NCBI GenBank assembly: GCA_907163375.1
Contig: CAJQUW010009247.1
Span: 1-64,000 of the forward strand
Direction: 5' to 3'
Length of the DNA: 64,000 nucleotides
From: Prostheceraeus crozeri
Lineage: Eukaryota; Platyhelminthes; Polycladida; Euryleptidae
Positions within the stretch are counted from its first letter, which is position 1. Each line of letters opens with the position of its first letter. Under the pieces are notes generated by a model that saw only the letters and a list, made by a program, of their open reading frames with translations, ran no database searches and was not told the DNA's origin. Positions 1 through 64,000 of this stretch are shown here, in pieces. Position numbers and translations under genes: made by a program.

Positions 1-3000
1 GAATGCGACGATCGGCAATGTGCTGACTGTGGACACATCTTCACGAGGAAGCGTGATCTCATCCGATACATCAAGCGAGGTGTTTGTAGACCTAAGCCGG
101 CATCAATCTCCGAAGGTAGGGATGATTCTGTTAACGATGTCTCCTTTTCTTGCGATTTATGCATTCAGTCTTTCGAGACACGTTTTGAACTATCTTCGCA
201 CAGACTTCAAGATACACACACGAACGATACCTACACCAACGGTACCTCCTCTATCCGACTCACTGAGGTGTCCATAAATAATTTAGTGAGGAACTACCAG
301 ATGGACTCCTCAGAAACCATTGCTAACTTTGAGGAATGGTTTCATCAAAATTCATCATTGATAGAAGCGCTCTTCAACAATTTAGACAATTTTAGAATGA
401 AGGCGCTCATCTATCTTAAAATAAAATATGTAAAAATCGACCACCATACTGGACAAATAATAGAGAGGTTGGAGTTTCACATACCCTCCTCTCCTGCAAC
501 CGAAGTTGTAGACTGTGAGTCTTGGATAAATTTTCATATCCAAGGGTTAAAATTAAATATAGATAAATTTAACGAGCGTGATAGTGGACTCGTTTTTGAT
601 GGTATTGAGACCGCCATGATTAAAATCAGTTTATTAGGAAATCATAGTGGTCGAGGCTCCTTTAAACTTCCGAAAAATTTAAGAAATAAAGCAGCAGTCA
701 TTTCTGTAGATTGCGAATCGCAATGTTTTAAGTATGCCGTCCTCTCCATTCTCCACTATAATGATGTGCAGAATAGTCGATACCGCAAGAGTAAGTATCA
801 ACAGTGGGAGAATGAATTAAACTTCGATGACTGTAATAGTGACGATATGAAAATTAAAGATATAGAAAAATTTGAAAAATTGAACAACATCAAAATAGTT
901 CTCCATGTTTGGGAAAAGGGATTGAAGGGTGTGCGCTACAACTCGCGTTCGAGTTGTTATGAACGTACAGTAAACCTGTTATTAGTAAAACAGGATGATA
1001 GTGAGGAATGGCACTACTGCGGTATTCCCAAAATCTCTCGCTTATACCACCACTTAGAAAACTCTAGTAGAGAGTTATATTACTGCGACAGATGTATTCG
1101 CCACTTTAGGAGGAAAACTAAATTTGAAACTCATTACGAATGGTGTAAGCGAGGTAAACTGCAAATGGAGCGCATGCCCAAAGATAAGGAGTTTTCATAT
1201 AGAGAGAATGGTGATGAACTAAGTCCTCTTCGTGTCATCTATGCTGACATCGAATGTTATATCGATGATAACATCCATCGACCAGCAGCCATTTCCTGCT
1301 ATGAAGTATGGCATGATCACTTTAGGAGTAGGCAAAATAAAATGCGCGTCTGGCAAGGTGAGGATTGTATTTACCAATTCCTACAATTCCTCGAACAGGC
1401 TGTAAAATTTCAACAAAAACATGATGGTGAACTCTATCGCAGATCATTGCATATGACAGCAGATGATCAAGCAAAATTTGATAGTTGCAACATTTGCCCC
1501 AAATGTAGGAAAACATTTGACGATGATAAGATTAAGAAAGTGCGCGACCATGATCACATCAATGGTAAATTTAGAAACGCACTCTGTTCAAAATGCAATT
1601 TTTCACTTAGGATGAAACGGCGTACATTACCAGTCATTTTCCATAATTTCAAGGGCTACGACAACCATATGATAATAAAAGGAGGTTTAGGTCAAATGAA
1701 AGAGTGGAAGCTTGATGTAATAGCACAAACGAGAGAGAAGTTTAGGGCCATGACAGCAAAAGTGCCTGTCGATAAAACTAAAGAAAATAAGACGGTCTAT
1801 TTTGATATAAAATTTTTAGATTCCTACCAATTTATGACTGCATCACTGGCCTCTCTCGTGCAAAATCTAAAGTCTCTTCCACTAACACAAAATCTTAAGA
1901 AACAATACCCAAATCTAACCGATGAAGTCATCACACGGAAAGGAGTCTTTCCATATGCATATTTTGATGCGATTAGTAAACTCGGCGAGACTTCTCTTCC
2001 GCCCATAGATAAATTTAAAAATGATTTGACCGGCGCAGAATGTAAGACCGAAGATTATGATCATGCACAAGATGCATGGATAAAATTTGACTGCCATACA
2101 TTTGGTGAATATATGATTGCCTACCTTAAGTTAGATGTATTTTTGCTGGCTGATGTATTTCAGGAGTTTCGACGAGTGGCATTAGAAGAAGATAAGTTAG
2201 ATCCCGTCCACTTTGTCAGTCTGCCAGCCATGTCATTTAAGTCTGCTTTTAAAATGACTGGTGAGACCATTCATCTCTTACAAGATCCAGAGATGTATAA
2301 TTTATTTGAGCGAGGAATTCGCGGTGGTCTCACATTTGTAAATAAACATAGGTTAAAATCTGAAACAGTAGGCAATGACCAGACTCATCTGAAGTATTAT
2401 GACGAAAATAATTTGTATGGTAGTTCATTATCCAAACCGCTACCTCACTCTGAGTTTAGCTGGTTAGATGATAGTGATATTCAACATTTCTCCAACCCTT
2501 CTAACATACTAGCAATTCCAGATGAAGGTGATTGGGGATATTATTTTGAGATAGATCTAATCTATCCAAATAATATTAAACATAAAACCGTAGATTTTCC
2601 ACTCGCACCCGAATCAGGTGAAGTGAGTAAAGATATGTTTTCCGACTTTATGAAACAATTTCATAAAGATTTAGAATCATGTGGACAACCCGACTATAAG
2701 CCTTGTCGCAAACTTTTACTCACCCAGTATGATAAAGAAAACTATCTAGTCCACTTTAGCATCTTAAAATTTTATTTAGAAATGGGTATGATTTTAAAAA
2801 GAGTTCACCGCATTATTAAATTTAGACAGAAAGCCTTCCTCAAGCCATATATTGATAGCAACAGCCAGAAACGTGCACTAGCCCAAAATAACTTTGAAAA
2901 AGATTTTTATAAATATAAGAACAACAGTCTATTTGGTAAGACGATGGAGGATGTTAGAAAGCGCGTAAACTACAAACTAGTTAATGATGATCAAAAGTAT

Positions 3001-3750
3001 CACAAATTGACCTCATCACCTCTATTCATCGATAGAGACATTATCGATGAGGACCTTATAGGTGTTAAAATGATAAAATCTGAAGTTGAGTTGTGCAAAC
3101 CCATCTATATTGGTCAAGCTGTACTAGATTATTCTAAGCTTGAAATGTACCAACTCTTTTATAAAATACTAAAACCATGTCCTCTCGTAAAAGAGGTTCG
3201 TTTGTTGGGTGGTGATACAGATAGTTTCTTCTTAGGTATTACCACTCAAAAAGATTTAAATTTCAATGAAGTAGGAAAATCTTTAGAAATATATTTTGAT
3301 ACATCAAATTATCCTGCTGATCATCCACTCTACTCCATCAAAAATAAGGCAAAACTTGGCTGCTTTAAGGATGAGACAGCAGGGAAGGAAATAGATGAAA
3401 TGATTCTCCTCCGTCCAAAAATGTATTCTATGAAATTAAAGGATAGTGATGATAGCATTAAGCGCGCTAAAGGCATATCAAAATCCATTGTGCAAAATAT
3501 GAAACATAAGAATTTCAGGAAAGCCTATAGAAATAAAAATATAACGTTGGTCAATATGACAATCTTAAAATCTAAGTCGCATGAGATCAAAACTCATACT
3601 TTTAGGAAACGGGCGCTTTCAGCATGGGAGGATAAGAGGTGCTGGTTAGAACACAACATATCTCTTCCACATGGACATCCTGACACAAACATACCACCAC
3701 CCAAAAGAATTAAACTCACACTACCACATTCAGGAGACGTCTTAGCATAA
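1..3750 (+). CDS. polB: Polinton/adintovirus-type family B DNA polymerase, 5' end outside window
   Basis: Replicative DNA polymerase of a Polinton/Maverick element, expected to be protein-primed with 3'-5' proofreading. The frame is open from base 1 to the stop at 3748-3750 (at least 1249 residues), so the ATG at 301 is probably internal. The first 100 codons contain two zinc-finger-like motifs: a C-x2-C...C version with the usual His replaced by Tyr (about 19-87), and a C2H2 version (about 154-216). A further CxxC...H...C finger lies near 1081-1150. Exo I is ADIEC (about 1244-1258). An endonuclease-VII-like zinc motif with CxxC, RDHDHINGKFR and CSKCN spans about 1494-1600. Exo II is HNFKGYDNHM and Exo III is YLKLDVFLLAD. 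Polymerase motif A is YDENNLYGSS (about 2398-2427), motif B KNNSLFGKTM (about 2920-2950), motif C GGDTDSFF (about 3208-3231), and the late RPKMYS motif is near 3412. No frame break is seen. Polinton family placement is confident; exact boundaries of the domains are by eye. Confidence 0.95.
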   Translation, partial: ECDDRQCADCGHIFTRKRDLIRYIKRGVCRPKPASISEGRDDSVNDVSFSCDLCIQSFETRFELSSHRLQDTHTNDTYTNGTSSIRLTEVSINNLVRNYQMDSSETIANFEEWFHQNSSLIEALFNNLDNFRMKALIYLKIKYVKIDHHTGQIIERLEFHIPSSPATEVVDCESWINFHIQGLKLNIDKFNERDSGLVFDGIETAMIKISLLGNHSGRGSFKLPKNLRNKAAVISVDCESQCFKYAVLSILHYNDVQNSRYRKSKYQQWENELNFDDCNSDDMKIKDIEKFEKLNNIKIVLHVWEKGLKGVRYNSRSSCYERTVNLLLVKQDDSEEWHYCGIPKISRLYHHLENSSRELYYCDRCIRHFRRKTKFETHYEWCKRGKLQMERMPKDKEFSYRENGDELSPLRVIYADIECYIDDNIHRPAAISCYEVWHDHFRSRQNKMRVWQGEDCIYQFLQFLEQAVKFQQKHDGELYRRSLHMTADDQAKFDSCNICPKCRKTFDDDKIKKVRDHDHINGKFRNALCSKCNFSLRMKRRTLPVIFHNFKGYDNHMIIKGGLGQMKEWKLDVIAQTREKFRAMTAKVPVDKTKENKTVYFDIKFLDSYQFMTASLASLVQNLKSLPLTQNLKKQYPNLTDEVITRKGVFPYAYFDAISKLGETSLPPIDKFKNDLTGAECKTEDYDHAQDAWIKFDCHTFGEYMIAYLKLDVFLLADVFQEFRRVALEEDKLDPVHFVSLPAMSFKSAFKMTGETIHLLQDPEMYNLFERGIRGGLTFVNKHRLKSETVGNDQTHLKYYDENNLYGSSLSKPLPHSEFSWLDDSDIQHFSNPSNILAIPDEGDWGYYFEIDLIYPNNIKHKTVDFPLAPESGEVSKDMFSDFMKQFHKDLESCGQPDYKPCRKLLLTQYDKENYLVHFSILKFYLEMGMILKRVHRIIKFRQKAFLKPYIDSNSQKRALAQNNFEKDFYKYKNNSLFGKTMEDVRKRVNYKLVNDDQKYHKLTSSPLFIDRDIIDEDLIGVKMIKSEVELCKPIYIGQAVLDYSKLEMYQLFYKILKPCPLVKEVRLLGGDTDSFFLGITTQKDLNFNEVGKSLEIYFDTSNYPADHPLYSIKNKAKLGCFKDETAGKEIDEMILLRPKMYSMKLKDSDDSIKRAKGISKSIVQNMKHKNFRKAYRNKNITLVNMTILKSKSHEIKTHTFRKRALSAWEDKRCWLEHNISLPHGHPDTNIPPPKRIKLTLPHSGDVLA

Positions 3751-4055
3751 TCATCCTTAACTTAGTATTTTGATGTTGATTTCTGTAGATAAACATTGTT
3801 GTTTTATGTATCGCATGAGATTGTTTTTTCCTTGTGAATATGTGTCCACATCTGTACATTCCCCATGTGATGACTTTTCCACTGAAAGACATTTTTCATA
3901 TCCCTGTATATTTCCACCCTTCACGAAGTAAAAAGACTTTTTGTATATAACAATGTTTATTGAAGTGCGCTCATGTATATATTTTCAGTGGATGTTGTAT
4001 AAAGTCTATTGCTTCACATTCATGTACATATTTCAATAAACATATCACAATGACT
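3751..4055. other. Convergent intergenic region with poly(A) signals on both strands
   Basis: No ORF is seen here. AATAAA on the plus strand near 4034 would serve the polymerase gene. AATAAA on the minus strand near 3957-3962 would serve the convergent virion-gene block. The two signals sit in related sequence in opposite orientation (TTTATTGAAGTG versus TTTCAATAAACAT), so transcripts of both strands could form a hairpin at the 3' end. Confidence 0.5.
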
Positions 4056-4598
4056 TCACTTTGTTTTCCGAAACACTAACGTTATGAGGGATTTAGTATC
4101 TTTCACATGGATGCACTCTTGTAAACCATTGGTAATTTTGATAGCAATAGAGGGTATAGTTTGTTTGACGACGGGATGATAGAAAATAGATTCAAACGTC
4201 TTCTCGACTATTCCATATGAAGCGTCCTTATCATGAATGAAATCACGTAAAATGTATTCTTTTTTCTCACCAACAGAAATAGGTAGAATCAAATCACTTT
4301 GAATGTAAAGGTGCTGTTCATGTTTATCAAGTGTCATTGGTGTTTCTATACCAATCGTATGCGCAGCAGCAAACACTGTTTGTAGCATTGAAAAACCAAA
4401 GAGTTTTTTCAAATTTTTACTCAATTGACATTGAATGTCATCACCCAGTTTCAGAACAACGCGTTGATTTTCAATTGAAAACGAAATGTGGTGTGTCTTT
4501 ACATCATATTTACTTTTCATCACATGCTTCAACTTCTGTTGTATATAAGGATTTACTACATGAATGAAGCTTTCAACTGTATGATATAGACGCGGCAT
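4056..4598 (-). CDS. C-terminal half of conserved Polinton virion protein, copy A
   Basis: About 180 residues from the ATG at 4596-4598, chosen because its paralog (5616-6116) starts with the same MPR(L/I) sequence. The frame is open further up, to the stop at 4710-4712 that ends the N-terminal half. The end has the layout typical of the C-terminal part of a widespread Polinton virion protein: an LYIQSDLILPISVG-like strand, a central EKTF...FYHPV segment and a closing beta strand SLITLVFRK. In other Polintons I recall these two halves as one polypeptide of about 430-450 residues (from memory, not checked). Here the halves are separate ORFs in the same frame. Role inferred as a penton- or fibre-like minor virion component; this is not shown by any catalytic motif. 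Confidence 0.6.
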   Translation of the reverse strand: MPRLYHTVESFIHVVNPYIQQKLKHVMKSKYDVKTHHISFSIENQRVVLKLGDDIQCQLSKNLKKLFGFSMLQTVFAAAHTIGIETPMTLDKHEQHLYIQSDLILPISVGEKKEYILRDFIHDKDASYGIVEKTFESIFYHPVVKQTIPSIAIKITNGLQECIHVKDTKSLITLVFRKTK

Positions 4599-4709
4599 TA
4601 TATTGATAGCAACTTTAGATTCTTCATAAGACTGGTAAATTTTCTTGATGCGATCGCCATAGATGTCCACCCACCATTCATCATTAACTGAATCAGCTTT
4701 AGTGTGATA

Positions 4710-5576
4710 TTAATGAGAAGCATACACCACACCGCTTCCAATAATAGGTGTATAATGTTTTACAAAATGACGCAAGGTTGGAGAGAAATAAACTGTAAGT
4801 TTGTCATTATATTTCTGAATAACCAACTTATTTTTGTCCGCCATAATTTTTTCTCCATACTTCTTACCCACAGTCTCATTCCATCGTTTTACTAACTCAA
4901 TAAGTGATAAAGGTTGAACACCACGCTTTTTCAAAATGATGCGTTCTTCGCATTCTACAACATCTTCATCAAATATTTTAAATCTATAATGAAATTTGTT
5001 GATTCGATTTGAATAAACTTTTCTAACATTTGCAGTAGCAATTGACGTTAGATGTAGTCCATGGCCAAAACCAAGATGCGGATAGAATTCACTATCCAAC
5101 CTCAGCGTAAGACCTTTAGTAAAAGAATGAAAGCGGAGGAACTGTCTCCCACTCCAATGATAGATAGCAAACTCATAAGCTTTCTGATTTTTATTCTTCA
5201 TGATGGAAGTATTACCACTGTTGAATGCCTTAATAATTTTCTCATTCCCAAATGGCTCATAAGAATCTGATTTTATCTGAATCCATTCATAGTTCCATTT
5301 TCCATCTGATGTTAAATTGTATGGGAAGTGGAATGCATTATTCATCGTTATTCCATCATGGGTGCGAGGAGTCAATATCATTTCTTCCAAATCATTCACA
5401 TTCTGAATATTGCTATCATAGCAAATACTAGAAACGCCAACCTCCCATTCACCTTCTAAATGCAGTGGCCGATTTAATTCTACTCGATAGTCTGATGGTT
5501 TATTTTTGGGAAATTTATTCATAGAAGCATTACTGGGCAAGTAGATTAGAAACGAGTCCTTATTTTCACTTTCCAT
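4710..5576 (-). CDS. N-terminal half of conserved Polinton virion protein, copy A
   Basis: About 288 residues from the ATG at 5574-5576. An in-frame ATG at 5604-5606 would add ten residues, but the downstream ATG places the ATGCAAA motif (5610-5616) at the spacing seen for other genes of the block. The N-terminus carries the Polinton signature FLIYLPSNASMNKFPKN followed by a GEWEVGVSSICYD strand. This signature marks a widespread but functionally poorly defined virion protein (penton/fibre-like by inference). The ORF ends at 4710-4712. The following C-terminal half is in the same frame, 111 nt downstream. Confidence 0.65.
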   Translation of the reverse strand: MESENKDSFLIYLPSNASMNKFPKNKPSDYRVELNRPLHLEGEWEVGVSSICYDSNIQNVNDLEEMILTPRTHDGITMNNAFHFPYNLTSDGKWNYEWIQIKSDSYEPFGNEKIIKAFNSGNTSIMKNKNQKAYEFAIYHWSGRQFLRFHSFTKGLTLRLDSEFYPHLGFGHGLHLTSIATANVRKVYSNRINKFHYRFKIFDEDVVECEERIILKKRGVQPLSLIELVKRWNETVGKKYGEKIMADKNKLVIQKYNDKLTVYFSPTLRHFVKHYTPIIGSGVVYASH

Positions 5577-5615
5577 ATTATTCACATTGGAAAAATATAA
5601 TAGCATACTTTTGCA

Positions 5616-6116
5616 TTAACTCTTCATTCGGAAATGGAGTGTAATACTTGTCACAGCATCTTTATGAAAAGGAATCAACGCACCAGCATCATCATAAATG
5701 GCAATATCAATTTGTGGGATGTAGTTTGATTTCAGCTTTGTATAATGCACTTTCTTGAAAGTATGCTCAGATAAAATACTGCAGCTTTTTGGCTGGTATG
5801 GTATCATTGCTAGCAATGGAGCTTCAACATCTCCCACACGTACATCTTCACCAATATTGGAATATATCTGAAAATAGTTAATACGACGCGATAGCGACAT
5901 GTCTGCGCTAGCTTTGGTTACAGTACCACTTTTAAAGATATTTTGGTCAAAACCCAAAATGTCCATTAGAGTTTTATCCATAATTAGTTCAATACCTTTT
6001 CCATTTATAGTGAGAGACAAAGTACCTTCTTTTTCAGAAAATGAAATATGTTGCTCATTAATCACTTCATTTAAATAATCTACAACCAATTTAACCGAAG
6101 TAATAATGCGAGGCAT
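5616..6116 (-). CDS. C-terminal half of conserved Polinton virion protein, copy B
   Basis: About 166 residues from the ATG at 6114-6116, which lies only 12 nt beyond the in-frame stop of the N-terminal half at 6129-6131. The C-terminal pattern is clear: RRINYFQIYSNIGED, VGDVEAPLLAMIPY and the final SITLHFRMKS strand. It matches the C-terminal portion of the Polinton penton/fibre-like protein and is paralogous to 4056-4598. Role in the particle is inferred from family context only. Confidence 0.65.
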   Translation of the reverse strand: MPRIITSVKLVVDYLNEVINEQHISFSEKEGTLSLTINGKGIELIMDKTLMDILGFDQNIFKSGTVTKASADMSLSRRINYFQIYSNIGEDVRVGDVEAPLLAMIPYQPKSCSILSEHTFKKVHYTKLKSNYIPQIDIAIYDDAGALIPFHKDAVTSITLHFRMKS

Positions 6117-6128
6117 CAACACTCTTGT

Positions 6129-7013
6129 TTAATGTAAGAAACCACCAAAAGGCTCTACACACTTTCTGTATAAAGATACGGCCCATTCTGTATCAAATTG
6201 ATTTGGCCTTTCACATGGTAAATGTTGCATATCAGATTTTCCATGAACAGCTGCAGAACGATGTCGTAAGAACTGATGAAAATCTTTTGAACAAACTAAT
6301 ACTAGATCATCATCATTTAATTTGCTTATTGCAATATGATTAGATGATTTGATATAAGTCAATGTTGCCACTTGTTTACCATCAACTCGAAGGAGATAAT
6401 TAAATTTCTTCAATAATGTTTCAGGAGTCATGTTTGTCTTTCTTGGCTTAATCACAATCTTCTTCACCAACGTCTTCTCATTTCTTGGAATAACACCTAC
6501 ATAATAAGCTTCCTCTCGATATATTAACTGTTTATGACCACTTATGTGGTAATTAACGTTAAAATTATCATAGCTTGTTAAGGCGCTAGCGAGGTAGCCT
6601 AAATCATTTCTTAAACTTGGACTTAAACCAACAATCCAATCTTTCTCAACTACATGATGTACATAATTATAATCATCATTGTGTGGAGTAAATTGGACAA
6701 TATGTTTACACGCTTTATTCAAGAAATCATATATAAACTTTTTACATGATAAGAGATCTTTCTTTGACCACTGTGGAATGTATACTCGGCACCCCTTTTC
6801 ACATTGGTAAGCAGCTGTACGCCTTATATTAATAGTCATCACCTCATGATCAAAAGTATAGACACAGTTGCTATAAACAAGTTGAGTGACACCCACTTCC
6901 CAATTTCCATTTAGCTGTTGTACATGATCAATGGGAGTAGAAAAGAGTGCAGCTCGATTACTAGTAAATCTCTTTGTAGCCGCATTGCTAAGCAAAATAT
7001 GATAAAACGACAT
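6129..7013 (-). CDS. N-terminal half of conserved Polinton virion protein, copy B
   Basis: About 294 residues from the ATG at 7011-7013; earlier in-frame starts would be non-ATG. The N-terminus MSFYHILLSNAATKRF and the strand NGNWEVGVTQLVYSN align with the signature of copy A (4710-5576), so the two are tandem duplicates that have diverged strongly. The stop at 6129-6131 is followed in the same frame by the C-terminal half. An ATGCAAA motif lies 22 nt upstream of the ATG. Confidence 0.65.
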   Translation of the reverse strand: MSFYHILLSNAATKRFTSNRAALFSTPIDHVQQLNGNWEVGVTQLVYSNCVYTFDHEVMTINIRRTAAYQCEKGCRVYIPQWSKKDLLSCKKFIYDFLNKACKHIVQFTPHNDDYNYVHHVVEKDWIVGLSPSLRNDLGYLASALTSYDNFNVNYHISGHKQLIYREEAYYVGVIPRNEKTLVKKIVIKPRKTNMTPETLLKKFNYLLRVDGKQVATLTYIKSSNHIAISKLNDDDLVLVCSKDFHQFLRHRSAAVHGKSDMQHLPCERPNQFDTEWAVSLYRKCVEPFGGFLH

Positions 7014-7048
7014 TTTTATATTGCTAATCTGCAACTTTGCATAACATC
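7014..7048. promoter_or_regulatory. 35-bp divergent intergenic spacer with ATGCAAA motif
   Basis: This spacer separates the minus-strand virion block (ATG at 7013) from the plus-strand cassette (ATG at 7049), so any promoter here must be bidirectional or lie in the flanking genes. Minus-strand ATGCAAAGTTG occupies 7032-7042, and a short A/T run (ATATAAAA in minus orientation) lies next to the minus-strand ATG. The motif recurs at 5610, 7393, 10550 and 13157. Confidence 0.4.
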
Positions 7049-7405
7049 ATGAAGACTTGGATTTTGGACTCTCTACAATATATCAGAGTTGATCGTGATG
7101 GAAACGTACATTTCAAAAATTCTCATGGTCATACATCAAGAGGAATTACATTAACATGGCGACAATTTGTCAACCTCAATGATATCATGAGGGATTTGGA
7201 ATATTTTGAAACATTAAGATTCATCTCTTTGGGTGATCAAGTTTGGCTTCAACATTACAGAAATGAAATTCAAATCTACCATTCTCATTCCGCAAACTGT
7301 TTCTCATTTCGCAAATACAATTGGGAGAAGTATAGAAGATATATACATCGCTCCATCATGACATTTATTCGTCGTGAGTTCATCGCCCTACTATGCAAAT
7401 CTTAA
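7049..7405 (+). CDS. Small nucleic-acid-binding-like protein, short paralog
   Basis: 118 residues from ATG 7049. It is paralogous over its whole length to the first 110 residues of the next gene (7428-8078): shared features are a start with W-x-LDSLQ-I, GNV-F, ...R-F..L..IM.DL, a G-x-x-VWL/IWL strand, IQ(I/L)YHS and a closing WEKY(R/K)R-x-(I/V)HRSI helix. I do not recognise a named family. The order of short strands followed by an ITL...F..L..I helix is loosely like PC4/p15 single-stranded-DNA-binding coactivators, which is only a guess. Its last codons contain the ATGCAAAT octamer that precedes the next gene. Confidence 0.6.
   Translation: MKTWILDSLQYIRVDRDGNVHFKNSHGHTSRGITLTWRQFVNLNDIMRDLEYFETLRFISLGDQVWLQHYRNEIQIYHSHSANCFSFRKYNWEKYRRYIHRSIMTFIRREFIALLCKS
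7393..7400 (+). promoter_or_regulatory. ATGCAAAT octamer upstream of 7428 gene
   Basis: The plus-strand octamer ATGCAAAT lies 27 nt before the ATG at 7428 and overlaps the last codons of the preceding ORF. It is in the same orientation and at a similar spacing as the four minus-strand copies upstream of genes at 5576, 7013, 10518 and 13134. Confidence 0.4.
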
Positions 7406-7427
7406 TCAGACATGACTACCACACATC

Positions 7428-8078
7428 ATGAGTTGGAAATTAGATTCCCTACAACGTATTGAAACGGATCATGATCGAAACGTCTATTTCAAAGATTCAA
7501 CTGGAAATGTGAGAAGAGAGTTTGCTTTATCTTATCGTCATTTTCAATCTCTACATCATATCATGAAGGACTTGAAATACTTCTATATGAAAAGACATTC
7601 ACGTATTGGAAATCGCATCTGGCTGCGCGTCAACAATCGGCGAATTCAACTCTATCATTCCCAACTTCATACTAACTTCACATTTCATCAAGGTAGTTGG
7701 GAAAAGTATAAAAGGAAGGTACATCGCTCAATTTACTCATTCTTTCATCATGAAGCGCCATCGCTACACCATCGTCAACATTCTCCGTCGCTTCAGACTC
7801 TACACCAAAATCGATCTCACAACATTACACCAACAGCTTCCAAACAGCAAGTATTACCCGGGCCGTCCTCAAATGTTAGTGGTGAAGATGAACAATTCAC
7901 GAAATCTTCAACTCTTCCCAAATGGGACTGTACAGATTCTCGGCGCCCTTTCTCATTCATCGGCGCAGTCAATGCGCTTAGAGCTACAAAGACTACTACG
8001 TCGGATATGGAAGAGGGAGAGGTGTGTGATGTCGAATCTGACTGTGGACAATATGGTGATCTCTACTCAATTGAGTGA
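7428..8078 (+). CDS. Companion protein of TBP-like gene (long paralog), overlapping frame
   Basis: 216 residues from ATG 7428. Residues 1-110 form the same domain as the 7049-7405 product, ending in SWEKYKRKVHRSI. The rest is a His/Ser/Pro-rich low-complexity tail. This tail overlaps the TBP-like ORF (7750-8295) by 329 nt in another frame, and still keeps a RRPFSFIGAVNALR motif and an acidic C-terminus (DMEEGEVCDVES...YSIE). Both tail motifs recur in the second copy at 62055-62684, where the overlap is also kept. That argues that both frames are translated. Function unknown; location beside a TBP-like protein suggests a role in element transcription. Confidence 0.7.
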   Translation: MSWKLDSLQRIETDHDRNVYFKDSTGNVRREFALSYRHFQSLHHIMKDLKYFYMKRHSRIGNRIWLRVNNRRIQLYHSQLHTNFTFHQGSWEKYKRKVHRSIYSFFHHEAPSLHHRQHSPSLQTLHQNRSHNITPTASKQQVLPGPSSNVSGEDEQFTKSSTLPKWDCTDSRRPFSFIGAVNALRATKTTTSDMEEGEVCDVESDCGQYGDLYSIE

Positions 8079-8295
8079 CAGTCTATCATTTTTGAAGATT
8101 CGTACCAGCAGTTACAGTTTGTGTTATGAACCCGAACTTTTTCCTGCAGCTCTCATTAGTTGTTGGTTACCTGTGCATGTGGCAATCTTTCATAATAGTA
8201 AAGTGATCATTACTGGACTAAAATCTCATGTACAAGCAAATATGATCCTAGACTATCTCATTGAGTATGTACGTACCCAGCGGATTGTAAAATAA
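7750..8295 (+). CDS. TATA-binding-protein-like protein encoded by a Polinton
   Basis: 181 residues from ATG 7750, the length of a TBP core domain. Two direct repeats are visible. Repeat 1 has YYPGRPQMLVVKM, then NLQLFPNGTVQILGALS. Repeat 2 has NLTVDNMVISTQLS, then YEPELFPAALI and VAIFHNSKVIITGLKS. The YEPELFP and (I/L)F-x-x-G/S-K-V-x-x-TG sequences match the corresponding strands of TBP repeats. Three of the four Phe positions that intercalate at the TATA box in TBP appear kept (LF, ELFP, IF); the one in repeat 1 is replaced in GRP. The longer upstream open frame starts with a non-ATG codon and has no TBP similarity. The stop codon lies inside AATAAA (8291-8296). A diverged second copy lies at 62344-62901. 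Homology is by eye and strong in repeat 2; TATA binding itself is inferred. Confidence 0.85.
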   Translation: MKRHRYTIVNILRRFRLYTKIDLTTLHQQLPNSKYYPGRPQMLVVKMNNSRNLQLFPNGTVQILGALSHSSAQSMRLELQRLLRRIWKRERCVMSNLTVDNMVISTQLSDSLSFLKIRTSSYSLCYEPELFPAALISCWLPVHVAIFHNSKVIITGLKSHVQANMILDYLIEYVRTQRIVK

Positions 8296-8326
8296 AAAAC
8301 AATTTTTCCAACATGATGTTTTTATT
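8291..8326. terminator. Back-to-back poly(A) signals embedding both stop codons
   Basis: On the plus strand AATAAA (8291-8296) contains the TAA stop of the TBP-like gene. On the minus strand AATAAA (8326-8321) contains the TAA stop of the protease gene (8322-8324). The two convergent transcription units are therefore separated by only about 26 bp, a virus-like compaction. Confidence 0.55.
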
Positions 8327-8783
8327 TCAAATCATGATAGAACTTACAAATCATTTTTTCATTAGAGGATGGATTACATGAAAAGTTTTGAATAATAGAT
8401 GCAAATCGAGATACATGTAAACGTTTTAAGATGAAGTACAGTACAAAAGCACCACACGTTGATGAAAGTGGATGTTGTAGTATGCGTTCATTTCGCTGAT
8501 ATTGACGCGTATGTTTTCTCAACCACTGCTGTGTTGGTATATTTGGAGGTTGAGCAAGAGAGTCAAATAGTTCACCACGTCGGTCTTCTCCAATAAAGAT
8601 CGCTTTCCAATGCTCACCGCCTAAATTCTGTGAATGAGTGTTTAGCACAATAAAGATGGGATAGTGATTTACTGCAGGTGGTAAGGTATCGAGTGAATAG
8701 ACATTATCGAAAGCTTTCAACGTCGCTTCGTCTGCATTACGCTGCACTTTAGTCTTAATATCGTCAGCAGTCAACCAACTCAT
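8322..8783 (-). CDS. PRO: Adenain-like maturation cysteine protease
   Basis: 153 residues from ATG 8781-8783. Peptidase family C5 (adenovirus-type) protease that would cleave capsid and core precursors during virion maturation. Visible active-site features are GGEHW (His58), ELFDS (Asp74), and QHPLSSTCG with Gln103 and Cys110. The Gln-to-Cys distance of seven is the same as in adenain. The family is usually longer (about 200 residues), so this is a compact member. It follows the capsid gene with the ATG sharing a base with the capsid TAA (TAATG), which suggests coupled or leaky translation or a spliced late mRNA. Confidence 0.92.
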   Translation of the reverse strand: MSWLTADDIKTKVQRNADEATLKAFDNVYSLDTLPPAVNHYPIFIVLNTHSQNLGGEHWKAIFIGEDRRGELFDSLAQPPNIPTQQWLRKHTRQYQRNERILQHPLSSTCGAFVLYFILKRLHVSRFASIIQNFSCNPSSNEKMICKFYHDLK

Positions 8784-10060
8784 TAACGATTATACTGAAG
8801 AATCACGTCACGATACTTTGTAATTTCAATATTTGAATCGAAGACTGCATAAATTAATACATTGATCGTCTCAGGTAGTGTTCTTTTGAACGTCAAATCC
8901 AAACGAATATTATGAGGCACGTTCGCTTGACGATAGGGTGCACTAATATCGCTGTCAGCAGTCAAATCAAATGCATAAATAGTATATCCACTCTTAAACT
9001 CTTTCATAGTCAGTCCGTTGGTGTCATCCGTATTGTAAAAGCCAAAAACATCCATAAAATCAACATAACTGCGCATAAATTGATCCGAAGCAAAATCTGG
9101 TTTGTAGGGTGGACCAGGATGACTCACACCATTTACACGTAAAGCAATTTCACTTAACTGATTGTGTTTAAAATTGAAAGGATTCTTCTTTATATTACCA
9201 TTAAATGCATCATTTTCAACCATTGCCACCATGAGGAGCTTCGGTGCTTCCGATGGAAAGAGGCCATCTTTCATGAAACTCTTTTGATCTTTCGGAATTG
9301 TAAAGGTGAGAAGCTTTGTATGCTGAATAGGGTAAATGGCATTTTGGCGGTTAAGGCCTTCAGCATGCCCTCTAATGACACTTGGATTCGGTACTACTCG
9401 ACGAATGTAAAGTGCAATATCTTCCACATGAATTCTAAAATTGTCAACTTTAGCAAATGCATTCAGCGCAAATTCAGGCTTATTCAATGTCAGCTTGAGT
9501 CGCATGCTGGTATTACACAGTAAAAACTTTGACTGTCTAAAGAAGTCTAAATTCAGCGGACCATATAGCTGACATACTCTACTATTTTTAATCATAGCAG
9601 ATCGCTTTACAAAGCCACTGATTGTTTCAACATCAAATTTTCCTGCTTCATCTCTGTACCATCCCATGGCTTCCATATGACTTTTTTGTGCTGCTGGATG
9701 AAACTGTGATACATGATTGAAATATGATTTATAGGGATAATCGCTTTGACCACCTTCCACTTGCTGCTCTCCAATCGTTAGAGAAACATCACGAAGTAAT
9801 GTAGTCAATGGTAAATTGTTCAGTCCAACTTTATGTGCATCGTCAATAGCAGTTCCATCTGCTTGCTGAATTCTAAACCTCAAATCAAGCATCGCATAAC
9901 TCAAATCTATGTAGTCATCACTACCACCAGGAATAACAAATTCAATGGGGCCAGCATTCTCAGCTGTTCGAGGATGATAATCTACAATACTTGAACTAAG
10001 AATATCTGTCTGTATGGCTTGTTGATCGAACAAACAAAAACCGGAAGTTTTACACTCCAT
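8783..10060 (-). CDS. MCP: Polinton major capsid protein (double jelly-roll, hexon-like)
   Basis: 425 residues from ATG 10058-10060. The N-terminal region (SGFCLFDQQAIQTDIL, then GPIEFVIPGGSDDYIDLSYA) is the hallmark of the metazoan Polinton major capsid protein, a double jelly-roll related to adenovirus hexon and virophage capsid. Other typical segments are TTLLRDVSLTIGEQQVEGG and the C-terminal FDLTADSD...NIRLDLTFKRTLPETINVLIYAVFD; the latter two-strand ending is characteristic. Full length with no break. It lies between the basic core-like protein (2-nt gap) and the protease (overlapping stop/start), in the normal virion-gene setting. Confidence 0.93.
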   Translation of the reverse strand: MECKTSGFCLFDQQAIQTDILSSSIVDYHPRTAENAGPIEFVIPGGSDDYIDLSYAMLDLRFRIQQADGTAIDDAHKVGLNNLPLTTLLRDVSLTIGEQQVEGGQSDYPYKSYFNHVSQFHPAAQKSHMEAMGWYRDEAGKFDVETISGFVKRSAMIKNSRVCQLYGPLNLDFFRQSKFLLCNTSMRLKLTLNKPEFALNAFAKVDNFRIHVEDIALYIRRVVPNPSVIRGHAEGLNRQNAIYPIQHTKLLTFTIPKDQKSFMKDGLFPSEAPKLLMVAMVENDAFNGNIKKNPFNFKHNQLSEIALRVNGVSHPGPPYKPDFASDQFMRSYVDFMDVFGFYNTDDTNGLTMKEFKSGYTIYAFDLTADSDISAPYRQANVPHNIRLDLTFKRTLPETINVLIYAVFDSNIEITKYRDVILQYNR

Positions 10061-10062
10061 GA

Positions 10063-10518
10063 TTAGAAGTTATAGCAGCGTCGTCGTTTAGCGCCTGATG
10101 AATGATTAGAGCCTCTGCGACGTTTGCGTGAATGCCTTTTGACTGAAGATCGCACCTTACCAGCTCCGCGATGTTTCCTCCTTCCTTTATTCATTCGTTT
10201 AGGTGATTTCTTTCCTTGAGTAACACCAGCAATGGTCTGCTTCAATGTTTTTAAACCGCGTTCCTTCCCACGATTCAACAAACTGCTCTTAAAACTTCTA
10301 CCTCTGGAAAGATCACTAGCAACATCACCAGCAAAGCCAACGGCATTACTTAAAACATTTCGTTTTAAAGATCTACCGACATTGGATATGAGAGGTGCTA
10401 CAACAGATTTCAGTGCACCAAGTATGCTACCTCCACGTTGGCGGCGAGCACCGATGTAAATTTGTCCTCCGCCACTTACATAGGAGGGTCGTGAATAAAA
10501 TGAGGCAGTTGGATTCAT
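10063..10518 (-). CDS. Basic virion core-like protein
   Basis: 151 residues from ATG 10516-10518. N-terminal Tyr/Gly-rich stretch, then RQRGGSILGALKSVVAPLI, an amphipathic helix candidate, then an Ala/Val segment (NAVGFAGDVASDLSRG), and a strongly basic Arg/Lys C-terminus (RRKHRGAG, RHSRKRRRG, KRRRC). Small proteins with an RGG-x-LG...P amphipathic segment and a basic tail accompany the capsid gene in many Polintons and resemble adenovirus core/pVI-type proteins. DNA condensation or membrane activity is inferred. An ATGCAAAGTTG motif lies 31 nt upstream of the ATG. Confidence 0.7.
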   Translation of the reverse strand: MNPTASFYSRPSYVSGGGQIYIGARRQRGGSILGALKSVVAPLISNVGRSLKRNVLSNAVGFAGDVASDLSRGRSFKSSLLNRGKERGLKTLKQTIAGVTQGKKSPKRMNKGRRKHRGAGKVRSSVKRHSRKRRRGSNHSSGAKRRRCYNF

Positions 10519-10549
10519 AGCTCAAACCCTAAACATTGTTAGTTACAAC

Positions 10550-10556
10550 TTTGCAT
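10550..10556 (-). promoter_or_regulatory. ATGCAAA motif upstream of core-like gene
   Basis: Minus-strand CATGCAAAGTTG, 31 nt before the ATG at 10518 and directly downstream of the integrase stop. Same motif and orientation relative to the gene as at 5610-5616, 7036-7042 and 13157-13163. Confidence 0.4.
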
Positions 10557-10559
10557 GAA

Positions 10560-11648
10560 TCACTGTCGATTACTTAGATGAAAGATGTCGGCACGACGCA
10601 TCCAAGAGTTCATACTTGAAGGATAACCAGTCCATTTAACAAGACACCATTCTTCACCTTGCCGTTTTTTACATCGAATGATTTTCTCTACCAAATATGT
10701 TTCACTTTCAGTGACTACCTCAATCTCATCGCGGTAAAAGCTACCCTCAATTTCTTCATTATCGTAATCTTTCAACTTGTAGGTGGTCGGAGAGTCTTTT
10801 TGATTAATCCTTGATACTGTAAATACCTCCTCTGTCCAATTCGGAAGGTACCCTTTAGCAAAAACACTTTTCACTTTTGAGATACGAACTTTATCGCCAA
10901 TTTTCACATCACTTTTCACATGAGTGCGTTTACGTTGGAATGATTCGCGCACTTTATCTACATTGTCAGCATTTACATCTACTGGTCTGAGTCCAATAGA
11001 ACGATGGATAGAGTGATTGTAGGCATGGAGTGTATCTTGTAGAACCTTTGTCCAATTTTGTGTCAAGTTGGCAGTAAAATGTCGCCACAAGCGGTTTTTT
11101 AATGTGCGATTAAAACGTTCAACGAGTGCAGCTTTATAAGCGCTCTTTACACTAAACAACTCAATGTCATGCCTCTCAAATAATCTTGTCACATGCTGAT
11201 TTTCAAACTCTTTTCCTTGATCACTCTGAATTCTTTTTGGAATGCGACCTTCTCGAAAAATTTTTTGGAATGCTTTTGCTACTCCTTTCCCTTCTTTAGT
11301 TTTTAAAGGTTGAGCCCACGCATAACGCGAGAAAATATCAATGACGGTTAAAATAAAATTATTGCCCGAGTTATGTTTTGAAATGGAGGCAACATCGCAC
11401 AAATCTGCTTGCCACTGTTCATCGATGTCATGAACAATATAATGGCGGGTGCGGTACTTCTTTTTCGCTTGTTTGTGGAGTGTATAGGTAGCCTGACCCT
11501 TTAACCATCGTTTCACTTGTGATTGTGGAAGACCACTCGCTTTTGATAATTTCTTGATAGATGCAAATCCTGCCGGATGTTTTACATCATAATAGATTGA
11601 CTTCAAACGTTCAGTCGATGACGGCTGACTCTTTTTCCTCCTTCTCAT
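10560..11648 (-). CDS. INT: Polinton integrase (DDE) with C-terminal chromodomain
   Basis: 362 residues from ATG 11646-11648. The product inserts the element by retroviral-integrase chemistry. N-terminal region LKSIYYDVKHPAGFASIKKL and WLKGQATYTLHKQ is the typical Polinton integrase helix-turn-helix part. The rve core shows WQADLCD (Asp82), QSDQGKEF (Asp143) and VERFNRTLK (Glu177). The last 45 residues form a chromodomain (YLVEKIIRCKK, WCLVKWTGYP, NSWMRRADI), which in other integrases can direct integration to modified histones. The frame is open for 44 more codons upstream (to 11780). That extension lies mostly in the 442-bp duplicated segment and is shared with the pX-like ORF, so the shorter start is preferred. 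Confidence 0.92.
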   Translation of the reverse strand: MRRRKKSQPSSTERLKSIYYDVKHPAGFASIKKLSKASGLPQSQVKRWLKGQATYTLHKQAKKKYRTRHYIVHDIDEQWQADLCDVASISKHNSGNNFILTVIDIFSRYAWAQPLKTKEGKGVAKAFQKIFREGRIPKRIQSDQGKEFENQHVTRLFERHDIELFSVKSAYKAALVERFNRTLKNRLWRHFTANLTQNWTKVLQDTLHAYNHSIHRSIGLRPVDVNADNVDKVRESFQRKRTHVKSDVKIGDKVRISKVKSVFAKGYLPNWTEEVFTVSRINQKDSPTTYKLKDYDNEEIEGSFYRDEIEVVTESETYLVEKIIRCKKRQGEEWCLVKWTGYPSSMNSWMRRADIFHLSNRQ

Positions 11649-11826
11649 CTTTTTGTTTTCTTGCCTTTCTACATTTACAACAACTGCAGCATTTAGCTTT
11701 AGCGGTTTTGCGATCGTGTTCACATTGCTTAGGGGTTTCATTATGAGAGCTGGCGCAGCAAGTGCAAGTGACAACGACATTCACCTCTGGCGGCTCATTA
11801 CATGGCAAGCAACACATCTGCTTCAT
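11611..11826 (-). CDS. Small Cys-rich protein, copy 1
   Basis: 71 residues. The ATG (11824-11826) comes one base after the stop of the preceding gene, the tight packing seen elsewhere in this block, and the ORF overlaps the integrase start by 38 nt. Cysteines occur as CC..C, CTCC, C and CCSCCKC, followed in this copy by a Lys/Glu tail. It looks like a metal-binding miniprotein; no named family is recognised. A second copy (13413-13583) shares the first 52 residues and ends with YTTC instead. It could be a non-coding shadow of the 44-codon integrase extension, although the Cys pattern argues against this. Confidence 0.4.
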   Translation of the reverse strand: MKQMCCLPCNEPPEVNVVVTCTCCASSHNETPKQCEHDRKTAKAKCCSCCKCRKARKQKDEKEEKESAVID

Positions 11827-12113
11827 ATTAATAGTCTGAGAACATGTATTTCCTAGGAGGAGCTGTTTTACGTTTTCCTTTTACCAGTTTTAGTGGCGAT
11901 GTAGATCTACGTCGAGTTCTTCCTCTTGTTTGCTTAGTGAGTGTGGGAGGGGATGTAGCAGGTGACGTCTTAAACCAATTTGTTTGCATTTTCATCGCCT
12001 GAAGCATTGGAGTAGTAGCCACTGTTGAATCAAGTTCTTTCAATGTCTCATTATTTAAAGCAAATTTTGGCACATTATGCTTTTTCAATAGTTTAAGAAA
12101 GTATGACCAACCA
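11672..12113. repeat. 442-bp direct duplication, copy 1
   Basis: Matches 13429-13870 with an offset of exactly 1757 bp; no difference was noticed by eye. It contains the C-terminal part of the 230-residue gene and most of the Cys-rich ORF. The copies supply the N-terminal codons of both the extended integrase frame and the pX-like ORF. Confidence 0.85.
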
Positions 12114-12520
12114 GGTGGAACATAGCCCTGACGGCGCTTTCTACGTGTCGCATACTGAATCAAGTCTTCATAACGTGAAGCATCAATCACTTTATTTTCA
12201 TCTGTAATGATTTCTCCTCTATCATTTACATTGAGATGGGGTTCAATACTGTTGAAAAGAGATATGGCATGTGCGCGAGATGCTAAAGGTGTAGCAGTCG
12301 ATACAGAGTCACGCATCTTATTCTTCAAGTTTTTCAATTGCTCAACAGTTTCCGATTGTAATAATACAGCACGATGTGGATCTTTGATGTGAACATTTTG
12401 CTGATAATCTATTTCTTTCCTATACATTTGATTTGCAAGAGGTTGCTTTACTTGCTGCATGGCAGTCAATTGTACATATTCATCCTGAGGAATAACAATC
12501 ATGCGAGAATAAGAACTCAT
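11828..12520 (-). CDS. Conserved Polinton virion-block protein of unknown function (230 residues)
   Basis: 230 residues from ATG 12518-12520, which overlaps the ATPase stop (ATGA). N-terminal RMIVIPQDEYVQL is like the V/I-x-P-x-x-E/D-Y opening of a small protein found beside capsid genes in many Polintons. The middle has a predicted-helix region and an INDRGE-type segment (NVNDRGEII) followed by YEDLIQYATRRKRRQGYVPPGWSYF and KKHNVPKFAL, also typical. The C-terminus is basic and Ser/Thr/Pro-rich. Function unknown; a minor virion or core protein is inferred from position. Its C-terminal half is duplicated and disconnected at 13585-13870. Confidence 0.65.
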   Translation of the reverse strand: MSSYSRMIVIPQDEYVQLTAMQQVKQPLANQMYRKEIDYQQNVHIKDPHRAVLLQSETVEQLKNLKNKMRDSVSTATPLASRAHAISLFNSIEPHLNVNDRGEIITDENKVIDASRYEDLIQYATRRKRRQGYVPPGWSYFLKLLKKHNVPKFALNNETLKELDSTVATTPMLQAMKMQTNWFKTSPATSPPTLTKQTRGRTRRRSTSPLKLVKGKRKTAPPRKYMFSDY

Positions 12521-13134
12521 AGTTTGTAGATAATCATGGGAGTTTTCAAAATATCACTTCGAAATCTAAATTCTTCCGGACACTCTTGCGTAAAGTCAAT
12601 GAATAAGTAACCGTATGGTTTTTCAGTAGCTGCTTGAAAAATTTCAATTAAGGCTTTTGATCCTCTGGGTGCAACTTGTCGCGCTAAAATTTCAAATTGA
12701 CTTTTATCTCGCGGATTCTTGAAAATAGCATAATAGTGTGTATTCAGGTTTCGTGTACGAGCTTCTTTTTCATCAGGAAACAAATTTTGTGTAATATAGA
12801 TGATAAAACACCTTTTATGGTGTGCTGCGCGAGTGAACATATCTGTAACATCTTTTGAATTCTTACTTTCTTTTAATAAATCATCCAATACAACAACATC
12901 ATGAGACTGAAGTTTATCCACTGGAATAATTTCTTCATGTCGAATAAAGTTGCGACTTTGCAATTCCTGAAACAGCGACGGTTGATAAATACCATAACAC
13001 CAAATCACTCGATTGATAGGTTCCTTAAACAACTCCCCTCTTTTATCCAATAAATTCAGCGTGAAAACAGTTTTACCTGCATGAGATGGACCTGATACAG
13101 TCAGAACTTTATCACATTGAAGTCTGAAATCCAT
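12517..13134 (-). CDS. ATP: A32/FtsK-HerA-type genome packaging ATPase
   Basis: 205 residues from ATG 13132-13134 (a longer open frame uses no ATG). P-loop ATPase that would pump element DNA into capsids. Walker A is GPSHAGKT (residues 15-22) and Walker B is VVVLDDLL (residues 80-87), with the sensor-like FIIYITQNLF and the hydrophobic, Asp-containing LFIDFTQ near the end. Size is typical for Polinton ATPases. The stop overlaps the next start by ATGA. An ATGCAAATG motif lies 22 nt upstream of the ATG. Confidence 0.92.
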   Translation of the reverse strand: MDFRLQCDKVLTVSGPSHAGKTVFTLNLLDKRGELFKEPINRVIWCYGIYQPSLFQELQSRNFIRHEEIIPVDKLQSHDVVVLDDLLKESKNSKDVTDMFTRAAHHKRCFIIYITQNLFPDEKEARTRNLNTHYYAIFKNPRDKSQFEILARQVAPRGSKALIEIFQAATEKPYGYLFIDFTQECPEEFRFRSDILKTPMIIYKL

Positions 13135-13156
13135 TTTATTACTTTGAGACTCAACA

Positions 13157-13163
13157 TTTGCAT
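13157..13163 (-). promoter_or_regulatory. ATGCAAA motif upstream of ATPase gene
   Basis: Minus-strand TTATGCAAATGTTG, 22 nt before the ATPase ATG and just upstream of the pX-like stop. It is one of five such sites in the virion block and plus-strand cassette. Confidence 0.4.
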
Positions 13164-13165
13164 AA

Positions 13166-13537
13166 TTAACGCTTAGAGCCAAAGATATTTCCCAATAGGT
13201 TGCCCACGGCAGGAGCTATCATTGGAAGTATTGCTGAAAGGAAACCGCCCTTTTGTGTTAGAGTTTTCCTCTTTCTTTGAAGGGCGACTTTAGGATTGGA
13301 GATGAAACGCAATTTCGTAGCATATCGCTTAAGTAACTTTCGTTGTTTTGGCGCTAATTTCTTCGTCCTCAACTTCCTCACATGAGAAATAATTTCACAA
13401 ATGAATTTATCGTTAGCATGTCGTATAGCATTTACAACAACTGCAGCATTTAGCTTTAGCGGTTTTGCGATCGTGTTCACATTGCTTAGGGGTTTCATTA
13501 TGAGAGCTGGCGCAGCAAGTGCAAGTGACAACGACAT
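13166..13537 (-). CDS. pX/mu-like small virion protein with duplicated N-terminus
   Basis: 123 residues. From residue 37 on it is a typical Polinton pX/mu-like protein: AIRHANDKFICEI, a Lys/Arg-rich middle (KKLAPKQRKLLKRYATKLRF), a KRKTLTQKGGFLSA processing-like Gly-Gly site and a hydrophobic amphipathic C-terminus (IAPAVGNLLGNIFG). Such proteins are linked to DNA condensation or membrane disruption. The first 36 codons lie in the 442-bp duplicated segment and are identical to the N-terminal extension of the integrase frame, so the original start was probably replaced or the true ATG is internal (Met14, at about 13498). Confidence 0.65.
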   Translation of the reverse strand: MSLSLALAAPALIMKPLSNVNTIAKPLKLNAAVVVNAIRHANDKFICEIISHVRKLRTKKLAPKQRKLLKRYATKLRFISNPKVALQRKRKTLTQKGGFLSAILPMIAPAVGNLLGNIFGSKR

Positions 13538-13583
13538 TCACCTCTGGCGGCTCATTACATGGCAAGCAACACATCTGCTTCAT
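13413..13583 (-). CDS. Small Cys-rich ORF, copy 2
   Basis: 56 residues in the second copy of the 442-bp duplication. It is identical to the first 52 residues of the ORF at 11611-11826, then ends YTTC-stop beyond the duplication. It overlaps the start of the pX-like ORF in another frame. The new ending keeps a Cys, so either copy could be the original. Coding status uncertain. Confidence 0.3.
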   Translation of the reverse strand: MKQMCCLPCNEPPEVNVVVTCTCCASSHNETPKQCEHDRKTAKAKCCSCCKCYTTC

Positions 13584-13870
13584 ATTAATAGTCTGAGAAC
13601 ATGTATTTCCTAGGAGGAGCTGTTTTACGTTTTCCTTTTACCAGTTTTAGTGGCGATGTAGATCTACGTCGAGTTCTTCCTCTTGTTTGCTTAGTGAGTG
13701 TGGGAGGGGATGTAGCAGGTGACGTCTTAAACCAATTTGTTTGCATTTTCATCGCCTGAAGCATTGGAGTAGTAGCCACTGTTGAATCAAGTTCTTTCAA
13801 TGTCTCATTATTTAAAGCAAATTTTGGCACATTATGCTTTTTCAATAGTTTAAGAAAGTATGACCAACCA
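13429..13870. repeat. 442-bp direct duplication, copy 2
   Basis: Second copy of 11672-12113. Its right end (13866-13870, AACCA) overlaps the first five bases of the inverted-repeat arm, a 5-bp microhomology at the join between the two rearranged pieces. Confidence 0.85.
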
Positions 13871-13995
13871 TCATGGTAGCAGTCTAGTGATTGAAGCGAT
13901 TTCAGATATTCACATTCAACTTTCCATAAAGAAAAATTGAAAATGCAGTGGTACTTGATTGTAGCACAACTGGTTTTTGAGCTATGTCTGCTCAC
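13585..13995 (-). pseudogene. Truncated duplicate of 230-residue gene fused to inverted-repeat sequence
   Basis: The last 94 codons, from GWSYFLKLL on, are identical to the C-terminal half of the 11828-12520 product. The preceding 40 or so codons come from the inverted-repeat arm read antisense to the RING-like gene, and have no counterpart in the intact protein. This is a by-product of rearrangement rather than a functional gene. Confidence 0.75.
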
Positions 13996-14351
13996 TCTCG
14001 AAGTATATTCCTTCTGTACATGCGTCTATTATTTAGAAAAGGCTAGCAAATTCATATCTTCAAAAAGACTTGCTATAGACATCAGTAACGGTGAAACTAT
14101 GTGCTGCGATGTATGTAAGCGAAAGGATGGAAATGAAAAGCGCATCTTCAAGAGATGTAAGCATGCTTTTTGTCAACGCTGTTTCATACGTAATTGCATT
14201 CAACTTTGCCAATGTAACCACTGTGACATTGCTCATTTCGAGTGTCACTTATGTCGCAATAGTTAGTACCTATGCAAATGTGGTAAAGATAGGTTTTAGC
14301 AAAGACTAACACGGAAAATGGCGAAACGTAAAATGACGAAACGTAAAAGTC
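13866..14351 (+). repeat. Left arm of 486-bp inverted repeat flanking the tRNA-like array
   Basis: Reverse complement of 30999-31484. I saw only two base differences, both silent in the RING-like frame. The right arm is likely the source, because the gene at 31410-31820 runs continuously out of it, whereas on the left the same gene end is joined to the 442-bp duplicate. The inner edge carries short repeats with GCGAAACGTAAAATGA. Confidence 0.9.
13943..14266 (+). CDS. RING-like zinc-finger protein, left copy
   Basis: 107 residues from ATG 13943. N-terminal hydrophobic segment (WYLIVAQLVFELCLLTLEV), possibly a signal anchor, then a Cys/His cluster: CCDVC, 12 residues, CKHAFCQRC, then CIQLCQCNHC and CHLC. 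The C-x2-C...C-x-H-x2-C-x2-C...C-x2-C spacing is that of a RING-type finger with extra cysteines, suggesting a ubiquitin-ligase-like or DNA-binding role. It lies entirely in the inverted-repeat arm; the other copy is at 31084-31407 and encodes the same protein. Confidence 0.6.
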   Translation: MQWYLIVAQLVFELCLLTLEVYSFCTCVYYLEKASKFISSKRLAIDISNGETMCCDVCKRKDGNEKRIFKRCKHAFCQRCFIRNCIQLCQCNHCDIAHFECHLCRNS

Positions 14352-14379
14352 GACGAACGTGACAACGAAAATGACGAAC
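14352..14379. other. Short junction between inverted-repeat arm and array
   Basis: 28 bp of imperfect GACGAAC/GACAACG repeats resembling the arm edge. No gene. Confidence 0.4.
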
Positions 14380-14423
14380 GTGGTGGTGAGGGTTTCATCC
14401 TGCCAACTGACAGAGTCGCGTAA

Positions 14424-14497
14424 GTGGCTCGTAGCTCAGATGGTTAGAGCACAGGTCTAGTTAACCTTGGTCGTAGGTTCGAATCCTACCAGCCGCA
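14424..14497 (+). tRNA. tRNA-Thr(AGT)-like gene, array copy 1 (type unit)
   Basis: D-arm is GCTC/GAGC with AGATGGTTA loop. The anticodon stem is CAGGT/ACCTT with a C-U mismatch at its base, and the loop CTAGTTA gives anticodon AGT (14459-14461) after U33. T-arm is GTAGG/CCTAC with loop TTCGAAT. A box TAGCTCAGATGG lies at 14432-14443 and B box GGTTCGAATCC at 14476-14486, matching the internal RNA polymerase III promoter. TTTT terminator at 14502-14505. Oddities: the acceptor stem GTGGCT/AGCCGC pairs over six bases (one G-U), position 7 is a C-C mismatch, one extra base precedes the D-stem, and base 37 is T instead of a purine. It could be a tRNA-derived pol III RNA rather than a working tRNA. 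Copy n starts at 14424 + 298(n-1). Confidence 0.65.
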
Positions 14498-17400
14498 CAT
14501 CTTTTGCATGGCAATTTGATCTATCGTTTATCTAATTTCATTGTTGTTAATTGCATTCACGACATGGTTTAAGATGCTTTGGTGGACAATCGATCCCCGC
14601 TACTTGCCTTAATGTCGGCGGTCACAATTGTGACGTGTTATTTATTCATTGATTATTATTGCCTTGACAACTGATGTGTGGTGGTGAGGGTTTCATCCTG
14701 CCAACTGACAGAGTCGCGTAAGTGGCTCGTAGCTCAGATGGTTAGAGCACAGGTCTAGTTAACCTTGGTCGTAGGTTCGAATCCTACCAGCCGCACATCT
14801 TTTGCATGGCAATTTGATCTATCGTTTATCTAATTTCATTGTTGTTAATTGCATTCACGACATGGTTTAAGATGCTTTGGTGGACAATCGATCCCCGCTA
14901 CTTGCCTTAATGTCGGCGGTCACAATTGTGACGTGTTATTTATTCATTGATTATTATTGCCTTGACAACTGATGTGTGGTGGTGAGGGTTTCATCCTGCC
15001 AACTGACAGAGTCGCGTAAGTGGCTCGTAGCTCAGATGGTTAGAGCACAGGTCTAGTTAACCTTGGTCGTAGGTTCGAATCCTACCAGCCGCACATCTTT
15101 TGCATGGCAATTTGATCTATCGTTTATCTAATTTCATTGTTGTTAATTGCATTCACGACATGGTTTAAGATGCTTTGGTGGACAATCGATCCCCGCTACT
15201 TGCCTTAATGTCGGCGGTCACAATTGTGACGTGTTATTTATTCATTGATTATTATTGCCTTGACAACTGATGTGTGGTGGTGAGGGTTTCATCCTGCCAA
15301 CTGACAGAGTCGCGTAAGTGGCTCGTAGCTCAGATGGTTAGAGCACAGGTCTAGTTAACCTTGGTCGTAGGTTCGAATCCTACCAGCCGCACATCTTTTG
15401 CATGGCAATTTGATCTATCGTTTATCTAATTTCATTGTTGTTAATTGCATTCACGACATGGTTTAAGATGCTTTGGTGGACAATCGATCCCCGCTACTTG
15501 CCTTAATGTCGGCGGTCACAATTGTGACGTGTTATTTATTCATTGATTATTATTGCCTTGACAACTGATGTGTGGTGGTGAGGGTTTCATCCTGCCAACT
15601 GACAGAGTCGCGTAAGTGGCTCGTAGCTCAGATGGTTAGAGCACAGGTCTAGTTAACCTTGGTCGTAGGTTCGAATCCTACCAGCCGCACATCTTTTGCA
15701 TGGCAATTTGATCTATCGTTTATCTAATTTCATTGTTGTTAATTGCATTCACGACATGGTTTAAGATGCTTTGGTGGACAATCGATCCCCGCTACTTGCC
15801 TTAATGTCGGCGGTCACAATTGTGACGTGTTATTTATTCATTGATTATTATTGCCTTGACAACTGATGTGTGGTGGTGAGGGTTTCATCCTGCCAACTGA
15901 CAGAGTCGCGTAAGTGGCTCGTAGCTCAGATGGTTAGAGCACAGGTCTAGTTAACCTTGGTCGTAGGTTCGAATCCTACCAGCCGCACATCTTTTGCATG
16001 GCAATTTGATCTATCGTTTATCTAATTTCATTGTTGTTAATTGCATTCACGACATGGTTTAAGATGCTTTGGTGGACAATCGATCCCCGCTACTTGCCTT
16101 AATGTCGGCGGTCACAATTGTGACGTGTTATTTATTCATTGATTATTATTGCCTTGACAACTGATGTGTGGTGGTGAGGGTTTCATCCTGCCAACTGACA
16201 GAGTCGCGTAAGTGGCTCGTAGCTCAGATGGTTAGAGCACAGGTCTAGTTAACCTTGGTCGTAGGTTCGAATCCTACCAGCCGCACATCTTTTGCATGGC
16301 AACTTGATCTATCGTTTATCTAATTTCATTGTTGTTAATTGCATTCACGACATGGTTTAAGATGCTTTGGTGGACAATCGATCCCCGCTACTTGCCTTAA
16401 TGTCGGCGGTCACAATTGTGACGTGTTATTTATTCATTGATTATTATTGCCTTGACAACTGATGTGTGGTGGTGAGGGTTTCATCCTGCCAACTGACAGA
16501 GTCGCGTAAGTGGCTCGTAGCTCAGATGGTTAGAGCACAGGTCTAGTTAACCTTGGTCGTAGGTTCGAATCCTACCAGCCGCACATCTTTTGCATGGCAA
16601 TTTGATCTATCGTTTATCTAATTTCATTGTTGTTAATTGCATTCACGACATGGTTTAAGATGCTTTGGTGGACAATCGATCCCCGCTACTTGCCTTAATG
16701 TCGGCGGTCACAATTGTGACGTGTTATTTATTCATTGATTATTATTGCCTTGACAACTGATGTGTGGTGGTGAGGGTTTCATCCTGCCAACTGACAGAGT
16801 CGCGTAAGTGGCTCGTAGCTCAGATGGTTAGAGCACAGGTCTAGTTAACCTTGGTCGTAGGTTCGAATCCTACCAGCCGCACATCTTTTGCATGGCAATT
16901 TGATCTATCGTTTATCTAATTTCATTGTTGTTAATTGCATTCACGACATGGTTTAAGATGCTTTGGTGGACAATCGATCCCCGCTACTTGCCTTAATGTC
17001 GGCGGTCACAATTGTGACGTGTTATTTATTCATTGATTATTATTGCCTTGACAACTGATGTGTGGTGGTGAGGGTTTCATCCTGCCAACTGACAGAGTCG
17101 CGTAAGTGGCTCGTAGCTCAGATGGTTAGAGCACAGGTCTAGTTAACCTTGGTCGTAGGTTCGAATCCTACCAGCCGCACATCTTTTGCATGGCAATTTG
17201 ATCTATCGTTTATCTAATTTCATTGTTGTTAATTGCATTCACGACATGGTTTAAGATGCTTTGGTGGACAATCGATCCCCGCTACTTGCCTTAATGTCGG
17301 CGGTCACAATTGTGACGTGTTATTTATTCATTGATTATTATTGCCTTGACAACTGATGTGTGGTGGTGAGGGTTTCATCCTGCCAACTGACAGAGTCGCG

Positions 17401-20085
17401 TAAGTGGCTCGTAGCTCAGATGGTTAGAGCACAGGTCTAGTTAACCTTGGTCGTAGGTTCGAATCCTACCAGCCGCACATCTTTTGCATGGCAATTTGAT
17501 CTATCGTTTATCTAATTTCATTGTTGTTAATTGCATTCACGACATGGTTTAAGATGCTTTGGTGGACAATCGATCCCCGCTACTTGCCTTAATGTCGGCG
17601 GTCACAATTGTGACGTGTTATTTATTCATTGATTATTATTGCCTTGACAACTGATGTGTGGTGGTGAGGGTTTCATCCTGCCAACTGACAGAGTCGCGTA
17701 AGTGGCTCGTAGCTCAGATGGTTAGAGCACAGGTCTAGTTAACCTTGGTCGTAGGTTCGAATCCTACCAGCCGCACATCTTTTGCATGGCAATTTGATCT
17801 ATCGTTTATCTAATTTCATTGTTGTTAATTGCATTCACGACATGGTTTAAGATGCTTTGGTGGACAATCGATCCCCGCTACTTGCCTTAATGTCGGCGGT
17901 CACAATTGTGACGTGTTATTTATTCATTGATTATTATTGCCTTGACAACTGATGTGTGGTGGTGAGGGTTTCATCCTGCCAACTGACAGAGTCGCGTAAG
18001 TGGCTCGTAGCTCAGATGGTTAGAGCACAGGTCTAGTTAACCTTGGTCGTAGGTTCGAATCCTACCAGCCGCACATCTTTTGCATGGCAATTTGATCTAT
18101 CGTTTATCTAATTTCATTGTTGTTAATTGCATTCACGACATGGTTTAAGATGCTTTGGTGGACAATCGATCCCCGCTACTTGCCTTAATGTCGGCGGTCA
18201 CAATTGTGACGTGTTATTTATTCATTGATTATTATTGCCTTGACAACTGATGTGTGGTGGTGAGGGTTTCATCCTGCCAACTGACAGAGTCGCGTAAGTG
18301 GCTCGTAGCTCAGATGGTTAGAGCACAGGTCTAGTTAACCTTGGTCGTAGGTTCGAATCCTACCAGCCGCACATCTTTTGCATGGCAATTTGATCTATCG
18401 TTTATCTAATTTCATTGTTGTTAATTGCATTCACGACATGGTTTAAGATGCTTTGGTGGACAATCGATCCCCGCTACTTGCCTTAATGTCGGCGGTCACA
18501 ATTGTGACGTGTTATTTATTCATTGATTATTATTGCCTTGACAACTGATGTGTGGTGGTGAGGGTTTCATCCTGCCAACTGACAGAGTCGCGTAAGTGGC
18601 TCGTAGCTCAGATGGTTAGAGCACAGGTCTAGTTAACCTTGGTCGTAGGTTCGAATCCTACCAGCCGCACATCTTTTGCATGGCAATTTGATCTATCGTT
18701 TATCTAATTTCATTGTTGTTAATTGCATTCACGACATGGTTTAAGATGCTTTGGTGGACAATCGATCCCCGCTACTTGCCTTAATGTCGGCGGTCACAAT
18801 TGTGACGTGTTATTTATTCATTGATTATTATTGCCTTGACAACTGATGTGTGGTGGTGAGGGTTTCATCCTGCCAACTGACAGAGTCGCGTAAGTGGCTC
18901 GTAGCTCAGATGGTTAGAGCACAGGTCTAGTTAACCTTGGTCGTAGGTTCGAATCCTACCAGCCGCACATCTTTTGCATGGCAATTTGATCTATCGTTTA
19001 TCTAATTTCATTGTTGTTAATTGCATTCACGACATGGTTTAAGATGCTTTGGTGGACAATCGATCCCCGCTACTTGCCTTAATGTCGGCGGTCACAATTG
19101 TGACGTGTTATTTATTCATTGATTATTATTGCCTTGACAACTGATGTGTGGTGGTGAGGGTTTCATCCTGCCAACTGACAGAGTCGCGTAAGTGGCTCGT
19201 AGCTCAGATGGTTAGAGCACAGGTCTAGTTAACCTTGGTCGTAGGTTCGAATCCTACCAGCCGCACATCTTTTGCATGGCAATTTGATCTATCGTTTATC
19301 TAATTTCATTGTTGTTAATTGCATTCACGACATGGTTTAAGATGCTTTGGTGGACAATCGATCCCCGCTACTTGCCTTAATGTCGGCGGTCACAATTGTG
19401 ACGTGTTATTTATTCATTGATTATTATTGCCTTGACAACTGATGTGTGGTGGTGAGGGTTTCATCCTGCCAACTGACAGAGTCGCGTAAGTGGCTCGTAG
19501 CTCAGATGGTTAGAGCACAGGTCTAGTTAACCTTGGTCGTAGGTTCGAATCCTACCAGCCGCACATCTTTTGCATGGCAATTTGATCTATCGTTTATCTA
19601 ATTTCATTGTTGTTAATTGCATTCACGACATGGTTTAAGATGCTTTGGTGGACAATCGATCCCCGCTACTTGCCTTAATGTCGGCGGTCACAATTGTGAC
19701 GTGTTATTTATTCATTGATTATTATTGCCTTGACAACTGATGTGTGGTGGTGAGGGTTTCATCCTGCCAACTGACAGAGTCGCGTAAGTGGCTCGTAGCT
19801 CAGATGGTTAGAGCACAGGTCTAGTTAACCTTGGTCGTAGGTTCGAATCCTACCAGCCGCACATCTTTTGCATGGCAATTTGATCTATCGTTTATCTAAT
19901 TTCATTGTTGTTAATTGCATTCACGACATGGTTTAAGATGCTTTGGTGGACAATCGATCCCCGCTACTTGCCTTAATGTCGGCGGTCACAATTGTGACGT
20001 GTTATTTATTCATTGATTATTATTGCCTTGACAACTGATGTGTGGTGGTGAGGGTTTCATCCTGCCAACTGACAGAGTCGCGTAA

Positions 20086-20159
20086 GTGGCTCGTAGCTCA
20101 GATGGTTAGAGCACAGGTCTAGTTAACCTTGGTCGTAGGTTCGAATCATACCAGCCGCA
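20086..20159 (+). tRNA. tRNA-like gene, array copy 20, T-stem variant
   Basis: As copy 1 but with A instead of C at 20148. This breaks the second-position T-stem pair and the last base of the B box (GGTTCGAATCA), which should weaken TFIIIC binding. Confidence 0.6.
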
Positions 20160-22171
20160 CATCTTTTGCATGGCAATTTGATCTATCGTTTATCTAATTT
20201 CATTGTTGTTAATTGCATTCACGACATGGTTTAAGATGCTTTGGTGGACAATCGATCCCCGCTACTTGCCTTAATGTCGGCGGTCACAATTGTGACGTGT
20301 TATTTATTCATTGATTATTATTGCCTTGACAACTGATGTGTGGTGGTGAGGGTTTCATCCTGCCAACTGACAGAGTCGCGTAAGTGGCTCGTAGCTCAGA
20401 TGGTTAGAGCACAGGTCTAGTTAACCTTGGTCGTAGGTTCGAATCCTACCAGCCGCACATCTTTTGCATGGCAATTTGATCTATCGTTTATCTAATTTCA
20501 TTGTTGTTAATTGCATTCACGACATGGTTTAAGATGCTTTGGTGGACAATCGATCCCCGCTACTTGCCTTAATGTCGGCGGTCACAATTGTGACGTGTTA
20601 TTTATTCATTGATTATTATTGCCTTGACAACTGATGTGTGGTGGTGAGGGTTTCATCCTGCCAACTGACAGAGTCGCGTAAGTGGCTCGTAGCTCAGATG
20701 GTTAGAGCACAGGTCTAGTTAACCTTGGTCGTAGGTTCGAATCCTACCAGCCGCACATCTTTTGCATGGCAATTTGATCTATCGTTTATCTAATTTCATT
20801 GTTGTTAATTGCATTCACGACATGGTTTAAGATGCTTTGGTGGACAATCGATCCCCGCTACTTGCCTTAATGTCGGCGGTCACAATTGTGACGTGTTATT
20901 TATTCATTGATTATTATTGCCTTGACAACTGATGTGTGGTGGTGAGGGTTTCATCCTGCCAACTGACAGAGTCGCGTAAGTGGCTCGTAGCTCAGATGGT
21001 TAGAGCACAGGTCTAGTTAACCTTGGTCGTAGGTTCGAATCCTACCAGCCGCACATCTTTTGCATGGCAATTTGATCTATCGTTTATCTAATTTCATTGT
21101 TGTTAATTGCATTCACGACATGGTTTAAGATGCTTTGGTGGACAATCGATCCCCGCTACTTGCCTTAATGTCGGCGGTCACAATTGTGACGTGTTATTTA
21201 TTCATTGATTATTATTGCCTTGACAACTGATGTGTGGTGGTGAGGGTTTCATCCTGCCAACTGACAGAGTCGCGTAAGTGGCTCGTAGCTCAGATGGTTA
21301 GAGCACAGGTCTAGTTAACCTTGGTCGTAGGTTCGAATCCTACCAGCCGCACATCTTTTGCATGGCAATTTGATCTATCGTTTATCTAATTTCATTGTTG
21401 TTAATTGCATTCACGACATGGTTTAAGATGCTTTGGTGGACAATCGATCCCCGCTACTTGCCTTAATGTCGGCGGTCACAATTGTGACGTGTTATTTATT
21501 CATTGATTATTATTGCCTTGACAACTGATGTGTGGTGGTGAGGGTTTCATCCTGCCAACTGACAGAGTCGCGTAAGTGGCTCGTAGCTCAGATGGTTAGA
21601 GCACAGGTCTAGTTAACCTTGGTCGTAGGTTCGAATCCTACCAGCCGCACATCTTTTGCATGGCAATTTGATCTATCGTTTATCTAATTTCATTGTTGTT
21701 AATTGCATTCACGACATGGTTTAAGATGCTTTGGTGGACAATCGATCCCCGCTACTTGCCTTAATGTCGGCGGTCACAATTGTGACGTGTTATTTATTCA
21801 TTGATTATTATTGCCTTGACAACTGATGTGTGGTGGTGAGGGTTTCATCCTGCCAACTGACAGAGTCGCGTAAGTGGCTCGTAGCTCAGATGGTTAGAGC
21901 ACAGGTCTAGTTAACCTTGGTCGTAGGTTCGAATCCTACCAGCCGCACATCTTTTGCATGGCAATTTGATCTATCGTTTATCTAATTTCATTGTTGTTAA
22001 TTGCATTCACGACATGGTTTAAGATGCTTTGGTGGACAATCGATCCCCGCTACTTGCCTTAATGTCGGCGGTCACAATTGTGACGTGTTATTTATTCATT
22101 GATTATTATTGCCTTGACAACTGATGTGTGGTGGTGAGGGTTTCATCCTGCCAACTGACAGAGTCGCGTAA

Positions 22172-22245
22172 GTGGCTCGTAGCTCAGATGGTTAGAGCAC
22201 AGGTCTAGTTAACCTTGGTCGTAGGTTCGAATCATACCAGCCGCA
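22172..22245 (+). tRNA. tRNA-like gene, array copy 27, T-stem variant
   Basis: Same C to A change as copy 20, here at 22234. Confidence 0.6.
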
Positions 22246-23363
22246 CATCTTTTGCATGGCAATTTGATCTATCGTTTATCTAATTTCATTGTTGTTAATT
22301 GCATTCACGACATGGTTTAAGATGCTTTGGTGGACAATCGATCCCCGCTACTTGCCTTAATGTCGGCGGTCACAATTGTGACGTGTTATTTATTCATTGA
22401 TTATTATTGCCTTGACAACTGATGTGTGGTGGTGAGGGTTTCATCCTGCCAACTGACAGAGTCGCGTAAGTGGCTCGTAGCTCAGATGGTTAGAGCACAG
22501 GTCTAGTTAACCTTGGTCGTAGGTTCGAATCCTACCAGCCGCACATCTTTTGCATGGCAATTTGATCTATCGTTTATCTAATTTCATTGTTGTTAATTGC
22601 ATTCACGACATGGTTTAAGATGCTTTGGTGGACAATCGATCCCCGCTACTTGCCTTAATGTCGGCGGTCACAATTGTGACGTGTTATTTATTCATTGATT
22701 ATTATTGCCTTGACAACTGATGTGTGGTGGTGAGGGTTTCATCCTGCCAACTGACAGAGTCGCGTAAGTGGCTCGTAGCTCAGATGGTTAGAGCACAGGT
22801 CTAGTTAACCTTGGTCGTAGGTTCGAATCCTACCAGCCGCACATCTTTTGCATGGCAATTTGATCTATCGTTTATCTAATTTCATTGTTGTTAATTGCAT
22901 TCACGACATGGTTTAAGATGCTTTGGTGGACAATCGATCCCCGCTACTTGCCTTAATGTCGGCGGTCACAATTGTGACGTGTTATTTATTCATTGATTAT
23001 TATTGCCTTGACAACTGATGTGTGGTGGTGAGGGTTTCATCCTGCCAACTGACAGAGTCGCGTAAGTGGCTCGTAGCTCAGATGGTTAGAGCACAGGTCT
23101 AGTTAACCTTGGTCGTAGGTTCGAATCCTACCAGCCGCACATCTTTTGCATGGCAATTTGATCTATCGTTTATCTAATTTCATTGTTGTTAATTGCATTC
23201 ACGACATGGTTTAAGATGCTTTGGTGGACAATCGATCCCCGCTACTTGCCTTAATGTCGGCGGTCACAATTGTGACGTGTTATTTATTCATTGATTATTA
23301 TTGCCTTGACAACTGATGTGTGGTGGTGAGGGTTTCATCCTGCCAACTGACAGAGTCGCGTAA

Positions 23364-23437
23364 GTGGCTCGTAGCTCAGATGGTTAGAGCACAGGTCTAG
23401 TTAACCTTGGTCGTAGGTTCGAATCATACCAGCCGCA
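23364..23437 (+). tRNA. tRNA-like gene, array copy 31, T-stem variant
   Basis: Same C to A change at 23426. This unit also has a private C to T change in its spacer at 23465. Confidence 0.6.
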
Positions 23438-25151
23438 CATCTTTTGCATGGCAATTTGATCTATTGTTTATCTAATTTCATTGTTGTTAATTGCATTCAC
23501 GACATGGTTTAAGATGCTTTGGTGGACAATCGATCCCCGCTACTTGCCTTAATGTCGGCGGTCACAATTGTGACGTGTTATTTATTCATTGATTATTATT
23601 GCCTTGACAACTGATGTGTGGTGGTGAGGGTTTCATCCTGCCAACTGACAGAGTCGCGTAAGTGGCTCGTAGCTCAGATGGTTAGAGCACAGGTCTAGTT
23701 AACCTTGGTCGTAGGTTCGAATCCTACCAGCCGCACATCTTTTGCATGGCAATTTGATCTATCGTTTATCTAATTTCATTGTTGTTAATTGCATTCACGA
23801 CATGGTTTAAGATGCTTTGGTGGACAATCGATCCCCGCTACTTGCCTTAATGTCGGCGGTCACAATTGTGACGTGTTATTTATTCATTGATTATTATTGC
23901 CTTGACAACTGATGTGTGGTGGTGAGGGTTTCATCCTGCCAACTGACAGAGTCGCGTAAGTGGCTCGTAGCTCAGATGGTTAGAGCACAGGTCTAGTTAA
24001 CCTTGGTCGTAGGTTCGAATCCTACCAGCCGCACATCTTTTGCATGGCAATTTGATCTATCGTTTATCTAATTTCATTGTTGTTAATTGCATTCACGACA
24101 TGGTTTAAGATGCTTTGGTGGACAATCGATCCCCGCTACTTGCCTTAATGTCGGCGGTCACAATTGTGACGTGTTATTTATTCATTGATTATTATTGCCT
24201 TGACAACTGATGTGTGGTGGTGAGGGTTTCATCCTGCCAACTGACAGAGTCGCGTAAGTGGCTCGTAGCTCAGATGGTTAGAGCACAGGTCTAGTTAACC
24301 TTGGTCGTAGGTTCGAATCCTACCAGCCGCACATCTTTTGCATGGCAATTTGATCTATCGTTTATCTAATTTCATTGTTGTTAATTGCATTCACGACATG
24401 GTTTAAGATGCTTTGGTGGACAATCGATCCCCGCTACTTGCCTTAATGTCGGCGGTCACAATTGTGACGTGTTATTTATTCATTGATTATTATTGCCTTG
24501 ACAACTGATGTGTGGTGGTGAGGGTTTCATCCTGCCAACTGACAGAGTCGCGTAAGTGGCTCGTAGCTCAGATGGTTAGAGCACAGGTCTAGTTAACCTT
24601 GGTCGTAGGTTCGAATCCTACCAGCCGCACATCTTTTGCATGGCAATTTGATCTATCGTTTATCTAATTTCATTGTTGTTAATTGCATTCACGACATGGT
24701 TTAAGATGCTTTGGTGGACAATCGATCCCCGCTACTTGCCTTAATGTCGGCGGTCACAATTGTGACGTGTTATTTATTCATTGATTATTATTGCCTTGAC
24801 AACTGATGTGTGGTGGTGAGGGTTTCATCCTGCCAACTGACAGAGTCGCGTAAGTGGCTCGTAGCTCAGATGGTTAGAGCACAGGTCTAGTTAACCTTGG
24901 TCGTAGGTTCGAATCCTACCAGCCGCACATCTTTTGCATGGCAATTTGATCTATCGTTTATCTAATTTCATTGTTGTTAATTGCATTCACGACATGGTTT
25001 AAGATGCTTTGGTGGACAATCGATCCCCGCTACTTGCCTTAATGTCGGCGGTCACAATTGTGACGTGTTATTTATTCATTGATTATTATTGCCTTGACAA
25101 CTGATGTGTGGTGGTGAGGGTTTCATCCTGCCAACTGACAGAGTCGCGTAA

Positions 25152-25225
25152 GTGGCTCGTAGCTCAGATGGTTAGAGCACAGGTCTAGTTAACCTTGGTC
25201 GTAGGTTCGAATCATACCAGCCGCA
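25152..25225 (+). tRNA. tRNA-like gene, array copy 37, T-stem variant
   Basis: Same C to A change at 25214 as copies 20, 27 and 31. Confidence 0.6.
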
Positions 25226-28200
25226 CATCTTTTGCATGGCAATTTGATCTATCGTTTATCTAATTTCATTGTTGTTAATTGCATTCACGACATGGTTTAA
25301 GATGCTTTGGTGGACAATCGATCCCCGCTACTTGCCTTAATGTCGGCGGTCACAATTGTGACGTGTTATTTATTCATTGATTATTATTGCCTTGACAACT
25401 GATGTGTGGTGGTGAGGGTTTCATCCTGCCAACTGACAGAGTCGCGTAAGTGGCTCGTAGCTCAGATGGTTAGAGCACAGGTCTAGTTAACCTTGGTCGT
25501 AGGTTCGAATCCTACCAGCCGCACATCTTTTGCATGGCAATTTGATCTATCGTTTATCTAATTTCATTGTTGTTAATTGCATTCACGACATGGTTTAAGA
25601 TGCTTTGGTGGACAATCGATCCCCGCTACTTGCCTTAATGTCGGCGGTCACAATTGTGACGTGTTATTTATTCATTGATTATTATTGCCTTGACAACTGA
25701 TGTGTGGTGGTGAGGGTTTCATCCTGCCAACTGACAGAGTCGCGTAAGTGGCTCGTAGCTCAGATGGTTAGAGCACAGGTCTAGTTAACCTTGGTCGTAG
25801 GTTCGAATCCTACCAGCCGCACATCTTTTGCATGGCAATTTGATCTATCGTTTATCTAATTTCATTGTTGTTAATTGCATTCACGACATGGTTTAAGATG
25901 CTTTGGTGGACAATCGATCCCCGCTACTTGCCTTAATGTCGGCGGTCACAATTGTGACGTGTTATTTATTCATTGATTATTATTGCCTTGACAACTGATG
26001 TGTGGTGGTGAGGGTTTCATCCTGCCAACTGACAGAGTCGCGTAAGTGGCTCGTAGCTCAGATGGTTAGAGCACAGGTCTAGTTAACCTTGGTCGTAGGT
26101 TCGAATCCTACCAGCCGCACATCTTTTGCATGGCAATTTGATCTATCGTTTATCTAATTTCATTGTTGTTAATTGCATTCACGACATGGTTTAAGATGCT
26201 TTGGTGGACAATCGATCCCCGCTACTTGCCTTAATGTCGGCGGTCACAATTGTGACGTGTTATTTATTCATTGATTATTATTGCCTTGACAACTGATGTG
26301 TGGTGGTGAGGGTTTCATCCTGCCAACTGACAGAGTCGCGTAAGTGGCTCGTAGCTCAGATGGTTAGAGCACAGGTCTAGTTAACCTTGGTCGTAGGTTC
26401 GAATCCTACCAGCCGCACATCTTTTGCATGGCAATTTGATCTATCGTTTATCTAATTTCATTGTTGTTAATTGCATTCACGACATGGTTTAAGATGCTTT
26501 GGTGGACAATCGATCCCCGCTACTTGCCTTAATGTCGGCGGTCACAATTGTGACGTGTTATTTATTCATTGATTATTATTGCCTTGACAACTGATGTGTG
26601 GTGGTGAGGGTTTCATCCTGCCAACTGACAGAGTCGCGTAAGTGGCTCGTAGCTCAGATGGTTAGAGCACAGGTCTAGTTAACCTTGGTCGTAGGTTCGA
26701 ATCCTACCAGCCGCACATCTTTTGCATGGCAATTTGATCTATCGTTTATCTAATTTCATTGTTGTTAATTGCATTCACGACATGGTTTAAGATGCTTTGG
26801 TGGACAATCGATCCCCGCTACTTGCCTTAATGTCGGCGGTCACAATTGTGACGTGTTATTTATTCATTGATTATTATTGCCTTGACAACTGATGTGTGGT
26901 GGTGAGGGTTTCATCCTGCCAACTGACAGAGTCGCGTAAGTGGCTCGTAGCTCAGATGGTTAGAGCACAGGTCTAGTTAACCTTGGTCGTAGGTTCGAAT
27001 CCTACCAGCCGCACATCTTTTGCATGGCAATTTGATCTATCGTTTATCTAATTTCATTGTTGTTAATTGCATTCACGACATGGTTTAAGATGCTTTGGTG
27101 GACAATCGATCCCCGCTACTTGCCTTAATGTCGGCGGTCACAATTGTGACGTGTTATTTATTCATTGATTATTATTGCCTTGACAACTGATGTGTGGTGG
27201 TGAGGGTTTCATCCTGCCAACTGACAGAGTCGCGTAAGTGGCTCGTAGCTCAGATGGTTAGAGCACAGGTCTAGTTAACCTTGGTCGTAGGTTCGAATCC
27301 TACCAGCCGCACATCTTTTGCATGGCAATTTGATCTATCGTTTATCTAATTTCATTGTTGTTAATTGCATTCACGACATGGTTTAAGATGCTTTGGTGGA
27401 CAATCGATCCCCGCTACTTGCCTTAATGTCGGCGGTCACAATTGTGACGTGTTATTTATTCATTGATTATTATTGCCTTGACAACTGATGTGTGGTGGTG
27501 AGGGTTTCATCCTGCCAACTGACAGAGTCGCGTAAGTGGCTCGTAGCTCAGATGGTTAGAGCACAGGTCTAGTTAACCTTGGTCGTAGGTTCGAATCCTA
27601 CCAGCCGCACATCTTTTGCATGGCAATTTGATCTATCGTTTATCTAATTTCATTGTTGTTAATTGCATTCACGACATGGTTTAAGATGCTTTGGTGGACA
27701 ATCGATCCCCGCTACTTGCCTTAATGTCGGCGGTCACAATTGTGACGTGTTATTTATTCATTGATTATTATTGCCTTGACAACTGATGTGTGGTGGTGAG
27801 GGTTTCATCCTGCCAACTGACAGAGTCGCGTAAGTGGCTCGTAGCTCAGATGGTTAGAGCACAGGTCTAGTTAACCTTGGTCGTAGGTTCGAATCCTACC
27901 AGCCGCACATCTTTTGCATGGCAATTTGATCTATCGTTTATCTAATTTCATTGTTGTTAATTGCATTCACGACATGGTTTAAGATGCTTTGGTGGACAAT
28001 CGATCCCCGCTACTTGCCTTAATGTCGGCGGTCACAATTGTGACGTGTTATTTATTCATTGATTATTATTGCCTTGACAACTGATGTGTGGTGGTGAGGG
28101 TTTCATCCTGCCAACTGACAGAGTCGCGTAAGTGGCTCGTAGCTCAGATGGTTAGAGCACAGGTCTAGTTAACCTTGGTCGTAGGTTCGAATCCTACCAG

Positions 28201-30813
28201 CCGCACATCTTTTGCATGGCAATTTGATCTATCGTTTATCTAATTTCATTGTTGTTAATTGCATTCACGACATGGTTTAAGATGCTTTGGTGGACAATCG
28301 ATCCCCGCTACTTGCCTTAATGTCGGCGGTCACAATTGTGACGTGTTATTTATTCATTGATTATTATTGCCTTGACAACTGATGTGTGGTGGTGAGGGTT
28401 TCATCCTGCCAACTGACAGAGTCGCGTAAGTGGCTCGTAGCTCAGATGGTTAGAGCACAGGTCTAGTTAACCTTGGTCGTAGGTTCGAATCCTACCAGCC
28501 GCACATCTTTTGCATGGCAATTTGATCTATCGTTTATCTAATTTCATTGTTGTTAATTGCATTCACGACATGGTTTAAGATGCTTTGGTGGACAATCGAT
28601 CCCCGCTACTTGCCTTAATGTCGGCGGTCACAATTGTGACGTGTTATTTATTCATTGATTATTATTGCCTTGACAACTGATGTGTGGTGGTGAGGGTTTC
28701 ATCCTGCCAACTGACAGAGTCGCGTAAGTGGCTCGTAGCTCAGATGGTTAGAGCACAGGTCTAGTTAACCTTGGTCGTAGGTTCGAATCCTACCAGCCGC
28801 ACATCTTTTGCATGGCAATTTGATCTATCGTTTATCTAATTTCATTGTTGTTAATTGCATTCACGACATGGTTTAAGATGCTTTGGTGGACAATCGATCC
28901 CCGCTACTTGCCTTAATGTCGGCGGTCACAATTGTGACGTGTTATTTATTCATTGATTATTATTGCCTTGACAACTGATGTGTGGTGGTGAGGGTTTCAT
29001 CCTGCCAACTGACAGAGTCGCGTAAGTGGCTCGTAGCTCAGATGGTTAGAGCACAGGTCTAGTTAACCTTGGTCGTAGGTTCGAATCCTACCAGCCGCAC
29101 ATCTTTTGCATGGCAATTTGATCTATCGTTTATCTAATTTCATTGTTGTTAATTGCATTCACGACATGGTTTAAGATGCTTTGGTGGACAATCGATCCCC
29201 GCTACTTGCCTTAATGTCGGCGGTCACAATTGTGACGTGTTATTTATTCATTGATTATTATTGCCTTGACAACTGATGTGTGGTGGTGAGGGTTTCATCC
29301 TGCCAACTGACAGAGTCGCGTAAGTGGCTCGTAGCTCAGATGGTTAGAGCACAGGTCTAGTTAACCTTGGTCGTAGGTTCGAATCCTACCAGCCGCACAT
29401 CTTTTGCATGGCAATTTGATCTATCGTTTATCTAATTTCATTGTTGTTAATTGCATTCACGACATGGTTTAAGATGCTTTGGTGGACAATCGATCCCCGC
29501 TACTTGCCTTAATGTCGGCGGTCACAATTGTGACGTGTTATTTATTCATTGATTATTATTGCCTTGACAACTGATGTGTGGTGGTGAGGGTTTCATCCTG
29601 CCAACTGACAGAGTCGCGTAAGTGGCTCGTAGCTCAGATGGTTAGAGCACAGGTCTAGTTAACCTTGGTCGTAGGTTCGAATCCTACCAGCCGCACATCT
29701 TTTGCATGGCAATTTGATCTATCGTTTATCTAATTTCATTGTTGTTAATTGCATTCACGACATGGTTTAAGATGCTTTGGTGGACAATCGATCCCCGCTA
29801 CTTGCCTTAATGTCGGCGGTCACAATTGTGACGTGTTATTTATTCATTGATTATTATTGCCTTGACAACTGATGTGTGGTGGTGAGGGTTTCATCCTGCC
29901 AACTGACAGAGTCGCGTAAGTGGCTCGTAGCTCAGATGGTTAGAGCACAGGTCTAGTTAACCTTGGTCGTAGGTTCGAATCCTACCAGCCGCACATCTTT
30001 TGCATGGCAATTTGATCTATCGTTTATCTAATTTCATTGTTGTTAATTGCATTCACGACATGGTTTAAGATGCTTTGGTGGACAATCGATCCCCGCTACT
30101 TGCCTTAATGTCGGCGGTCACAATTGTGACGTGTTATTTATTCATTGATTATTATTGCCTTGACAACTGATGTGTGGTGGTGAGGGTTTCATCCTGCCAA
30201 CTGACAGAGTCGCGTAAGTGGCTCGTAGCTCAGATGGTTAGAGCACAGGTCTAGTTAACCTTGGTCGTAGGTTCGAATCCTACCAGCCGCACATCTTTTG
30301 CATGGCAACTTGATCTATCGTTTATCTAATTTCATTGTTGTTAATTGCATTCACGACATGGTTTAAGATGCTTTGGTGGACAATCGATCCCCGCTACTTG
30401 CCTTAATGTCGGCGGTCACAATTGTGACGTGTTATTTATTCATTGATTATTATTGCCTTGACAACTGATGTGTGGTGGTGAGGGTTTCATCCTGCCAACT
30501 GACAGAGTCGCGTAAGTGGCTCGTAGCTCAGATGGTTAGAGCACAGGTCTAGTTAACCTTGGTCGTAGGTTCGAATCCTACCAGCCGCACATCTTTTGCA
30601 TGGCAATTTGATCTATCGTTTATCTAATTTCATTGTTGTTAATTGCATTCACGACATGGTTTAAGATGCTTTGGTGGACAATCGATCCCCGCTACTTGCC
30701 TTAATGTCGGCGGTCACAATTGTGACGTGTTATTTATTCATTGATTATTATTGCCTTGACAACTGATGTGTGGTGGTGAGGGTTTCATCCTGCCAACTGA
30801 CAGAGTCGCGTAA

Positions 30814-30887
30814 GTGGCTCGTAGCTCAGATGGTTAGAGCACAGGTCTAGTTAACCTTGGTCGTAGGTTCGAATCCTACCAGCCGCA
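30814..30887 (+). tRNA. tRNA-like gene, array copy 56 (last)
   Basis: Same sequence as copy 1 with TTTT terminator. The unit spacer is cut at 30943, where non-array sequence begins. Confidence 0.65.
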
Positions 30888-30943
30888 CATCTTTTGCATG
30901 GCAATTTGATCTATCGTTTATCTAATTTCATTGTTGTTAATTG

Positions 30944-30998
30944 TATCGCTGATTTGCTTTCATTCGTCGGAGAGCTTGAATGGCTGAAGAAAACTTTT
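30944..30998. other. 55-bp unique spacer between array and right inverted-repeat arm
   Basis: Not found at the left junction. No gene or motif recognised. Confidence 0.5.
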
Positions 30999-31484
30999 GA
31001 CTTTTACGTTTCGTCATTTTACGTTTCGCCATTTTCCGTGTTAGTCTTTGCTAAAACCTATCTTTACCACATTTGCATAGGTACTAACTATTGCGACATA
31101 AGTGACACTCGAAATGAGCAATGTCACAGTGGTTACATTGGCAAAGTTGAATGCAATTACGTATGAAACAGCGTTGACAAAATGCATGCTTACATCTCTT
31201 GAAGATGCGCTTTTCATTTCCATCCTTTCGCTTACATACATCGCAGCACATAGTTTCACCGTTACTGATGTCTATAGCAAGTCTTTTTGAAGATATGAAT
31301 TTGCTAGCCTTTTCTAAATAATAGACGCATGTACAGAAGGAATATACTTCGAGAGTGAGCAGACATAGCTCGAAAACCAGTTGTGCTACAATCAAGTACC
31401 ACTGCATTTTCAATTTTTCTTTATGGAAAGTTGAATGTGAATATCTGAAATCGCTTCAATCACTAGACTGCTACCATGATGGTT
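30999..31484 (-). repeat. Right arm of 486-bp inverted repeat
   Basis: Reverse complement of 13866-14351. It contains the RING-like gene and the 3' end of the 31410-31820 gene, and runs without break into the rest of the Polinton right part. Confidence 0.9.
31084..31407 (-). CDS. RING-like zinc-finger protein, right copy
   Basis: 107 residues, same protein as 13943-14266; the two silent differences seen suggest either very recent duplication or gene conversion. It begins a few bases after the stop of the 31410-31820 gene on the same strand, so here it sits in a natural gene series. Cys/His pattern as described for the left copy. Confidence 0.6.
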   Translation of the reverse strand: MQWYLIVAQLVFELCLLTLEVYSFCTCVYYLEKASKFISSKRLAIDISNGETMCCDVCKRKDGNEKRIFKRCKHAFCQRCFIRNCIQLCQCNHCDIAHFECHLCRNS

Positions 31485-31820
31485 AAATGCGTTAAGACGT
31501 TCAGCAATTTTTATCATATGTCTTTTAAGAAATTCTTCGGGGTGATCTACCACTTCCATTGAATAAGAAGCAAAATGGAAAGAGCGACTTTCCACCTCTT
31601 CCTTTCCAAAATGACTAAACTTAATTTTCGCAACTAATCGCGCCATGACAATGCTATCAGAGAATGTATTCATTAACTCTAGAAATAGAGTGCTAGCATC
31701 ATCGACCACTGCTTCGATGTCGGTCTCATCTTTATGAAAATTTATCACATAATCTTGAACAGCTCCTTTTAAACTTTGCCTATGAAAACGTAATGTTCCG
31801 CAGTCGTTTGAGAAAGACAT
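31410..31820 (-). CDS. Stand-alone protein resembling the N-terminal domain of Polinton polymerases
   Basis: 136 residues from ATG 31818-31820. The middle (ARLVAKIKFSHF, then a FHFASYSMEVV stretch) and the end (ERLNAFNHHGSSLVIEAISDIHIQL) fit a domain commonly found at the N-terminus of Polinton polymerases or as a separate ORF, with a K-I/L-x(V/F) strand and a closing GSG-x-x-(I/L)-x-x-I-x-x-(I/L)-x-I pattern. The polymerase at 1-3750 has an analogous segment (NERDSGLVFDGIETAMIKIS). Function unknown. A near-match of the ATGCAAA motif (ATGCAAT, 31846-31852) lies 25 nt upstream. Confidence 0.55.
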   Translation of the reverse strand: MSFSNDCGTLRFHRQSLKGAVQDYVINFHKDETDIEAVVDDASTLFLELMNTFSDSIVMARLVAKIKFSHFGKEEVESRSFHFASYSMEVVDHPEEFLKRHMIKIAERLNAFNHHGSSLVIEAISDIHIQLSIKKN

Positions 31821-31907
31821 GATCGCCCTTTAACTAACCCATCCATTGCATGAAAACAACAACTCTTCTCATAGTAACATTTATTGAATAACGGTAACAA
31901 GCATGCA

Positions 31908-32438
31908 TTATAAATCAATGGTTTGAAAGAGATAAAATAGATACAGCTGATAACTATCATCCAGCGAGCAATGATAACCATACAGGACTTTGGCAGTGTT
32001 GAGGTAAGGAGGAAAGAAGCATTGGTTATGAACGTAGCTACTACAACGAACAGACAAAATAGGAACACACAAATCCTTAAAACGTTTCGTGACTTCATGA
32101 TAATGTTGATTCACTCTACTATCCCAAGGCGGGAGCAAAATATCATCAATGATTAGATTGGGAAATACTTTCCTCTCCTTACCAGGATTATTACAAAAGA
32201 TGCGTATAACATTGAAAGCAGCTAACCATCGTTTAAAGTCAATAAGAAGAGCACTTTCACAAGAAAAGCCATAGTCTTGCAAATATTTCAGATTAAGTCC
32301 ATGAATGTGTTTTCTCGCCCATTGATCAACATTGGGATCGCAGTTGGCATGTTGATGATAGACACTAACAATCTGATATGTCCAATTGTTCATAGCAATA
32401 GCACTGAGCTCCTGTACAGGTTCACCCTCACAATCCAT
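31908..32438 (-). CDS. DnaQ-like exonuclease-like Polinton protein
   Basis: 176 residues from ATG 32436-32438. It opens MDCEGEPVQELSAIAMN, with D-x-E followed by VQEL. It then has QWARKHIHGLN, a central FKRWLAAFNVIRIFCNNPGKE, then LPPWDSRVNQHYHEV, and the closing LYGYHCSLDDSYQLYL. This order is typical of a frequently seen Polinton ORF that resembles RNase-H-fold 3'-5' exonucleases, with the D-x-E and the late HC-x-L-x-D as candidate metal ligands. Activity is inferred, not shown. A longer antisense-frame ORF (31769-32098) on the same strand is treated as a shadow. Confidence 0.6.
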   Translation of the reverse strand: MDCEGEPVQELSAIAMNNWTYQIVSVYHQHANCDPNVDQWARKHIHGLNLKYLQDYGFSCESALLIDFKRWLAAFNVIRIFCNNPGKERKVFPNLIIDDILLPPWDSRVNQHYHEVTKRFKDLCVPILSVRCSSYVHNQCFFPPYLNTAKVLYGYHCSLDDSYQLYLFYLFQTIDL

Positions 32439-32490
32439 AAAAATGATGATAGAAGCCTAAAACGGAAATTTACACATCTAAGGAAACGTT

Positions 32491-32691
32491 CTATAACATA
32501 TTACAAAATGAAGAATTACATCGATGCTTTTCACGACAAAATACACAAATGATATGATGGCAACGAAGAAGTAAAATGTATCTAATAAGACCACGTCTAC
32601 GACACTCAAAGCACATAAGCGAATTGTCATAGGGTAGAGTTAGGAAAGGACTAGTAATTCTCCTTCTTTGATTTGCGTTTTGATGTAGCAT
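32491..32691 (-). CDS. Small second RING-like ORF
   Basis: 66 residues from ATG 32689-32691. Cys/His cluster CFEC, 11 residues, CHHIICVFC, then C and C near the end follows the first part of a RING finger, as in the larger RING-like protein of this element. It overlaps the basic tail of the neighbouring gene in another frame by about 40 nt. Short, so moderate confidence only. Confidence 0.4.
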   Translation of the reverse strand: MLHQNANQRRRITSPFLTLPYDNSLMCFECRRRGLIRYILLLRCHHIICVFCREKHRCNSSFCNML

Positions 32692-33422
32692 TCTTCTCCG
32701 ACTTGCGCTTCGTACCACTGCTGTTAAGGATTTGATCAATTATGTCGTCCACGTTGGGTGGTTTTGGAATATATAGGATGGATTCCATATGCATGGAGAG
32801 AGAGGCTATTTTATTATCCTTGTGTCGACCATAATATAGCCCATTCACTTTGAAATATCCCAAGTACCTTCTCCGAGCTCATCACATCTGATGGGTATTG
32901 AATGATCTCTATCCTTCTTATAGTAAGTACACCAATGTGATACCGGTAGGCAAATGTGATTACCATCCCAAATCTTCCTATAGGGAGTATCCTTGTCATC
33001 TCTCGCCTTCCACTCTTGAGGAAGAGGAGTAGGAATGTCCATATTTAATGTCACGTACTCCTCAATAATATCAAGTTGGTGGCGAATGTACGGACTCACG
33101 GGGATCAGTATGTAGTCCCCATACTGATTGTGCATTATCTTGACATCCGTGGAAGGGAGCATTCCCGTTTGGAGTACTACGCTATGATCATCATAACGCA
33201 AGGCTTGTTTAAATTTACGCTGTAGCGGTGTAGGATTATGTACCTTGGATGTTTCTTCCACTGGCCTCAGTTGTAGATGATCTGACCGTAGCGAACCTTG
33301 TAACGTTTGACCGCCATTTTGTCCTACTAGTGCAGCAGATGGAGTAGATGCCTGAAAATGAAAAAAGATTGTATTAAGTTTACGTTCAAGGGAGGAGAGG
33401 GAGGGAAGTAGCGACTTACCAT
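32651..33422 (-). pseudogene. Spliced Polinton gene with 1-base frameshift
   Basis: Exon 1 is just the ATG (33420-33422), followed by GTAAGT. The intron is 33352-33419 (68 nt, pyrimidine-rich end, CAG). Exon 2 starts at 33351 and is open to a stop at 32845. Its middle has the pattern YRKIWDGNHICLPVSHWCTYY and ELGEGTWDIS, seen in a conserved Polinton ORF. The matching continuation (VNGLYYGRHKD, then SLSMHMESILYIP and a Lys-rich tail) is in the minus-one frame and ends at 32651. A single lost base near 32846-32853 explains this. It may be true decay, a sequencing error or, less likely, programmed shifting, since no canonical slippery heptamer is seen. Confidence 0.65.
33352..33419 (-). other. 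68-nt spliceosomal intron directly after the ATG
   Basis: Donor ATG|GTAAGT, acceptor TTTTTTCATTTTCAG|GC. Removing it joins the ATG to an open frame of 507 nt. Without splicing the ATG is followed by codons of unrelated low-complexity sequence. Confidence 0.7.
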
Positions 33423-33519
33423 TTTAGTTGGATAATAGAACAGGGAACTAGAGAGAGAGAAAATGTGCGTCCGTCACTCGTGTGATTCAACGATGAAATG
33501 ATTCTCACTGTGGAAGGCT

Positions 33520-33570
33520 CGCTATTTATAAAGAAATGCTTGATTCTCATTGGATGATGATCCTCATTGG
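33520..33570 (-). promoter_or_regulatory. TATA box with two upstream CCAAT boxes
   Basis: In minus orientation CCAAT lies at 33570-33566 and at 33553-33549, then CTTTATAAATAG at 33533-33522, about 100 nt before the spliced ATG at 33422. Layout and order are those of an RNA polymerase II promoter. TATAAATAG recurs in the repeats at 62980-63660. Confidence 0.65.
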
Positions 33571-33574
33571 ACAA

Positions 33575-35387
33575 TAACATCAAGCTGATTCGAAATCTGG
33601 CCTCCGTTTACCCATCCGAGCCTTCGTTTTGGTGCTACAACCCAAAACGTCCCAAATTCTAACTCTGTCGTTTTTCGCCAATGTCCCAAAATCTTAAATG
33701 GTGTCTCACATCTAAACGAAGACAGATAGGAACAAGCCGTTTCTTTCACTGAATTTGTCTCACTCTTAGCTTTCAAACGAGCTATCGCACGACAAAATCC
33801 GTCCACTGGAAGCCAAAATCGAAGCAAGCTGTCCAGAGGGGGGGGACGTCAGTGAAATTTCAGAATTTGATGAAAAATGTTTTGGTGACGGTCCCAGGTC
33901 GAAATTCCACACTTTGGAAAATTTTCAAAATTTTACCCATACAAAGTCACTCTGACACTTAGGATTTTTTCAGGTAAGCGAGCTCCGACCTAAAATCTTG
34001 TAACCGCACTAACTTTTGAACGAAGACAGATAGGAACAAGCCGATTCTTTCACTGAATTTGTCTCACTCTTAGCTTTCAAACGAGCTATCGCACGACAAA
34101 ATCCGTCCACTGGAAGCCAAAATCGAAGGAAGCTGGCCAGAGGGGGGGGGGACGTCAGCGAAAATTTTTCTATCCGATTGACTTGAAACTCACCATACCG
34201 ATGCAGAATTTCACGCTGAATCCGAATCTGGCCTCCGTTTTCTCATCCGATGCTTCGTTTTGGCTCTACAGTAGGCAGCCATCGCAAAAATTCTAACTCT
34301 GTCGTTTTTTCGAAAAATGTTGAAAATTTTTTCTCTCCGATTGACTTGAAACTCACCATACAGATAGAGAATTTCACGCTGATTCCAAATCTGGCCTCCG
34401 TTTACCCATCCGAGCCTTCGTTTTGGTGCTACAGCCCAAAACGTCCCAAATTCTAACTCTGTCGTTTTTCGCCAATGTCCCAAAATCTTAAATGGCGTCT
34501 CACATCTAAACGAAGACAGATAGGAACAAGCCGATTCTTTCACTGAATTTGTCTCACTCTTAGCTTTCAAACGAGCTATGGCACGACAAAATCCGTCCAC
34601 TGGAAGCCAAAATCGAAGCGAGCTGTCCAGAGGGGGGGGACGTCAGCGAAAATTTTTCTATCCGATTGACTTGAAACTCACCATACCGATGCAGAATTTC
34701 ACGCTGAATCCGAATCTGGCCTCCGTTTTCTCATCCGATGCTTCGTTTTGGCTCTACAGTAGGCAGCCATCGCAAAAATTCTAACTCAGTCGTTTTTTCG
34801 AAAAATGTTGAAAATTTTTTCTCTCCGATTGACTTGAAACTCACCATACAGATAGAGAATTTCACGCTGATTCCAAATCTGGCCTCCGTTTACCCATCCG
34901 AGCCTTCGTTTTGGTGCTACAGCCCAAAACGTCCCAAATTCTAACTCTGTCGTTTTTCGCCAATGTCCCAAAATCTTAAATGGCGTCTCACATCTAAACG
35001 AAGACAGATAGGAACAAGCCGTTTCTTTCACTGAATTTGTCTCACTCTTAGCTTTCAAACGAGCTATCGCACGATAAAATCCGTCCACTAGAAGCCAAAA
35101 TCGAAGCAAGCTGTCCAGAGGGGGGGGACGTCAGCGAAAATTTTTTTCTCTCCGATTGACTTGAAACTCACCATACCGATGCAGAATTTCACGCTGAATC
35201 CGAATCTGGCCTCCGTTTTCCCATCCGATGCTTCGTTTGGGCGCTACACACCAAAACGTCCCAAATTTTAACTCTGTTAAAATTTTGAAGAAAAATTTTT
35301 TCTCGCCGATTGAGCTGGAAATCACACCACAGATGCAGAATTTTACGCTGAATCCGAATCTGGCAGCCATTTCACCATCCACGACAA
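33575..35387. repeat. About 488-bp satellite, partial tandem copies with poly-G tracts
   Basis: The phrase CTGAATCCGAATCTGGCC recurs at 34216, 34704 and 35194 (spacing 488 and 490). Each unit also holds a second, diverged half with CTGATTCCAAATCTGGCC and a run of 7-10 G before ACGTCAG (about 33838, 34141, 34628, 35119). Minus-strand open frames here repeat with the unit and are not considered genes. A related patch in opposite orientation lies at 58750-59400. Confidence 0.8.
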
Positions 35388-35460
35388 CCTAGACGGTCGC
35401 CCACGTCAACCTGGACGGTCGCCCACGTCAACCTAGACGGTCGCCCACGTCAACCAGGCG
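35388..35460. repeat. 22-bp minisatellite, about 3.5 copies
   Basis: Unit CAACCTAGACGGTCGCCCAC plus GT, adjoining the satellite. GC-rich compared with its surroundings. Confidence 0.75.
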
Positions 35461-35665
35461 GTCGGACCAACTCACCCGAGTCTCACACTCTGTCGTTGCA
35501 GAGGGGGGGGGAGTCAGCGAACATGTTGTGAACGTGAACCCACCTGGCCGGCACACCACGACAGACCACAACCTCTGTCGTTCCAGAGGGGGGGGACTCA
35601 GACCCGAAGCACCACGGCGGCCGACCACGACACTCTACCGTTCCAGAGGGGGGGGGGGCGCCGGT
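35461..35665. repeat. Repeated poly-G segments
   Basis: Three tracts of 8-12 G, each preceded by a CGTT(G/C)CAGA sequence (about 35505, 35586, 35647), spaced 61-80 bp. No gene. The GC-rich open frames on either strand have no recognisable domain. Confidence 0.6.
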
Positions 35666-37020
35666 CGAGTGTTTGTCACTTGCTTACTACTTCCAAATTC
35701 ACCAATGAGACAATAATTAGCTGTAGTCTGCTTCAAGTGATAAAATCTTTTATAAAATTGATATTGAATTTGATCTAAACTTTTTTAGATTATTAAAGAA
35801 GCAGAATTCGGCACAGTATTTCATTTTTGATAACGCAAGCATCTCGAATGTATTCTTTGAAATATCTCCAGGAACTTGTCCAAATTCTTTTAGTTGTTTA
35901 ACTGTTAAATAAGAAGCTTGCAATCAACCACTGCATGATTGGATTAGAATCAGTCACATCCAAAGAAATAGACTTTATCTGAAGTTGACTAGAATGGAGA
36001 ATGGCTCAAGGTCGCGGCACATCCGGGCGAACTAAGTTGGGGCATGAACCACCAATTAAAAGGCTAGAATTGCACATGTGACTGTTTCTAACCCAATAAT
36101 TAAGCAGTTGACAAGTATTTCACCGATCAACAAAAGCGAAACTTTTGTGCCACTTGTGTATTGCATGAAGCTTTACTTTCATTCTAGAGGTTTTATTGTT
36201 ATCAATTTCTATGGTCACATGGGTCATTCTAAACTTTTACTGTTATTCATACCCAACTAAGTCTCTCCGACTGTGACGTAGATATCGTATATAAATCATA
36301 GATGTCCCTGCCTTGAGTCAATTTCCACTCTGGTCAACTTCAGAAGGCCAACAATCTACGTCTATGGCTCAATCATACACCGATCTATGTCACTGTTATT
36401 AGATCTTCTGATTAATCAAATTACTCAAGCATTTAACAGTTGCATATTCTTGTCGCTAGGATCTTATATAGGATGTCACACTGTATATCCTATATACAAA
36501 GAGAAATGATGCTACTGCTAAGCTGTCGGTAGGCCTACTTAACCATTGTGAGACAGATGAGTTCACCAGAGTTTAGGTACCGTTGTCATGACAACACATG
36601 TCCATGACGTAGCGTATATTTCTAATTTTGTGGAGTCTCGGATTTCTTTGATGGTGGCAATTAAGCGAGTATGTAAAGACCAGTTGCATTAAAATAAGAC
36701 TTGTATCCAGTGCACAGTTCTCTGGCAAAATGCAACAAAATGCGTGAATTTTGATCAATTTAGCATGTTGCTGTCCTATTCTAATAACACTAAATTCATT
36801 CTATTTTATATCTACGCACAGCAAATGTGGGAAGATGAAGATTCTGAGCACAAAAGTGTAATAAATCCAGCCAGATAACAGAATATTTCTCCATTATGAG
36901 CTACTTTCTCAGTCTCAACTTTAATAGGTCTCATGATAAACTATAGCGAAGTGGTAAGCTTGCAAATACAGAATTGATAGAAATGATTCAAAACTTAAGA
37001 TGCATTTGCAGATGCACTTT
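35666..37020. other. No gene recognised
   Basis: AT-rich sequence with only short, featureless open frames on both strands. I see no domain, RNA or clear repeat structure. Confidence 0.5.
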
Positions 37021-37023
37021 TAT

Positions 37024-37790
37024 TGCAGACACTTTTCGATTCATGATAAGTCAGAAAAGAATGGTCGGACAATGGAAACAAAGGAATAACTTCAATAATC
37101 GTGTTTCATACGTCACCACACAATAGCAATTTAGTGAATCGCGATGAAGGGAATTAGGGTGTGCGCGCTTAGGCAAGTCCTGCTTAGTCATCGTTGCGCA
37201 GACGGGAAGTCGTCTCCTTGCGCGCGCAGTTTCGCGCTGCGACCACTTGGTCGTGCGCACATGCGGCCAGTAGAATACATTGCAGCATATGACATAGTGC
37301 GCACTTGACCCGTCCCGCGACAAATACATGTAGATAGTAAACTGATGCAACCTCTTCCTCATTCATTTTTTCCTCAACAAATGGCGTCGATTGGCCGCTG
37401 TCGCAGCCGCTTTAATGGTCGTGCATTTTTTTGGTCGCCGCGACCTGGCCGCTTAGTGGGCGCTCGCCCTTACTTTGGTCTCATCAGCTTATTGTCATCT
37501 GAGTGTCTGCAAAATGTGTCACCCAATGTTGAACAAGGAGCTCACAAAATAACAAATGAATAACAAGTCACAAAATGTAAATGAACAAGCTGACACTCAC
37601 AGGATAATAAGCTGATGAGATCAAAGCATTTCTCTTTGTCACCATTCATTAAATCGCTATTGTCTGGACTCTGTCCAATGACTCACGAAGCACGATTATT
37701 GAAGACAGGTCTTTGTTTCCATTGTGTGTCCATTCTTCTCTGCCTCATCATGGATCGAAAAGTGTCAGCAAAATAGTTGCTCGTGTGAAA
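37024..37790. mobile_element. MITE with long terminal inverted repeats
   Basis: The ends beginning TGCAGACACTTTTCGATTC and, inverted, TGCTGACACTTTTCGATCC are related over about 120 bp (including ACAATGGAAACAAAG and CTTCAATAATCGTG). An inner inverted pair carries CTCATCAGCTTATT. A GC-richer segment (37150-37480) lies between. No transposase. A second copy, interrupted, is at 47217-47900. Confidence 0.65.
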
Positions 37791-38065
37791 TATCTGAATA
37801 TATATGAGAACAACATGAAATGTCAATGCTAAAATACAGCATGCAAATACTCATGCGCACTCCTGCAATTATGCAGGCCTGCTTCAGCAAACCAGACAAA
37901 GAAATCTAAGTCAGGCCAGGTCAAGAAATCGATATTCGTGACGACGAAAGCGACGTTCAATTGTGATTGATTGCACGATTGCGGTGAATAGCGCTAACCC
38001 ATATTTCATCTTCGAAACCTTTCATTTCCATGTGTTTTCATTATCGGACGAATTTTTCGCTCTTG

Positions 38066-38368
38066 ATGGCTTCAGGTGATTCCGAAATTGAAATGCAAGA
38101 AAAGGTATTTCTGGCTAGTGCAGCAATTACTTACGACAGTGCTACCAGAGCGATAAAAGAGTACGAAGAAAGATTCCATCGTAAAGCGCCTGGTCGAACA
38201 ACAGTTCAGTATTGGAAAGATCAACTATGGACAGAGGGAAGCTTACTGCCAAGAAAGAAGTCTGGAAGACCATCAGACAAAAATGTGAAGAATCAAGTGA
38301 TCAATTATGTTTTAGAAAACAGCGAAGGAACAAGTCAGAGACAAATTGCCGCGAATGTTGGAAAATAG
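38066..38368 (+). pseudogene. Transposase N-terminal helix-turn-helix fragment
   Basis: About 100 residues from ATG 38066. The segment YEERFHRKAPGRTTVQYWKD followed by G-x-L-x-x-(K)KSGRPS and ...VxxYVLENSEGTSQRQIA is the DNA-binding part of Tc1/mariner-related transposases; the catalytic domain is missing. A terminal-repeat-like TATGAAACACCCTGTA lies downstream at about 38538-38553. Confidence 0.55.
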
Positions 38369-38781
38369 GCAAAGGATTTGGTGTAATACGTGTACTAATT
38401 CTTTAATCATTTGAAAAAAAGAGAGACTTCAGAAAAAATCACCATTTAAAAATATTTTTCCTTTCACATGAATAGTTGCAACTTTCTGCAAACGGAGACA
38501 AGGCAGAAGCAACAAGATACAGAAACAGAGACAGAGACATATGAAACACCCTGTATATTTAGTTAAACAGTAAAATTGTTTTTCCACTGATTTTTTACTT
38601 GAATCATACTAACAAAGGTATGCGCAATTTAGACAATTGCTTGTTGTGTACCCTTTGATCATGATAAGATTTACAATTTTGCAGAAAAGAAGGTTTAAAG
38701 TTTTAAGAAGGTTTGCTTGTTGCTAAACTAGGTTTAGTTGCAGCCGTGAGATCAATATCCAGTGACCGACAAAGTCAAATA

Positions 38782-40446
38782 CAGATTGTTTCATAAAAAA
38801 TGGATCACCCTTAAACATCGCCTTAACTTCAACTTTGTCTAACTCCGCCAAACTTGAACGAATTTCTCTGTAATTTGGAAGATATGTCAGTTGTGCTTAC
38901 TAATATCATTGTTGGAAATTTCAAGCATGAATATTGAGCTGTTTTCCTGTTATAGATAAAAAAGTAGTAGATAATTTGATCCTCATTTAGCAATGTTACA
39001 CAAAATCATACCTCACTCTTATAAAATTAAATTTGTTTCCTTTGTTATGTAATATGTTGTTCTACAAGCCAAAAGCTATCAAACAAAACAAAAATAAAGA
39101 AAATCGGTCAATCAGAGCCAGTATAGCACCATTATTCATCAACAATAATGTAACTGCTACATGTGATTAACTGGACTTCATGTTCCATAGCTTCCTGACT
39201 TCGTTGTGGTGGTGTTTGATTGCTTTCAAGCACTCCTGATTGCTTTCAGCTAGAAATCTATCTCTTACCGGTTGAAAACAATACAAAGCACAAATGAACA
39301 ATAACGAGATCGCATTCACAAAAGGCAAAGTGTCAGCCTTGCTAGAACTAGGGTTTTCTTTGCGAGCTACAAGCAAGCGACTAAATGTCCCTTACACAAA
39401 TGTGCATCGATGGCATAATGATGATTTTCGACTCTGTCGTAAAGAGGGCTCTGGCCGTCCACGCAAAACATCCAAACGTAGAGACCGCCTAATTTTGAGA
39501 TTTGTTAAAGTTGATCCAAGTCTCTCGTTAACTGAAATGGCTGCACTAGACTCGTCTATTTCTAAGTCCACTATTCGTAGAAGACTTATTGAGTTGAATT
39601 TCAAGAGCTGTAAGAGGCCCTCTCAGATCGAATTATCAGATCAGCATACAAAAAGACGTCTCAGATGGGCAATGAGTCATTATCACTGGCGAAATCAATG
39701 GGATCGGGTTGTCTGGTCTGATGAGCCATCAGTCCGTCTTAAGGATAGTGATGGTCGATTGAGATTATGGATAAAATCTGATCAGGAAATTCCGAGACAT
39801 TTACATCGTCCCCGGGTACAAGGTGGTTTGACTCTACTGATTTGGGCTGGCATTTGGACCAATGGTCGCTCTGAACTTCACATACAGCAAGGAACCATGA
39901 ATTCTGAACGCTATGTGAATGTTTTACGAATGAACATTGGCCAAGTGACAGATCAACTTGGTGATCCATCGACTTGGTTATTTATGGATGATAATGCTAC
40001 GTGTCACAGGAGTAGTAGAGTCAACTTATGCAAGTCTCAATTAGGGCTTAGGACATTATCTTGTCCACTTCGTTCTCCTGATTTGAATCCCATAGAAAAT
40101 TTATGGAGTATTCTAAAACGTAACGTTCGTCGTTCACTGCTACCTACAGATGGCGTATCACAACTTACGTCACTGTTAAAAAGAGAGTGGAGAAAGTTAG
40201 ATCAGTCAAAAATCAACGATATCATTGAATCAATGCCTAGACAAATTGGTAATGTCATTGACAATAAGGGTAGGGCCACAAAATATTAGCTTCTTAAGAA
40301 CCGTTACTGTATCATAGCTTATCAGATTATATAAGGACATTTAAACATATTAGGGACATGAAATAACATGAAAAATGCTTTCTGTATCATATTTATGTTT
40401 TATTTAGTCAAATTTTAGGATGATCAACTTTTTATGAAACGGACTG
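38782..40446 (+). mobile_element. Tc1-like DNA transposon, 1665 bp
   Basis: Flanked by TA at 38780-38781 and 40447-40448. Terminal inverted repeats begin CAG and share GTTTCATAAAAA...GATCA on both ends, with a few mismatches. It contains one full-length transposase gene. The element is near intact and may have been mobile recently. Confidence 0.85.
39294..40289 (+). CDS. Tc1-like transposase
   Basis: 331 residues from ATG 39294, close to the usual 340. N-terminal paired-like helix-turn-helix region (LLELGFSLRATSKRLNVP), GRPRKTS hinge, then the DDE domain: VVWSDEPSVRL (first Asp), WLFMDDNATCHRS (second Asp) and RSPDLNPIENLWSILK (Glu). No frame break. A small change from the usual QDNAPCH to MDDNATCH is seen. 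It would cut and paste the element at TA sites. Confidence 0.92.
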   Translation: MNNNEIAFTKGKVSALLELGFSLRATSKRLNVPYTNVHRWHNDDFRLCRKEGSGRPRKTSKRRDRLILRFVKVDPSLSLTEMAALDSSISKSTIRRRLIELNFKSCKRPSQIELSDQHTKRRLRWAMSHYHWRNQWDRVVWSDEPSVRLKDSDGRLRLWIKSDQEIPRHLHRPRVQGGLTLLIWAGIWTNGRSELHIQQGTMNSERYVNVLRMNIGQVTDQLGDPSTWLFMDDNATCHRSSRVNLCKSQLGLRTLSCPLRSPDLNPIENLWSILKRNVRRSLLPTDGVSQLTSLLKREWRKLDQSKINDIIESMPRQIGNVIDNKGRATKY

Positions 40447-40448
40447 TA

Positions 40449-40457
40449 TAATATTCG

Positions 40458-40503
<46 letters not shown>
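40449..40503. repeat. (TA)n microsatellite
   Basis: About 20 TA units. The mariner element below is inserted at the TA at its right edge. Confidence 0.9.
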
Positions 40504-40504
<1 letters not shown>

Positions 40505-41898
40505 GAGGGGTGTTTGAAAAGTTCTGAGACTTTTTTGAATTCTGTGTTTTATGGTTGCTTTCGATCAAAAGTTCAAAAACAAAACGTTTAATTAGGAACA
40601 TGATATATTCATAGCAGTATGATTTTTTTAGTTAGTGTCATTTTTCAAAATATGAGCCATCTTCATTAATACACTTACTCCATCGCTCGGGTAACTTCTG
40701 GAGTCCTTCTGCAAACCAGCTTTGAGGAGTCTGACGAATCCAGTTATTGATAGCTGCTTTCACCTCTTTCAAATCTTCGAATTTTCTTCCTCGCAAAGTC
40801 TTCTTCATGGGACCGAACAAATGATAATCACTTGGAGCGAGTCCGGGCTATAATGCGGATGAGGAAGGAGCTCCCAGTTCTTCTCTCGCAGGGCCGTCAA
40901 TGTTCTTCGTGCGGTGTGCGGTCTGGCATTGTCATGCTGGAGTAAGACTCGGTTACGCAATTTGCCCGGTCGTTTCCTCGAAAGAGTTTGATGAAGACCG
41001 TCCAAGCTGGCGACGTATCTGTCAGCATTGATGGTCTCTCCTTTGGGCAGATAGTCGATGAAGATTATCCCTTCGCAGTCCCAGAAGACAGTGATCATGA
41101 CTTTGCCAACCGAAGGGACGGCCTTGGCTTTCAGTGGGGTTTTTTCTCCAAAAGTCACCCATTGCTTGGATTGCTCCTTTGTTTCGGGGCTGTAATAAGG
41201 GATCCAAGTTTCGTCTGTGGTCACAAGACGACGCCAGAAATTGTCACCGTACTCTTCTAACGTCAGTATCAGGATTTCACATTTCTGAACTCGCTCCGCC
41301 TTTTGTTCCGCACTAAGAAGCCGAGGAACCCATCTCGCGCACAGTTTACGCATGTGTAGCTCTTCGTGAAGAATGTGATGCACACGCTCTGTCGACATTC
41401 CAACTTCTTCTGCAATATCGCGGACAGTAACTCGCCTATCATCTTCCAAAACTGTCCTGACTTCGTTGACAGAGGTCTCAGACACGGCTGTGGAAGGTCG
41501 GCCACTGCGAGGATCGTCGTCAAGACTATCTCGACCATACTTCAGGCGATCCAGCCATCTGAACACAGTAGCTTTTGACAGGGCTGTCGTCGAACACCTC
41601 GTTTAGCTGCCTCTGTATCTCGGCTCCCGATAGGCCTCGTTTCCACAAGAAGAAAATGATAGACCGTTGATTTTGTTCTGCGTCTTGCATGATTATGCCA
41701 AGAAATGAGGGTGAGAGAAATCATGCGAGGCATTAAGACCCCACGCAGTGAACTGCTTTCCAGCTGAACTTTACTCAGCAGTTGAAGGACGTATTGAACT
41801 TCATCATTGAACTTCATCCACAGGTGCAACAGCTTAATCGCAAAGAGCAGATGAACATGATAGAGCAAAAAGTCTCAGAACTTTTCAAACACCCCTCG
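40504..41898 (-). mobile_element. mariner element with decayed transposase, 1395 bp
   Basis: Terminal inverted repeats of about 32 bp start CGAGGGGTGTTTGAAAAGTT on both ends, flanked by TA (40502-40503, 41899-41900). The right end abuts the Penelope-like fragment. Confidence 0.88.
40638..41700 (-). pseudogene. mariner transposase, frameshifted
   Basis: The main frame (41566-40805) has GRPSTAVSETSVNEV, VTTDETWIPYYSPE (first Asp) and LLQHDNARPHTA (second Asp), then HPHYSPD where the third catalytic Asp lies. One base is then missing and the match continues in another frame (40820-40638, starting near the FGPMKKTLRG segment and ending INEDGSYF). The N-terminal 60 or so residues are spread over further frames (about 41570-41690). 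DD34D-type mariner, no longer functional. Confidence 0.88.
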
Positions 41899-43173
41899 TA
41901 TGTATATTTGCGTATGGCACTAAACACAGATTGTCTAGGTCAATATCATGGAAATCCATTCAAAAAGAGATCAGCGATTCCATAGATAATCATATATCTC
42001 GTGTGTCCAGTCGCCTTCACTTAAAAGTTGATGACTTCTTTATTTGGAAAAACAGGGTCATGACGTTAGTAAAGCACCGCATCTTTCGTTGTAAGAAGTT
42101 GGGTAGGAAAGATAATGGCAGCAGCGTTTGTGTTGATAGGGAGTTGCAAGATCTCCATAAAAACTTGATAGTCGTTCCTGTCGATAAAGCATCCAACAAC
42201 TTTAGTTTCATATGTAAAAAGTTCTATCTCAAAATCCTGATGGACGAGCTTGGTTTTGACATAGATTCTTCCACTGCAGTAGGCAATACAACTTATCAAC
42301 CTGAGCTTATTTCTGAAAAGGAAGTCCTTACTAGACACGTTAAAGATATGAAATCAAACTTTAATATTAATGTTAGTGACAAGGACCTTAAACTACCAAA
42401 TCTTTTCTGGATTCCAAAATTGCATAAAAATCCTTATAAGTTTAGATTCATTGCCGGAGCCAGAAATTGTACAACTAAAAAGTTATCGGTGAATATCAAC
42501 AAAGGTCTGAAAGTGATAAGAGAAAATTTCCATAGATACTGTGAGTCAATCAGGAGTAATACTGGTTATTCTTATTTTTGGAGTGTAGTCTCGACTCAAG
42601 ATTTTTTGAGGAATATTTCTAACGTGAACGTCCACTCTATGCAAGTTTTTGACTTCTCTACTCTTTATACAAACTTAGATCAAGGTGCTATCAAGAATAA
42701 TATTTTTTCCATCCTTGATCTCACATTCAATTCCACTGATCGTAGATACTTGTGTGTAGGATATGAGAAGTCGTTTTTCTCCAAAATCAAATATAAGGGG
42801 TATTCTTGTAATGATGTGGACTCTTTTAAGAAGGCTATTGATTTTATAGTGTCTGAAGTCTACATTTCTTTTTCCGGTTATGTGTTCAGACAAATTCGAG
42901 GAGTACCAATGGGAGGGAATTGCAGTCCTTTACTTGCCGACTTGTTTCTGTTAAATTGCGAATTTGCTTTTATGAAACAATTGGTTAAAAATAAAAAGTT
43001 TGGACTAGCTAAATTATTGTCAAACACTTCGAGATATATAGACGATATATGCGTAATAAATTACAAGCATTTCAATACCTTAATTCCAAAAATTTACCCA
43101 GTGGAGCTTCTTGCAGATAGAAACGGAGTCAATGACAAAGCCGTTGTTTACCTCGATGTGAGACTCCTATCTA

Positions 43174-45223
43174 CAGGTTTTCCCAGTCGAAAATATCCAT
43201 TTCTCAAATGAAAATGACCATTTCTCAAATGAAAATGTCTATTTCTCAAATGAAAATGACCTTTTCTCAATTGAAAATGACCTTTTCTCAATTGGAAATG
43301 ACCACTTCTCAATTGGAAATATCTATTTCTCAATTGAAAATGTCCATTTCTCAATTGGAAATGACCAATTTTTTTTCATTTTTTCTTTAGCCTTAACAAG
43401 TTTTTTCTCTTTGCATTAGGTGATACGCGTTAAATTTATCGTTTATCTGCAATGTCTGCTATTCATTGTGGGTATCTATGACCGAAAATAAACCACATTG
43501 TTGGCAATGGCAACCTCTCGTAGTTTTTAGTAACCTCATCGATCTAATTCGTTTGCTCGAACACAACACTAATAGCAACACAAAGAAAGTCAATTGCACG
43601 CGTCCCTCGTTTCGCATTGGATAAGGTCACGTGAGATCTGTGCAAGTGAAGCATCATTTCATCGACGAATTCGTCTTACAATGGCTGAACAACGACGCGA
43701 ATACAAGAAAGTTTCACGTCAAGACAAAGATCGTATCTTAACGGCTTCGAGATCAGGCGAAAATATTTTTGCCCTGTCGAGAAGCTTAGGAATCAAATAT
43801 AGTACGGCGAAACGTATTGCACGAGAGGATTATTCTCCAGAACGCGAACGTGGTCATCGTGAAAAGAAGCTTACTGATCTTCATACAGCTTTTTTAAGAG
43901 ACAAACTTGACGCCGATCCAACACTGACGTTAAAAAAATTACAAGATAAGCTGTTCGAGGAATTTCATCTGAGAGTTAGTACATCCACTGTTGATCGTCA
44001 TCTTGATGGCATGCAATACAGTTTGAAGAAGCTTGTCGTCCAGCCTCAGGAAAGAAATAATCAACGCACCAAACATCTCCGCCACGACTTCGCTATCTGG
44101 TTGCGGGACAACGCCATGCATACGCAAAGAATATATATCGATGAAACTAACTATAATATATGGGTTTCTCGATCATTTGGCCGCTCCCAGCGAGGTGTAC
44201 CAGCATCGATGAGTCGACCATCAACAAGAGGTGCGAATTTGAATATCATTGCAGCTATTGATATTTCTGGGCTCATCCACTTTGAGACTCATACGAAAGT
44301 TTCTCATGTAACTTTCAATGAATTTCTAAGTGTTTGCTCTCAAAAACTATTAGACAGAGATGTTGTTTTCATCATGGACAACGCTCCTGCCCATAAACGG
44401 ACAAGTGAAGTCAACCTGCCTTCTAATCATTCAGTGAAGTATTTGCCCCCATATTCCCCAATGTTCAACCCAATTGAAGAATATTTTTCATCGTTCAAAG
44501 CTGTTGTGAAACGTCATCTACAAGATCGCAGATCAGATTTGTACGAGCGACCCGCCGATTCTTCACTTACAATGCACCGATTCAATATGCTTAAAACAGC
44601 GGCGGAGGTGGCTAAGAACTCGATGCCATCGTATGACTGTGCAAATTATGATCGACATCAAATGTCCTTCATTCCTAAAGCGATTGACATGGAGGACTTG
44701 TAGCCTGTTGAGGCCATGATGCCTGTTTTTTAACTGATTGTGGAGTTAAATCATAACGTTCTGTAATTTTTCTTGTTTTGCAATCAAATTATGACCCTCA
44801 CATATTAGCAAAATGGTTCGTTTTTCTTTCATCATTGACTGGAAAAATAAATTACATTAATCATTAAACCAAAGCTGTTACAGTTAGCTATGTAACTAAT
44901 GTGGTTTATTTTCGGTCATAGATACCCACAATGAATAGCAGACATTGCAGATAAACGATAAATTTAACGCGTATCACCTAATGCAAAGAGAAAAAACTTG
45001 TTAAGGCTAAAGAAAAAATGAAAAAAAATTGGTCATTTCCAATTGAGAAATGGACATTTTCAATTGAGAAATAGATATTTCCAATTGAGAAGTGGTCATT
45101 TCCAATTGAGAAAAGGTCATTTTCAATTGAGAAAAGGTCATTTTCATTTGAGAAATAGACATTTTCATTTGAGAAATGGTCATTTTCATTTGAGAAATGG
45201 ATATTTTCGACTGGGAAAACCTG
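43174..45223 (+). mobile_element. IS630/Tc1-like transposon with about 325-bp inverted repeats, 2050 bp
   Basis: TA duplications at 43172-43173 and 45224-45225. Inverted repeats run about 43174-43500 and 44898-45223 and begin CAGGTTTTCCCAGTCG. Within each repeat is a minisatellite of about 18-20 bp units of the type TTTCTCAA(A/T)TGAAAATGACC. The short open frames in these repeats (rich in SQLKM or LRNGHF) are by-products. Inserted in the Penelope-like gene. Confidence 0.9.
43681..44703 (+). CDS. IS630/Tc1-mariner superfamily transposase
   Basis: 340 residues from ATG 43681 (a non-ATG extension is possible). Helix-turn-helix region with LSRSLGIKYSTAKRIARED, then LTDLHTAFLRDKLDADPTLTL, and the DDE_3 domain: IYIDETNYNIWVSRSFG (first Asp), VVFIMDNAPAHKR (second Asp), PPYSPMFNPIEEYFSSFK (Glu). 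The spacing between the second Asp and Glu is about 32 residues, shorter than the Tc1 DD34E norm, so it belongs to another branch. Intact frame. Confidence 0.88.
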   Translation: MAEQRREYKKVSRQDKDRILTASRSGENIFALSRSLGIKYSTAKRIAREDYSPERERGHREKKLTDLHTAFLRDKLDADPTLTLKKLQDKLFEEFHLRVSTSTVDRHLDGMQYSLKKLVVQPQERNNQRTKHLRHDFAIWLRDNAMHTQRIYIDETNYNIWVSRSFGRSQRGVPASMSRPSTRGANLNIIAAIDISGLIHFETHTKVSHVTFNEFLSVCSQKLLDRDVVFIMDNAPAHKRTSEVNLPSNHSVKYLPPYSPMFNPIEEYFSSFKAVVKRHLQDRRSDLYERPADSSLTMHRFNMLKTAAEVAKNSMPSYDCANYDRHQMSFIPKAIDMEDL

Positions 45224-45554
45224 TAGTAGTGACGTTCTTCGAACCTCAATATATCATAAAGTGGAAGATTTTGATTTCCCTGTTGTTCTAATGACATTTC
45301 CAGACAGTGCAATACCTTATAACACGGTAATTAATGTATTTGCCGGCCAGATTTTACGTTATTGTCGCATCTGCTCGCATCTTGAAGATCTAATTAAACG
45401 AATTAATATGACACTTTTTGTGATGAGCAGCAGAGGATATTGTAAGTCTAAAATGAAGGCATGTACTGAGAAAATCCTAACTGGTCATAACAATTTTCTA
45501 ATCAAGTTTGGATATTTCTCAGCCAGGCAGCTGACATCGCAGTGCGCATTTTAA

Positions 45555-46850
45555 ACAATAAAATTAACAGTTTGTTTGTTTTCTTAGCATTTTTTTTATT
45601 GGTTATACCATTTCAGTATTTCACACATATATTTTAGTTTGTTTTGGTTGTATCCGTCTTTTGCGGTTGTTTTGTTTTTGTTTTTACTATTACTATCAGT
45701 ATTACTTATTATTACACATATCATTACTGTATTGATTTTAGAACGCCTGGGCTTGAGCGTTCAGGTAGAGGGGCCGAAACGCGACCAGGCGGGTACCTGC
45801 TGACGACTGGCTATTGTTTTATTTGTTTTAACGTTATGTTTTTTTTATCGCTAACTGCCCTAGTGTGATGAATGGACTGTGTCAGTTACTGGTCTCCATG
45901 GGGTTGACATGGTGATTACTAAGTGTCTATTTATATATAAGATCCTAATCAATCGAGCCTGAAACTTTGACCAAGGAGATCACTTGTTAAGCGGCCTTGT
46001 ACGATCTCATACACTTAAGGGTGAAGTCCAGCCCGTATAGCGCTATGTTATGGACCCCCGGGAAGGTCCGCCCGGCACGCAATCAGATCCTTCAAGTCTT
46101 TGTGCCTAAAGACCTTCATGCATTCATGCATTTGTCGAGGAAAACAAGTCAAAGGACCATTAGGGGTAAGGTCCAGCCCCGCTTTATAAGCGCTGATTGA
46201 AAAATGGACTAGTGGGAAGGTCCTCCACACCGATCTCGTCAAGTTTGGCTCTAAAATGTAGTCCTAGGATAGTCAAAAGTTTGACGCGCCTTGAACGTTT
46301 AATGTCTGCCGGTGGGAACGCACCACCTGTCCTCTTAAGGACAAACCTTAAGTCTTATTAACTATAAGTTTATTAAAATTATGAAACATGTAGACATCGT
46401 TATGGGAATGTCCCAGCTTCAACATTATAAATTTTGATAATAATAATGAACTAATAAAGCTAAAAGTGAAGATTACATAAAGCGACGTTTCGAGGGGTTG
46501 AAACTTAACTGCTCTTCTAGCATTTAAGGATTATTTCAAGAAGTCGTGCAAAAATGTGTGCTCAAAAATGTAATACATGTAGTGAAGAACCTCTGACTTC
46601 AGTGAATTTTCACCAGTCAGTTTTCCTGTGCGAGTCAGCATTTCAGACCTTGAAATATTCTGAATTTATTGATTTTAAGTAAATTAATGCACAGCTTATG
46701 GTTGATGTAATGCATAGTTAATATTCAACATAATTAACAGAATATTAGTGATTAGATTTCGCCAACTGGTAAAAGAAGTTGATATAATATCCAATAAATC
46801 ATTTATTGTCTGTTACTTTTCCTCCAACTACTCATTTCCTCTCATCCATC
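45555..46850. other. No gene recognised; possible Penelope 3' flank
   Basis: Contains the palindromic pair CGCCTGG...CCAGGCG around 45752-45793 with GGGGCCGAAACGCG between, and a related GTTTCGAGG sequence in the other orientation near 46488. These resemble the 3' regions of Penelope-like elements, but nothing can be assigned firmly. Two AGGTCC(A)GCCC(C)G-like segments recur around 46030 and 46170. Confidence 0.35.
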
Positions 46851-46859
46851 ATTGTTAGG

Positions 46860-47062
46860 AGGCCTATTCTAGTCTCACTGGCGCTTTGTCTAATCACATC
46901 CCTGCCAGGATGAAATTCTTTATTTAAGTCTTTCTTGAACTTTTTGAAAGGTGGTCGAGGCTCCAAAGAAAAAGAATGTCTTGCTCTATATGCTTCAATG
47001 CTCGATCATCAGAGCCACAAGCACTTTTATCAGAAATATAGAATCCTGTTAGAAGTTAAACC
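46860..47062 (-). pseudogene. Decayed duplicate of carboxypeptidase terminal exon
   Basis: Reads GSDD, then after a frame shift LEPRPPF, and SASETRIGLLT, parallel to GSDDW, LELRPFW and SAKETRIGLLT in the exon at 53775-54091. At least one frameshift is needed. The upstream boundary (CTGATAAAAGTGC) lacks a clean acceptor. Confidence 0.6.
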
Positions 47063-47216
47063 TGAAAGTCGATTTCAAGTCAATTCCTGAATACATGTTT
47101 CACACAAGGCGAAGCCGAGTGCTACGTATATGACTTTGAACGGGGGACGGATGAAGATTTCTATGAATCATACGTACGAAGCGCAGTATTGTAAGGGTAT
47201 ATTTACGCGCGTAACT

Positions 47217-47900
47217 TTACTGCTGACACTTTTCGATCCATGATGAATCAGACAAGAATGAACAAACAATGGAAGCAAAAGCATGGCTTCAATATAACAA
47301 TCATGCCTGGATTTTGAAAGCTGAGGCTGTAAGGATCATAGATGCTTGAAAAAGCTAAGAATGATGAATATACAGTGAATATGTGCTATGATTCATGTAC
47401 ATGGTGAAGTCTGTGGAAGTTTCTGGCTACATACATAGTGGCTTTTAATTGAATAGCTACCAACAACGAATATTGTCTACTTACAGTATTTTCTAAATCT
47501 GTGGTGTAATAATATCGGATAATGACACTTTGTACATTGCTGCCTTTTGTCAGCAGGCAGCAATGCATAACTGCGAGTATGTTAGAGAGGACATCAATGA
47601 CTATGTAGAGACGAGGCTGAGAGTCATTCTGCTATATCATAGACTTCTAAACTTTAGACGAATATTCTTTACAGAAAGTCAGTCTCTGATTTGTAAATTA
47701 CCTCCCTTGAAATCTCACATTGCTATCAGCTCTGAGACGACATCAGTGAAATAATAACGCATTGCTTTCACTTCAATAATCGTGCTTCGTCTGTCATCAG
47801 AGTCCAGACAATAGCAACTTAATGTGATGAAGAAAAAAATGCATTGATCTTCAGCTCATTATCCTGTGAACGTCAGTGAAAAGTGAACTAGTCTAATCAT
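47217..47900. mobile_element. Second copy of the 37-kb MITE, interrupted
   Basis: Left end TGCTGACACTTTTCGATCCATG to about 47310 and right part from about 47766 (CTTCAATAATCGTGCTTCG, GAGTCCAGACAATAGCAA) match the MITE at 37024-37790. About 450 bp between them are unrelated to it. Confidence 0.55.
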
Positions 47901-48599
47901 GAGCAAGGCGCAACAGGTGTTCGCAATAAAGTTGCACGTGTAAACTCGCTTGTAGTGTCAAGTTTACACGCTTCTGCAAGTCTCCCGCAATATTCTTACT
48001 GATAATAGATCGATCGAGTGTCAACAGTAATTTTCATCGTGTGTCAGCAACTTTATAATGTCAAGTGTGCTATTCAATTAAGTCCTAATGTCAATGTTGT
48101 ACGCAATCTGACCACAGGCGGAAGTAATCAATTTTTACCGAAAAGTTGCACGAACGTGCAAGCGCACTTTTAGATCGCTTTTTTGCTTCCTTCATGAGAT
48201 CTAAAATCAATATCATAAGATATCCGGGTGGAAGTTTTACATATTTTCTCTTTCTTTTCATCGAGCTTCAGTTCAGTACGTTTGTAACTATCCTTTGAGA
48301 TAGTGTTTTGTAATCAAAAGATTGCAAATAAATATGAAGCTTAGCGCTTGCCTAAAATTCATCGACTGCATATCTGAAAAGCATTTTGATAATCAATTAC
48401 CTATTATAATCAATCATACATTTTGTACAGCACATTGATGATAAGCAACACATTACCAACATGCTGCATCATTATCGGTTCTATTTATGTGTGAACTTCA
48501 ATATTTTTGCGCTGAATTTTGTGATGTTCTTATTTGAGCCCGCCCGTGTAAATAATATTTTCATCTCATTTCCCATTCTTAAGTATCATTTCAGACTAC
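47901..48599. other. No gene recognised
   Basis: AT-rich; only short featureless frames. Confidence 0.5.
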
Positions 48600-48603
48600 T
48601 TAA

Positions 48604-49925
48604 CCCTCCAGGCGGTGGGCCCTTCAGCCACCTTCCAGGCGGTGGGGGGGGGCATATTTATGCCCCCCCAGGATATCCTAAACTAAGTGTGCGAATTTTA
48701 TGAAATGCTGGCCCTTACACATTTCGGACATGCTGAATTCAGTGGTGCCATTTGCATTACTTAATTTGACTGTCTTCATGCTATAAATAGCATTTCAAAA
48801 TTTGAAAATGCGTTTTTTTCAGAAAAATGTATTTTTTATGTTTTTAGCGAAATTTTATCATCAGATTATCGCAAAAATTGACTCAAACATGTTTCAAGTT
48901 CTCTGAATACAATGGCGATGTTCGCATTGCTTTAAAATTTGAATATATGCATAAATAGCATTTTAAATTTTGAAAATTTATTTGTTTAGTTATTATCAAA
49001 TAAAATTACATATATAGTTTTTTTAGATAATCAACAGAGAGGACTCTAAAAATATTGAAACATTTATCACTCTTATCAAAAGAGCTTTTTGTTAATGTCA
49101 TAGAAGCATATTTGATTCAAACAAATGTTTTTCATTGTTGAATACAACTCAAGTTGATCAAATTTGGTTAGAGCTGATTATGAAGAAAACTGTTACCGAT
49201 TCCAATGCAGTCAAATTAGTCACGCAATAGCGCCTTCGGCGTGTTTGTAAGTGATGAAAGGATGCAGTGGGAAGGCGATTGAACGTGATACGCAGACTTA
49301 TTGCCTCTACTGCCAAGGTGTTTAGAACCAAGGTGTTTAGAAAATCTTTTATAGTGTTTAGAACTCATTTTTTCTACAAATTTTGAAAACAGTATTCCAT
49401 ATATTTATGTTCAAATAGTACATGTACATGCCTACATGTAGAAAATACATTGCCTACATGTAGAAAATACATAACATATACATGTGAATATATTTTCAAT
49501 ACATAACAGTAATGAAAAAGATGTAAAAACTAATATTACTCTATAAAGTACTTACAATATCATTGTAAGTAGTATATGCAGCTTATTTTCAAATTTGAAT
49601 TGGTAAACCGTGATAAGCATAAAGTTATTTATAGTCAAATAAGTTATTCTATACGTAATGAGTGATTCCAAGCAATAGCAATTCATTCATAGACAAAATT
49701 TCTGAAGAATTTCACTGATTTGATAAAATTTCGAAAGTACTTTTCAATAAAGGTCATGTAAAGGTCGTTTCTGTGATCCAATTTTAATAATTTTACAGGA
49801 AATTGTCAAAAATACGCAAAAAATAAGCTACTGAAAATTTCAGAATCATACGCTTCATATTTCATGAATTAGATCGAAAAATACAAAGGGGGGGCATAAA
49901 TATGCCCCCCCCACCGCCTGGAGGG
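48604..49925. mobile_element. piggyBac-like non-autonomous element (MITE), 1322 bp
   Basis: Flanked by TTAA at 48600-48603 and 49926-49929. Ends start CCCTCCAGGCGGTGGG as inverted repeats. Each end also carries a palindrome of seven or more G, CATAWWTATG and seven or more C. CCCT ends and TTAA targets are those of piggyBac. No transposase ORF inside; the interior is AT-rich. Confidence 0.8.
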
Positions 49926-49929
49926 TTAA

Positions 49930-52900
49930 TGTTGGACTAACAAACCTAAAAATTAGTTGTGTCTCTTAAAATAGCTATCGGTTGATAGATAAAAAATGAG
50001 AAGTGGTAATGAAGCATGCTTACATTGTCTCAAACTTTGATGCCCTTTCACCATAGAGGTCGAATAGTTAGTCATCATTGCTATCTCTAGGATTCGATAG
50101 CTTTGATATCCGACCTCTATGCTTTTGATAGCATAGATTGATTAGATTATCTTGGGTTAGATTATTCAGCTTTAATCTGACATATAGATATGTATTCTAT
50201 TAGTTAATAATAAGACCTTTCGAATGCTCTAAGTCTGAACTCTCAATACTCTAGTTGTGCTAATCCCAAGAAGCGTCGGTCCTCTGACAGGGTCCAATCC
50301 TTTGATATGCTTCATAGAAGCCTGGGCCACCAAGACAGACAGCAGGTCAGAGAGACACGCACGACTTGATAACAGAACAAGTAGTGGATGAGAGAACGAG
50401 AGATTCTATTGCAGTCAAAACATCAGCATTTATAGGTGCAGAACAAAATACATGAGTTTTACAATCACTTTCGGAACACACAAGTTAGCAGGCAATAAGA
50501 ATGGACATATGCTTTGAGACTATTAAGATATCAACGATTTAATCGTTTTATGTGTACAACATAAATACATTCTTGTTACATCTTCCGTTTGATTTTCGTC
50601 TTAAACTACGCATACTGCACAGAATATGCATAATGTAGGTATAGTGTTGATTCAAGAAATTGTCAGTATACACTGAAAATCAGTGGCGTCGCATGTTCCA
50701 AGTCCATAGGCCTTCGCTCGGCATTAGAATGCTATTTCTATACCAGACATTTTTTATGTTACAACATAAATTTTCATGAAAGCTGAATTTTTACTAACAA
50801 TTTCCCGAACATTTTTTGAATGTTTTGAAGGCCAAGTGAATGTGCACATGAGAAGTGCTTATGTGGCTTAACCGCCTTACTCAAAGAACTGATTACTATA
50901 TTCCCTCTCTGTCCATACTACATTTTCTCGAGAAAAAATGGCAAGTTCAACAGTTTCTTGCGTTTCTCATGGCCGGTCAGCCGCTCACATGTAGAAATTT
51001 GATGCATTAAAATGTCTTGTGTATTTCTTATTTCTTTCTCTGTGACAACTTTCAATTTTTATATCAGGTGTTGGCCTACCTTGCTTGACGACTGTCATCT
51101 TTTCAGTATATTCCCTTCGGACGAAAGGCGTGGTTATGATCTCATCTTCAGTACTAAACATAGTGTCACATCAATCACGTAAATACAAATTATGGAATTC
51201 TACCGAATCTGGTTGTTCGAGTCAGATGAATGAATTGGAGAACTCATTGGAGAACGCTCATCATCTGATCGCAGTCTTGTCTGAGCGTCAGCCATCTGCT
51301 ACTGTTGACGTAGTGGCTTCTCTGACATGAAACGAAGTCAGGAACAATTGGGTTGCGCTTCCCTTACTATATTTTGGTACCGCGCCTCGATCAAGAATCG
51401 TGTAGAATTTCATCGCAAAAATTGGAGAAGGCAAAGCATTTTGTCTATCGAGAAAGCCAATATTGGCGCGGGCGCGTGCGCTTACTGCCTCACACGCACA
51501 CAACTCTCTTTCGCTGTCTGAACATCAATGCTCCATCTGAACACATGACTAGCTTGTGTGTCTAATTGTTCGAAGAAAACAGCTGTGATTCGAGCACATA
51601 CTGCAAAACTGTTCAATGAGGTTGAGCGTCTGATTTTGAGACGGAAAGCTGTGCACAGCTATCACGAGAAGGCAGCTATCGAATTTAAATGAATGATGAC
51701 TTTCATTTTAAAAATTGTTGGAAAATTATTTTCGAGGATGCGCCGAAGGCCTCGCAGGTACGGAGAAGACGCCACTGGTGAAAATACACAAAAATGTTAG
51801 GAGTGTATACCCGGTATATAGTACATAATAAAGCATAATATATATTACAGCACGCTTCTATAATTTGAAATGATCTGAATTGATTAGACTTCTAAATTTA
51901 ATAAGTCTCCAAAAGTGATTTTATGTAAAGTACACCGTAGATTAAGTGCATTAGGTATACGTATAGTAAAAACTCAATATCAATAAAATCCCAATGTGAA
52001 TTCAGTTTCGCTTTTATTAAATGAACACTTATTGTTTCGCAGTACCACATATCAGACTTGTAATTTTTCACTGTTTTTGAGAAGTTAACACGGAATTAGC
52101 TCATCATAATGGCATTACAGAAGAAAGAACTATATTTTACCAATCCTTCGAGGCCTTGGAGAGGTAATGCAAGTATTTTTTAATAGTTAACTTCAATGGA
52201 GGTAACTACTACTTTCTTAGCCTTCCTGATAAGAGTACTTTCCTAAACTTGATGATGTCACAAATTATCTGACACTGAGAGAGTAAAGCATCATAATCAA
52301 GGACAATGTCAATAACAAACTTCAAAGTTATGAAATATCATTTTTTTAATATTAAAGTGAGTTATCATTGTCTTTGATTGCGATTGTCTTCACAAGAAGG
52401 CCATTAATAGAAGACAGTTTTCAGACCAAGCCCGAGAGCGCTTCTGTTCAAGAATATCATAACCGTGACTTACAAGTCCTAAGCCTCATTTACAAATCAT
52501 GGAAACCTAAACCCGAGGAAAAATAGGAGATGATTTGAACGAACAGTTAATATAAAGTATCGACTATCGAGATATAGTGGAGTTAAGAACTGAACAAACT
52601 GATTGGATTTGACCATGGTGTCACGATTACATCGATAAAATATTGTAGTGGTAGGAAGATTTTACCGCAAGTTGTAATGTAAACACAACAAGCCAGTCAT
52701 TGAACCGATCAATCAGTCCCTTGATGTGCGCGCGCTGTAATATGAGGGCGAAGAATTTTGCTGGACTCGTCACTGGCCTGATATAAATTAGGCTTTACTC
52801 CACCTACAAGTCTCTGTCTACATACTGAATAATGCGATAGAAGTCCACGTCATCTTTCAACATTTCCCCTTTTGTAGACTATTATAAATGAGATGCAAAA

Positions 52901-53189
52901 ACACAGCCTAAAAAGGCGACCTTGTCTTCCTACGTTATTCCTTTTCCATTATTTAGCTAGAAGAAATGAACCAAAAATAATTCAAATCAAATGATTTTTT
53001 ATATGCAGTAAATATACATTGACAAGGAATGCTGCAAAACGAATTTGCGTCCTGAAAACGAGAAGAAGTCGCAGATCTGTCATAATACATAAAGCTGGCT
53101 TGCGTTTTCAAAATAAATTTATAATACTCATCACAGGAAGCCACAGAGCGTCGGTGTATGCTTGTCACTTTAATTTTTAATTTGATGTT
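49930..53189. other. No gene recognised
   Basis: Transposon-poor AT-rich DNA. A hairpin is seen at about 50052-50122 (CATAGAGGTCG versus CGACCTCTATG). Open frames at 51085-51565 overlap in several frames and show no domain. (C)ACATGTAGAAAATACAT is repeated near 49435-49470 inside the preceding MITE. Confidence 0.4.
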
Positions 53190-53617
53190 GATCACAAGGC
53201 CTTTCGGGCGTCGCAGACAGCCATCGTCAGCCGAATGAATTTAACAGCATTGTTGCAGTACATGATTATTAGTTGATCATATCACGCCGTGTTCAAGAAA
53301 GACAAATAAAATAAATCATTCATAGAAAATAACAAAACAAGTCACTACTTCTTTAGACATCAAAATAGTAGTAAAAATAAGCTAAAAGTAACAAAGGAAA
53401 GAAAGAATACAAAACAAATTATATAGGAATCGCTGTGTTCTCAGTCTTTCCCTTCTTCTAACACGGCTAAGTTTCATATCGGCAACGTATCGAATAAATG
53501 ATTCTTTCTTTTGTTATTTTATTCGATTATCGACTAATAATCATGCACTGCAACACTGCTGTTACATTCATTCGGCTGACGATGGCGTCTACGACGACCG
53601 AAAGGCTTTGTGATTGC
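53190..53617. mobile_element. MITE with about 85-bp inverted repeats
   Basis: ATCACAAGGCCTTTCGGGCG at the left pairs with the inverted right end (ATCACAAAGCCTTTCGGTCG), continuing through GCCATCGTCAGCCGAATGAA and GCATGATTATTAGT. 428 bp in total, no ORF. Confidence 0.75.
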
Positions 53618-53774
53618 ATTGCGCTTTTGGGCTTCCCGTGATGAGCATTATCGATGATGCAAGCCCTCTATTTGCTGAAAAAAGAAATTTTCATCGCCTT
53701 CTTCAACGATTTAGTAAGTTTAGTAGATGATTACTGACGCACTTATGTGTTAGAAATGTTACAAGAGAGGTCTC

Positions 53775-54091
53775 TCAGAAATTAAGCCAAAATATGCAGA
53801 TAATTGTCATACTAATCAATAAATTACTTCCTCCTGCTGTCACTCCATTTGTATATAACATACGCTCAGGGATCCGGTTCATCTCATTCACCAATGTCAG
53901 TAGTCCTATTCTAGTTTCTTTAGCACTGATTGGAATTAACTCCAACCCAGCGATAAATCCTTCATCAAGATCGTCATCTGTAATATTTCCAGTCTCATTG
54001 GATGGCCAGAATGGCCGAAGTTCCAAAGTGTAGGAATAGTTTGCTTTTAAGTTATCTAATATCCAATCATCAGATCCTGATACGGTCACCC
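53775..54091 (-). CDS. Terminal exon of M14 zinc carboxypeptidase, GPI-anchor-like end
   Basis: Acceptor TTTATTTCAG at 54092-54101, exon to stop 53775-53777. The product reads SGSDDW, then YSYTLELRPFWP (Glu corresponding to the catalytic Glu270 of carboxypeptidase A), then AGLELIPISAKETRIGLL, all in the order of the C-terminal part of carboxypeptidase A/B. After the catalytic domain the chain ends with a short spacer and NLLISMTIICIFWLNF, a GPI-attachment-like hydrophobic tail as in carboxypeptidase O. Upstream exons should lie at higher coordinates on this strand but were not found in the window. Host gene or a retained fragment. Confidence 0.75.
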
Positions 54092-54109
54092 CTGAAATAA
54101 AGAATCCCA

Positions 54110-54970
54110 TTAGAAACGAACTTTCAAATCGATTTTAAATTCAAATTTATAAAATTCATGCTGCTTCAGTCAACTTTGCTGTCTATGAATCATGCGGTTG
54201 TTCTGGTTAGTGTTATATCAGTAAATATCAATACATGATAGTTCAGCAGCCAGAACTAGCTTCTGCAGGGAACGAAGCCCAAAGAGAGACTTTCACAGAA
54301 TGATGTATACCCTATGCATGCTACAAATCTGCACGTCTGCCGAATTCTACCTGGTTAATCTTCTTGTCAGACAGAATCAAAGGGAAAATACATGTTAACC
54401 CAGGTGGACGAAGATTGACATTTTCTCTATGTTTGCTCTGATTAAGCAAAAATTACTAAGGCCTGAGTCATAGTTTTGACATGTTTTGTCTTCAGGTCAG
54501 TTCCTATCATGTTCATGCACCTTTGTCTATGAAGCAAGACACAGATTTGGCAAGACTCCTCCAAATGCCGACGAACACAAGCACTGTGAGCAATTTAACC
54601 CACATTGACACCACATTTTCGTAAGCATCGCCGATCAGAAACATGATAATATCACTTACACATGATAGGAAGCGAGCTGAAGACATTTCATGTTCAACAT
54701 TACGGCTCTAGACTTAGTACTTTTCACTTGATGTATTGGTTTGGTGCAATTATTTTTTAAAAAAATCACTAAATAGTAGCTTACCATTTCACGTGTTCGT
54801 ACTTCGCCAAGGGTACGGACAGAGCAGAACATTTATGGTGGCAACTGACGATGAGGCTTAAGTAGTGCTTGTGCGCAGATCAGATAAGAAATCAATCACC
54901 TAGCCGTTAATTCTAGCCTACAGACGTTGGATGAGCAAGTGTCCGCTCAGATGAGTGTCCACTTGATTCT
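54110..54970. other. No gene recognised
   Basis: No further carboxypeptidase exon identified by eye. Confidence 0.4.
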
Positions 54971-54978
54971 TGCAACTA

Positions 54979-55165
54979 CAGTCAGCCCTCGATAGTCCGA
55001 CACTCGATAATACGGCACCCTCACTAAACCGACACATTCCTCAGGGAAGTGAGTAATCGTTACTTACAAGTACTCATTAGTCCGACAATTCGATTCTCCG
55101 ACACCGACATACGTTTTGGGAACAATGCATCTCTACAGTGTGTACATTGCATGCGATAATCCGAC
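54979..55165. mobile_element. pogo/Tigger-like terminal sequence
   Basis: Starts CAGTCAGCCCTCGATAGTCC and repeats variants of TCGATAATCCGACAC (CTCGATAATACGGCAC, GATTCTCCGACAC, GATAATCCGACAC). This wording is typical of the ends of pogo-like elements. No transposase here and no opposite end found. Confidence 0.6.
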
Positions 55166-55169
55166 ACAA

Positions 55170-58100
55170 TGTTTTGATAGAGACTGGCTGATCAAAACTG
55201 ACCGAAAGATGTGAATAGATAATCGGTCTCATCTACTCCTTCTAGACAATGAACCGTCACACTCAATACCTGATCCTACGTGTCTTCACAACGTGAATGT
55301 TCACTTTTAACCATCGAGCACCACGGCGCACTTGCAGCCTCTGGGTGCTGGCATTATTCGTAATGTTAAATGTCATTACCATCGAAGAACGATGCAAGAC
55401 CAATGTACGGACATTACTTTATAATACTATATAATACTGCATTTTCTTTCAATCTCTGTTCTATTACTTTACCTGTTTATCCCTTCGTTGATTTTACGTT
55501 GCTTTGACTTATAATATGCAATTGATCTACCGTATAAACTAAAGCCCATAGTAGAACGATATGGTGATTATTTTCAACCCTCTCTCTTGTGTGGCAGGCC
55601 ATCAGAGGTGGCGGTCTATTTTTCAACATCTCCAGGTCTAAAAACATAAAGAAATACCGCTTCAATAAAACTTGTTTCTACTTGCATGTTCCTTCCATAA
55701 AACTCTTAAATGCTTTGCTAAATGCCCGATAAATTATGAAGTTATTTGCATTTTGATTCATTAGTATGACTTGTTAGTATAACGTAGCATGATACTAGAT
55801 ACGTATTTGAATGACATTCAATGAATATTTATATTACTTTTCAATGCATGTATTCGATAAATTACTTTAAATGACAATAAATAATCAGTTGCTTAATCAG
55901 TTGCTCGACCATATCGAAAAAAGGATCCTTCCTAATGTGTTTCGAGCTTAAATAAAGTTGTTATTATTACACCTAATTCAACCGTATGCTGGAAATAAGG
56001 GCTCAACACTTAACACGATGGTATATCTATCTGTATAGTTTATTACTCAAGAAAGATGACCAGCAACACAATCGTGATTGACATTACATGTACTTAATGA
56101 TCAGTTTAAAGCAATTTGTTATAATGAAGAAGTCAAAGACACATTCAAGGGAATCAACGACACATGAAAAAGTAATATCACACCAATCGTGGTCCATTGA
56201 AATTGCATTGAGTTAAAAACTGCGGTGTACTTGTATGTCAAAAAAATGGATACTTGGAACTAGTTACGCAAATAACTTAATTTTCTTCTGAAATAGTAGC
56301 CTAGATATCAGCGAAATTTCTATGCAGAATTGACTGTTTTTGAGGATGAAAATTTTCTAGGTACCATGTATTCCAATGGAAGTGTGCCATAAAGACCGGT
56401 CATTGCACTCTTTCAAACTCATGCTTATTTTGGCGAAGAGACAATCAATGCGTCAGAAAAGCAAGCGGTGCGTAGACGCAGCCCACCTCCAAGACTCCTA
56501 TCCAAAGCATGCTGTAACTGTGACGGCGAATATCTGCCGAATTACCGAGGCTGTCCAGCTCTCCATACGCGGACGGCTTTAGCAGTCACTATACTCGGTC
56601 CTGTTCCCACTCTATGCATCCAGACTCTCGGCCCAAGTCGCACTGGCCGTTGACAGAGCGTTTCGCGTTGGGCCGCGGTCACTCAGATTCCCTGTCGAGT
56701 GTACACACCCGGATCGAGCGGAAATTGTTCCGTATCAACCGCACTTCAGAAGCAGCCGATCCGATGGACTCCAACCGGCCTGTCGTCCAACCTAGAAGCT
56801 TGTAGAAGCTGATATTTACTTCACTTTTCTTTTTATGTGTGACCTTCCCTTTCGCAATTGACCAGACGAAGGGAGATCAACAAAAAGCGTAGCGAAATCT
56901 CGTCGATATAAAGGCGTCGATGTAATAATGTTCAGAGTTAAAGCTCGGGTAAAAAGAGGGATCTTCTGCGTCCAGTGATTTCGTTGGTCGATCTTATAAT
57001 GCGACGACATTAAATCACTTGAGGAGTTTTTGCTACGCTTTGTGCTTGGAAAACCCTTCCTTTACTATTTGCAATTTCGTTTAATTTTGCACGTAGGTTT
57101 TTGTAGATTCGTATAACTCTTTGGTACAGGAGTACTTTCATGTCACAACCGCTAAGTTCAATGTATTTCAAATGTGTCACGAATTTCAGCTATTTGTCAG
57201 CTGAAGTAAAATCCTATTGAATAAAATCCTGCGATATGATCAAAAACTGCTGTCTGATCGGTCTGGATTCACGGTGCGTGGCCGCACTACCGTTGTAGCT
57301 CTTCGACTCTATCACCTTAATCCTCCATCACCATCCATCAACATCAACCAGCTGTCCACCAAACAACTTATACACCCAGGTGATCCTTGACTAAGTTCAA
57401 CATAACATTGGCACCTAAAATCACGTCAAGGTCCGCGGCACGCCAGCGGCCGTCAATAATCTCATCAGTAGCGACCGAATTAACAGATTCGGTCGCAGCC
57501 TCCACCGCTACATTGTTCCCAATCCTCCATTTCTAGTCAAGCAATGCGCTCGGTGCCTCACATTTGGAGATGTGCTAGACAACCACGCTACAAACGGTTT
57601 GGCCGTGTGGAACGCCACGACGGCAGCTCGTGAGAGGGTCTGCCCAAGCATGCCCGAGGAATCATGGAGCACCAGCGGGCAATGCAGTCCAAGCGCTTGT
57701 CTTTACAAGTTAGTACAATACCTTATAAGAAACACCATAATAACCTTGTAAGTTGGGCAACACAAACTCAACTCAAACTGACAATGCCGCTTCTAAAGAC
57801 AACATGACCGAAACGAACATCCCACTACAGCAATGTTCACATTCGAGAGATATTGGAGATTGCGTGCAGATTCTACTACGTGCGGATTCCATCATTGGCC
57901 GAAATACAACACTATCAGTGTAACTTTCTGAGTAAACCCCTTGGATAAGCCAAATTTGGAATTGATAAACATCTTTGTTCGCCAGACAAAAGTTTCAAAC
58001 AGTTGTTTAGTTTTGCAATTTAGTTGCAAGAGCATAGATTCCTCTGGTAAACTGCGGCTTTGTGGTCCCAACCGCCTCCTAAAGTTTTCGTGCTTGTTGA

Positions 58101-58480
58101 AGGATTGTCACCCGACAATTTGTGTTGGCATGTATTTCTACATTTTATAGTACTCTCCGTTCCGTTGTTTTGAGCGATGTTTGCTGCATGACGCTCGTCG
58201 TGCCAGATTGAATGGCTTTGAAAATTAAATGAATACAAATTTAAACTACAAATGAGGTGGAAATCCTTAAAGTGAAAATCTCACACTCTTCAAATGACGA
58301 AGACAGCATTATCAGTAAGCACATCCCAGACGCAAGTACAAAATGTGAAATGATGAGTCATCATGCTGACTCAGCCCCCCTCTGGAAGGAAGGAAGGAGT
58401 TTTCCGGTAAGGGATGGGAAGGAAGGTGATGTGTGAGGGATAGAGTGAGGAAAGGGTGGGTGTTGATGGTGTTGGGATGA
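55170..58480. other. No gene recognised
   Basis: Mixed AT-rich and, at 56450-56800 and 57240-57680, GC-richer sequence. Open frames are short and without domains. Confidence 0.4.
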
Positions 58481-58499
58481 CAAAAGTTGGAAAACGTCA

Positions 58500-59400
58500 T
58501 GAAGGAGGGTTTGGTTGTGAAAACGGAGTCCAGATTTGGAATCTGCGTGAAAATTTGGGTGGGGAAGGAAGGCGGGAGGAGTTTACCTGAGAGGCAAGGG
58601 GTGGAGCGGCAGAGTTGGAAAAGTCGGGTGTTGGATGTTTTGGGATGAGAAAAGTCGTTTTTCGGGCAGAAGGAAGGTTCGGATGGGAAAACGGAGGCAA
58701 GATTCGGACTCTACGTGAAATTTTGGATTAGGAATGATGTTTCCAGCAAAATCGGAGAGAAAAAGTTTTGCAGACGTCCCCCCCTCATGTCAAACTTCCA
58801 ACTTTGGTGTGAGAGATGGTAGAAAGTCGTGCAATAGCTCATTTGAAAGCTAAGAATGAGAAAAATGCAGTGGAAAGCTCGGTTTGGACCACTTTTCCTG
58901 GGTTCAGGGAGGAAAATGGCAGGAAAACGTCAGAGTTGGAAAAGGCGGGTGTTGGATGTTTTGGGATGAGAAAAGTCGTTTTTCGTCATGAAGGAGACCT
59001 CGGATGGGAAAACGGAGTGCAAATTCAGACGTTTTGGTCAATGTTGGGTCTAGGAGCTTCTTCCCAACTCAATCGGAGAGAAAAAGTTCTGACCTTCTCC
59101 CCCTCGGCAGCGATCTTCCAACGTTGGTGTGAGAGATGGTAGAAAGTCGTGCAATAGCTCGTTTGAAAGCTGAGAATGAGACAAATTCAATGGAAAACAT
59201 GGCTTGTTCCACTCTGCCTCCGTTTAGAGGTGAGACGTTATTGAAAATTTCGGACATTGATGAAAAACGACAGAGTTAGAATTTTTGCGATGGCTGTGGG
59301 CTGTAGAGCCAAAACGAAGCATCGGATGGGAAAATGGAGGGCAGATTCGGATTTAGCATCAAATTCTACATTCAACTGGTAAATTTCCAGCTCCATCGGA
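58500..59400. repeat. Inverted, diverged copies of the 33.6-35.4 kb satellite
   Basis: GATGGTAGAAAGTCGTGCAA, then AGCT(C/T)(A/G)TTTGAAAGCT and GGATGGGAAAA(C/T)GGAG recur and are the complement of phrases in the 488-bp satellite; poly-C tracts (58776-58782) replace the poly-G. Orientation is opposite to the first block. Open frames are satellite-derived. Confidence 0.7.
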
Positions 59401-59799
59401 TCACTAGAACCGGAGATAGACGGGTTTTAAGTTTTTGGATGTTGGGTATTACGTAATCAGCTGATCGACACAAACTATATAAGTGGAAACTCTGCTTGTG
59501 GAAATCAATTCTCCTCCCAACTGGGTTGGGGTAGGTGAACTCCGGACCTCCGATGATAGCATTGGAAATCTGAAAAACCGGGTTTATGTAAGAAACCGAC
59601 TTAGAAAATTTCATTGCTGAAGTCAGCTAAGGCGTCAGACTTAGAGGTTCGCCAGGAGATGGCCTTCGTCTCCAGGCCATAAAAGACTCCAAAACTTTAA
59701 AGGCTTGTAACTTTGCTTCTACAAGTCCGTTTGCCTTGATTCAAAAAAGGTTCGGTCGCTATTGACCTACTCTAAGTGATAGGTTACTTAAAAAGTTCA

Positions 59800-60620
59800 T
59801 AAGTAGTGCTAAAAAGTTGACAAATTTACATTCACTAGTTTTGGAGGTTTTCTGGGGTTTTCGACCCTGCTGAAGTCAACTAGAGGATTTGTAATGATGT
59901 CTGAGCCAGTCTTCTCATGGTATAAGCAGCTTTTTACTGAAAGCGAGGAAGACACGGAGAGTTTTGCTGTAATATTCCACTGACAGGGTGTTCCTTCGGG
60001 ACGGCGGACGATGCCGTAGTGATAAGTGTGGCAAGGGAGTGTATCATATTTTAGACCGAAACCGCTGGGGCAACTCATGTCTCATGTTGGGCATTTGACA
60101 CAGTTCTCAACGTAGCACTTTGAACGCCAATCGGTTGAGTCTTAGCTATCTTGTCATGGGTGGCCTCTAAACATCTCCATTGCAAAACGCTGGTGAAGTT
60201 GCTATCCCTCTCTACGGCTGCTATCAAGCTGATCAAAGCAACGACTTGCAACCTCTTACCAACTCCACCGGTTTTCATGTCTGGCGATCAAGTCATGGAC
60301 GGTGCAAGTCACGGAGATTTTCGGTGTCATACTTCCTGTGTGTGGGCGTTCTTTCGAGACAGCGGTGAAGTCCGTAGCAATGAGTACTGCACGGGACGTG
60401 GGCAATGGTAATTCTTGTGAAACCTCTCTGCGTCATGTTTGCAAGTGGTTGCCTCTCGTCTCAACGTTGTACTCTGACCGCCAGGGTGACATTTTGCTAT
60501 CTGCTACAGGTTACCTCATAAAATCTCCATTGCACTTGCCAATTGCAGTTGGCCAACCATGGGAGAATGAACCATCAGTTCTTTTAAGAACTGTCTCTAT
60601 CACGGAGACGAAATGATGAA
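59800..60620 (-). repeat. Duplicated Cys-containing segment, possible exon pair
   Basis: 59900-60230 and 60310-60560 share related sequence (TCTCAACGT, TCTCCATTGC and ACGGAGATTTTCGGTG/ACGGAGAGTTTTGCTG). In the first copy a minus-strand frame reads CPSGFGLKYDTLPCHTYHYG. The second copy is broken by stops. It may be a duplicated exon of a secreted protein, but I recognise no family and see no firm splice sites. Confidence 0.25.
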
Positions 60621-60734
60621 GGGATGAAACGGGAGGACATTCATGCGCCACACGCAACACATCACAGATTTCTCTCTTCGCTAGTGAACAAGCTCTTGTC
60701 AGTGTCGTCAGAAAGTGTATCATGGTTTGCAAAG

Positions 60735-61095
60735 TTAGTTTAGTCAAATAGTTTACCGTGACACACGTTTGTAAAAGTAAAGTTTGATCATTGAAGGTTT
60801 ATTCGTAAGTCTAGTCAGAAACTTTATCATGTTGTACAAAAGTTTTACTGCAGCACAGGATGATGCATAGTTAGAAAGTTTGATCATGGCGTTTTATGAA
60901 ACACACATGTAATAAAATGTAAGCGCTAGTGTAGTCAAATAATTATACTACGACACACGTTTGTAAAAGTAAAGTTTTGATCATCGACGTTTACGAAACA
61001 CAAGTGTCATGAAATGCAAGCGTTAGTGTAGTCAAATAATTTTACTACGACGCACGTTTGTGAAAGTAAAGTTTGATCATTGAAGTTGTATGACT
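60735..61095. repeat. About 96-bp tandem repeat, three diverged copies
   Basis: TAGTCAAATA(A/G)TTTTAC...CACGTTTGT(A/G)AAAGTAAAG recurs at about 60740, 60932 and 61028. Related AGAAAGTTTTAT phrases scatter through 61100-61400. No gene. Confidence 0.6.
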
Positions 61096-61099
61096 AACC

Positions 61100-62050
61100 G
61101 AATTCACCACAGCACTAGAAAGTTTTATCGAAAGGCTTTTACTGCACAGTGCAGATTGTCTGGTAACTTACTTTCACATTGTTAGAAAGTTTTATTGGAG
61201 GCAGTTGCCAAATGTTCCCTTATTAGAAAATTCAAACTCCATGACTGTTAGATTAGCTTGATCAGGTTTACTAAAAGCAGCTTTCTACTGCAGTGAGACT
61301 GAGAGTTTAGAATGTTATCTGAAAACAGTGTTCAGCACAGCGCTAGAAAGTTTTACTGCACTGTGTAGATTGTTTCACACAAGGTCGTATAGTCAGCGTT
61401 GAATGTTTTATAAAACCAGACGTTTTCACAAACGTTGAGTGTGTGAGAGCTAGTTCCATGACATTGAATCGCGTGGGTCGCAAAGTCCATAATCCAAGGC
61501 TAGGCTCCTCTACGGTTGGATTTAGGGTTTTATATCACATGCGTTAACCATTCGTGTAGAATACGTAAGCACATGTTCTCTTAAAAGTCTAAACGCAAAT
61601 GTTGAAATATGTTTTGTAAGAAGTCTTTGACAGGTTGTTGTGAAACTTAGCGAACGTTGAAAAAAGTTTTATAAAATGTTTCTGCAGTCACACTCGTTAG
61701 CGTGCCAGCTTTACTAAATATGTTGTTTGCCTTTATCAAATTGAATGCGTTGGTAGACAGTTTTGTAAATAGAGACAGTTAGTGTTTTTGCAGTCTGCAT
61801 TGACAGCATACAAGTATAGACATAACAACCTGTAACGTTGTAGGTTGAATGCATATGAGTTAGGAAACACTAAAAGCATGTGTGAAATAAAAATCAACCT
61901 GCTAGATGAAGTGAAACACAAAAGTGTCACAACTAGTTTACGGGAAACTTTGAAGAAGAACTGTGTATCGTAAACGTCTGCCATCAGCTTAGCTAGATGA
62001 ACATGACTCTCTCCTTCTTTCTTAGGCATACCCTTCTTCACTCAGGTTTG
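61100..62050. other. No gene recognised
   Basis: Low-complexity AT-rich DNA with scattered GAAAGTTTTA phrases. A 101-codon minus-strand frame (61736-62041) has no ATG-anchored domain and is not called. Confidence 0.4.
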
Positions 62051-62054
62051 AATC

Positions 62055-62684
62055 ATGTGGAAATTATCAACATGCCTTTATGTATCATGGAAAAATCAGT
62101 GTGTTACATTTCATGATACGAAACGTCAACTTCAGATAACTCTAGAACGCTTTCAACTACGAAGGTTACATCGCGCAATCCTACCCAACTCTTGCCGTGT
62201 CATTAAGGTAGGAGACGGCATTGTATTTATTCGGATTCAAGAGATGATTCTACATAATGATCACTGCTACATCGTGATTCCAAAACTCTCATGGGAAAAG
62301 TATAAAAGGGAAATTCACTCAACCCTCATGTCTTTTGTGAGTCATGCTCCCCATCCGCATCATCAACGCCATGCGCGAAATGAATCTCAGAAGAGACATC
62401 GATTTGGAACAGTTGCATACCCATCTTCCCGATTCAGTCTATCATCGCGGTCGTCCGCAGATGTCGGTCATTCGCATGAGCAACGGTCGAAATCTTCAAA
62501 TCTTTCGCTGCGGCAAAATCCAAGTCCTAGGAAACCTTTCTCATTTCGTGATGCAGTCCATGTGTTACGAAGTCGTCAAGAAAATGCGAACACTCATGCC
62601 TCATCTCCGCCTCAGTCCCCTGACATTGAAGAATATAGCAGTGTCTGTTCAATTGAAGATGTTAGTGAATCTAGCCAACATTAA
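62055..62684 (+). CDS. Companion protein of TBP-like gene, second copy
   Basis: 209 residues from ATG 62055. Its residues 70-95 (SWEKYKREIHSTLMSF) and its tail (HPHHQRHA, SPRKPFSFRDAVHVLRSR, DIEEYSSVCSIEDVS) match the 7428-8078 product; the rest of the N-terminal domain is strongly diverged. The tail again overlaps the TBP-like frame, by 341 nt. Stand-alone copy far from virion genes, possibly the edge of another Polinton continuing beyond the window. Confidence 0.7.
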   Translation: MWKLSTCLYVSWKNQCVTFHDTKRQLQITLERFQLRRLHRAILPNSCRVIKVGDGIVFIRIQEMILHNDHCYIVIPKLSWEKYKREIHSTLMSFVSHAPHPHHQRHARNESQKRHRFGTVAYPSSRFSLSSRSSADVGHSHEQRSKSSNLSLRQNPSPRKPFSFRDAVHVLRSRQENANTHASSPPQSPDIEEYSSVCSIEDVSESSQH

Positions 62685-62901
62685 AACCAGTAATCATTGT
62701 ATATTTTATGAAACTGAACTCTTTTCTGCTGCTTTGATTCGGAAGTGGCATCCTGTACATATTGCAGTGTTTCACAACGGACATTGTATCATGACTGGTT
62801 TACGTGATATCAGTAAAGTAGCTGATATTGTTAAACCTTTAATGCATTATCTGTATGAGTCACAGTTAATAGAATCGTGTGAATCACATGATGTGTTTTG
62901 A
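62344..62901 (+). CDS. TBP-like protein, second copy
   Basis: 185 residues from ATG 62344. Same two-repeat pattern as 7750-8295: repeat 1 VYHRGRPQMSVIRMSNGRN and LQIFRCGKIQVLGNLS, repeat 2 LTLKNIAVSVQLK, FYETELFSAALI and HIAVFHNGHCIMTGLR. Both copies share the replacement of the first intercalating Phe (GRP), so this is a family trait rather than decay. The copies are clearly diverged yet both intact, implying selection. Confidence 0.82.
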   Translation: MLPIRIINAMREMNLRRDIDLEQLHTHLPDSVYHRGRPQMSVIRMSNGRNLQIFRCGKIQVLGNLSHFVMQSMCYEVVKKMRTLMPHLRLSPLTLKNIAVSVQLKMLVNLANIKTSNHCIFYETELFSAALIRKWHPVHIAVFHNGHCIMTGLRDISKVADIVKPLMHYLYESQLIESCESHDVF

Positions 62902-62954
62902 ATGAGTCATCGCAATGAACTATCGCCAACACTCTTGTCAGTGAAAAGGTCATC

Positions 62955-63345
62955 AACAAGGTTCATCACTTTATGATGAGTCAGCGCTATTTATAGACAT
63001 GAAATGATGTCCATACACTTGTCGGTGAAAAGGTCGTCAACAAGGTTCATCACTTTATGATGAGTCAGCGCTATTTATAGACATGAAATGATGTCCATAC
63101 ACTTGTCGGTGAAAAGGTGATCAACAATGTTCATCGGTTTATGATGAGTCAGCGCCATTTATAGACATGAAATGATGTCCATACACTTGTCGGTGAAACG
63201 GTGATCAACAATGTTCATCGGTTTATGATGAGTCAGCGCCATTTATAGACATGAAATGATGTCCATACACTTGTCTGTGAAAAGGTCGTCAACAAGGTTC
63301 ATCACTTTATGATGAGTCAGCGCTATTTATAGACATGAAATGATG
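62955..63345. promoter_or_regulatory. Five 84-bp repeats each with TATA and AP-1-like motifs
   Basis: CTATTTATAG or CCATTTATAG starts at 62987, 63071, 63155, 63239 and 63323, spacing exactly 84 bp. Read on the minus strand each is CTATAAATAGCGCTGACTCA, a TATA box next to TGACTCA (AP-1/TRE). Plus-strand GTCGGTGAAAAGGTC closes each unit. It looks like a repeated promoter or enhancer; another TRE/TATA pair is at about 63633-63660. Confidence 0.7.
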
Positions 63346-63354
63346 TCCATACAC

Positions 63355-63600
63355 TTGTCGGTGAAAAGGTCACAGTGTCTGACGTGAGGCGCCATCGCTT
63401 TGTCTGATAAATAACGCCCACACACATGTCGATGAAAAGGTCACGCTGTCTGACGTGAGGTGCCATCACTTTGTCTGATAAATAACGCCCACACACACAC
63501 ATGTCGGTGAAAAGGTCACGCTGTCTGACGTGAGGCGCCATCGATGTTGCATGACACGCCCACACACGTGTCGGTGAAAAGGTTGAACAAGACTGATTAG
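63355..63600. repeat. 67-75-bp repeats with CRE-like motif
   Basis: AAAAGGTC(A/T) recurs at 63364, 63435, 63510 and 63577. Units contain CTGACGTGAGG (CRE/ATF-like TGACGTGA), CTGATAAATAACGCCC and CACACACATGTCG. They continue the 84-bp series with the TATA/AP-1 part replaced. The 104-codon minus-strand open frame here is repeat-derived. Confidence 0.65.
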
Positions 63601-63699
63601 ATTCGTATGACTGGCGCCTTACCACCTCATGAGTCAAAGCTATTTATAGACATGAGTCAGCAAAGTGGTTGATATTTCCCAAGCCGAAGAAATTGTCAT

Positions 63700-64000
63700 G
63701 ATGTTACATTCGTTGGTGAGGATGATAACTTACAAACTCTAACATGGTTATGACTTCAAATCATCAACTTTATTTCTAACTTTACAAACGTCAACTTTAT
63801 TTCTAACTTAGCAAACTCTAACATGGTGAAGACTTCATTTATACTTCACCTATCTTACAAACAGTGATATGCTTATAACTTTACAATCATGAACTTTATT
63901 TCTAACTTTACAATCATCAACTTTATTTCTGACTTTACAAACGTCAACTTTATTTCTAACGTTGCAAACAGTGAAGTGATTCTGATTTCATTTTATATTT
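63700..64000. repeat. Short-period repeats to the window edge
   Basis: (C)AACTTTATTTCTAAC with TTACAAACGTC or TTACAATCATC recurs about seven times at 27-30-bp spacing; CTAACATGGT(T/G)A also repeats. No gene. Confidence 0.6.

Follow-up and report, generated by a model that had tools for sequence, protein, structure and literature searches.

The DNA analyzed here (the window) is a stretch of 64,000 nucleotides of contig CAJQUW010009247.1 from the polyclad flatworm Prostheceraeus crozeri. It contains a gene for a TATA-binding protein (TBP) that is almost certainly encoded in a Polinton, situated between an overlapping upstream ORF and a convergent protease gene, and a second gene of this type in another element (Table 1). 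The two elements are assigned to families A and B, respectively.

Table 1. Features of the two TBP-bearing elements in the window
Feature	Position	Strand	Evidence and remarks
Candidate protein-primed family B DNA polymerase (PolB)	268..3750, first ATG 301	+	Pfam Endonuclease_7 8.8e-06; synteny
Four ORFs, o1-o4	4056-4670, 4710-5606, 5616-6122, 6129-7034	-	Relatives in families C and D
Paralogue of the folded domain of the upstream protein, without tail	7037..7405	+	
Upstream ORF, 216 aa	7428..8078	+	AlphaFold2: two predicted beta-beta-beta-beta-alpha repeats and a long disordered tail
Putative promoter signal TATAAAAG	7707..7714	+	Within the upstream ORF, 43 bp 5' of the TBP start codon
TBP gene, family A (P0001)	7750..8295	+	181 aa; Pfam PF00352 E 4.9e-20; PDB TBPs; AlphaFold2 model
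Dual-coded stretch: N-terminal half of TBP and, in the other frame, tail of the upstream protein	7750..8078	+	329 nt
Ulp1/adenain-like cysteine protease, convergent with TBP	8322..8783	-	Peptidase_C48 0.0013, under cut-off
Putative major capsid protein, 425 aa	8783..10060	-	310 homologues in public protein data (120 among the matches listed)
Basic protein, perhaps a core protein	10063..10518	-	Composition and synteny
Retrovirus-type integrase with chromodomain	10560..11780	-	Pfam rve 6e-11, Chromo 6.1e-07
ORF o5	11828-12520	-	
A32-like packaging ATPase candidate	12517-13182	-	Pox_A32 0.0047, under cut-off; synteny
ORF o6, weakly adenovirus protein X-like	13166..13537	-	Adeno_PX 0.0021, under cut-off; start within inserted duplication
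Right part of the family A element	30944..35600, right end approximate		ORFs 31410-31820, 31908-32438 and 32845-33261; RING-like ORF 32491-32739; terminal repeats
Overlapping upstream ORF, family B	62055..62684	+	
Second TBP, family B, 185 aa	62344..62901	+	Pfam 2.5e-18; BLASTP 42% identity to the first TBP

Retranslation of the first TBP gene returned exactly the coordinates, strand and length given in the first-pass annotation, which had read the product as a TBP core of two repeats. The ORF starts with ATG and encodes 181 residues (MKRH...RIVK) followed by a stop; the frame stays open 5' of the ATG as far as a TTG at 7606. Pfam recognized a single family in the protein, TBP, in two separate stretches and with a score of 71.6 bits (cut-off 22.9); the match covers both repeats, and a chance resemblance through the YEPELFP motif alone is thereby ruled out. 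In a sequence search of the PDB at E<=10, 35 of the 36 distinct matches were TBPs or TBP fusions (one of them carrying just the name "ECU04_1440 protein"), the sole other match being a TonB chain with E 1.9. A profile built from 63 relatives likewise had 35 PDB matches, TBPs or TBP fusions with one named ECU04_1440, the best at 2.8e-24. The NCBIfam model NF001593 matches residues 4-175. Ten NCBIfam TBP models match the protein, each with a score far under its cut-off, the curated one for archaeal TBP equivalogs (PRK00394 set) included; with at best 66.1 bits against 181, it represents a divergent TBP. The structure prediction that had been proposed as a check gave an AlphaFold2 model with pLDDT 94.8 and pTM 0.85, computed from an alignment of the element's own relatives only. 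Both halves of the model have the TBP order of strand, helix, four strands and long helix (S1-H1-S2-S3-S4-S5-H2), helix 1 of repeat 2 being short. Sequence comparison and modeling together confirm the product as a genuine, divergent two-repeat TBP with a predicted TBP fold.

For residue counts, 64 TBP members were aligned with the host TBP, gaps being counted. Yeast TBP residue numbers were placed on the element TBPs through the host TBP alignment, and the positions of the intercalating phenylalanines are those of yeast TBP structures. The set of four DNA-intercalating phenylalanines is incomplete. Three are present, the F116 and F207 equivalents being Phe in all 64 members and the F190 equivalent Phe in 63 and Cys in one; the fourth, equivalent to F99, is Pro in 60, Gln in one and a gap in three. 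In the window protein, for which the first-pass annotation had counted three of the four as kept, these are F56, F131 and F147, and the fourth position is P40. Among the other DNA contacts, the N159 equivalent is Asn in all members and the T215 equivalent is Thr in 63 and Ser in one; the N69 equivalent is Asn in 52 with a gap in 12, the V122 equivalent is Gln in all 64, and the T124 equivalent is Leu (57), Met (5) or Phe (2). Judging from these counts, the C-terminal lobe is near canonical and the N-terminal lobe is changed alike throughout. The acidic pair of the C-lobe, placed by alignment, is also present, with Glu in 63 members and Asp in one at the E186 equivalent and Glu in all 64 at the E188 equivalent. 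Contact with TFIIB is the role given to this pair in PMC7221094. Four phenylalanines are not needed for TBP membership, because TBPs with three are described for apicomplexans and for African swine fever virus (ASFV) in PMC5825884.

The placement of the gene in a Polinton, also proposed at first pass, is borne out by profile matches for the integrase and protease, by sequence motifs for the PolB and capsid candidates, and by conservation of gene order. We take the ORF at 268-3750 to encode PolB from the motifs GGDTDS, NSLFGKT and DIE seen in its sequence; comparison with Pfam and PDB gave no PolB profile match and no PDB match. The product of 8783..10060 is presumably the major capsid protein; it matched nothing in Pfam or PDB, and the adjacent basic protein had no convincing Pfam match. 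The family C homologue of the protease exceeds the Peptidase_C48 cut-off (7.5e-05). Of the Polinton hallmark pair, the integrase with chromodomain is identified by Pfam, and the PolB is a candidate proposed from sequence motifs, the Endonuclease_7 match and synteny. Polintons are defined by a protein-primed PolB together with a retrovirus-type integrase (PMC4642659).

The contig begins inside the family A element; other copies extend several kb further to the left, and the right end lies at about 35.6 kb. The full element is estimated at ~24 kb, pieced together from several copies. At the left, some other copies carry the repeats of the right end in inverted form, the exact ends being approximate. 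Five of the six other family A copies inspected possess the right part and run directly from the position corresponding to 13432 of the window to 30944, while the sixth did not match; the window copy therefore carries a 17.5-kb insertion. Most of it (14380-30943) is made up of a 298-bp unit repeated 55.6 times with 99% similarity between copies, each with a tRNA-Thr(AGT) gene (56 found). This array is flanked by inverted element sequence (about 13866-14340 and 31010-31484) and is absent from the junction in all six other copies, one of which does not match the element there either. An exact 300-bp direct duplication within the element (11672-11971 and 13429-13728) has left integrase and o6 with a common N-terminus. 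Small Cys-rich RING-like ORFs occur at 31084-31413 and 32491-32739, the second with a weak Pfam hint only. Between the two TBP-bearing elements, at 39294-44703, lie several ORFs for mariner-like transposases and a reverse-transcriptase-like ORF.

The window's own assembly (2.05 Gb) was searched for further copies. The best 150 of 11,899 candidates from the protein search were all identical to the query TBP. A 33-mer of the TBP gene had 4,732 exact occurrences (2,426 + 2,306) and a 33-mer of the capsid gene 2,592 (1,261 + 1,331), with none for the reversed control in either case. In contigs C1-C215, 38 of the 42 listed capsid 33-mers had a TBP 33-mer 875-881 bp away, and 60 of the 98 listed TBP 33-mers had no exact capsid 33-mer alongside, the string being either altered or lost with its gene. 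These numbers point to a very large Polinton expansion, in which TBP-bearing copies perhaps outnumber capsid-bearing ones. The eight family A loci compared were the best-scoring ones, so their near-identity is biased and no selection was inferred from it; dN/dS among family B copies, with few changes and mixed ratios (e.g., sd 1 and nd 7 between L048 and L053), was not relied on.

At least four element families in this genome, A to D, carry the TBP. In families A, C, and D it occupies the same position, adjoining the protease and capsid genes; the family C gene order equals that of family A over the 9.9 kb read, and family D has its o1-o4 block flipped with respect to the TBP, which still faces the protease. 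The family D copy read has no match to the upstream ORF and has a stop inside the TBP. Three 9.9-kb stretches of family B (L051, L052, and L053) retain PolB, TBP and the partner ORF and show no match for capsid, integrase or ATPase. A stop is present in nearly all of the 150 family B copies listed; in the copies read it falls at residue 180, past the TBP core, and earlier in L042 and L044. The family B copy in the window has Ser in place of its relatives' Pro after the third Phe. Many TBP copies are decayed, as the internal stops in the family D copy and in several family B copies show.

The upstream protein is confidently predicted to form its two repeats within the first 108 residues, the remainder being mostly disordered. 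Relatives were found in families A, B, and C and among public proteins (six, one of them partial); there was no convincing Pfam match and no PDB match. The order of fold elements had raised the possibility of PC4, an identity dropped after these Pfam and PDB comparisons. Families A, B, and C were each given 2000 trials in which TBP codons were replaced by random synonyms, and in none did the second frame remain open. Similarity of the tails reached the observed level under the null in 0 of 500 trials for B-C, 1 of 500 for A-B and 23 of 500 for A-C, although it may partly reflect common ancestry at synonymous sites. Both frames thus appear to be kept, the open frames being the stronger evidence and weighing more than the similarity of the tails.

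Outside this genome, 61 relatives of the TBP were found at E<=0.001 among public genome and metagenome proteins, and all 63 aligned members match PF00352. No relative turned up in IMG/VR, whether scanned with the TBP, the TBP alignment, PolB, capsid or the host TBP core; archaeal TBPs as queries yielded 12 loci there. The careful tree (46 rows) was built from a selection of 24 Polinton-type rows, the host TBP, 10 archaeal and 11 IMG/VR sequences, L169 being left out as a short match. In this tree the Polinton-type TBPs form one group at 100/100, apart from the host, archaeal and IMG/VR TBPs; the same grouping came out of a quick tree with 47 rows. The group stands on a very long stem. Host TBP ranks only 73rd of 81 in similarity to P0001, under most archaeal TBPs, a rank that carries little weight because the host row lacks the last exon. 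Genes that we take to be the host TBP and TLF were located separately from the elements; TLF is held to be bilaterian. Among the public matches, an upstream ORF (P0063) and a capsid protein (P0070) are 99% identical to those of the window, on contigs of 10.3 and 12.9 kb. Pairing of public TBP and capsid matches through contigs of equal size gave coincidences (TBP 7106, upstream-ORF 7709) and was set aside as weak, at least one TBP-capsid coincidence being expected by chance in 11% of trials. The COX1 gene of the assembly gives a clean translation if AAA is read as N, ATA as I, AGA as S and TGA as W, i.e., under the echinoderm/flatworm code, and its sequence looks flatworm-like.

The Pfam scan of the element ORFs revealed no TFIIB domain. 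A whole-genome search for the TFIIB family gave only four matches at two loci (seven candidates scored), against thousands of element copies. Since so many copies would have shown one, the element has no TFIIB recognizable by a Pfam profile, a search that a very divergent TFIIB would escape. The signal TATAAAAG is found at -43 in family B too and at -46 in family C, and was not seen 5' of the TBP in family D; it sits in Tyr-Lys-Arg codons and may be retained for the protein sequence. Five of the 18 family A genes have the word ATGCAAA in the 80 bp preceding them (Poisson 4e-5, uncorrected for the large number of words tried). This word was not found at family C or D gene starts and was rejected as a common promoter motif, and the promoter-motif search, a weak one, revealed none common to the element families.

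We consider it probable, judging from sequence and in line with the first-pass idea of a promoter-recognition factor supplied by the element, that the element TBP acts as a promoter-selectivity factor through which element promoters obtain TFIIB and RNA polymerase II from the host. It would be produced early, host TBP acting on a TATA-box promoter of its gene, and would then occupy element promoters, its normal C-terminal lobe reading the 5' half of the TATA box and its remodeled N-terminal lobe a changed 3' half. The intact stirrup glutamates would recruit host TFIIB and hence host RNA polymerase II, and transcription of the element genes would thereby be separated from the host TBP/TFIID system. 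The TBP may have a co-factor in the overlapping upstream protein. A broader proposal, which we put forward tentatively and with somewhat less than even confidence, is half-orthogonal transcription in a lineage of ~24 kb animal Polintons: the element's own TBP with its re-specified N-lobe would choose the promoters, host TFIIB and polymerase II would be borrowed through the untouched stirrup, and dual coding would tie the TBP to a co-evolving partner. Because of the dual coding, TBP and partner would not be easily parted by recombination.

The same fold could also serve as a DNA-bending architectural protein, or in replication or packaging, for example at the terminal repeats, and not in transcription. 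The family B stretches of ~10 kb, with the TBP near PolB and no capsid, integrase or ATPase match, would suit such a role, as would the predicted beta-beta-beta-beta-alpha repeats of the partner ORF, a layout that occurs in single-strand DNA binders. The retained TFIIB-contact residues (63 Glu and one Asp; 64 Glu; n=64), however, have no obvious use in bending, and we regard this role as unlikely. Those same glutamates, combined with an altered N-lobe, could titrate TFIIB without forming a normal promoter complex, in which case the protein would be a decoy that binds host TFIIB, and perhaps host promoters, and damps host transcription or silencing without driving element genes. Yet the C-lobe DNA contacts (Asn, Val, two Phe, and Thr) are conserved like the TFIIB contacts and would be needless for a pure decoy, and an integrated element would seem to profit little from host shut-off; a decoy is likewise unlikely.

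Substitution for TBP in a polymerase III or polymerase I complex, in place of polymerase II, appears very improbable. Brf1 does contact the same TBP stirrup as TFIIB. The Arg that meets the first stirrup glutamate is also described as highly conserved in Brf1 and Brf2 (PMC7221094), but the known element genes are protein-coding ORFs. That the gene derives from recent capture of the host TBP, or that the similarity arose by chance and has no function, is hardly credible: nothing speaks for it beyond the ability of elements to acquire host genes, and against it stand the separate clade (100/100), by which the trees rule out recent capture, the 61 public relatives, and the presence of the gene in at least four element families.

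The protein can be compared with several known systems. It shares with cellular TBPs of archaea and eukaryotes (PF00352) the two repeats, the order of strands and helices, the C-lobe DNA contacts and the TFIIB stirrup glutamates, and differs from them in the Pro, Gln and Leu/Met/Phe at the F99, V122, and T124 equivalents and in forming a separate clade. TBPs of nucleocytoplasmic large DNA viruses (NCLDV), such as ASFV B263R, are likewise virus-encoded and two-lobed, with three phenylalanines in B263R (PMC5825884). According to the survey in PMC7221094, most viral TBPs show divergence at the TFIIB contacts and are accompanied by a viral TFIIB; the first TFIIB-contact glutamate is kept in ~40% of those surveyed, and almost all TBP-bearing viruses surveyed also have a TFIIB-like protein, poxviruses, where none was found, being given as the exception. 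The element TBP, in contrast, keeps the TFIIB contacts, and its element has no recognized TFIIB. The TBP-like proteins of beta- and gamma-herpesviruses, which bind a TATT box on late promoters (EBV BcRF1, KSHV ORF24, and CMV UL87), share the idea of a viral TBP stand-in with a variant box, but have ~10% identity to TBP and work in a six-protein complex (PMC4893493), whereas the element protein is a plain 181-residue TBP core. In its PolB candidate, rve integrase, protease, ATPase candidate and capsid candidate the element resembles Polintons/Mavericks and adintoviruses. No Polinton TBP was found in the open-access papers searched on Polintons, Mavericks, adintoviruses, and virophages; one may have been published elsewhere. 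TBPs have been reported for mirusviruses, and the nearest published case we found is that of TATA-binding proteins in mirusvirus-like elements of Cymbomonas.

Most eukaryotic double-stranded DNA viruses have been considered descendants of Polintons (PMC7805220). A Polinton TBP would explain how the genes of an integrated element are switched on separately from host promoters, and it opens the question of a repeated origin of viral TBPs to testing. The division of promoter recognition and TFIIB recruitment between the two lobes of TBP could also be studied on this simple protein. If transcription in these elements is indeed half-orthogonal, it would represent a third viral TBP design, beside the TBP and TFIIB pair of giant viruses and the six-protein complex of herpesviruses.
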